A DNA stretch of 64,000 nt from Centroberyx gerrardi. Lineage: Eukaryota; Chordata; Actinopteri; Beryciformes; Berycidae. Positions 1 through 64,000 of this stretch are shown one piece after another (within the stretch, counting starts at the first letter, position 1; each line of letters begins with the position of its first letter). The stretch covers positions 18,565,796 through 18,629,795 of the forward strand of contig NC_136000.1 of the NCBI RefSeq assembly GCF_048128805.1, written 5' to 3'. Below the pieces are notes generated by a model, which did not search any database, was not told the DNA's origin, and saw only the letters and a program-made list of their open reading frames with translations. The position numbers were made by a program, and so were the translations under genes.

Positions 1-1044
1 GTTTTAAAATATTTCACGACAACAGAATCTTTTTGCTCTCTTTTGTGTCCAGGGAGTTCTCCCCCTTTCTCTCTACCAGTCTTTTGCCTTTCTTTTTTTT
101 TCTTTTTTATCTTTCACATTCTCGGGTATGTTTTTAAAATGTAGGCTCTAGCCTCAGCTGTGCCCCATTCTGCTGTATGGAATGAATAGGGTACTGCTGG
201 TCATTGAGTAAGTATGAACTTTTATGGGCCTGGTAAGTCTGACAGTGTGCTGTGACACACCTCCCATTTCAAAAACAATTCAATTCAAATAATCAACTGA
301 GTTTTTCTGTGTAAGACCTGAGATTGAAAGCAGAAGTTATCCATTAATAGATCAAGGTTGGTGTACAGACACACACTGCTGAGCACAGTAACTAGCTATG
401 GGATCTGCTTCTCTCAGCCTTGACCATAACACTTTCCCTCTGCAGGTCAAGGAAAGACGGTAAGTCACACATCAAAAGGTGAGTGCGTTAAAAAAGGGTA
501 TGTTTTTATTTGGTTGCAAGGTAAGGTCTTGACACAAGTTACTTCCATAGCTAGTCATATTTCTCATTCAAAGATCATTGGCATCCCTTTGAACAAATTG
601 AACTGCATTCTGGCTTGGGTGTTATTCTCAAGTGGTTCACTGTTAAGCTGATATTGAAAGGTTGTAAATAACTCGTTTTGGCTAATGAGTGTGTTCTGTA
701 CATCGACTTCCTCACATAGACCTTCTTATGACCCATAATGTCAAGGTCTTACACAGACAAACACGTGCCTTTTTCTCTGCAGTCTAACTGAGCCCAGCTT
801 CCCCCTCCTTTTTTGTTTTCTGTCCCTTTTTTACTTTCCTTCCCCTCTTCTCTTTTTTCTCTTTCTTCCAACTCTCCTCTCACAGGTTCTACTCTCCAGG
901 ACATGTCAACAGGCTGGTCACTCTTCCTCATCCTCCTCTTCCTCAACCCCTCACGGGTTGGAGGAGCAGAGGGGCAATGGGTTGTGAGAGGCCCACTCAA
1001 TCAGTCAGGGAGTTCGAGAGTTCTGAATAGTTGTTTTGATTTAA

Positions 1045-12433
<11,389 letters not shown>

Positions 12434-15400
12434 CCCAGTCCAGGCCCTGGTTCTGGGCTGAGACGACGGGCCGGACAGGGTGGACAGCCGTACAACGAGA
12501 ACCACTAGCTCTTTCTGAAGCTGGTTGGTTGGCTGGTTGGGTATTGTGCTTTTTATTTTTATTTTAACTTTTATTTTTTTCAGTAATAGAGTTGACCTGT
12601 GTGGTTCAGTCGTGTCTGGCAGAAAGAAAGCTGTCTGGCGATTGGAGGGAGAGTGCAATACACACCCACAGCACAAGAGTCACACACTTGCCCTGCCGTT
12701 GGCTGTGGAAATGAGCTGTGATTGACTAGTTGGTTGGTTGTGTCCAGTGAAGTAATGGACCCAAGGGCATAACCAACAACGGCCAAAGATGTCTATTGAG
12801 AGCACCCATTTCAAAGTCATCATTCCTGTGAAGAGGAGGGGTATGAGGGATTCTGATTCATATCTTAACTGGTCCTGGCCTTAAACTTGCCTAGGACAGA
12901 GACAGTTGGACCGATACCCCTCGCACAAAAATAGACACACATGCGTGCATACACGCCTGACTATACATTCACCGGGTTGAGCGAACTGTGGGATGGTAGG
13001 TTAAGTTGTCTAGGAGAGTGAGGGGAGATTATGACTGCACAGAAAGTGGGATTGAGGTTTTGTCCTGGTTGAAGTAGTTAAGTGTGAGGGGTGAAGAGTG
13101 AGAGAAGAGAGGGTGTTGGGAGAAGAAAGACTTGGGAAGTTAGGCAGGAGTGTAGTGGATAGGTTTTGAATTTGAATATAATCCCAGTGGCTACCTATTC
13201 TACAGTAAAATGCAATAACGGCAAAGAGAAGATATACTGTCCCTTGTAACAGTGGCCTTAACCCCAAAACACATGTAAACATTGACTTTGTATATAGATA
13301 TTTCCTCACTGGGTTATGATTCCATGTTTAGCCTATTTATATGTCCCTGTGAGAAAGTCTGGTGTCTGTGATTTGAGTTGTCTCTCATCTATACATACAG
13401 GTTAGTTTTGATATCATACTGATTTACTCTTCAAGTCTGACATGTTAGTGTAAGCCAGTGGATCTGTGTGCACTGTACATAAAAAGTATTCTGGTGTTGA
13501 CCACCATTTGCAGTTTGATTTGAGTTGACGAGGTGTTGCTACTGTAAATCACAGTTCGGTTAGGGTGAGTTTGCAACTGGTTAAGGATTAGACTTGAGGG
13601 TTTTTGTTTTTTTTACAACAGTGAAATCTTCTCGTCAAGGATCCCAAGTCAAGTGACACCACATCACCCGGTATAATCAGTACTGGCAGTAACTGTTATT
13701 AGATTTAAACAGTTCAAAATCTGTTAATCATATTTTACAAAAGGCAATAGGTTTGGATTATTTGGATACTGTTGGTGGATGGTGGGCTTTTGGGACTCTG
13801 ACGGGACGCCCAGCCCCCTTCCCAGTGGTTTACACAGATGGTGCATGATACACAGATACACAGGTTGCTTGCTCAAGTCATGTCAAACAAAATATCTCAG
13901 CTTATAACCTTTTGCCGTCACCTCTCAAATCACAAGTGTCTGGGGTTCTCTCTCCCTGTGGTCTGTTTTTGTATGCGTATATTTAATAAAACAAACAAGA
14001 TGTTCTTTATGGACCTGTATTCAGCCATCAGATTTTGATGTTGTTTCACTGTAATTATTATTAAAGGTTGTTAAACAACATGTAGTTAAAGGAATATAAA
14101 AGTGCAATTGCAGGGTTGTTATTATTGGTATCTACTCTTAACACAGGAGTAATCCTGAGTTTATTAAGCTCTTATCTTTGACCGCCCTGCCCCCCTTTTC
14201 TATTTTAGTGTGTATATATATATATTAATGTGAGGTAAATGGTTTCACGTAATGCTCAGTCACTATAGAGTACTATGCGCTTGCTGTAACCCATCCTGTA
14301 CATGCATACGCACTCTGCCCTGTAAACACGGAACACTTTAGTGCCTTGCATCCTCACTAATGACAAGTTCCATATCCATCTAGTCCTGGAGTAGTAACAT
14401 AGCTGTGACTGTACTGCAGAAAACCAGTTATCAAACCTGTACGACACACAACAAACACAACAGATGGCTCCATAACTGTCACATGGCCAATCTAGAGGAT
14501 AACAGCTCCCTGGAATATCAGAGTAGACACAACACACAGGACTGCAGAATAAAGAGCACACTGAGTAATTTGGAAACAGTTTATCTTTTTTCTCTATCAT
14601 TTGTGTTGGTTGTGTATCAGCTGTGTATTTATATTTTGGCTCATACATGGTTTGGCTAGCATTTGTCTTTGTGGAGTTATTACATTACAGCATTTCATAG
14701 CAGCACTTATTCGGGCAGAGAATGAGCTGTAAACAGTTTAACAGTTGTCATGCCTCATGCTGGCACACCGTTTCTTGCCACCTCACACACGAGTGCCATT
14801 CTCTCATCGTGACCCTTTCGCCTACTCATAGATTGGATGAATACTTAAACTTCTCTAGAGAAAAAATAAGTTACTGCAATGCAGAATATGCAATGTTTAA
14901 AGTTTTATAGGGACTGAGGGGTAATGGAAACATTTGCATGCTGATGAGGGTTGTTACTGACAAATGTTTTTGATATTGGAATATAGAGATCCTGTTTTTG
15001 TTTTTTTGTTGTTTTATGTTATTCTTTGCCTTCCTGTGAGTCCTCACAAAGTGCCGATGATCTGTTGAATTGCCATTCACCACTGTCACAGGCACAATTT
15101 CAATATCTGACTGTATCAGTATATGTATTCTGCATGCTAGCTTCACTGGTTTTTAATCTTACAAATGACAACCAACTCACAACTGACCACTGTACAGCAC
15201 AAGATCACAACAAAGCTAATATCCATGTGCTATTATGCCATTATCAGTAACTATCAAAAAGATCTCTACACAATACTGTTTCATGAGGCTACTGACACGC
15301 AGTAATATCCTGTTGTACTCTTTATTTCCAACCCCTCTAACTTCCTGTGACTCAGTGTTCTCTGGTTTTGTGTATGTTTTTTCACATTGTACAAAATGTA

Positions 15401-16338
15401 AAAACAGAAATAAAAATAAAAGATCAATTTGGGCATTTTTGTCATGCTTATTGGTGTGTTTGTAAGATTTGGTACATTATATACACAAATTGTTCCATTT
15501 TAATTTAGTAAATTGTTACTAGTTAACAACCACTGTGAAAAAGAAACCACTCCCTATCCTTCTACAAGGTGAAAAGGGGATTTTTGTCTGCTATCCCCTT
15601 GCTCTGCTATAGCACTGCTTATGATTGTTCCTCAACTTTGATTTTAGTGTTTTATTACTCTTTCTTCCAAATAGCTTTCTCTCTAGTCGCTCATGCTTGG
15701 CTTTAAACTTCCATTCAAAGCAATCTTGACTTGTTTAGAGTCACTACTTGGAATTGTATGCTTCAAAAAATTGGTTGAGAACCAAGAAAAAGAAAGTATG
15801 TCAAATACTAAATGAGAAAATCTGCATTCTCAAAAGCAGGAATGTCCAGTCTTATAACAAATTTTAGTCAGGTTTACAAAAATGGATACCAGAGAATCCT
15901 TTATCCAGAGCAGCAGGATTCAGTTCCCTGCAACAAGCAATTTGTCGATCGCTGCTGAGGTTTATTTGAGCAGTGAACACCTTTGACACTGAACTGGCTG
16001 CCGTGCATTCTGACCCCTCTTGTGAAATGTGAAAAAGCATGTGTGTGTCTCAGAGGGATACGCAAAGATACAAATTCCTAGTTACACTGTAATATGGCAA
16101 GTGAAGTGCTCTAAAAATCCTATTAAAAAATTCAAACTGATTGACTTGACTGGTCATTTTATTTTTTTTTTACAAAACCATACATGTCAGCATTTTTACA
16201 AACATTTGACATAATAGCAGCAAGACATTGCAATATAAATATATGAATGTATGAATTGAAATAAATAGAAAAACAGTAAAATCAAGGCTGGATTATAAGA
16301 AGGTTTAAAGGAGGCAGTGGAACAGCAACATGGATTTT
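12434..16338. other. wnk1 3' UTR and gap to rad52
   Basis: This stretch has no convincing coding sequence. It lies between the stop codons of two genes facing each other, and much of it is probably the long wnk1 3' UTR. Candidate wnk1 poly(A) signals are AATAAA at 13985-13990 and a double AATAAA at 15409-15420. A candidate signal for rad52 on the minus strand is TTTATT (plus strand) at 16158-16163. A short TA repeat lies near 14213-14225. Open frames here are short and low in coding character. Confidence 0.6.
15409..15420 (+). terminator. Candidate wnk1 poly(A) signal (double AATAAA)
   Basis: Two AATAAA hexamers lie almost back to back, about 3 kb past the wnk1 stop codon and on the right strand. 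This would be the distal site. A proximal AATAAA at 13985 is the alternative. Confidence 0.45.
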
Positions 16339-19300
16339 TCAGTTCAGTTTGCGTTTCTTCATGTACTGCCCTTGTCTGTACGGACTAAAGGCCTCACCTG
16401 AAAAAGGTGAAAGAAACAAGTTGAAGAACATGAAATTCTGTAAAAAAAAACAAAAAAACAGTCGTCTTGTGAAGCCTCACCTGGTCTTGGCTGATGTTGG
16501 ATCTGATGTTGAGGTCTGTACTGAGCGTGGCTGGCCTGTCCTCCGCTGTACGACGGGGCCTCGTCTTGAGGCCTGGCCGGGGGCCTCGGGGGGTGGGACG
16601 GGTCTCTCTGAGGGGTCTTACTGCGCGTCTGCATCTGGTGATTCCCGGGCGTGCCGGGCCGGGGGCCTGTGGAGGGCGGGGCGCCTGCGGGGACATCCAG
16701 CTCCTCGATCCCATCCAGGGTGAAATCCCACAGCTCAGGATCTTCTGGAGAGGAAAACAAGCAAATACTGAGTGTGGCTGGCTGGTAAAAAGGGAAACAG
16801 ACTTCATTATCACACTGTCCAAGTGTCTTGAGCCCCCTGGTGGTGGGTCAGTGTACCTGCTAAATATCCGTCCCTGCTGCTGGGCTCTCTGTCTCCAGCA
16901 GCGGCGCTGTGGCCAAATACGGGTGCAGCTACCTTGCCGGGGGGGCTTACATGACCTGGAGGAAAAGAGGCATCTTCATAAAAACATCAACAGCAGAAGA
17001 AAACACATGTATACCCTCTAAGTTTAGAATACAGACACATCTTAAATAGCAAGGGAACACGAACACACCCAATTATGTTAAGCATTTTCATCCATCATGG
17101 CTGTTTCTGTGCAGCTGTTACCTCCGCTGGATGTTTGTCCAACAGCGGTCTCTACTTCCTCACACTTGGCTTGGCCTTTTGGCCCCTGCTGCAGCTTCTT
17201 GGCTTCCATCTCTTGCCTGAACTTCTGCTGGAGCTGCTGCTGCCTGAGCTTCCTCAGCTGTTTGGGGTCTGTGTGCTCTTCGGACAGGGCAGCGTCCGCA
17301 GAGTCCGGTGCAGGCCTTTGGAAGACCGAGGGGAAAAGGGAGGAAGGAGGTTAGAGGCGATCAGCATGACAGAGAGATGGAGTCATGGAACCATTACTGA
17401 CAGAAACGAGGCCCGGTCCTCCTGTTTACCTGGGACAGATGCTGTTGTCGTTCTTCCAGTCCGTCTCGGCAGGGGCGGGGCCAGCATCAGAGGTGTGGGA
17501 CACAGGCGTTCTGGCTACGGCCCCGCTCCCGGAAAGGTTCTGGTTCTGGTTGAGGACTCTGGGCTCCAGAGGGGTCCGGGTAGATCCCACCGCAGAGCCA
17601 AACTTCTTCTCTCGGACCAGGCTGGAGAACCGGGCTTTCTCCACTAAGGGCTCGCCTTCGGAGCGCTTGGTCTGGGCCGGGTCGAGAGGAGGAGGAGGCT
17701 GTGTGGGAGAGAAAACCACATAATTATTGGATGAAAACAAAAACAAAAAAGAAGAACAAAACACAAAACAATATAACAACCAAGGGATGTATCTGACCTG
17801 TTTGGGGATCTTGTTAATGGCTATGAGGTATTCTTTATTCAGGATGCAGTTTCCAAGGACGTTGCCAAAGCATCTGAACAGAACCAAAAACCAAATATCA
17901 GCTCAGCCTTTTGCTCAGTCTGCTTATAAAAGAACGTTAGAGAAACAAACACACGCCTTCAGCTACATAGTCACTCACACAGTCACAAATACATGCTGCA
18001 TTCTTGGGGATCATGTGATATTTTCTGCTTCTGTCTAAGCTATATAAAAAAAACCATTATGTTCCAGTACTTCAGCGCTCTCTTCATTCCATCAGTGACG
18101 GCCTCCTTCCTCGCCTTTTCCAGTGACAGAGCTTTAGACTTCAGTCCCTCGCTCACTCCATAGCCCACATCCTCATGGAACGAGCCGTCCTGGAGGAAAA
18201 CACACTCTTACTACACACACTTACATGTTTTTTAGAGTCGATGGTTTTAAACATATGAAATTCTGAGTGAAAACTAGGACTGCACGAGATTGACCAATAA
18301 TCATATTGTGATTATTTTGCAGAATATTGAAATTCCAGTATAAATTGCGATACAGTATACAGACATGGATTTTTCAATATTTTAGACTTCAGAAAACAAG
18401 AAACATTTTTAATAAAAAACAGATGTTGTTGCTTAACATTTGTTGTGTTTCAATACAATTTAAGTTTTTTTACAATGTTTTTTTTTTACAATGTGCAACA
18501 CAATTTATAGACTAGACATGGCATTCAGCACCAGAATACCATGTTAGGAAACTATTTTGAGCTCCCACCACTCAAGTTGAATTGAAATTGAAGTAGTTCA
18601 TAGTGCGATTTGAGATTTTTTTTCGATGTGCAACCCTTGTGAAAAGTAGTATTATATCAAATGAATATCATCTCTTGATGAGATGATCTGTCTTGTGACA
18701 AAATCAAAATCTAGACTGAACTGAATGAATTCAGAAAGCTATGGATAAAGTATTTTGATTCTCTTGTAAGTCCTTTTTGTTGTTTTGTATTTTCATTGAT
18801 GATTGTTCATCTAACCTTCAATTGCACTTTGACAAATGCACTGACTCCAACATAAAACCTCCCATTGACGAAGTCCACAAAGTCTGTAAAACCAAAACAC
18901 GGGGACTGTTAGTCTGAGTTTATCACAGTGCCTCGACATTAACATGAGATCCTTTCAAAACATGAAGCTCACAGTTCCTACCGACGTTCTGCTGGGAGAT
19001 GGAGTGAGACCATCCGTTGTATCCAAACATCTCGTTGGCCAAGCCGATTACACGATGCCCTTCAATGTAGCACACCTGGAAAAGTCAATGTTGATATGAG
19101 ACAGAGAGAGAGAGACAAATGGGAGGAATGGAAAGGGCAAATTTCAATAAAACTTCCTCCATATTGCAGCAAAAGGTTTTATGCTCACTTGAGGTGGAAA
19201 AGATGTCTGTTGATAAAGAAATTCTACGATAGTGACGGAAATCCATTTGTTGAATGAATAATCACATTGCGTAAAAGAGTCTTTCCAGTTTTCTCATGTA

Positions 19301-20624
19301 TAGGTTTTCTGCTGTAGCTGTTTTTTCATGTGTTTCCACATTCAGGAATCCCATTAATCCACTTCGACCCAGCTGATGGAAATGCAACGACTTTTCATTT
19401 TTTGCAACTTTTCAAAAGGTCACTGAAAAATTTGCTTCACAGTTGGATGGAAACGAGCAGAGAGCCAGGGAGAGAGAAACAGAGAAAGACGAACTTGCCT
19501 TCTGCCCGCCGCCAGCCACTCTGGTGCTGATGTACTCGGGTCCGAGCCGCTGCTGCAGAGCGTTCTGCACCGCCCGGTACTCTTCAGCAGTGAAGTTATA
19601 CTGTGAACACAGTCCAGGTAGCAAGGTCAGCCATCTTACTGCAAAAACACTGCAGTACACATAGCATGCAACTATATTGCCTGCATGGAGGCAAAAAGAA
19701 GATATTATACATAATATTAAGCCTATGACAGTGGTTATTTGCATCGTTTATTCTTTGATATCCTTTGATCTTGCCTGAAGTAACTATTATTATAAGTATT
19801 TCACCTTTAACTGCCAACTTCCCACTTCATGGCTGACTGAAAAAGAGGCCGCCATTTGTTCCCTGTTCTCACAAGAACTACATTTTTTCAAATAACCCTC
19901 CCAAATTGTTTGGTTACAGGGCAAATAGGTCTAGCAACTAATTCCTGATGATTCCTGCTGGGTTTAGACCATAACAGAGTACTGGGATGACTTTTTGTGA
20001 TACCTCACTGATTCCTGAAGGAGTAATTTGTGTTTTTAACATCCATTGCTGATTGAAGTTGAAGGTTTCAAGGTTTATTTTCATCTATGTTGCTGATACA
20101 ATGTAGTTTGAAGGATAGTAGGTTGCAAAACTAGCATCAAGTAATGAGACTTGTTTCCCCATTTCATTCATTCATTCCCTCTATCCCAATCATTTTTCAG
20201 GACTGTGGGGGGCTGGAGCCTATCCCAGCATGCATTGTGTGGAAGACAGGGAGACTACCACGGGGAGAACATACAGACTCCACACAGAAAGAACCAGGCA
20301 TCAAACCCAGGTTGAACCAGTGATCATCCTGTTTCCCCAGTTGATGAAGGGCCAAATTGCTTTAAGAGGTGAAATTGTAGTTTATTGATTGAAACCCAAG
20401 ATTTCCCCCATGAAATGACCATCTGGAAGACATGAACACACGGTGAGACCATAGGGTGAGGCAGGAGCAGCTGTGCAGTCCCATACTGATTCCTCTGCAC
20501 ACCTGACCCTCATTTTGGTCGGATGAGTCTATTGCAATAGTTTTCAGTAAACCTGCAGCAGTCCACCCACCTGTCCAAAGCACCTGGGTGCCGGGGGACT
20601 CTTCTCCTCAGTGTCATGGTGCAT
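16339..20624 (-). CDS. rad52: DNA repair protein RAD52 homolog
   Basis: Eleven coding exons in transcript order: 20624-20571, 19600-19499, 19075-18982, 18883-18816, 18189-18071, 17873-17798, 17698-17430, 17315-17122, 16955-16857, 16744-16481, 16397-16339. All phases agree and give about 465 residues (human 418). The start codon at 20624 gives [18 protein letters not shown]. The N-terminal DNA-binding and ring-forming domain is clear: [75 protein letters not shown] Gln/Lys-rich segment ([19 protein letters not shown]) follows. The last residues, MKKRKLN, match the human MKKRK tail. RAD52 anneals complementary single strands and assists RAD51 in homologous recombination. The intron after 19499 uses a GC donor. 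A noncoding first exon probably ends at 20977. A hAT element sits in the intron between the exons ending at 18816 and starting at 18189. Confidence 0.95.
18275..18638. mobile_element. hAT-type non-autonomous element in rad52 intron
   Basis: The left end is taggactgcac and the right end gtgcaaccctt, which are imperfect inverted repeats of the common fish type that reads gggctgcac. The flanks give an 8-base target-site duplication: gtgaaaac at 18267-18274 and gtgaaaag at 18639-18646 (7 of 8 match). An 8-base duplication is the mark of hAT transposons. The interior is AT-rich with no reading frame, so the copy is non-autonomous. Confidence 0.75.
20165..20335. repeat. Degraded copy of a common teleost interspersed repeat
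   Basis: The words ggggggctggagcctatccc, cacggggagaacatacagac and tccacacagaaag occur in the order seen in a very common fish interspersed repeat, here shortened and mutated. I recognise the words but cannot assign a family by eye. It lies in the rad52 intron between the first two coding exons. Confidence 0.5.
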
Positions 20625-21075
20625 GACTGCAGCTCCTTCAGTGCCTGAATTGAATTCAGAGACAACAGCTCATGTCAATGATTTGTGTAACAATATAATC
20701 TAATCTACCACAATTCCCTATTCTGTTTACCCACTCAGGAAGCTAACTTCCTTAATAATCGGCTAAAATGAACCTAGCACTGACTTCAGAGACAATTTAA
20801 CACCAAACGTTACCAATATGTTACAACTCTGTACGTCGGCGTTTGAAACTCGAGATAACACTACTTAACATAACATTAGGCTTGACACCAACAGCCTCCA
20901 TATTAATGCTGCTCTAACTCTCTCACTCATGTAAAAAGCTAAAGGGCTAAATCAAACTTTATTTCCACAAACTCACCAGCTGAAATACACTGAAAGTGAG
21001 CTAGCCAGAGCGGTTAGCAAAGAACACAACAACTTTTAACTTCCCGCTTCGAGACAACCGAGGCGGGGCGAGGAG
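20625..21075 (-). promoter_or_regulatory. rad52 5' UTR and promoter region
   Basis: Read on the minus strand, a splice donor at 20976 would end a noncoding first exon, whose partner acceptor lies just above 20644. GC-box-like sequences occur at about 21061-21080. An E2F-like site (ttcccgc on the plus strand) lies near 21041, which suits a DNA-repair gene. This is sequence-level inference only. Confidence 0.45.
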
Positions 21076-22359
21076 GCGGAGTTTATGCTGCCTTCACTTG
21101 CCCTCGGAAAATCAGAACACAGCGTCGGGTTCAGGTGCTGAGTGAAACAGCCAGGCAGACAGCACGAGGAGACTCTCCGTTAACACCAGTGTTAAAATTC
21201 ACGTTTTCCGTCTCTGCCATAACTGCAATAACTCTTCTTGTATTCCAACAATAAATATGACACCTTTGTCGTGTCCTCTGCCACATGCTTTGTTGTTATT
21301 TTTGAGAAACAAATGGTTGGTCATTAAAATCCAATTCTTTTTAAACCATTAAAATGCTAACTGTCTAATGGCTAACGGAATCTGGTCGCATGTTGTGTCC
21401 TCTTCCTATTACTAGTATGTATGTAAGTATGCCCATATTTTCCACACACTGTTGTGGAGTTGTGTGTATTAGGTGCAGAAAGATGTACAGCAACTGTTTG
21501 ACAAAAGTAGTCTTTTTTTACGTCCCAACTAAGCACCATAATCCCTGTTAGCATTTTGTGACTGAATCAAAAAAAAAAAATGCATAGTGCAGTTGTCTGA
21601 CAACAGAAACAGAACGATGTCTCTGAAAAAAACTTGTATTATGTTATACGTTTCACTGAAACTCAAAATAAGTGATGACATACTGAGTCAGAGGTGAAAG
21701 AAAGTATCAACGGTGGGAACTCCCCTTCTCCCTTCTCCCTTCTCCATTTCTATCTGGGCTATGTTGCAAAACGTGCGCTTCTTTCCAAGGGCCTTTATCC
21801 ATGGCAGATGGACTATCACAACATTATCTGCATATGAACATTTGATTTGGTGCTGGGTAGAAGCTCTAGTGCTTTAATGACCAGCACTTGGATATTTTGA
21901 GTAGTCTGTTATCTAGGCCTATATGCCACTTGGCAATAATTTGAAAGCAGCGCATGTCTGAGTTGTTCTAGAAGACTAAGATGAATAGAACAATTTCAAT
22001 GCCAGTGAAGTTGCTCAACATATTCAGTTATTTACATTTAGGCCCATGGACATAAGGGATTATCTGCAAAATGCTCGCGCCCCCCACCGACAGATGGCAA
22101 GACCCCTGCTGTGTTGAAAACCACGTAGATTGGGGTCAGTGCTGGATATTTGTCGTTTCTATAAATGTTATTCATATATATGTAGGCATACGCTGTATGC
22201 GTGTGTGTGTACCAAGGGCCAGTAGTGCCTGATATGTGTTTGACTGACTGATGTCTCGTAAAAATAGCTAGCCTGTATGGGCCTGCCGAATCATAACTCA
22301 TGCTTTTGTTTTTTGTTTTTTCTTCTTCCTGAAGGATAATGATACCACATTTGCACGAA

Positions 22360-22678
22360 ACCACAATGCGCGTCCACGTGCATAGACGCGCAGTCCCCCT
22401 TTCGATCGCCGCGTCCACGGCAGGTTCGCATCTCGTCAAAACAACGCGGGGGCGAGCGGGCGGCGGTGCATGCTTCATGAATGACTCCCTCGCCGCAGGT
22501 CGCCGGAGCAGGATCCCTTCTCTGCACCCCGATGTGATGTAGCCTGTCTGGGCGGACTGGCCGGCCGAACAGAGGGAAACTGTAGAGGAGCGTGCTGCTG
22601 ATGCGCCCAGAGGATCGATACTCATCAATACATGATCATTTCATTCCATCAGGAGCAGCGCGACAGCACAAGGAACAG
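22360..22678 (+). promoter_or_regulatory. CpG-rich block, probable prr5 promoter and noncoding first exon
   Basis: CpG dinucleotides cluster here (for example gaccgcg-like and gcgggcggcgg words) while the flanks are CpG-poor. A GTGAGT donor follows at 22678. The next acceptor downstream with a good pyrimidine tract is at 24115, directly before an in-frame ATG. This is inferred from composition and splice signals. Confidence 0.45.
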
Positions 22679-22978
22679 TGAGTACAATACAGTGGGCGGG
22701 CAGAGGCGTGTGACATATGGCAACTTTGTGGCCATTATGTTACACATCTGAAGCGGTGTGTAGACTTTATTGTGCATCTATGACCGCCTGTGTATGTTCA
22801 TAAGGATAATAGGCGCATTGTTTGCTCAGGTACTTTTCCTTTTTCCTGTGAAGTGCACACAGGTAGAAAAAACCTCCACGTACGCACGACTGGCTGTACG
22901 TCCCCCCCTGTAGGATCAACGTGGACTGTTCTTCTCTTCTGTCTAGTCGATTTATATCTTATGGAAAACAAACATGAT

Positions 22979-22996
22979 GGGGGGGGGGGGGGGGGG
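22979..22996 (+). repeat. Uninterrupted run of 18 G
   Basis: A pure G run lies upstream of prr5. It could form quadruplex structure, and its length is likely to be unstable or mis-sequenced. Confidence 0.9.
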
Positions 22997-23193
22997 CAGT
23001 ACAGTGGGATATCGATAGGCTCCGAAAGCAGTAGAAACAGACGAGTAGGAATAGAAAGTGGCGTTGTGTGACATGTGAATGGGTATCGATCTGAGTGTAG
23101 CTCGTCCTGTTAAGACGACTCAGAAAAAAAAAAAAAAACGAACAAAAGCTGAATGCCCAGACTGGCGTGGCATGGCATGTCGGGTAGACAGTG

Positions 23194-23198
<5 letters not shown>

Positions 23199-23260
<62 letters not shown>
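23199..23260. repeat. (CT)n microsatellite
   Basis: An uninterrupted CT dinucleotide repeat of about 62 bases, with a second CT-rich patch at 23277-23300. Confidence 0.95.
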
Positions 23261-23265
<5 letters not shown>

Positions 23266-24115
23266 TCAGATGTGATCTCTCTCCCTCTCTCTCTCTCTCT
23301 TATTATAGATCCTTATGTTATACAGTAGCCCCTCTGAAAACAGATGAGTCACCCACGTTACCACTCGGGGGGCTCTTGCATGTGAGGCGGGCTCCTTCGG
23401 TCGGTTGTGTTGTGTCTTTGTCTGAGAGTGACAGCCCAGACTGTTGTTCTCCCCTCTGACCAGGCGATGGTGCTTTTGTATGCTGCTACACGGGGAGACA
23501 CCCAAATATAAAATGTCATACTCCAGGAGAATCGTGGCTACGTGGCCTTCACAGGAATAATTCACACACACTCACACACACACACACACGTCTCCGTTTT
23601 TCCTCTGATGTAATCTGTGTTTTTTGGTGAGGTTGGAGCGTTGGAGGTTGAGCGTTGATTGCAAAACACTTCAGAGAAATCACACTCCCCTACAGTGTTG
23701 AAATAAGAACTGGTATAACAGACAGTCAGCGACAGAATAAGGAAACAATAACATTCAGCAGTGTGGTTTCAAAGGATCTCCTCTAAGAAGGTCCTGGATG
23801 TGTCTTTTGATTTTAACCTACGGGCCTGTGAAAGTAAGTTGTACTCTATATGTTGTTGTTTTCATCTCTTTCAATGCTTTACTGGTCTTTGTTTCTTCCA
23901 TTGTCACAAAGTAAGATATGAGCAGAGGTGACTGATAGCAGGATGAGCTGTGATGGTGAGATCATCACATCAGTTTGGCTGCTGCCTCACATAATTACTT
24001 GATCAATCTCTATTTGACTACAGCATGATTACTTTTGTGTGTCTTTGCTTGTGGTTTTTTTTTACCTTCAATGAAACCATAATAATTTTTGCATCATTTC
24101 CTCTCTCATTGACAG

Positions 24116-24243
24116 ATGCTTGACGGACTCAGGCGGAGGCACGCCTCCCGCCCCTCCCCCCGGCCCCTGTCACTCAACTTCACCACCTTCTCGGCCCCTC
24201 CCCCCAGCCCGGACATGGACAGCAGTGATCATCCAATCAGGAG
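24116..24243 (+). CDS. prr5: prr5 alternative first coding exon (long N-terminus)
   Basis: A good acceptor at 24114-24115 is followed immediately by ATG. The frame stays open for 42 codons (begins MLDGLRRRHASRPSPRPLSL, later SAPPSPDMDSSDHPIRR) and ends in a GTAAGG donor with two bases (AG) left over. The acceptor at 25747-25748 supplies the third base, so the frame runs straight into LKLMSSPSLSELGK of prr5. This gives a protein of about 454 residues instead of 417. The first 42 residues are rich in Arg, Ser and Pro. I do not recognise them from human PRR5. Phase agreement and splice signals are the evidence; expression is not shown. Confidence 0.6.
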
Positions 24244-25477
24244 GTAAGGATCGGCTCCTAGGATTAACATTTCAAAATACAAGCATCCTGGGGGAAAAAA
24301 AGTATGAAATATTCATTAGTATTCATAACAATCCAACCATCTCTGTCTCTCGTCCCAGGAGATTTCATTAACTGGCTGAGTGTTGCTGTAACACATGGTG
24401 ACCTAATGATAATGATCTGCTGCTGGAATATTTGATTGAATCGTTTCGTAGTGTGCATACATGTGTGTGTGTTTCTGCGTGTATGTGTCTGTTGATGTAT
24501 AATATAAAAGTCCATCCAGAGGTGCGTCCATGTCTCTGTGTTTGTGTGTGTGTGGGTGTTGAAGGAGTCTATTGTTTATTGCCCTGCTGTCAGCAGACAC
24601 TTTCTGGACTGCGTGGGTTTGAACACATCATTTCTTGTTATTGCTCACAGATCTACTTTTCACCGACCCCTCCTTCCTGGAACCATAAGCATTCATGTGT
24701 TTTTTACCGGTATTTCATATATAGGGATATTTTCATCTTTTTGCATATATCGGTATAAGAAAATGAGATCTCTCATCTTCACACATCGCAAACGTGCTGA
24801 ACATAGATAAGATGGCAAATGGCAAAAGCGCTGAACCTCAAACAACTCCTTGAATGAGTCAAATGGTGTATCTAAAATGGGAGGATAAACATACTTTTGT
24901 TATACTACCACTCGACACCAGCTGTGTTGAAAATGGAAGAGCAGGAAAACGCTCTTTATTGTCCCGTATTGTGTCACTGTTTCCTGTCCCTGTTTTTGTT
25001 GTTAATGAGCCGGACTACTTCCTCCTCCGCCTCGACTGTACACAGTGACAAGCACAACAAAGTCCCAACTGCATCAGTCTGCTTACCCTGCAGTTCCCCT
25101 CGCATCTGTGCCGCGCATAATGATTTGTTCGCGTCAAAGCCCGTATTGTATTGAAAGGGAGGGAGAGGGGTGAGGGAGGAAGAGTATGCCACATCAGTGG
25201 ATGTGCTATTGTTTTCCTTCTCTTCTGAGACCTCAGGCATCAAGCAGTGTGGTGACACTGCAGCCCACCTCTCCTCTCCTCTCCTCTCTTTCTCCTCTCC
25301 TCCTCTCCTCTCCGCTCGGCTTGGCTCCGCCCATCCTGCTCTTAACACCCTGTCTCCCTTGCTCCATGCTTCAGTCTGTCCTACTTCTCTCTGCTCTCCT
25401 CCTCTGTTACTGGGCCCTCTCTGTATTGTCATTGTGCTCTCACTGTGCGCTCTCTCTCTCTCTTTCTCTCTCTCTTT

Positions 25478-25478
<1 letters not shown>

Positions 25479-25510
<32 letters not shown>
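25479..25510. repeat. (AC)n microsatellite beside a CT tract
   Basis: A CT-rich tract (25450-25476) runs into an AC repeat (25479-25510). Both lie in the prr5 intron or upstream region. Confidence 0.9.
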
Positions 25511-25514
<4 letters not shown>

Positions 25515-25634
25515 TGCTTATGTTCTCTTCTCCCCTCCAGCTATCTTCTTGTGTTTCTTCCCTGTATACGTCGGTTCCTGGCCTGACCTTCTTTTCCTCC
25601 TGTCCAGTACTTAGTCTATACTCTGTTTCTCTCC

Positions 25635-25638
<4 letters not shown>

Positions 25639-25693
<55 letters not shown>

Positions 25694-25720
25694 TCTCCCT
25701 CTCTCTCTCGCTGTCTCTCG
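25639..25720. repeat. (CT)n tract directly upstream of the short prr5 start
   Basis: Pure CT from 25639 to 25689, then interrupted CT to about 25720. The short-form ATG is at 25732 and the alternative splice acceptor at 25748, so the tract also serves as an exceptionally long polypyrimidine tract. Confidence 0.9.
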
Positions 25721-25731
25721 ATCTTTCTGTC

Positions 25732-28700
25732 ATGAGAACTCTGCACAGGTTGAAGTTGATGAGCTCCCCCAGCCTCAGTGAGCTGGGGAAAAGTGAGAAA
25801 GGTTCACCAGAGGACAGAGGGGAGAAGCAGAAGAGAGCAGGAGCCAACGCCACATGGAACAGGTACACTTAAAATAAAAAACAAACAAAGACATTTTTAG
25901 TATTTGCAATGTTAAATGTATACAGGAAAATCATGTTGGCCCGTGTGTCTGTGGTGTTGCAGCATCCACAACGCTGTTATCGCAGTCTTCCAGAAGAAAG
26001 GTTTGGCAGACAACGAGCTGTACGTCCTCAATGAAGGTGTCCGGTAAGTAAGTTTACACAGCCTCACAAACAGGAACAACACACGCACGCACACACACAC
26101 ACACACACATACACACACACATGCACACACACACACACACACACACAGACAATAAAGAAACATTGATATTCCTTATTCTAGACCGTTGATGTCATTCTGT
26201 GCTAAAATTAGTATAATTATGTCCTGTGTGAGCAGACGTGACTGAATGTTTTCTTGTGAATGAGCTTGTTTGTTTGTACATGTGGGACCGGGGAGTCATG
26301 TGGTCATGCCAGATATCTCATTATCTTTCCAGACCAGACCCATCCCTCCTCTCACATCAGCCTCGATTATAGCTCAGTAAACACATTACCAAAGCCATGT
26401 GGAGGTCAGAGACCTGTGTCGATTATCTGTTACAGTTTTGTGTGTCTTTTACTACACAAGACATTTTGTATGTACAGGGATTCGGTGCTGCTGAGTCGTG
26501 ATTTATACCCTGTTGTTGTGTATTCATTTAACTGCATAGTAATATCTAATTAAATGTTAAATGAAGCAATTCATAGCAGGTTGTAAACAGCTTTTCTTCA
26601 GCTGTGCTAAGGTTTAGGATCAAAAGAAAATAACACTTTTAGTAATTGACAATGGTTGAGTGCTGCCTACCTGATGATTGGTCACATTGTGTCAGAGTCA
26701 GAAAGTGAAGTAATTGTCATGATTTTGTTCTCTCAGGCATCTGTTGAAGACGGAGCTGGGGTCCTTCTTCACAGAATACCTTCAGGTAACAAACCTTTGA
26801 TGTTGAGTGAAATAGAATAAGGATTGCTATCCGCTCATAATTGTAGTTGTTATAACATACAGGCAGTAGAACACATCATCCAGATACATGAAACCCACTG
26901 ATATACGAGTCAGAAGTATGTATTGTAGTGCAGCATGTAGAGCATACCCAGCTCTAGTTATAGTGATAATACCTCAGATGTTGCTATTTACTGACATCTA
27001 TTCTTTCCACTGTGTCTCACAGAACCAATTGCTGACAAAGGGCATGGTCATTCTCCGGGACAAAATAAGGTTCTACGAAGGTACGACTGGTATGATACAG
27101 AGTCACAATATATAGCAGTCAAGTGACATCAAGCGTAAATCAACTGTCTTTGTGTGTTTTCATGCCTTGCTCCTCTGTGATCGGTGTAGGCCAGAAGTTA
27201 CTAGACTCTCTGGCAGAGACGTGGGACTTCTTCTTCTGTGATGTTCTCTCAATGCTGCAGGCCATCTTCCACCCCGTCCAGGTAGCACAATCTGCTGCTT
27301 TTTGTCTTGGCTTACTCTACCCAAGGCATCAACAACCTGAATTATCCAAACGTGATAGCCATTCCTGCTCACTTCCAGTGTGTCCTGTGTGTCTGTGGTT
27401 CCTCTGTGCAGGGTAAGGAGCCCTCTGTCAGACAGCTCGCCCTGCTTCACTTCAGGAACACCATCGTCCTGAGTGTGAAGTTAGAGGACGCCCTGTCTCG
27501 ACCGCGGGCCCGTGTGCCCCCCTCTGTCACACAGATGCTGCTCATTCTACAGGTAGGCCGCATGCACAGAGGCAAGCTGGCTCGCTCGCTCACATGCACA
27601 CTCACTCACTCACATGTACATTTACTCACGTTTGGAGCGGTTTAATCGAGCTCTGGTTTTAGTTTGGTTCGTTTGACATTCACAGGGGAAAATAAAGCCA
27701 TTTGAACTGAGGTGGCACTAAATAACCGCACCAAGACCTTTCCTTTTCCAAGCAAACTGCGGTGCAGTTTGTAAGGAGTGACAACGTCATCATACCCACT
27801 ACAGGAAACAACCCCAAAATGCAACGTTGGGTATAAGGTGACGGATGTTGACATCTGATAGCCAGCAGTTCCTCATGCTTGGAAAGCCTAGCATAACAAA
27901 ATGAACTGAGGGCAAACTGCAGGCTGGACTGATGCTGCTGAACCCCAATTTTTGAGCTGTAAACATGGTTATATGGCTTCTATATAGTGAATAGCATGAA
28001 TCCTGTTCTTAATTTCAACATTTTTCAAATTAGTCCCTCAAATTAGTCCTGCATCCGCTTCCAGGGGCAGAAAATCATTGTTGCGCTGCTCTCTGTTCAA
28101 TAAACAAGCTACTTGAGAGACCATGTGACTTGTTTACAAGCCCTGGTTCACTTGTTATTGGGCAGTTCGATCCTAAACAAACCAAATACATAAATGCAAA
28201 AAAGGAAGCTTTTCAACTATGGTTCGGACCAAAGAAAACAAACTGTAGGTGTGATCGCACCCTGAAATGCATACTTACATGCCTGTCTGCTGTCTGTCTT
28301 CAGGGGGTCCACGAGCCACGTGGTGCGAATGAGGACTACCTGAGACTGGAGTCTCTGGTTCAAAGGGTGGTTTCCCCCTACCTGGGCACCCATGGGCTCT
28401 ACTCTGGAGATGGTACAGAGGCTCATTGCTGCGTTCTGGGTAAGTGTACATAAACCCGACAGCAGAGACGAAGAGTAACAAGAGTAAAGAGTAACGAACC
28501 CTAATCAACACCCCACTGCTGCTCTACTACCAGCTCATACCTTCCTCTTCTCTTCTTCCCACTTTTCTCTCATCTTGCAGAGAAGCGTTTGTGGTGCTGG
28601 CCCAAACCTGCGGATCAGCCATCTAAAAACCCAGTGGTCCGATCTAAAAGCTACAACATCCCTCTCCTGCTGACCCCAGTGGCTGAATATGACCCAGACG

Positions 28701-29774
28701 CCGGCTCGGTCAGCAGCGGAGGCATCCGGCGCCACTCCGCCTGCGAGATCATATCCTGCGTGGAGGAACAAGGACTCGCCTACGCTGACCTCGCTTCAGG
28801 ATCTGACCTGCCCGCCTCCTCCTCCAACAGGCTGTGTGTCGGCTCTCAGTTCAATGGTACAGTAATGTTTCAGAGAAAGAAATTCAGATGTACATATGTG
28901 TCAGAGGTGTGACCAAGTCAACTTTGCTCGAGTCCCAAGTCAGTCTCAAGTCTTGAGTCACAAGTCTCAAGTCTCAAGTCAAGTCTCAAGTCTAAATGTA
29001 GAACATCAAGTCAGTCAGAACAAATCAAGAGTCCAGTATCAATTTAATATCTTAAAGAAAACAAAATATCTAGGACTTTTCAGTGCAATATGGTTTTAGC
29101 ATCATGAGTTTGATTTCTATAATCAGTTTCAACTTCAATAAATTCAGTCATTCCATACAAATTCAGTTGTCCGGTGGAACAAATTTCATAACTTTAAATC
29201 TAAGTAATTTACACATACACAAGATTTTTTGTCAAGACTTTAGAAACCAAACCAAGAGGTCAAATCAAGCCTTAAGTATTCTCTTCATGCATCAAGTCAA
29301 GTCTCAAGCAATTCAGATTGTGCCTCGAGTCTGACTTGAGAGTCCCCACCTCTGGAATGTGTCCATCATTGCATTGGTCATTATGAATGAAATGAAATCA
29401 AAGAATGACACCTGAACATAGATCTTAGTGTCTGGTGCGTTGGTTCCACCAGTGTAACCGAGCCGACTGACCTCTTCCTCACAGGTATCGTACAAGGAGG
29501 AGCCAGTGCCATGGAGTTGCCTCTCTCCTCTCCCTCCATCCTCCCCATCCATTCCTCAGGACCCCTCCACGGGACCGAGGCCACAACAACACTTACTGAT
29601 CTGAGTAAAGGTGCATCCTCTACGCCTCCCAGTGGATCATCCAGCCCTGAAACCATCATCGGACAAGTGCTAGAGTCCGCAGACTCAGACTCGGAGGGGA
29701 TATTCATTGATTTCCCACCCCACTCCTCAGAGGCTATGGGATACAGTCGGGACAGCAGGCAGAGCACTGTGTAG
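25732..29774 (+). CDS. prr5: Proline-rich protein 5 (Protor-1), mTORC2 subunit
   Basis: Coding exons: 25732-25862, 25963-26043, 26737-26785, 27023-27080, 27190-27281, 27412-27552, 28304-28439, 28581-28856, 29485-29774, all in phase, about 417 residues (human 388). The start MRTLHRLKLMSSPSLSELGK matches human PRR5 MRTLRRLKFMSSPSLSDLGK. The HbrB-type core is almost unchanged: NATWNSIHNAVIAVFQKKGL, LLKTELGSFFTEYLQNQLLT, QKLLDSLAETWDFFF, QGKEPSVRQLALLHFRNT, EDYLRLESLVQRVVSPYLGT. The C-terminal part keeps NPVVRSKSYNIPLL, IRRHS and ESADSDSEGIFIDF. PRR5 binds Rictor in mTORC2 and influences phosphorylation of AGC kinases. The conserved core and MRTL start separate it from PRR5L. The last intron holds a hAT element. 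A poly(A) signal is at 30675-30680. Confidence 0.95.
26079..26150. repeat. (AC)n microsatellite in prr5 intron
   Basis: A CA repeat with a few interruptions, starting about 35 bases after the exon end at 26043. Confidence 0.95.
27636..28262. mobile_element. Possible degraded DNA transposon in prr5 intron
   Basis: The left part (ggttttagtttggttcg near 27653) and the right part (ttcggaccaaagaaaacaaac near 28222) are partly inverted copies. The right end (gtaggtgtgatcgcaccc) resembles the ends of common fish DNA transposons. No frame and no clear target-site duplication were seen, so this is tentative. Confidence 0.35.
28902..29354. mobile_element. hAT-type non-autonomous element in last prr5 intron
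   Basis: The ends are cagaggtg at 28902 and cacctctg ending at 29354, perfect 8-base inverted repeats of hAT type. Flanks atatgtgt (28894-28901) and gaatgtgt (29355-29362) match at 6 of 8, as expected for an old 8-base duplication. The interior near both ends is built from a simple caagtctcaagtc motif. No coding capacity. Confidence 0.75.
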
Positions 29775-31915
29775 CTGCGGTTGCCTTTAGGAGCTGTTGC
29801 GGGGCCAGACCAGGGCCCATGCTCCCCCTCCCAGTGTGTACTTTAATATTTGGGGATAAAGATCTTACAGCTATGTTTGATAAAAAGTACATCTTCCTTA
29901 CTTCGCAAGTTCAGATTCCATGGTGAGTCCATTCCAAGTGCATTTCGTCACTGTCGGGTGAAAACTTTGTATCTCCAAAATGTCAGCTTTTCAGGAACTA
30001 AGAAAAACAGCCTTGTTTTTAGCTTGATGACGATGCATTTTTGACATTATCCAATGGGTTTTGAAAGGGTTTCATAAGTCCGAGAGGTAGGAGAATTATC
30101 TCAACCCACAGAGGAGCATGTAATCCTTCAACTGAAGTTAAAACATGAAAATCACCAAAATCTGGAGTTACAAGGTTTTCACACGACAACAGCGATTTCT
30201 TACCTCTGCTGAGGAGATGCCTCTTCCTAGCCACCATTTACATGGGAAAAGAACACAAACTTTGCTGATTTGATTAGATCGGCCTGTTTCACATTTTCAT
30301 TGACTTGTTTTGTGTGTATGTATTCTGAATCTCACAGCAGATTTTTTGTTTTTTGTTTTTTTACACTCTGTTGTCTACCGGTCGACAGCAGCACAGTAAT
30401 GAGGTGTTCTGCTCTCACTTTGATACCATTTCTTATGAAAATGTGGACTGTTGAATTGTTTTTATTTTCAGCGCTCATAGAGGTCTAATGCAAAAGTTGC
30501 TTCTTAGAGCAAACATCAATGTGATGACATTTATTTTATCTGCTTTCTGTATTCGGCTTTCTACAACAGGAGTTTAAGGAAGATGATTGTTTATTGTTTA
30601 CATTTGACAAAGAAATGAACATTTTGACTGAATGTTGTCTCATACACTGTATTTTGCACCACCACTACCTTGTAAATAAAAGTGCATTGTTGTTTTTTTT
30701 AGGACAGCTAGATATTGTGAAGTGAGCTTTTAACTTAAAATGAATTGAGATTTTAATAAGGGCTTTTTAACTGAATCTTTTTCAACGATGTTTTACCTCA
30801 AGCGTTTTGTACTTTACTTTTTTGACAATCTATGATGTCTATGGAGTTGTAATTTCTATTAATTTGTTATACTAGCCCATTAAAATTTAAATAAATAAAT
30901 TTGAATAACATGTAACTCGTGGTGTCTCTTGTTATGTTTTTGAAGCAAATGGATTAACTACAGATTAAGTAATCACATTAATTAGCATTGCCAAAAAGTA
31001 TTGTGTTGTTTTTGCATTATTGCTAGAATATGAATACATTCATTATGTAATTTGGTTGGTCGTTATGAAGAAGGGGAGGATGCAAATACAGCTGCCGCCG
31101 GAAGATAAACACTACAACTGCCAAAGTTCCGCTCACCATTACCCAGTTAGCAAGCTCCGTAAAGCTAGCTATAATAATACACAATAATTTACCAAATTAT
31201 ATCTTTCAAAATAAAATACATCCAGGGTGCTGCCCTGACTTACAAATAGCTTTGATAAACGCGTGCTTTTGTTTTGAAAATATTTACCGGAAAAGACTCC
31301 GTTACTGCTTAGAACTTCACTCATATTGCATCGGCTTGGTTCACACTGCTTTGTTGCAAAAACTAATGAAATCCTGTGTTGAAAAGTATTGGCATCTCTC
31401 TTCATGGTGGACAGCTGGTCGTTTAGACTACAGGCTTACTTTAAACAGATTGCCCCCTCTGTGAACGTGGTAAGACACTTCTGTTAAAGACATTTTACTT
31501 GGTTTTACTTGGTGGTTCGTAGCTAGCTAATGTTAGCTAACATAGCTCGTTATAGCCTATGGTTATAGCAAGTCCCATATCAGGTTTTATCAGTAAGTAA
31601 GTTGTGAAAGTGAAGGGATGACTTGCGTTTAATAATTGGACATATACATGTATGTAAGCCCAGTGATGGTCGATAGCTTGGCTAATAAAATTTGACTAAT
31701 CGTGTCGACGATATATATTTAGGTTCGTTTTTTTTGTGGTATCTGAATTTTATGTCATGTGATCAGTAATGGAGTGTTATGGTCAGATAATGTCAGTGAG
31801 ACTTTAGATTTTCAAAACACCCCGTGTCTCATCGAGGCACCTTGACTTTAATTCCAGGCTGGTCCTCCTCAGGCTCCCTGGGTGTGGATTTTGGCTCTTT
31901 GCCAGTCCTTTGTAG
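29775..31915. other. prr5 3' UTR, short gap, tmem60 5' UTR exon
   Basis: The prr5 3' UTR probably ends after AATAAA at 30675-30680, or at the AATAAA cluster near 30888-30899. About 200 bases later an ETS-type site (CCGGAAG, 31098-31104) marks the likely tmem60 promoter. A noncoding exon with a GTAAGA donor at 31470 joins the acceptor at 31914-31915. No other coding sequence was seen. The 70-codon frame at 31252-31464 is not conserved to my knowledge. Confidence 0.55.
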
Positions 31916-32320
31916 ATGAAAATGTCCCTGGCCCAGCGAGTGCTCCTCTCCTGGATCTTCGCCCTCATCTTCCTCATCATGTTGGTCCTCAAGCTGGACT
32001 CCAAGATTCACTGGAACTGGTTCCTCATCTTCCTCCCTGTTTGGACCTTTGACACCATCCTCATCCTCATGCTGGTGGTGAAGATGGCAGGTCGCTGTAA
32101 ACCGGGCTACGACCCCAGGGAGGGGGAGCAGAACCTGACGCGGAGGCTGTGGTACCTGCTGGCCCTGCTGCTGAAGCTGGCCTTCTGCCTGACTCTGTGC
32201 TCCCGCCTGGAGAAGCTCACAGACATTTGGATCAGCGTGGTGTGCATCCCTCTGTGGGTGCTGCTGGGTGGGGCGCTGGTGGAGCTGGGCTACAGCGTAT
32301 TCCACTACAGGAGGGACTGA
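31916..32320 (+). CDS. tmem60: Transmembrane protein 60
   Basis: A single coding exon of 134 residues (human 133). The acceptor AG at 31914-31915 lies directly before the ATG, so translation begins at the first base of the exon. The start MKMSLAQRVLLSWIFALIFL corresponds to human MRMSLAQRVLLTWLFTLLFL. WNWFLIFLPVWTFDTILIL, MAGRCKPGYDP and LLKLAFCLTLCSRLEKLT also align. Four hydrophobic segments are visible (about residues 8-26, 34-54, 80-97 and 105-126), with a basic loop between the second and third. It is an uncharacterised multi-pass membrane protein. It faces rsbn1l tail to tail, the same arrangement as in human. A poly(A) signal is at 33456-33461. Confidence 0.95.
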   Translation: MKMSLAQRVLLSWIFALIFLIMLVLKLDSKIHWNWFLIFLPVWTFDTILILMLVVKMAGRCKPGYDPREGEQNLTRRLWYLLALLLKLAFCLTLCSRLEKLTDIWISVVCIPLWVLLGGALVELGYSVFHYRRD

Positions 32321-34669
32321 ACTGGACGAAATTATAGATTGGACTCTTCCCTCCCTGAAATGAACTGAAGGTGTGAAATAGATGTTTGGGCTCTCTATAA
32401 AAGAAATGTACTAAAGGGGAGAAAACCTTTTTCATACATAAACATCGTCTATGCCCCTTATGCAATATTATTGGAGCATGGTTCAGAGGAAGGATTTCCG
32501 AACACCAGTCAAACACCATTAGTCATTTTCAGATAAAGCCAACTTCTACTTTGTGTCGGCAGTGGCATTACTACCTGTTGGCTTGTCTTCAATGGCAGGA
32601 GTAACTGGAATGGAGAAATGGGGTAGAGGTGAATTTGATTTTTACTGTATAAACTAGGCTTATCCTGCCAGGTGAGACCGGGCCCAAGAACAACAGGGTA
32701 ATAGCATTCTAAACATGACATTAAATTAATATTTTTCTGACTTCTAGATCCGGGGGGAAAAATATGTTTGAAACCTGTTGAGCGATTCACTAGAATGTCC
32801 ATGGAAAAGATGTGAGACGGTGTCATGTAAACAGAAACAAGCAGACAGGAAGGTTATTTATGTGCCGTCTTACCATGTCTCTACTATGTGCTTTAGTGAG
32901 TGATGCATCTTGCCATTGAGATCTGGCATTTATCCAACTACACTGGCTTCCAATTATCTGAAAAATATATACAAGCATATCTCTTCCCTTGTTCGAGCTA
33001 GGTCACAATGTTTTGTGAATATATGCAATTCATCATCCACATAATGGATGTTTTAACTGTTGTCAGTGATTGGCAGTTGCATCTTTTGTGGGGGACATTT
33101 TCAATCCAGGCTTGTAATTAATTAGAAATTACCAAAATGACTTATTTGATGTGTTCTAGTGGTTGTCAGTGATGACTGAAGCGCACGTGATCTTTCATTC
33201 AGATCTAAAATATGCACACAAGGACCTTGTTCCAAGAACGGTTTATCTACTTAAGTCAGTTCTTCACTTTTAAAAGAGAACACACACAAGTGCACATGCA
33301 TGTACACACAGTTGTGGAATGTGGGATCCCCGTCACACTGAAACTGTCTGTCTGACCGTGAAACCTTGTATTGACGGCATTAAATAATCTGATCTGCACT
33401 AGAATGCACTGCGTGCCACTGAGCCATATGATGCCTGTTCATGAAATCGCTGTTAAATAAAATTCTAGTGTTTTATAATTTCTGTCAAACTGTAGAGCTG
33501 GATGAATCACCAAAAAATACTATATAAAATGTGTCACATCTATTTGCCAATACTCATCCCAAAATATCCCTCTGCCACTGACACAATCTGAATGTAAATC
33601 CAGAACTTCCAGCAACTACTTGGATTAAAAACTCCTCCTTTGCACTGTGTAAAGATGTGTTTATTTCCTGTAAAATATTTGGTTTACATCCTTGGAATCC
33701 TCTACCTGTGATCTCATTATGCAAATATCTTAATTTGCAGTTTTATCCAAAGTTTAAAAAAAGCAGCTAATGAAAGGGAATGCAGAAGAGACATTAACAC
33801 TGATCACAACAATGAGGGGCCGAGTCAATACTTTGAACCATTTATTGAGAGGTTCTGATCAGAGTATAAATCACACTACCAAGTCTTATCTTAGGAAATA
33901 AAATGTATTTACAACAAAATTTTCACATACATTGGTTTCAAATAAAAACAGACAGTAAATGATATAAATAAGTTCTATGGAAAATAAAACTTGTCTTACA
34001 AAAAATATATGCAATTTCTGTATACATTTTCTCACATTGGTGCCAATACATCTATACTGTACAGTTTCGGTACATACAGTATCATTTACAGCCCTGTGTG
34101 AGTCAAACAAATAAAGTCCAGTCTGAAAACAACCACTTGCTCCTGTTTTTGGAGTGTTAAATTACAAACCAGATCGACTAAAGCAACATGGCGAAGAGAG
34201 GATTTAATTCGGAGCTTAATAAGTTTCTGACGTGTTCCAAATGGTGAACGTGGGTAATTCCTATAGCGGGGAGTAAGGAGGGTTGTTTTCAGATTGGCTA
34301 GTCGAGTACCTAAAATAGGTGCTTTAAGAGCGAAGCTAAGTAGTGCACAGGCACTGACACACGGGTCACATAACAGATTTTATATAGAGCCTACGTACAT
34401 TCGCTAACAAACGTGAAGTGAGCTACTTAGCTTACATTCTTAGGCCCTGTTAAAATACTTTTGAGAGCGCACCCTCTCTTCACGACATCACTGCGGTGAC
34501 ATGGCTGCGTTGGTGTCAGCAAAGTAACGGAATGCGTCTTTTCGCCTATTCCGACCCCATTAAAAAAGAAACGAGCAGTTCATGTCTGAAGGGAGGATGC
34601 GTTTTCAAATATTTCAACACGGCCTCGGCGTAAGTTGTACAGTAGAAAGAAGACTAGACATCTAGACAT
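32321..34669. other. 3' UTRs of tmem60 and rsbn1l
   Basis: The two genes converge here. AATAAA for tmem60 is at 33456-33461 and TTTATT (AATAAA on the minus strand) for rsbn1l at 33841-33846. No coding exon or clear mobile element was seen. Confidence 0.6.
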
Positions 34670-37600
34670 TCATATTAAAAAGTCTTTCTGTGTTTGGGGT
34701 GTGTGTGGTTTAAGGGGCTGTTTTAACGAGTGCTGCGGCCGCGTGTCCTGTAGGGGCGTGGCGGGTTTCGCCTGTATTGTGTCCTTTACTTTTGGTCCTT
34801 TGGAGGGCACAATTGTCCGGCTGTCGGATCCGGACTTCGACGAAGTGCCTCGAGAGTCACTGTGATGGTGGGTCTTAGGTCTACTGTCCGTGAAGGAGAG
34901 GGGCAGGGTTTGGTTTGGCTTAAAGAGGTCAAAGGTGATGAGCGTCCGTGGGGGTTTATGTTCCGGCGGAGCAGAGCCCGAGGCGGGGTTTGACTTCTTC
35001 CTCTCCTCCTTGTTGTTGACGTCTTTATCCTTCTTCCCGTCCTTCTTGACCTGAACGTGCGCGTGCTTGGGAGTGCCCGTCTTCCCGTCCTCTCTCCCGA
35101 TCTTGGTTTGGGACGCCTGTGCCGACGAGGCGTTGCTCTCTTTGCCCTCTCTGTGCCCGCTTTTCTCCTTCTTCCCGTGCGATGGCTTGTGTCTGTGCGT
35201 GCAGGAGTCGTCTCTGTCCGGCCGCACGTGAGACGCCGTCTGCGCGCCGCCTCTGTCTTTATCGTGCTCCTTCTCTCTCTTGACGTGAGGCTGCGTCTTC
35301 GAGGCTGCGTCCGGCTCCCTGACCCCCTTCTCCTCCCTCTGAGGCGGCAGAGAAGCGTGAGAGGCTTTGCTGCCCTCTCTCGTCCGGTCCTCTTCCTTCC
35401 TCATCTGTGGCAGCGGGTGCGTCGATGCACTGCCCTCTCTTCCAGCCTCTGCCCTGACCTTCTCCCGCTCTCTCATCCTTTCCTTGTCCTTATCCCTTTC
35501 TTTCCCCCTGTCCTTCTTATCCTTTTCCTTCTCTTTACTCCTATCCTTTTCCTTCTTCTCCTTCTCTTTCCCCCTCTCCTTGTCATCTCTCTCTCTGTCT
35601 TTGCCCTTTCCTTTCTCCTTTTCCTTCTTGATTTGCGGTGGGGTATAAATGCTCGTAACACTATCTTTAGATTTCTCTTTCAGACCTTGAGGAGTTGTCT
35701 TTTGCTGCCTCTCTTCCTCCACATCATTCTCCTTCCTAATTTGCTGTAGTGACTTTGAGGGTGCACTACCCTCTCCACCCTCTTCGTCCCCCTTATGCGG
35801 CGTCTGATACGTGCCTGCGCTGCCGTCTTCCCCTCCCATAACCTCCTCTTTCTCCTCTTCCTCGGCCTTGGGCTCCATTAGTGTGTGTGGGAGTATACCG
35901 TCATCTCTCTCCTTCCTGACAAAGGGCAGAGAATCTGTCGGTGACAAGTCCTTCATCTCGGCTTTTTTCTCCATCTCCGCTTCCTTCTCCAGCTCTTCCT
36001 CCTTGCAAATGTGTGTGGGCCCGTGTGAGGGCGGCTCCTCCCTTTCCTCGGCATCCAGATCCTCCAGCTTTGTCAGTGTCTGTGTAGGAGGGTCACACTC
36101 TTTCTTCTCCTCTTCCTCCTCGTCCTCATCTTCCTCCTCTTCTTTGATTTGAAGTGGCATTTGTCTGGGTGTACTCTTCCCCTCCTCCTTTTCCTTCACC
36201 TCTTCCTCCTCCTCCACTTCTTGCTGGTGGTACTGTCTGAGCCGGATGTGCCAGGCCAGACTGCAGACAGCGGAGACAGTTTTGAACTGGTGGACCACTC
36301 CTCTGGGGATGAAGTAGATGTCATCGTGGTAGAGCTGGATACGGGCGTATCGGATCCCCTCCCTCCTCAGCTGGTTCAGCTTGGCATCGTCAATCCACTG
36401 TACACACTGTGGAGGGAGTGACAGGAGCAGAGGAAATTCAATAATCCCTTAATAGAAATGAACAGGCGCGAGGAAATGTGAAAAGCTGGCAGAGTAATAA
36501 TTCTCCATGTGGGAATTCCGTATGTTCCGGATGCACAGATACGGATCGTGTATCAAATATCTGACCAAGTACTGGCTGAAAGTACGGCATTGGAGAATTT
36601 CCAATTCTTAATTGATTAACAAGAGCTAATGTGACATGTCAGAAGTCACAGCCAAGCAACTTGATTTTCTGCCTTTTTCCACACATAGTATTCGTTCGAT
36701 ATGTTTGATCCGTTTAGCAGAGAAAACTGGATTATATCTGAATCCCCCCTCTCACCCCCAATCATCCCAAACTAATAGTCTAATTCTATCAGTAAAAGTT
36801 CTGTAATATTTTTTGGAATTTTAGTAATGCATCAGTTAAATACTTGGTAACAGCTGAGACTTATTGTTGAGCACTGACTCTGTACCAGCAGTTTCAGTGC
36901 CATTACACAGTGTGTTCCTGTTAATGGCACACCCCGTCCTACTGGACGCAGTGAGGAGTCTGACCCACCTGTGACAGCGGAGGTTCGTGGAGGTCCAGCT
37001 GCAGCCTCATGACCACATCGGGGAAATCTCCAGCGTGGAAACACACAACGTCTTTGGTGATCCGCGGAGGAGCGTCGCTGCTGTAAGGCAATACAGAGAG
37101 TCTCATTCACTATGTACCTTGTGTTCTGAAAATCTGAACACAATCGGACGTCATCTGTCTATCATCTTGTACTGTGTTTTTTGGTGTGAGGCCAAAGATG
37201 ATTTTCCAGTCCAAGTTGGACAAAACAGTTGTAAAGTTGTATTCTGTGTAAATGTGTACAGGTGTGTGTGTGATAGAAACATGAAAAGATGTCAGTGTAC
37301 TCACTCCTCTCCACAGCGCACAGCCTTCAGCACGCCGACAGCAGCAGTGGTTTGTCTCTCGAACCCCTGACCAATGTGGTCGGCATGGGCTCTCGTCCGG
37401 TCCTCAAACAGCATCTCCCTGGGCTCGCTGGCTCTAGGTAGGTACTGGAGGTTCTTTATCTCATTGGTGGACCTGAAATACATTCATTTACACAGATATA
37501 GTATATTCAAGGAAGTGCTAAGTACCTGTACATGGGATGTGCAGGTAAGAGAAGAGCTGACAGTGCTTCAATAACATTTGGTTTAGCCCTACTTCAAACC

Positions 37601-40600
37601 AAATTTTGTTTATTTGTTTTAGCAAATAAAGACGCCGGTCAGGTGATAACATCCGTCCACTGGTAACAGTTTAACTACTCAACCCACCTTTTCCTTTTGA
37701 AGGGCGATTTTGGCATGTCTGCCATAGGGATCATCTGTTCACCAGGTCGGACCCACATGATGGGGCCGTCGTCACTCTCAGTGGGACTCTGCAGCCGCAG
37801 GCTGGAGAACGTTCCCCAGGGAAGAGTCCGCTGCACAAACACAGAGCGCAAAATACTGCGTTAGACAATGACAGGTACACAGATATTCACAGGTTCACTG
37901 GCTAAGCTATGTGCGCATACGTACACACACATGAAAAACACACTAACCTCCAAGAAGGGAGAGTCCTCTAGCATGCTGATGAACTCAGGGAAGTAGTCCC
38001 CGACCTCCTCGTCCACAGCCCCGACCAGGCTGACCTGCCGCATGGCTCCGGCACGGTACGTTCCCTTGGAATACGTCCGCTTCACCTGCAGCAGGGAACC
38101 AGAAGAGAGTTCAGATCCTCAGCCAGCAGATACCAACAAAACTTTCTTCCTCTGACAAATTTACAACACATAACATGTAAAAATTGTCAAGAACAACACA
38201 AAAAGGTCCTGAACTTGTTTCCATGGTGGTCTGACATTCAAACCTGATGACAACAGAACAGTTGATTGTGCATCTCTCTCCCTTTACACAGAAGCTCCAG
38301 TAAAACATAACACAGTATGCTGCGCAAGAAATATGCTATGCATACTAACCAGCCATAGTGAACTGAAGTCCCTATAGGGATGATAAAACTGAATAGATAC
38401 ACATTTCTATTATTTACATATAAAGCCTTAAACAACCTGCCGAGAGAGTGCAGTAGCTACAACTCCAACCTCTGGAACTACATTTATCCCTGCTGCCTTT
38501 TATCAAATCTTGTCAGAGCCTTGTTCTCTGTGTCTCTGATACTGTGATTTCTCAGCCTTCATACTATCTCAATAAAGAAAACATCCAAAATAAAACAAAC
38601 AAAAAAACTCACTTCATGTCTTATCAAGTGTTGACATAGCCCTAGTCATTTAGGCTACGACTTGATGTGATTCTGAAAACTTCGGCACACCTAAGTACTG
38701 ACATGAAGGTGGTGCCGTACTTCCAACACTTAACATCTGCAGGAGGGAAACACTGTTGCTAGGCTACACAACTCCGAGTCTCGCGTTGAAAAGAAAAAAA
38801 AATATAAATAAAAAAAACAAAACAGAAGGTTTCTGATAACTCAAGGAGCCACATGCACAAACACATGTGCCTCTTTTATGAAAGGTTCTTTGTACACAAT
38901 CAAAACCAAATTTGTAGATGATAAAAACACTGATGTCAGAATGAGCAGTTCCCAGTGGTTCTCATAATTTCTTTTGTGATCTATGAATGACAGAATCCCA
39001 TTTCTAAGTTGTGAAATCTATGGATGCTGCCACATTTGTGAAAAAAAAAGGATTCTTTGAAATTAAGAAGAATTAAGGAGTCAAAGAACATAAATTATGC
39101 CAACAGATAGGTCAAGCTGCCATCATTTAGGCTTTGAAAATAAGATGACTGGAAATAAATTAGTAAACAAGCCACCAAAAACCAAGTGTAATTAACATCC
39201 TCTAGGTTTAGACGAACAATTTTCCCAAACAGGTGGAGAAGTGAAGAGACAACACTAATGAAACCCATCCATGCTCACTTTGCTGAAGTCAAATTGAGGG
39301 GAAGGGAAGAGATGTTGAAATTTTTTTTAAACAATCAGAGGATGTAAATTGAATTGTTAGGGAGCTGACTCAGGCTCTCCAGGAAAACACAGGATTACAT
39401 CATTAAGAAAAATCAAAGGCTACCAAGAAAAAGTAATAAAGACGATCTAGATATAGTCACCTTTATTATGCATACATAAAAATAGCTTTTTTTTACTCTG
39501 AGATAATTAAACTTTCTTCAGGGAGTATGTTGGAGGCTGACGTGAAAGCAAACCTCCAGTTGAAAGTAGAATAATCACTACCAAGCACTTTAACAGAGGG
39601 GTTTCTCCAGGGACCATTATGATCAGCGATAATACGAGACGTGGCACACAGCATGCTTAGGGCTAAGAGCACCATAAGACATCCTGGATACTGAACCACT
39701 TTAAACACAGGATTAAAGATGGCTCGGGGCGGTGTGAAAAGCCCCGGCCATTAACGGTCTGAACGAAGACCTGGACAGAAATGACTTCATTACACACAAA
39801 ATTGCTCTTGTGCTTCATGAGCTGGTGGACGATGTGGTAGTTTGAGATGTGTCGCTCAAGCCTCCAGACCACACACTGGTACAAGTATCAATGTGGACAG
39901 GACAGTCCTGTCAAACTCATCGCCTCTCTCTACAATGTGGACTAAAATAAATACAACATCCTCACCTGAGAGTGGAAGTTAACCATGGTTGTCGTCTCGA
40001 TGTCCTTCTTCCCAAGCACCTCCATCTTCACTGGTGAGTTGGGGAACTTGTAGGAGAAGTAGTCCAGGAAGTCCGGGAGGTAGGAGGCCGCCCCGTGGAT
40101 GATCCCCATCACGTAGCGCGCCGCCTGAGCCTGGTCCTCGCTGAACGACAGGGTGACAAACTCCTGGGCGAAGCGCTGCATCTCGGCCGGAGACAGGCTG
40201 GAGAGCTGCTCGCTGTAGGCGTGCGCCACCGACGCTCCTCCGTTGGCCTGCTGCTCGATGTGGATCAGGCGGCCGAACTCCAGACCGGCCAGGCCCGGCG
40301 ATGGGGTGCAGTGGAGCGGGGAGCCGTAGCCCAGCCTCTCCCTGACCATGGAGGGAGTGGCAGTCAGGGGGGAGTCCTGGTGGTCCTGATGCGGCGCTGT
40401 GGTGTGGAGAAGACTGCCGCTGCTGCTGTTACTGTTGTTCCCGTTGATTTTACTGAGGAAGTCTGGTAGATCCAGAGACACTCCTGAGCACATGGTCTGG
40501 CTTGACCGGTGATACATTCTGGGCCGGCTGTGCCTCTCCTTCTCCCGCTCTCCATCTTTGTGCTTCTTTTTCTTCTTCTTTTTCATTTTCTTCAGCAGGA

Positions 40601-41710
40601 GCTCTTCCTCTGAAACAGCTTTGGGCTTCTCCTTCGACTCTGCAGGCAAGAGGGAGGATAAGTAATTTTATCCAGGTAAAAGCATGAGTGGTGCATCATT
40701 TGACAAATCAAGGCCTATAAAATCTAGACAACACATAATAAATGGCTTGCAAAAGACTTATGTAATTCAAAATAATCAAAGAATAATGGAAAACACATTT
40801 CAATCCAAGGGGTTAATGATATATGTCATCCCTTACCTTTCTGCGGGGTAATCACTTCTCCATTTTCTCTGGCAATGTCATTCACAGGTGGCAAGTTGTG
40901 GTTCTTCCACTCTTTATCCTTTTCTTTTTTCTTATCTCTTTCTTTGTCCTTAACACGATAATCTGAAAAAGGGTAAATACAACACAGACAGACAGGATGA
41001 GCTGAAGCGCTGCTGCATCCATGCTAAAGATAACTGATGAGCAAACATTTCCACGTGTATATATCACCATCTGGGCCTAATAAATACTGGGGCCTATCGG
41101 TGTAACAAATTATGTAATAATTCAATAAATGGTTTTATTATAATTACGCTGCATGTACAATTCTAAATTTAACCATAAACTGACATAATCTCCGTTAGCA
41201 TTCCTGTATTGAAGCGCCCGGTTGTGTTGCCCTACCTCTCTGTAACATTTTCACGTCACCGTTCTCCGTCTTTGTATGGCAGCTAGCAGGGCTCACTTTC
41301 TCCACAGCCACGGGTGAACTCTGCGCCTGGACGTTTTTGTCCTTATCCTTGTGTCGTTTCTCTTTCGCCTTCTTGACTTTCGGGGGAGAGGCGAGGAAGT
41401 TGCTGATCTTGAAAATTTTTCGAGCGGGAGCTGGCGCGGCGGAGTTGCTCGCCTTGGCCGGGCCGAAACTCCATTTCGCTGGGCTTCCATAACTCTGCTT
41501 CCCGTTGTGTTTTTCCCCTGCGCAGACCTCCCCGTTCAGTTTCTTGTGTTTCAGGCTCTTCTCCTCGATTCGCACTTTCTTGGAAGGTGGAGGGTAAATG
41601 TCGCTGGAAGACTGCGGTCGGCTCTCTGGCGGCCGTTTAGCTATCAAGGGTTTAGGGGAATTTGTTTTGCTATTTGCTGCGAAATGCATGGAGTCCACGG
41701 ACTCGGCCAT
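34670..41710 (-). CDS. rsbn1l: Round spermatid basic protein 1-like (RSBN1/KDM9 family), long-tailed
   Basis: Eight coding exons in transcript order: 41710-41236, 40962-40837, 40639-39966, 38085-37948, 37830-37688, 37472-37305, 37080-36969, 36406-34670, in phase, about 1,190 residues (human RSBN1L about 846). The N-terminus is basic ([20 protein letters not shown], then Lys-rich runs). The conserved core includes [112 protein letters not shown] and [24 protein letters not shown]1 proteins are nuclear and related to the JmjC H4K20 demethylase DPY-21; an HxD (HAD, 37379-37387) and a later His (36290-36292) could bind iron. The last exon continues for about 520 residues of Glu/Lys/Arg/Asp-rich sequence, far longer than I know for the human tail. 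The gene converges with tmem60 as in human. Confidence 0.93.
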
Positions 41711-41900
41711 CTTGGAAGTTTCTATTTTTTACGGTCAGACGTAACTGGTGCGTGAGAGACAGGCGGGGGCGGGGCTTAGCGCTGCACGTCGACCAGGACG
41801 CAGGATGGGGGAGGGAGAGCAGGCCAGTCAACACGATTGTTTACAACGCTGCAGGAAGCGCTGGCATAAGATATTGCGTTGCAGACTAGGCAGTAACAGT
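41711..41900 (-). promoter_or_regulatory. rsbn1l promoter, GC-rich
   Basis: CpG-rich sequence continues from the first coding exon up to about 41900. A GC box (ggcgggggcggggc, 41762-41775) lies about 55 bases upstream of the ATG. Confidence 0.5.
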
Positions 41901-42566
41901 GTAACATAACATAGTAGGTCTGCTGCCACCGCGGGCACAGCAGCTGCTCATTGTGCAGAGGGGAAAATGGCTTCTTTTCAAGTATGACAGGAATGATAGA
42001 TAGATAGATAGATAGAAAAATAACCGTACATTTACATTAATTTACATGAATTCATCCCTTAATTCATGCAAAATCCTGTTAAAATGTGTTATTAGTGGAG
42101 GAGACCCCATCAAAACCCCCGTATACACCCCTTAATTTTTGACTGCTTACTTTCTAATATAATGACAAATTAATTCCATTAATAACTAATTAATAACCCG
42201 TGTAAACCGTGCATAAAAGGGATAACAAATTACTAGTGTCTCCATGAATCAACCCATGAATAGATCCCTTAAAATCCGTGATACTAACCCTTACTTGAAA
42301 AAAAAAAAAAAAAAAAAGATATGTTATTTTTAATGAATAATTCATGTTTATGTAATGGAGAAATTACAGTTCAGGGATAAAATTAAGGGGTTTGGTTTCA
42401 TAGGTAGATAGATAGATAGATTGATACTTTGAGCTGAGAATTCGGGTTTATTTCCAGTTTGTTTGAAAAATTCAAATTCAGCCTAAAGCATATTGTGTGC
42501 TTAGTTTCCTTTTCACATTATTCACACACAAGTAGGCAGCACCCTCCCCATAAAATCTGATTTCTC

Positions 42567-42640
<74 letters not shown>
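42567..42640. repeat. (CA)n microsatellite
   Basis: About 74 bases of CA with one interruption. It is followed at 42641-42670 by a phrase typical of fish SINE or MITE sequence, so the CA run may have grown at the edge of an old insertion. Confidence 0.9.
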
Positions 42641-42642
<2 letters not shown>

Positions 42643-44311
42643 GTTCTTGAGCAAGGCACTGAATCCTTACCACCTCCTTGTGGAGATTCAAGCAAAAAGA
42701 GAAATTCCTCAAGGGGAACAGTGAAGTGTCACATCATTATAAAGGCTAATATTCAGAAACACTTCTTTAAGTTGTCACTAGATGGCAGTATAGTGATGAA
42801 AATGCAGTGAGTGTCATTTTCCCTCAGTAGAAATCATTGCATTCATTCAGTAACAGCTGTTTCATGGCTCTTTCAAAAACCCAAACAGTCATAAATGTTG
42901 GGTGATGTCAGTCGAGAAATGACTCATTGCTATTGCACAACCAAACACACAGATATCAGGCAGCTGGCTTCTTTATTTCAATTATAAAAAGACTTGATTT
43001 GTCACTGGTTTGATTTCACTCAAGATGTAGGCCTAAGCATGATATAATGTCAACATTATGCAATTAAGATTTGAATACAAATATCTTAATGTTTTCTGTC
43101 ATAATGTGCTAATATTGCATCAAAGTTATCTTATTTGTTATGACAGAAAATAGAAACAAATCCTATAAAGATGTGGAAAATGTCATTTCTCTAAACCATT
43201 CTGTTAAGTTGTCCTCCCTCGGGAAACAGCCATACGCTAGGAAACTGTTTCTTTTTGCAGCCACTTAAGTAGAAGTCCTTATCTGCCAAGGAGATTGGAG
43301 AGGTAGTGTACACAGTGTTCATCGGCGCTGACAGTGGCTTACTCTAAGATGAGATTTGTTTATTTCTTTTGACCTAAATTGTTCATCGGGTGTATTACAC
43401 TGCACTGACACCGGGCCAGTTGCCATAGAGCGGGAGATAGTTTGCAGGTTAATAACAGCAAGGGTTATTTTTGGTTTCCATGACATGAAGCCATACTCAG
43501 ACTGTGAATCAGCAAAGGGTATCATGTTTTACAGCATCTTCAGTATTCTGGATAAGAAGGAGAGTTGGTAACCCAATGTAGGCCTAATTACTTTACCCAG
43601 ATTCTCCTCTTAAATATAATGGTAGGATTGCTACAGAGAAAAGTAGGAATTTGAGATGCATTCAGTCACACCTTGGTGAGCATTCCCATCCAGCTCATCC
43701 AGTGTGCATTATGCATGGTCTCTATTAAGCACAGCTGGGAAATGCACAGATTCAGCACAAATCCATCCAGTATGAAAGTCCCTCAGGATATACTGTAAAA
43801 ATTGGACAGCTTCTCTAAAAATGTCTTTATGGCGATTTGTTTACAGAAAGTTGACTGCAAAACGTCCTTTTTAAAAATGTGCCATAATCTCTCCTGCAGG
43901 GTAAAACGATACAGTTTTTAATGTTTTGTTTTGTTTTTGTCTCAAAGATGTGCACTCCCACCTCAAAGTCCACGACACTCCCCCGGGGTGCAAGGTGTCA
44001 GAAGCACACCGCCCATTTCCATGTTAGATTTATTTTCCAGAACCTTCATCAGGATTCTTAAATATAAATTTCAAACAATGTTTTAATGAAATCCAGGCTG
44101 TTGGAACAGAAACAAATTGACCTGACGTTATCTTGTGTTGGCTGGGTGTAGAAAATGCAGCCCAGATGTGAGGGACACTCGGTCCTTTCCTCTTCACTTT
44201 TAATAATCACTATCAGCAAATTGACCAATGAAAAACATTCTCGCACATGGCAAAGGAATGTATCAGTTACTGTAAATTAAGGAATTGGCCAGAAGCAATG
44301 CAAGTGAATAT

Positions 44312-44312
<1 letters not shown>

Positions 44313-44342
<30 letters not shown>
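44313..44342. repeat. (GT)n microsatellite
   Basis: Uninterrupted GT repeat, followed by a short GA-rich patch. Confidence 0.95.
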
Positions 44343-44345
<3 letters not shown>

Positions 44346-46084
44346 CAGAGAGACAGAGAGAGAGAGTAGGAGTGAGACTTTGATTTTAAACTGCTGTACA
44401 CGGACCCACATGAACAAGGCAGGTGTTGTATCATATGACTTTTTGCTGAAAGTATATTTTTTCCAACCATTAATAGTTTTTTATTGCTTTTTTTCAGGGT
44501 TTTTTTCAGTGTCCCAGACATGAAAACAATGAGTCAATAGAACAATATTGCTCAGGTAAGTTTATACCATCAGGCAGGCAGACTGAGTGTGGTATTACAA
44601 CGAGCTGGCGTTGCGCTGTAAGACAGCCATGGGGTTCACTCCAGTTCAGTTGGAAATGGGACACTTATGCACATAGCAGACATGACCGACGACAATGACT
44701 CTACCCAAAGTGGATGGAGATGAAGTGGTCTGCCAGGAAGCCCAGGCAGCAGAGTTGGACTGATGGTCAGATGTTTGTTCTAGTCCGCATGGAAAAAAGC
44801 ACAGTGTTTACACAATCCAGGACAGAGAGTGGGCCGAGCCAACTCACTGAGGGAATTCAAAACACTGTTTCCCAAGAGGGCACCCTGAGGAGAAAAAACT
44901 GTTGCCCATAAATGGGTAAAGCCATGACTGTGGGTATTATTGGGAACAATAGAGTGACTGGCTGAGTGCAGCCACTGTGCACAGAACGGATCCTGAGGCT
45001 TCAAGCTAGAATTGGCTAAAATCAACCCTATTGACCTTATTAACCCTAATCAATGAAAACGGTTGTCATTTCAGGGTTAGAGCTCTTCATGCAGCGATGA
45101 CCTGAGATCAGTGTCTACAGGCAGTTTGTTGTGACTGAGCATCAGCTGTCTGGGGCTTATGGTGGCGGTGTTGTAAAAGATGTGGCTCTATGATAATGCA
45201 TCAACACGGCCTAGCGTTCAGACAGAAGTCTCTTGAGAGTGTAAACATTTCTCTCACACTATTTCCCAGCCTAAGTATTGGAGTGATTGTGAGAAGTGAA
45301 AGGATACTTCGCTCTGGTTTTTGTCCTGCCAACAGTTGTCAAATGTCAAATCAGCCCATAGCTGCAATAGCACAACTTGCAATGTAATAACAAAGTGACA
45401 TAGATTCTCTGGCATAGCTACCATCTTTACTGTATGCAAGGATTATAAGGCCACAACATAAAGCAGTGGACCCTGAAAGTCTAGTAGAAACATTAAAGCC
45501 TTTTCCCAATGTTAAAAATTGAATTGATTGGATTCCTTACTTTGACCCATTCTCTCAAATCTGGAGATTTCAACAAATTGTAGCAACAAATGACTGTAAA
45601 ACTAACTTGGCTGTTTTATGATTCTGTTCCCTTTTCTCCCACTGTTACCCATTTTTCATCTCCACTGTACTGCATCACACAATCCTCTTGTTGAACAAAT
45701 GGTTTCCTTTGTCGTTAAAGAACAGCTGAGAAATCTCCCCTCCTTCATACAATCAGAGCAATGGGCCAGTGAACCGAGAACCGAGACAGAGGAAAAGGCA
45801 CATGGGTCACGTTTCACCACGGACTAAACAAGACACTTTTAGTGGTGTAATAATGATTCAAATACCCAGTAAAAACAAAATAACGTATAGTAGACAGTCA
45901 AAGTAATATCACCAATTTCTGAAACATTTAACACAGGCACGATATCATCATTCATGTCTCATATCCTGATGAAGAACTAAAATACTTCCTGTCACGCAGA
46001 TGCCTCATTTAGTTCGTGTCACTGTGTTTCATCATTCACAAGCAAAGGATACATTTTATTTCAAAAGCCTTGTTACTATATGAA

Positions 46085-46235
46085 GAGATGGTGAAGTAGT
46101 TAAAAGCCCAACCTTGGATCCACATACAGTTTGCCCCTGGTTGGCATGGACTCTCCACTCTGCCATAGTCTTTTCCAGACTTTGCCTAGCCAGTTCTGTC
46201 CCCTTCTTGGGGATTAGTACTGTCTGAATAAAGTC
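46085..46235 (+). mobile_element. Possible degraded tRNA-derived SINE
   Basis: The head ggtgaagtagttaaaagccc resembles a tRNA A-box region, with a B-box-like ccttggatcc about 5 bases later. The tail (cccttcttggggattagtac, then ctgaataaagtc) resembles fish SINE 3' parts. The match is weak and the family is not assigned. Confidence 0.35.
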
Positions 46236-47102
46236 AATAAGATTTGAAAAATTTCAATTAGAATCTCTGGTGTGGCATAACGTTTGAATCAAGCAGCCCT
46301 CGGGATAAATACAGAAACTGATCTTACATTCCTGACAAATTAAACCACAGGACTTGCAACAAAATGAAATATATCCTCACAAATCCCTGCAACAAACTCT
46401 TGGCTCCAGCCCAGCAGCCAATATTTTGCCTCAAATGCATATTTTGACCTGTTGCATCTGTCACTCACATGTTTGTGGACCTATTGACAGGAAGCGTGGG
46501 AAGTGCCTGCCAAAGCAACTGTCACACACATGCAAATTCATGGCAGTGATATACAAGGAGAGAAAATGTGTGCTTATCATTACAACATGGAGTGAGAATG
46601 CATTACAAATGGTCTTCATTAGGTGATTTGATTAGGTTGAGGACAATTTGGAAAGTAATAAAAGGATTACAATATGACATATAAATTCTTTTATTTTAAG
46701 GCTTTCTTGGTTCATGCTTTTTATGACTGATTTAGAACTGCAGCTGTTAACTCTTTGTTGATATTATGAAGTGGAAATATTTTACCGTTTCCTCACGCTA
46801 TCCCTATCTCTCATCCACTACTTGATAGAAACCAGTTTACTGAGAAATACATCCCCAATCCTGCTCTCATGCTGTTTGCTTTTGGGTTTTTTTTTCCGCC
46901 TGCCTCCCTCTCACACACTCGCAGACGCCACTCTCATCTGAAGAGCTCCATCAGTTCTCCCTCCCTCCTCTTCTCCCTCCCACCTTGCCTCCTCCTCTCT
47001 CTGTCACAGCTTCTCACAAACTGAGGTGGGTCTTTGGTGTCCCTCCGCACCCTCTTTCCCTCTCTCCCTCCTTTCCCCTTTACTCTTCACTCTCAGGACG
47101 CG

Positions 47103-50100
47103 ATGAGGTTAACAGCATTGTGCCTATGTGGGACCCTGCTGGCCTTCTCCTGCCTGTCCTGGACCACAGCAGACTCCGGTGAAGGAGCCCTCCTCTGGAC
47201 TAAGGGATCTCGGCCCTGTACTGTGACTCTGAGACCTGCGGGACCGTGCGGACGGGGGAACGATGGAGACACATGCCCCTACCGAGTCAATCTACCACCA
47301 CTGACCATCCATTTGCCAAAACAGCTCAGAGAGCTGGAGAAGATCGTGAAGGAGGTACAGAAGCTGAAGGACAACGTGGATCAACTGAGGAAGATGTGCA
47401 CAGATTGTACAGTAAGCCAAAATGAGAGAGAGAGTGGAAGACTGGGGGAGAGAGAGCATGAAAAGCTGAAAGAGGGTGAGCAAAAACATGAGACTGAAAG
47501 GGACTGGATGAAAGAGAGAGATTCTGAGAGACAAAAAGAGAATGACAGAGATTTAACAAAAGAGTTTGGGACAGATAGAGTTAAAGAGGAAAAGAGGACT
47601 ATGGAGGAAGAGGGGGACACTGACTTGGAGAAGAAAAGGATTTTGGAGGAGACAGAGAGAAAGAAATGGGAAACAGAAAGAGAGAGAGGGAGAGTTGTCA
47701 TAAAAGAAAATGAGAAAGGAAAAACTCTGAAAGAAGAGGAAAGGAAAGATGGAAAAATTCAAAGAGAGACAGCGGGAACGAAAGGAAAGGATAAAGTACG
47801 GCAGGCAAAGGTACAAGCTGGTGGGGAGAAGGAGATAATAGTGGGTAATGTGAGAGAAAAGGTCGTTGACAAAAAGGACAGGAGAATAGAGACTGTGATT
47901 AAGAAAGAAGATAGTAAGGGGGGCGTCAATGGAGAGAGAGAGCATCAGTTGGAGAATGGAAAGGAGAGCGAGATGACAAGTGATGTCAAAAATAAGGAGA
48001 AGAAGGAGATGGAAGGAAATGGCCATCATCTGTGGCAAGATGAAAATGAGAAAAAGAGGGAGATGGAGGAGACCCAAAGTGAAGAAGACTGGGGCAGTGA
48101 GATAATAAAGATGTCCGAGGACCATGGGCATACAAATAAAGAGAAAGAGCAACACAGAGAGGAGATGGAAAAGGAAATGGAAAAGGAAAGCAATATGGAG
48201 AGAAATAATGAAAAGCCAAAACAGACTGAAAGCATCGGGTGGACAGAAAAAGAGAAGACTATAAAAAAGGGGGAGGAGGAGGAGCAGGAGGAGGAGAGGG
48301 AGACGGGAAAGGAGATCAAAACAGAGAGAGAAAAACCAGTCCAGAGTGTACAGCGAGACAGTGATGGAGAATTGGCATCCAGCAAAGCAAGTGAGAGGAC
48401 AGACGTTGTTTCGCCCAGCTTGGCTCCAAGGCCTGACTCCGCAGACTCTGATGAAACTATAACCTTTACATCGCCACTTCCATCCATGTCCAGCTCACAT
48501 TTTATCACAGACAGCGACAGTGGAACTTCTGGGACAAGCTCAGCTCGTCTTTCAAGCTTTGCCTTCATATCGAGCACAAGGCCTAACCCTGGTTTAAACA
48601 CAGACACCGACCTCACTCCAGACAGACAAAGGACCACTACTGTCAGTCAAGGAACCACAACAACTGCATCTGGACTACTAACACAAAGTCCAGCCCTTAG
48701 TGACAGGACAGTTAGCAGTACTGCACACCAAAGGCCTAGCCCAACAACCAAGAGATGGTCTACAAACAGCAAAATGACAGTGAAATCTGGAATAACGACC
48801 CAAAGACCCAGTCAACAAACAGCAAACTCTGACCCAGAGTCTGCCTTTAGGACCACAAGTGGGCCAACAACGACCACTGCTGCAACCAGCCCATTGGCTG
48901 GTCCTGGACAAAAGATAAGCCGTCCCAACACTGGGATCAGCTCCACAACCACCAGCCTGAGACCTGGGGCAAGCTCCCGAGGCAGAGTTGGCTCAACTTC
49001 AGCTACTACAACCACCACTAATCCTAGTCAGAAGTTACACACCACGACAGTCTCAAGTGGAACAAACCACAGCCTTTGGACAACTACAAAGAATATCAGC
49101 TCAAAAACTAAACCGATCATAAAACCCCTACCAGGCCGAGGACCAAAGCCTGGTCAAAAGCATAAACCTGGGATTAAGCCTTTACCAGATCAAGAGCCAA
49201 AATCGGACTATGACCTTAAACCTGATCGAGCTCCTTTACCTGGCCAAAGAGCAACACCTGGTCAAAAGCCTAAGCCTTCTCACCAAAAACCTGCTGCTGA
49301 CCTAAAACCTAAACCTGGCAAAAAACTAAAACCAGGCCAAATTCCAAACCCTGACCAAAGACCTCGACCTGATCATCTGCCAACTGATCAAAATCCCAAA
49401 TACGACCAAATACCTAATTATGACCAAGACCATACAACCGATCAAAAGCATATATCTACCCCAAAGCCAAAATCTCATCAAAAGTCTATGCCTGCTCCCC
49501 AGAAACCTACAACTCATCAAAAGCCTTCAACTACCAACAAAACTAAATCCGACCAAGATCCTGTAACTGACCTAGAGCCAGAATCTGATAACAACCCAAT
49601 ATTTAATCAAAAGTCAAAACCTGAACAAAAGCCTGTACGTCCTCTCGACACCCGTAAGCCTGACCAAAAGCTAAAACCTGAGAAAAAGCCAAAAAGTGAC
49701 CAAAAGACAAAATCTGACCAAAGGTCCAAATCGAACCACGATTCCACACCTGTCCAAGAGCCTGAACCTGAAAAAAGTCCAACATCTAACCTCAGGCCAA
49801 AACCTGACCAAAAGCCTGTAACTGAATTAATTGAAAATTTGGATCAAGATCCTTTACCCGACAAACAGCCTATATCTGTCAAAGACTCAACACCTGGCCA
49901 AAAGCCAAAACCTGATCATGCTCCTATGCCCCCTTATCAAAAGCCTAAACCCAGCCACAAAATGCCCAAAATTAACCAAAGGCCCCATCCTGACCGAAAG
50001 TCTATGACTGAACCAAAACCAAAACATGACCAAATACCTGAAACTGATCCAAACCTTGGACAAATGCCTAAACTTGACCAAAAACACAAACATCCGCAGT

Positions 50101-52971
50101 TTCCGACTGGCCAAAAAACTAAACCAGATGTCAAGTCTGAATCTGACCAAGGTCCTGCACCTGACCAAGAGCCTAAAACTGACCAAGAGCCTAAAACTGA
50201 CCAAGAGCCTAAAACTGACCAAAATTTTAAAACTACTAGGCCTGACCAAATGCCTCAGTTAAACCCTAAATCTATACCTGATCAAAACCCTGAACCAGAA
50301 TCAGACAAAAAACCCAAACCGAAGCCCCCACCTAGACATTGGCCACCAAGAAGACCTAGACCCCAACCGGGTGCAACACCACCTCTAAAGCCAAGACCTG
50401 CAGTCAAACCAAAGCCAAGCCCAAACACCAAAACACATTTTGATTCTCCTCCAGTCAGCGGGACGACCTTGGACAGCATCCAAAGTTCTCAAACTGATGC
50501 ACCTACTTCTAGCCCTGTAAAAAAGATTACTGACCAGAATCTTTCCCAGGGGGACACAGAGTTCAGGACAAACGCGAAGAAAACTATCACCCTGGGTCCA
50601 AAGACCTCTACTAGTCCCTTCCTGGAGGTTGGCCTCCCTCGCCCCAACAGCAGGATCGTGTCTGATCCAAGGCCACAAACAACCAGCCAACCAGCTTCAA
50701 CCCCAAGGACCACAAGACCAAACAAAAACACCGGTGATACCCTTCACCCAAGTATTATTCCTCACACCAGTCCAGGATCCACAACACCAAATCTAGCAAC
50801 TAGTCCCGTCACTAACAGTGACTCGAGCTTACAGACAAAGATAATATTGAGTCTACAGGAGACAGCACCCAGCCAAACTACAAAGCCAGATAAAATGACA
50901 ATCGTCAGCTATGGCCCCATCCGTGACACCACTCCCCAAACTATCTCCACTCTCAACCCGAGTCTCAGCTCTGACTTCACATCAACAACCCCTGCCACCT
51001 CCAGCCCTGAACCCCCTTCTCCCAGTCCCTTTCCTGATTCCACCACTCCCAGCGCACGAGAGCTGCGTGTGAAGATCAACCAGGTGGCCGCTTTCCTGAA
51101 TAACAGCCTGGGAAATGGAAAGCCACAGGACAGGCATCTGAAAAGCCATCCAAAAAACCCTGAGGGGAGCCAGGGAGACAGACAGCTCTCGACACTGATA
51201 TCATCTAAAGGCAAGACATATGGTTTGCATAATGTCACAGTGCTTGACCAAGCTTTGTCTTTGTATGCACACACTACCATGAATTTACACATAGAGTGTG
51301 CCGGTATCTCAGTAACCTTCTCACTATGTATTAGTTATTATTGTCACTGCTTGTATTATGTTTGTATTAGTTTGTATACCAGATGAAATAATGGCAGAAG
51401 AAAAAGTATTACATAATTTTATACGATAATCTAATGGCTGCATTGTTTCAACAAGTCAACACTAAGAAATGTTCTAAAGTTCACTAGGCAAAACAGGCAA
51501 ATACAAATTAATTTCTATGAAATTTACAACCAACCTTGTAAAAAGTGAATTTCTTTTGATGACATTACATTTTCCCAACTTAGTATTTATACAAAGGACT
51601 CTGCATATCATGCAGAGAGAAAACTGTAAAAGAATCAGTTTTATTGTATATCATACTCTAAGTGCTTATCATTTTATTACTCGATCAAAGTAATTGGTAT
51701 GACATCAATATCACCAAACAAAGCGTTAAGAGGATTTTAAGTGAGAAGACCACAAGACAGGGTGATTACTAATGAGCCTAGTATAATATAATATGAGCCT
51801 CCATGGAGGACTGAGATCATCATCTTTGCAACATACATTGTGGCTTATTCTTTGCCATATGAGGAATTTGCATATGTGTGCAAAATGCATGTGTCAGAGT
51901 TTGAGTGGTGAGTAGGGATAAAACCACAAGTGTGCAGTCTTAGTCAGACTAAACAGCTTTGAAACATCCTTCAGTAAAGCGTGCCTTAAAGCAAATGATT
52001 AATTAGATATCAAATCAATCTTATGGATTTTTCATCCAAACACACCAAGTTACATGAGTTCAAACACTAGAAACCCTTTAGACTAACAACTAACGGCCTC
52101 CTTATTATGCAGCGTAACTGTAGGCTTGATCTGATAAAGGTCAAGAGGATTTGTATTTTATACTGGCCCACTTTAGGGGGCTTTGAGCAAAAAAAGAAAC
52201 CCATTTATCATGTAGATCATTTCTGCTAGTCATTAATAAAGCATTCTCTTCCTGTCTTCAGTTGCCACGGCAAAGAGAGACTGCTCTGACCACAGGACCA
52301 GGGGGGAGAAAAACAGCGGCATCTACCTGGTGACCCCTGACCTACGTAACAGAACTTTCCCAGTGCTGTGTGACATGGAGCTGCAGGGCGGGGGTTGGAC
52401 CGTCCTGCAGCGCAGACAGGACGGCAGGGTGAGCTTCAACCGGACCTGGGCGGAGTACCGGTCGGGCTTCGGGGAACTGGACGGAGGGGAGTTCTGGCTG
52501 GGTAACGAGCAGATCCACCTCCTGACCCGGGCCAGGGACATGGTCCTGCGGGTGGAGCTGGAGGACTTTGAGGGGGCGATGGGATATGCAGAGTATGGGC
52601 AGTTTAGGGTGGCAAGCGAGCGACTGCGCTACCGCTTGACAGTAGGTGGTTACTCAGGCTCTGCGGGGGACGCCCTGCGCTTCAGCACAAGGTACGACCA
52701 CAACAACAGGGCCTTCACCACCCCAGACCGGGACCACGACCGCTACCCATCAGGCAACTGTGGGGCCTACTACAGCTCAGGCTGGTGGTTTGATGCCTGC
52801 ATGGCAGCAAACCTCAATGGGAAGTACTATGTGGGGAAGTACAAAGGGGTCCGGGACGGGATCTTCTGGGGGACGTGGCACAACATATCGACAGAGTATT
52901 ATCCCACCAGTGACAGGCAGTCTTTTAAAACTGTCAGAATGATGATCAGACCAAAGGGCTTTGCACCATGA
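47103..52971 (+). CDS. fgl2: Fibrinogen-like protein 2 (fibroleukin) with giant low-complexity insertion
   Basis: Two coding exons, 47103-51210 and 52262-52971, predict about 1,605 residues (human FGL2 439). The signal peptide is MRLTALCLCGTLLAFSCLSW. Conserved FGL2 N-terminus: TCPYRVNLPPLTIHLPKQLR, EVQKLKDNVDQLRKMCTDC, ending near residue 102. Then follow a Glu/Lys/Arg-rich segment (about 105-420), a Ser/Thr-rich segment (430-665), a Pro/Lys/Asp/Gln repeat segment (665-1105), another Ser/Thr-rich part, and a second FGL2-like helix (RELRVKINQVAAFLNNSL, about 1318). Exon 2 carries the fibrinogen-like domain: DMELQGGGWTVLQRRQDG, TTPDRDHDRYPSGNCG, SSGWWFDACMAANLNGKYY, GIFWGTWHNIS, MMIRPKGFAP. 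The intron is GC-AG and in phase 1. FGL2 is a secreted or membrane immune regulator with reported prothrombinase activity. The Met at 47103 is chosen because the signal peptide begins there. A poly(A) signal is at 53504-53509. Confidence 0.92.
49105..50420 (+). repeat. Coding Pro/Lys/Asp/Gln degenerate tandem repeat inside fgl2 exon 1
   Basis: The unit is about six codons, consensus KPxPDQ, repeated dozens of times with drift. The best-preserved array is an 18-base unit (gaccaagagcctaaaact, DQEPKT) in three identical copies at 50163-50216, then a changed fourth copy to 50234. The frame stays open throughout, which argues for selection against stops or recent growth. Confidence 0.9.
51211..52261 (+). 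other. GC-AG intron of fgl2
   Basis: The exon ends in AAAG before GCAAGA and the acceptor is ttcag at 52257-52261. The left-over G plus TT restores a codon, giving SSKVATAKRDC across the junction. No nearby GT donor joins in phase with conserved residues on both sides. The intron holds no recognised element. Confidence 0.7.
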
Positions 52972-53809
52972 GCTAGATTGGCTTTGACTATCTGGGCATG
53001 CTTGAAGAGAAAATGGAACGACATTTCCAAGCATAAAGGGTGATCATAACTTCTAACTTCAACCATAAGCTCTCAAACTGTCCTTTACTTTCCCAACGCC
53101 AGATGTGTTATTGTACACTATTGACACAATGCTGCCGCCTCGTGGTGATACAGGCTATTCTGCAATACTGTTCTGTTTATGTTGAAAGATGAAGCATATT
53201 ACACTGAGGAAGGGTGTACATAATACTTACAAAGGTTATTCTTGATTTCAGAGTATCTCTTCATAACCCATTAATGTGTCATAATTAAATGTTTTGATGT
53301 TGGAGGTAGACTTTGTTCTATGACGAGAAAGAGAAATCCTCTTGTGAAGAGTTATTTTTCTATCAGTCAATAAACGCAAACCTCATGGGTAGCCAATGAG
53401 AAATAGAGAGACTGCTATATTTTATTACAGTACTGGAATGTCAATTGATGGTTGATTTAACCTGTTTGCTATGTTTTATACTTTAGTTTGCTATTTTGAG
53501 ATGAATAAAACTAATGTACATAAAGTTCTGCATTCGTTTCTTTGAAAAAACAAAAAAACAAAAAAACAAAAACAATACAAAAGAAATAACCAACAAATCG
53601 TATGACATGTATGCCAATATTATGAAACCAAGCATGCAACCACAGATTCTTGGAAATAAGACATTACCGGTTTGCATTATTTATGAGGCACGCTCTCAGT
53701 TATTTTAACACCACAGGAAAATGGGCCGAACTAAAAAAGAGTGAATGTTTTGGACAAATATTTCAAGGCCTACACTTTTTGAAATATATTACAAGTGATT
53801 ATGTTAAAA

Positions 53810-54062
53810 CGCTCTAAATTTAAAACGAGTTTCGACGACGAAAACATTACCCACTTAAGACTCAAATTCCCAGTATCCTTTGTGGAGACATCGACCTTCG
53901 ACCTGTTTGTGGTCACGCGCAGGACGGCGTGTGATTGGACAGGACGAGAAGAGGGCGGTCACTACATAGATGGTTACCTAAAGGTTACAGAAGACTGAGA
54001 CATCCGGCTGCGTCAAGCTAGACGGAGTTACGCAGAATACGACCGGAACTTGACGAGTCGGC
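53810..54062. promoter_or_regulatory. Isolated CpG-rich, promoter-like block
   Basis: CpGs are frequent here and scarce in the flanks. A ZNF143-like motif (ctcaaattcccagtatcc, from 53861) and an inverted CCAAT (gattgg, about 53933) are present. It lies about 0.9 kb upstream of the fam185a start codon and could be an upstream promoter of that gene. No transcript evidence. Confidence 0.35.
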
Positions 54063-54099
54063 CTTCAAAAGCTGACAATCTCTTTGGGGAGAGATTGTC

Positions 54100-54160
54100 C
54101 CAAATATGACCAAGCTCCTACACCTGACCAAAAGCCCAAATCTCACCAGAGCCCATGGAC
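54100..54160 (+). pseudogene. Relic of the fgl2 coding repeat outside the gene
   Basis: Read in frame from 54100 this gives PKYDQAPTPDQKPKSHQ. The fgl2 exon has NPKYDQIP (from 49393) and PKPKSHQKSM (about 49465-49490) in the same order. A stop follows within a few codons and no gene frame surrounds it. It looks like a small displaced or left-over copy of the repeat, about 1.1 kb past the fgl2 stop codon. Confidence 0.6.
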
Positions 54161-54278
54161 TCTGTAGGTCTATAATCAAAAGTTTGAAAACGACATCCTA
54201 AGATGTCTGACATACATTATGAGTCTTTGTGAATTTTTGGGCAGTCTATTATAGATGGCAAGTAGCCTACACCTACAG

Positions 54279-54469
54279 CAGTGGTCTCCAACCATGTGTC
54301 ATCCAGAGCCATGTGTATGCAGGTTTTCATTCCAATCAAACACTACAACAGCTGATTTCATTCATTAGCACACTTTCAACCAGAAAGGGGGAACTAATAT
54401 GTGAAATCATCTGCTATAGTGTTGGCTGGAACAAAAACCTGCATATATGGCTCTGAAAGGAGACCACTG
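54279..54469. mobile_element. Snapback MITE between fgl2 and fam185a
   Basis: The ends cagtggtctcc (54279) and ggagaccactg (to 54469) are perfect 11-base inverted repeats. Inner parts are also inverted copies (agagccatgtgtatgcagg against its partner near 54430-54455). The cagtgg end is typical of fish hAT-like MITEs. A target-site duplication is not clear. Confidence 0.7.
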
Positions 54470-54974
54470 GTCTATACAGGGTATTTCGGTGGTGGCTTTT
54501 TCTAGCGGACTTGAGACAGGTGAACGACTGTGCCACTGCTGTGAGTTCAAATCAAATGGATAGACATCCTCCAGTTGTCTGGTATGGGCTAATTTTGTTT
54601 ATTAGAATCTTAGTAAATTTTAGCAGCAGAATTTTGGATTAAAAAAAATCAGATTTGTATGGGTATGAATAGGCTATTTTGGAAAAAATACATTACAAAT
54701 TAATTTACTACATATTTTTCCTTGAATAAAGTCTATATTTATACTTTGATCATTTTATTACTTACGTTAAGGGTTTTATTTTGAAAATTCTGACCGGAAA
54801 ACATAATGTTTATTCTAAGTGGCTTGACACTGGTGTGACATCCCATGTTGACCAAAAGAGTCTTGTTTACTTCAGTAGTTAGTTTCCAGTCCACCTACAC
54901 CACACTAACTAACGTCAGCAGTGTGAAATGTGGATGATTCGGCTCGTGCGGCTTGTTTACCGGCGGTGACCGAG

Positions 54975-57900
54975 ATGTTTCGGTGCTCGACAAGTCAGCG
55001 GGTTTGTGTTGGACTCTTGCGCTGCCAATCCCTGATAGCAAGTCCACACACACTCCCACTCTCCCCCCGGTGTGTGCCCACGTTGCGCTCCTTCTCCTCC
55101 TCTCCCTGCACCAGGTCAGCGCCTCCGACATGCAGAGAGGTGAACAAGCCTCTGAAGCAGTGGACTCTGGTGGTGAGTCCGTTCAGCACGGTGCGGGTCC
55201 AGCTGGGCTGCAACATCTCCATCCGGCCGCTGGACCCGCACGCCTTCCCCGAGGCGAACCGAGCCTTTATCACAGTCCACGGGACGAGCGCCGACCAGGG
55301 GGTCAAGCTGGATAACTTCCACGTGCACTATGATGACCAAAGCAAAGAGCTGGTTATCCTGGCCGAGAAGGTCAACAGCAACGTGTCTGTTGAGCTGGCA
55401 GCACCTATCAAAAGTAGTGAGTATCCTCTATGGTATAACATGATAAGGTCACCAGGGTGCCCCCCCTCTGATGCCCCGTGTCTGCGTGGATGACAAGCCC
55501 TCACTAATGGTTTCAAAACCAACTACAAACAGACAGTGGCCGCTATTTTAATTTAAGCAGCAGCTTAAATCAGTAATGATACTAATTGTGTCTTCCACTG
55601 GTCTTCTTTAATAGTTTGTGTCTGTGTGTCTTTGTGTGTCAGATCTCTACATTACTACTCAAGGAGAAGGCAGCGTACAAGTCAAGAAAATGGAGTGTGA
55701 TGTCTGCAAGGTGCAGACTGAGAAGGGCCACTGTGTGCTCCACTCTGTCAAGGTGGGCTAGCCTACATCATAACACATCAAAACCAATGCTTATTGCAGC
55801 AGATGCATCTTAAAAAGTATTTTCTGTTTTGTCGTACAACAGCAGAAGTGAGTTCTCTCAAATGTCAAATAAAAAGCCACTGTCTGTATTCTGAACCTAA
55901 TGTGAAATAAGACTGAAATCTAAGACTTGGGGTCAGGCTGACATTTTCTCGCTCCCTGTCCTCCACTCACTGCTGTTTCTCACCTCACAGGGTCATCAGG
56001 TGGAGGTGCAGTCCCATGGAGGACATGTTACAGGTGTGGGCACTATCCACGGCAACGTGGACATCAGCACATGTGGAGACAGTGTGAGTCTACAGCTTCA
56101 TATTACCTGGTCCTTGCTGGTTGTTACACTCAGCAGTCATTAGGGGGCAGTACCAGGCCAGAAAAAGACTTTGGTCACCCTGCATGCAGCTGATGACAGT
56201 AGACTACAGAAAATTTCAGTGCTGTTCGGTGGTCAGTTTGTGTGTGTGTTTACAGGCAGTGGATGTGAAGAAGCTCCAGGGAACCACAATGAACGTGTCA
56301 ACAGAGCATGGCCCTCTGAAAGTCAAAGCCATCTATGCTGAATCCACTTCTGTCTCCTCCTCCTCTGGGAGAGTGGAGCTGGGGCATGTACATGGTGAGA
56401 AAAAAAACAAAAAACAATAGCTATCCCTCATGTCAAGTGTCTGCATGGTTAGTGCTACTGCTAAGCAAAAATGTAAAAGTATAAACATTCTGCAAACTGT
56501 GTGGAATGAGAAGCTAGTTTGACATCAGCATTCTGGTTGTCATCCTAACAGCAACGAACAAATACAACCTGTTGGATTTTTACTAATAAAAATACCTCTT
56601 TTCATATATATATGTATATATATATATATATATATACACATCGCAGGAAAGACATCAATAACTCAATAAATCAAATTCTTAAAGTCACAATGAAATAAAA
56701 AATGGCTTTTTGTTGGCTAATTTTCCTTGTAATTACATTTACAATATGTGTCTTAAAATCTTGATCCTTCCCTAAACAAAAAAGTAAAGTAAAAATTTCA
56801 AAATGAATTCAAATAACATAATAATGAAGCGTATTCACTGTATGAAACATGCATGCTCACATATTGTAGTTTGGAATAAACAGTGTAATATGTAGTTCAA
56901 ATGCATTTAGTTTATTTGTTTGTTTTGGGTTAGTCGTAAAAAGCGTTAGCTATAAAATGAATGGAGACAGGAATTTGGATCAAGGACAGTAACAGCACTG
57001 TAGTGTGAAGTCTGGAAGATGTGTCATCCATATAGAATTTTAATTTCTTCCTGACGTAGATGAGCCCCTCTTCCTAGAATATATGGAAACAATTATATTG
57101 TTAACTTGAATGATGAAGGTTTACCGTAAGCACGGCCTGTGAAGACCCGCTTTCCCTGTCAACAAGTCCATCGTCTCTACCTTTTAGATATTATGTACTC
57201 TGTCTGCTAGGAGCTGAAAATACATTGACAGGTAGTTACACTAGTTAATGCTGACTTTGTGTTTTCATTGATTATAAGGTAACGCCACTGTGAAGAACGT
57301 TTCTGGAGATATAATTGTAGGTAAGCAAGCTGATTCTCTCATTTTGCATTGCACAATGAACTAAGTACAGTGTCTATTTTGATCGATGGTAAAAAGAAAA
57401 ATACCAAAACACTTTGGGCTTGCTTTTCCTTTGTAGACGGCTCAAGTGGCTCTATGAAGGTTTCCTCTCACAGTGGAGACATCGATGTCTATGTGGGGGA
57501 CACTGGCAGCGCTGAACTCCACAGTCAAGAAGGTAAACAGATTGGAAGTATCAAATAGTATGAGAGGGCTAATCGCCTTATTACCCACAATTGGTCAAAT
57601 CATTCCTAAATTTTCCTTCCTATGCACATATCTTTTGAATTGTCTACCTTAAGTCTCCCTCCACTACCTTTACCTGCTGTTCTTCTCATCTCTCTGTCCC
57701 TCATTCTTTTGTAACATGTTTCTGTTGCTCAGGAGCAGTGTGTGTGCGCGTCCCCTCCTCCATCAGAGCAGGGGTGGAGCTCTGTGGAGCCTCAGTGGAT
57801 ATCAGCCCAGAGGTTTCCCTGCATGGAGCGGAGCGCAGCACGACCAAGGGCCAAACCACAGTTACTGGTGAGTCATCATCAGTCTTCATTATAGCACTGC

Positions 57901-58155
57901 ACTCCAAGACAGTGTTACTGTCAAGTCTATTACTAAACTCTCCCAACACCTAAACCAGTATAATACAGCCAAACACCAGTCTGTTCTCCTTTCACTTACT
58001 CTGCTCAGCCCCCCTGTTTCTCTTGTTGTGCCTCTGTCCCAGGCTACATGAACGCTGAGCCTCAGGCGGAGCAGTGGGTGAAGGCTCAGGCAGACAGAGG
58101 CTCCGTCAGGCTGAAGACACAAAGCTGGTTTGAGTCCCTGAAGCTTGGAAGCTGA
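54975..58155 (+). CDS. fam185a: FAM185A homolog
   Basis: Eight exons: 54975-55416, 55643-55752, 55991-56083, 56256-56394, 57279-57320, 57437-57532, 57733-57867, 58043-58155, in phase, about 389 residues (human 392). The Met at 54975 (MFRCSTSQRV) matches the position of human MFAPC; an in-frame ATG at 54930 is the alternative. The first 50 residues are Arg/Ser-rich with no acidic residue and contain RSFSSS, like a mitochondrial presequence (human has RPYSSG at the same place). Then come LKQWTLVVSPFSTVRVQLGC, IRPLDPHAFPEANRAFITVH and repeated Gly/Ser beta-strand units (SGDIIVDGSSGSMKVSSHSG), as in DUF4097-like beta-helix proteins, ending SWFESLKLGS (human SWFQSLKLQD). Molecular function is not known to me. 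The end of exon 1 may be 55413 instead of 55416. Next to fbxl13 and convergent with it, as in human. Confidence 0.92.
56602..56640. repeat. (TA)n microsatellite in fam185a intron
   Basis: TA repeat with a few GT interruptions, in the intron between exons 4 and 5. Confidence 0.9.
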
Positions 58156-59717
58156 GTTATGAGCAATGGGCTTTTTGGAGGGTTGTAATGTCAGTGCACT
58201 GGAGGTTTATTCTTAAAAAAAGGCACTTCAGCAGCAGATAACCACTGCAGCTCCTGAGGACTGGATTCACCTTTCCCTGACTAAAGTCTTTCAAACTCAG
58301 GTAGTTCATGCAGTGAGGAAATTCTGGGTCACCAGTGCACACAGTAAATCTGTGAAGCATACTGTATAACCATGCACCAGTGTTGGTTTATGCTGAACTG
58401 GCATAGGGTTTTGAATGACTGATTGATTAAATGATATCCATTTCACAAAATGTAAATTAGAAAACCATATTTTAAGAATAGTATGTTTATTATTACTGTA
58501 CTTGTAATGCTCAATATTGCCAGAGTAGCTAAAAGAGTCTATAATTCGCATGTCTTCTGTATGACTCATGTGCCTGCAATATAAAACTGTAATTGTAAGT
58601 CTAAAACTGTTATGATTGTATAATCTGTGACATCATCGAGAAAGAAAACCTGGAGCTGCCCCATCAGCAGTGTATTGGAAACTGATTTTTATCATCATTA
58701 AAAGGCAAATTTAGGTCAGTCAGTCACTAGTCACAGTGTACAGCACTTGAGAACATAATGTTCTTCAAATCATGCCTGTTCTCCACTGGATTGTTATTGA
58801 GCAGTATCTGATTCATAAAAGGAAGTTAGAGATTAAGAAAATGTAATGAATGTTACGAATCTTGACACCATAGATGCTTTTCCCACAATCCTCTCTGTGT
58901 ATTTGGAAAGAACTAGAAGTTATCGGCACAAATGTGCTGTTGAGCTGTGCAGGATCTGAACTTGTTTTGGACCGATAAATGTTTTCACCAAATGAGCTTC
59001 ATTTCAGTTTAGTGCTGACGTCTCTGAAGCAGTGTGAGAGCCTGCGTCACCCTGGGTGTCAACAGAGTTCAGGTCCCAATTGTTGTCAGTAGAGCAGCTC
59101 CAGCCTTTGTCTCTTGATGAAAATACAGATTAGTCTGTGGCTCGGCTCTCTTGTGCCTCGTTTTGGGAGAGGCTTGTTTATTTTCACACATCCAGTCTCA
59201 GCTTCCCAACATCGCAGGAAACACATGAATATTCTGTGGCTGTGGATGTCTGATTGTTGATATGTTAAACCTTGAAACCTCACAAGGTTTGGCTAGATCA
59301 GACCCACTGATCTAGTGGCTTGGCTTTGTCCAATCATAAGTGTCCATTTTACAAAACCAAATTGCCATTGTGCATTTCTGAATAAAACAAATCCAAGCAC
59401 TCCTAGAACTTAGTGACTGACACTGAAAAATGTGAATATGTACTGTATGTTTATTGAACATGTGGACTAAATGTGAAGATGTGATACAGAAAGGCATTTT
59501 TTTTGTAGATTATCTAAATTCTGGGTAAATGCAAAAATGGTTTGTTGGAGATGCTATAAATGGAAAGCTCATAATACATCTTGATGTAAAGCATAAAAGA
59601 TCTCAAAATTGATGTCTGCTGTGATTGTCAAAAATTATATGAAGCAATGTGACCAGTATATAAAGTTGTGTTTTTATAAAATTATGAATTATAGAGGCCT
59701 GTGTGTATACCCTCTCT
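58156..59717. other. Convergent 3' UTRs of fam185a and fbxl13
   Basis: No coding sequence was seen. A plus-strand AATAAA at 59381-59386 (with ATTAAA near 58698 as an earlier option) and a minus-strand signal (TTTATT) at 59450-59455 point toward each other about 65 bases apart. The two transcripts may therefore nearly touch or overlap. Confidence 0.5.
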
Positions 59718-60248
59718 TCAGTTCCTGCTCTTGTCATCCCCGAGTGCTGGCTCCTCCCCTTCCCAAGTGTCATCAGTCTTGCCGGGTTTTCTGATTGGCT
59801 GCACCATCTGGCCCATGTTGTTGTATCCGAACCAGTAGGGAGGGTCGTCGTTGCTGTGCTCCCAGTACTGCACACGTGGCTGCAGCCTCAAGGCTGCCAG
59901 CCTGATGGAGATATTCACTGGTCAGTAGTGTTTTCACTGCAGCACTTTCACTGCAGAAGGTTTGTAAGTGTGTGCCTTACTTGGAGATGCCGCTGCAGCA
60001 GGCCATGGTGACGGAGCTGAGTGGAGGACAGTTCCTTTCTAAGTGGCGGAGGGAGCGATCTGTGAGAAGCACACAGCCGCTCACATCAAGCTCTCGCAGG
60101 TACTGAGCTCCACCTGCCAGATACTGCACCGCCATATCTGTCATCTGAGGCAGGGCAGAAGAAAACAGGAAAATGTGGCATGAATGAACAGGAGAAACAG
60201 ATAGACTATAGTCAGGGAACATTCAAAGAATTCAAAAATTCAAACTGA

Positions 60249-60298
<50 letters not shown>

Positions 60299-61003
60299 CT
60301 TGGGACAACCTGACATTCGCAGTGTGACTAGACCTCTGCAGTAGAACGAAAGCGCTCTGATGGCCAGGTCAGACAGAGCCACACAGTGAGACACGTCAAC
60401 ATGTTCCAGGTCTCTCACATGCTTGCAGAGCTTCTACCCTCAAATGGAAAGAATGAGAAGAGAGAGAGAGAGGAAAACGGTGAACGATGAATTGATGAGA
60501 AATTGATGAGAAACGGGATGTGAATTGATGAGATCTACATGTAGACAACCAGAGGTGCCTTCTGAGGAGGGGGGGTCATGGAAACAGAAACAACTGCACA
60601 AATTAAACAAATGACATATTTGGTCCCCATGTCTACAGTCTAGCTAGATGTGTACCTCTAAGCCAATGTCTGTGATATAGACACACTCGGTGAGAACCAC
60701 CTTCTTCAAGTGAATTCCCTTGAGAGCGGCCAGTCCCTAAAAATACAAATATCAAGTTACAGTTTGTTCACCAAAAGGGCTACTTTATAATTTTCTTTCT
60801 GAGGGAATGTGATCAGTGATTTTCCTCATTTGTAAAGTCCACAGGTGAGCGCAGACATGCTCACAGCACCTGATCCTGGATGTTACAACCACTGATGTCA
60901 AGGGAGGAGATGGAGCTGCCACTCAGCCACTCCAGACCGCCGTCAGTCAGCCTCTCACAGTAACTCAAATTGAGGTGGTGCAGTTTACACAACCTGATGA
61001 ATT

Positions 61004-61052
<49 letters not shown>

Positions 61053-63917
61053 GAGCTGCTAAGTGTCACTGCACAACAGACCAGAGTGAGATCTGTGTGA
61101 GTGTGTGCAGTCATGTACCTTTGAGCAATCCTCATGACAGAGATGTCATTGATGAGGCTGCAGTGAGTCACATTCAGCTCCCGCACTTTGGAGGCCGAGG
61201 AACCTTCAGTCAGATAACGCATCCCTGTATCGCCCACCCTGAAATACAAACACAGTGAACACTAGGGATGGGACTATATATTGAAATTCAATATATCCCA
61301 ATACAAAAATGTGACAATACGTATTCTGGGGCAGAAAATGAATCGCGATATTAGCTACATTTTCTTTCTTCTGCTGTAGTAATCACAAATGAGACGGCTT
61401 ACCCATCACCATTTCACAAGCTCTCCATTCAAATTATATTATTTGCACTTTGTAATGACATTTTTAAATTGTTGTTTACATTCTGGCAAGAAATTGCTGG
61501 AAAGATCTGTGGCTCAGAAATAAACATAATTCTGTCATATTTTGTTGTCACTGAACCTTTATTTATTACATCGTATCATGGTTGTATTGAACCATAACGC
61601 GTATCGAATCATATCGTGAGATAAGCATATCGTCCCATCCCTAGTAAACACACATTAAGTAATGCAATCTAATGTAAGAGTGTAGCATAGGTTTCACTGA
61701 ATATACAGGGTGTAACAGACTAAAGACGTTACAGACGCATTTCCACAGCCTCAAAGATTTACACACACACTTGTTGCAGTGTGAGATGTCCAGGTACTGC
61801 AGGTTCTTGAGGCTGGCCATATATTTGAGGCTGGCATCAGTCATTCTGGGGCATTCTGCAGCATGGAGCCTGCGGAGGCCTTGTGAGCTGCGACACAGGG
61901 CCTTCCAGCCGACGTCTGTCAGGCAGTCATTACCTGGAAGACACACAGGTGTGGAACAGACAGAATAACAGAACAAGCGTTATGCCTTTTCCTGTGCATA
62001 ATGGAATTACAGGTCGCACAAAACTCAAAAAAAAAATTATCTCACCCTCTGTACTGAAAGTCTTGAGTTTGGCAACTTCAGCGATGGCTTTGAAGGCGGT
62101 GTCAGACAGATGAGGAGTATCCAGAAGTGAAACGGCAGACAGAGAGCGACATTTGGCAAGCAGAGCCTGTTGGACAAGACAAGACTGAGACAGCAACTTT
62201 CTTCTCTGCTGTGAGGGAATGCAGGCATATGAACAATAGATACTTCATGAGTTGACAACATGAATTCACTATTCTATTCTATTCTTTTTTTGGGCATGTT
62301 GCTTTACTAGATAGTCACAGTAGAGAGTGCCACTGCAATTAGGACTTAGCCTTAATGGTACACGCTCTACCGATTGAGCCACCGGGGTGCCCCATATTCT
62401 ATTCTATTCTATTATATTCTATTATATTCTATTCTATTCCTCTGTGCTGGGTATTCTCTGTTGAACATTCCAGAGCTGTGATGCTATACCTGCATTAAAC
62501 CTGAAACGTGTTAGAACATACTTACCAAAACACAGCTATCTGACAGAGTGGGCATGTCATTGATCACAATATCTTTGAGTAAAGGACATCCCGCAGAAAT
62601 GTATCTGAACCCATTCACTGTCATCTGGAGGGAAAGAGAGGAAGAGGGAAGAATATATATCTCCATGTTGGAATCTAAACCATTTGGCTGCCTGCATGCA
62701 GTTTCCCTCCCTCTCCTCACTTTTTCTTCATCCAGTAATGTGAAACCATACCATCTGGAGCCAAACCAACACACACTCCCAGAGGGAAGTGTGTTTATAT
62801 GTTGAGGTGGATGTGTGTGATGTTATGGAGTGTGCACGTGGTGGGTGGGTGGGCCAGAGTTTTTTTAGTATAATCCCAACCCTCCACTCTCTCTCTCCTT
62901 CAGATCTCTGTTCATTCTCCCGGGGAAACAGTTAGAGTACAAGCCCCAACCTGTGTACAGCTAGAGACAGGAGGGGACTCGCAAGTCCAAGCAGAGAGGA
63001 GTGACTACATTTATTTAAAGGCTGTGACCTGACTGCAGCTGGAGTGGACAGAGGAGAGAATATATACAGAACAAAGAGGAGCATACCAACTGACCTGAGT
63101 GCAGCCGGACAGATTGAGGTGGATGAGATTGTGGCAGCCTTTCCCTGTGCTCAGGTACTGAAAACCTTTATCTGTGACTCTATAGCAGTAGGCCAGACTC
63201 AGGTACTGGAGGTTCAGGCAGCTCCTGTCCAAAACCAGGAGTTAGATTAGTAATACAAGAAATCGAAGACAAATTATGTGTGTTTAAGCTTTTTGTAGGT
63301 TATTGTTGTTTGTTTTTGTTGTTGCTGTTGATTTTTAGCCAAGTAAAAAGTGCAGAGGTGTATTCTGGAAAGGAGCAGTGCACATCATCAGCACACATAA
63401 CAACATCACATTTTGAATGAAAGTGGATACTTTGTCCGGGGAAATGTGAAATTTTCCAAAATATTCTGCATAACAATAGTAACCATGAAAGAGAGCTGCT
63501 GACAGAAAACTGAGGTTTTGAGTTGAAATAATTGAAATGCTTTGAACCCCCAAATTCAATAACATGGCAATCATAAGTCAGCCATTTTAGTTATGAGAGC
63601 AGCATCCACTCCTCTAAATAACTATGATATAACGGCACTGGGCAAGCTGTTTGTTTTCATGACATGAAATACAAGCTGGCAGTTGGCTGTGTCTTGGAGG
63701 AACAGAAACGGGGCTGATTCTGGGAATGTAGGGGCAGGAGGCCAGAAAGGGGGCGTCATACAGGAATTTTTGGATCATTTGGACACTGAGTGAGCTGGGG
63801 GACAGTATACGTTTACCTGGACAGCTCTCTCACAGCTCTGTTTGTCACAAGTGTGCAAGACAGATTCAAGTAGAGCAGGCTGGGACAGCCCTCGACTATT
63901 CTCTGAACCATCATGTC
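59718..63917 (-). CDS. fbxl13: F-box and leucine-rich repeat protein 13 / dynein regulatory complex subunit 6, C-terminal part
   Basis: Eleven exons in transcript order: 63917-63817, 63224-63095, 62624-62526, 62166-62046, 61933-61771, 61238-61119, 60993-60870, 60736-60656, 60430-60299, 60144-59981, 59901-59718, in phase, about 472 residues. The F-box and N-terminus lie beyond the window. The exons encode cysteine-containing leucine-rich repeats: NLQYLSLAYCYRVTDKGFQY, INDMPTLSDSC, LHAAECPRMTDASLKYMA, RELNVTHCSLINDISVM, LNLSYCERLTDGGLEWL, LEHVDVSHCVALSDLAIRAL, LDVSGCVLLTDRSLRHL. The tail NDDPPYWFGYNNMG aligns with human FBXL13 NTNDPPRWFGYDREG. FBXL13 is DRC6 of the nexin-dynein regulatory complex in motile cilia and is also reported as an SCF substrate receptor. 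Introns hold a hAT element and a SINE. The acceptor at 60431-60432 is weak. Confidence 0.93.
60249..60298. repeat. (GT)n microsatellite at an fbxl13 exon edge
   Basis: GT repeat ending directly at the minus-strand splice donor of the exon that starts at 60299. On the transcript it is a CA repeat beginning within a few bases of the 5' splice site. Confidence 0.95.
61005..61050. repeat. (CA)n microsatellite near an fbxl13 splice acceptor
   Basis: CA on the plus strand, 12 bases upstream (transcript sense) of the acceptor for the exon beginning at 60993. Confidence 0.95.
61263..61643. mobile_element. hAT-type non-autonomous element in fbxl13 intron
   Basis: The ends are tagggatgggac and gtcccatcccta, perfect 12-base inverted repeats. 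Flanks gtgaacac (61255-61262) and gtaaacac (61644-61651) match at 7 of 8, an 8-base duplication typical of hAT elements. The interior is AT-rich with no coding frame. Confidence 0.85.
62284..62394 (-). mobile_element. tRNA-derived SINE, internally shortened
   Basis: Read on the minus strand it begins ggggcaccccggtggctcaa, then tcggtagagcgtgtacc, a tRNA-like A-box head. It ends in ctatctagtaaagcaacatg followed by cccaaaaaaa. Head and tail are those of a widespread fish SINE, but the middle with the B box is missing, so the copy is deleted. Both flanks are ATTCT pentanucleotide repeats. Confidence 0.7.
62394..62440. repeat. (ATTCT)n pentanucleotide repeat
   Basis: Imperfect ATTCT repeats, with further units on the other side of the SINE at about 62269-62285. 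Confidence 0.85.
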
Positions 63918-64000
63918 CTATTAAAGAGCACAGTTAGAAATGTCAAGTCCTGTTCACCTTCCCAGCAAGGCACCTGTAACACGTGTGTAAAGCACAGTAT

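Follow-up and report, generated by a model that had tools for sequence, protein, structure and literature searches.

A predicted FGL2-like gene of Centroberyx gerrardi with a 1,214-residue low-complexity insert in its first coding exon

The analysis covered a window of 64,000 nucleotides on contig C4 of the 779-Mb genome of Centroberyx gerrardi, and this window contains a copy of FGL2, which in mammals is an immunoregulator and a prothrombinase. No N bases are present in the window. An open frame on the forward strand (47025-51386, 1,453 codons) holds both an ATG at 47103 and the entire low-complexity block that is the subject of this study. The neighbouring genes at 31916-41728 and 54927-62822 resemble, in their translated frames, tmem60, rsbn1l, fam185a, and fbxl13. 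The chromosomal neighbourhood conserved for FGL2 includes rsbn1l and tmem60. The two-exon structure of the gene is a prediction from the sequence, and its elements are as follows.

47103..51210, + strand: exon 1, coding, 1,369 codons plus one base of a split codon, from the ATG to a predicted GC donor
47103..47411, + strand: FGL2-type head, residues 1-103, with significant matches at two FGL2-like copies on C24 only
51054..51210, + strand: tail ARELRVKINQVAAFLNNSL..., residues 1318-1370, without cysteine
51211..52261, + strand: predicted intron, 1,051 bp, GC-AG, phase 1, from splice-site scoring
52262..52971, + strand: exon 2, complete fibrinogen C-terminal domain and stop codon, from PF00147

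The predicted product has 1,605 residues, with a mass of about 179 kDa and a pI of 9.2. When we scored splice sites with vertebrate matrices (99th percentile in the window 4.6 for donors, 5.9 for acceptors), the predicted donor AAG/GCAAGA at 51211 scored 6.8 with its first two intron bases unscored, the alternative GT donor ATG/GTTTGC scored -2.0, and the acceptor at 52262 scored 6.0. The predicted join of the two exons is in phase and leads into a complete fibrinogen domain (PF00147 in Pfam, E 2.4e-84, profile positions 2-221 of 221), in agreement with the in-phase splice to an FGL2 fibrinogen domain that had been claimed from the sequence. GC-AG introns are uncommon, and the sole predicted intron of this gene appears to be of that type. 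The exon-1 product matches no Pfam family at E up to 1, and the best PDB match of the exon-2 domain is FGL1 (2.4e-54, among the best 60 of 68 sequences). No R-X-[K/R]-R site occurs in the whole 1,605-residue protein. A search of viral contigs with the fibrinogen domain found nothing, and among genome contigs 15 pattern matches were obtained, none of which (0/15) encodes a relative.

The head begins with a hydrophobic stretch that by inspection resembles a signal peptide, followed by paired cysteines, CPYRVNLPPLTIHLPKQ, and a first helix ending in KMCTDC. When the genome was searched with the head, the only significant matches beyond C4 itself were two FGL2-like copies on C24, inverted relative to each other (E 3.1e-14 each), and three further matches were marginal (E 0.13-0.83; 7 candidates scored). 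This result bears out the original prediction that the exon opens with an FGL2-type N-terminus carrying paired cysteines. In PDB, 32 distinct sequences matched the head at E up to 1; the best had an E of 0.0068, and none was convincing. The tail, which we read by resemblance as a putative remnant of FGL2 helix 2, found no convincing match in selected C24 regions. Compared by eye with residues 76-87 of human FGL2 as printed in PMC3984148, the C4 protein is identical at 7 of 12 residues and the C24 copy at 8 of 12. The serine reported to be critical for prothrombinase activity (mouse Ser89, human Ser91), which we placed as the fourth residue after this stretch in a gap-free alignment, is replaced by Gln in the C4 copy and by Lys in the C24 copy, and a prothrombinase role by way of that serine is therefore unlikely, judging from these residues, in either copy. 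The cysteines of the FGL2 oligomer are 94, 97, 184, and 187 in the numbering of PMC11141035. The first pair is kept in the C4 protein (residues 99 and 102), and the second pair is absent from it, as it is from exon 1 of the C24 copy. Since the second pair is needed for mammalian FGL2 oligomers, the assembled state of the C4 protein is uncertain. The stretch between residues 102 and 1377 is free of cysteine. In PMC11141035, human FGL2 is described as having two exons, an exon I of 204 residues, and a length of 439 residues, which fits the earlier statement that the human protein has fewer than 100 residues at the insertion site. The C4 copy departs from this size, with 1,369 residues in exon 1 and 1,605 in the protein, and the expectation of a molecule quite unlike known fibroleukin was right with respect to human FGL2. 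Taken together, the FGL2 identity, the insertion site, the open frame, and the in-phase join are supported. Among fish, zebrafish fgl2a is reported as an IL-10 target gene in macrophages (PMC9489698).

On sequence identity, the nearest relative of the C4 gene in the genome is a copy on the minus strand of C24, in both head and fibrinogen domain. The heads of these two copies share 38% identity over 118 columns, and the fibrinogen domain of the C24 copy, split across three exons, shows 61%, 71%, and 74% identity to the C4 domain. The other genome matches of at least 186 residues to the fibrinogen domain number five, with identities of 41-46%, and a match on C5 reaches 56% over 116 residues. The first coding exon of the C24 copy has 199 codons and a strong donor (7.0) and contains no long insert, so that the C4 copy has the larger first exon by a factor of about seven. 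Since 199 codons is close to the 204 of human exon I, the growth is particular to the C4 copy. The C24 first exon ends in phase 0, and the acceptor of its fibrinogen domain requires phase 1, and from this mismatch the C24 gene model probably misses an intermediate exon; a scan for this exon gave one unconvincing candidate. The C24 gene (C24:13915000-13934999) also has extra introns within its fibrinogen domain. A second, inverted FGL2-like copy was observed at C24:13790462-13795617, separated by about 124-136 kb from the copy that looks intact. The match to this second copy starts past the first Met, and of its fibrinogen exons one has the opposite orientation and another has diverged, which would be expected of either a rearranged pseudogene or an assembly fault. 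We infer that C4 and C24 are duplicated chromosome segments, and in keeping with this, the rsbn1l-like exon of the window is also found on C24, at 12.50 Mb; it occurs on C14 as well.

The insert between the head and the tail comprises 1,214 residues (104-1317), close to the roughly 1,200 low-complexity residues originally proposed, and its coding frame is unbroken. It had been divided into three composition blocks, in place of which we counted four.

47412..48371, + strand: block 1, residues 104-423, Glu/Lys/Arg-rich (E 78, K 50, R 27 of 320), pI 5.2
48372..49130, + strand: block 2, residues 424-676, Ser+Thr 41%, mucin-like composition
49131..50438, + strand: block 3, residues 677-1112, diverged hexapeptide array with consensus DQKPKP (DQxPKP), 26 QxP
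50439..51053, + strand: block 4, residues 1113-1317, Ser+Thr 36%, Pro-rich

None of the four blocks contains a cysteine, and the insert has four N-glycosylation sequons (two in block 2 and one each in blocks 3 and 4). In block 1, residues of opposite charge occur in excess at lags 1, 3, and 5 (z 4.0 at lag 3) and are depleted at lags 2, 4, and 6, and this odd/even alternation is the pattern expected of GAG-AGA (Glu-Arg) repeats. A single alpha-helix of the i/i+4 type was considered for this block and is unsupported, since lag 4 has 31 pairs of opposite charge where 45.8 would be expected (z -2.7). Block 3 contains 96 Pro, 68 Lys, 41 Gln, and 40 Asp in 436 residues, with a Ser/Thr content of 12%. 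Its identity at lag 6 is 0.277, compared with 0.106 +/- 0.014 in 5,000 shuffles, and the fitted motif covers 312 of the 436 residues in 52 units (24, 29, and 30 units in three shuffles). Asp stands at position 1 in 30 of the 52 units, and Gln at position 2 and Pro at position 4 in 36 each. Tandem Repeats Finder detected 18-bp arrays within block 3 at 49660-49722 and 50143-50222, and no tandem array scoring at least 50 was detected in blocks 2 and 4.

We then considered how the frame of this block is maintained. Between 47412 and 51050 the coding frame has no stop in 1,213 codons, while stops number 39 and 115 in the two remaining forward frames (1,212 codons each) and 32, 30, and 83 in the reverse frames. 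Block 3 alone has 58 stops in the 435 codons of another forward frame. When the four blocks were simulated with Markov models (1,000 runs each), the mean number of stops per frame was 54 at order 1 and 52 at order 2, and the minima were 35 and 31, respectively. These counts are most simply read as selection maintaining the open frame, at the least to preserve the domain that follows. Purifying selection on the residues of the block-3 repeats was examined and rejected as a claim, since no clear constraint was seen. The dN/dS values among the repeat units, calculated from overlapping and hence non-independent window pairs, were 0.81-0.93 in the coding frame, which resembles one of the two control frames (0.82-0.85 and 1.20-1.25). 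Three codon-shuffled controls, which had no more than 17-31 windows, gave 0.92-1.06. The frame is thus kept, while the residues may drift.

As to where the insert came from, a search of the genome with its DNA, which skips simple repeats and very common words and scores only the best candidates, returned the insert itself and 17 weak matches, all of them in block 1 and with E of 2.6e-6 or weaker. Block 3, the sole block searched as protein, found only itself (84 candidates scored). Capture from elsewhere in the genome or from a mobile element was rejected on this basis, since beyond low-complexity matches both queries find only themselves. The repeat patterns suggest that the insert arose where it stands, with a GA-type microsatellite and an 18-bp minisatellite as the probable sources outside its two Ser/Thr-rich blocks. 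Since the first exon is short in both human FGL2 and the C24 copy, the short form is likely to be ancestral, and exon 1 of the C4 copy would then likely have grown by about 1,170 residues.

Based on these observations, we consider it somewhat likely that the C4 gene is one of two FGL2 duplicates whose first exon grew in place into an open-frame stalk, giving a protein with a coiled-coil base, a flexible arm, and a fibrinogen head. In this process, low-complexity DNA would have expanded within the first coding exon with the frame staying open. The product would be secreted, and helix 1 together with the retained cysteine pair (99 and 102) would join chains at the base. From its composition the insert is presumably disordered, and the arm, probably O-glycosylated in its two Ser/Thr-rich blocks and extended by the proline repeats, would separate the base from the head and hold several fibrinogen heads far apart. 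The outcome would be a hydrated, multivalent molecule for recognition at long reach, located in plasma, matrix, or mucus. The original prediction had spoken of a secreted stalk like that of lubricin or a mucin, carrying a fibrinogen recognition head, and this is a fair reading of the sequence whose likeness holds only in part. The Ser+Thr contents of 41% and 36%, the Pro- and Lys-rich block, and the lack of cysteine agree with it, but blocks 1 and 3, with 756 of the 1,214 residues, are not mucin-like in Ser/Thr content, and no Pfam family matches the insert at E up to 1.

The growth could also be a tolerated by-product, in which a GA-type microsatellite and an 18-bp minisatellite expanded in a relaxed linker and gave length without function. 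We regard this as a tentative possibility that is less probable than a stalk. The charge alternation of block 1, the 18-bp arrays inside block 3, and the repeat dN/dS near 1, indistinct from that of one control frame, are all consistent with it, while blocks 2 and 4 lack a tandem array of score at least 50 and the absence of stops, in a block that has 58 of 435 in another frame, argues that truncation was selected against. However, selection against truncation fits equally well a function of the downstream head alone. It is unlikely, in our estimation, that the block or most of it is spliced out as an exitron, so that the main product would be a short FGL2-like protein. The candidate for such an event is given below.

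47476..50454, + strand: possible cryptic in-frame intron, which would remove 993 codons and leave a 612-residue product, from splice scores

The best donor of the exon (47476, 5.0) and its best acceptor (50455, 4.4) share a phase and would leave this product open, but among the 110 GT sites of the scanned stretch about one is expected to reach the 99th percentile of 4.6, phases agree by chance in one case out of three, and the acceptor falls under the 99th percentile of 5.9, which makes a pair of this kind unremarkable. Fourteen in-frame splice pairs have both scores at 1.5 or above. A GTAAGC sequence lies exactly at the block start (47412) and, with a weak in-phase acceptor at 50859 (0.9), would give 456 residues, but its score is 1.6 and it does not match the phase of the better acceptors at 51005, 51026, and 51053. 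A stretch that is constantly removed is, moreover, not expected to remain stop-free. An intron at the exact block ends was rejected separately, since this GTAAGC is weak and its phase differs from that of the AG sites before 51005, 51026, and 51053.

A reading that gives the arm a chemical role is that it serves as a crosslinking substrate, in which a transglutaminase would link one arm with another or with matrix, mucus, or clot and so fix the fibrinogen heads; we consider this distinctly improbable. Factor XIIIa crosslinks the alpha-C region of fibrinogen. In block 3, 26 of the 41 Gln stand in QxP (8.9 +/- 2.5 in shuffles), with QP occurring twice and QxxP once, and in PMC2988817 TG2 is reported to act on QxP but on neither QP nor QxxP. 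The 68 Lys of the block and the retention of Gln in 36 of the 52 fitted units also agree with crosslinking. Yet amplification of one unit yields the same QxP enrichment without selection, and 37 of the 41 Gln are encoded by CAA, a sign that the units are related as DNA; furthermore, the TG2 preference was seen with gluten peptides and TG2 and not with fish enzymes. A covalently anchorable, lectin-like FGL2, with the DQxPKP arm (26 QxP Gln, 68 Lys) stitched into mucus, matrix, or clot and the two Ser/Thr-rich glycosylated segments holding the head out for target binding, is to be seen as a long shot of similar standing; if true, it would be an independent parallel to the alpha-C region of fibrinogen. 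Finally, that the block is an assembly or annotation artefact appears highly improbable. The sequence comes from a single assembly, and the C24 paralogue region of the same assembly appears rearranged, but the window has no N bases, the frame is one and unbroken, the block has no second copy, and the splice phase matches.

When the C4 gene was set against known systems, it resembled vertebrate FGL2 in its head with paired cysteines and helix 1, its single predicted intron, and the whole fibrinogen domain in the second exon. It differed in having 1,369 rather than 204 residues in exon 1, Gln in place of the serine, and no second cysteine pair. The C24 paralogue is closest in head and fibrinogen domain, but has a first exon of 199 codons and a fibrinogen domain spread over three exons. 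Compared by description, the alpha-C connector of the fibrinogen A-alpha chain is alike in that a coiled coil leads into a disordered region containing short tandem repeats. According to PMC8745514, this connector is flexible and has 10 repeats of 13 residues, with copy number and period varying among species. Unlike the hexapeptide array of block 3, it is built of 13-residue repeats, and it spans only A-alpha 240-410. Lubricin (proteoglycan 4, PRG4) carries, besides its mucin domain, somatomedin B domains. Its mucin domain, also compared by description, is alike in its short Lys/Pro-rich repeats, which are expected to be extended, and PMC12262190 ascribes polyproline-II character to the KEPAPTTP repeats, favoured by Pro- and Lys-rich repeats. 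However, this octapeptide has Thr in every unit, unlike block 3 with 12% Ser/Thr, and the C-terminus of lubricin is a hemopexin domain in the same source as opposed to the fibrinogen domain of the C4 protein. Neither hemopexin nor somatomedin B domains were found in the C4 protein, for which Pfam, searched in two parts at E up to 1, gave PF00147 only. The stalk may be likened to the alpha-C connector or to the lubricin mucin domain in kind.

A search of titles and abstract openings, with subscription journals largely outside its scope, did not turn up any paper describing a long FGL2 from fish. Provided that its protein is made, the C4 gene would show cleanly how one of two duplicates can take on a different physical role, and would be a testable example of a long stalk arising from microsatellite- and minisatellite-like DNA in a coding exon. 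It would also bear on whether fibrinogen-superfamily proteins repeatedly evolve long disordered arms. As a separate observation, a microsatellite named 'fibroleukin', with 5.2 to 18.2 effective alleles, is reported in PMC12530302 as a marker within an inversion in Lake Malawi cichlids.
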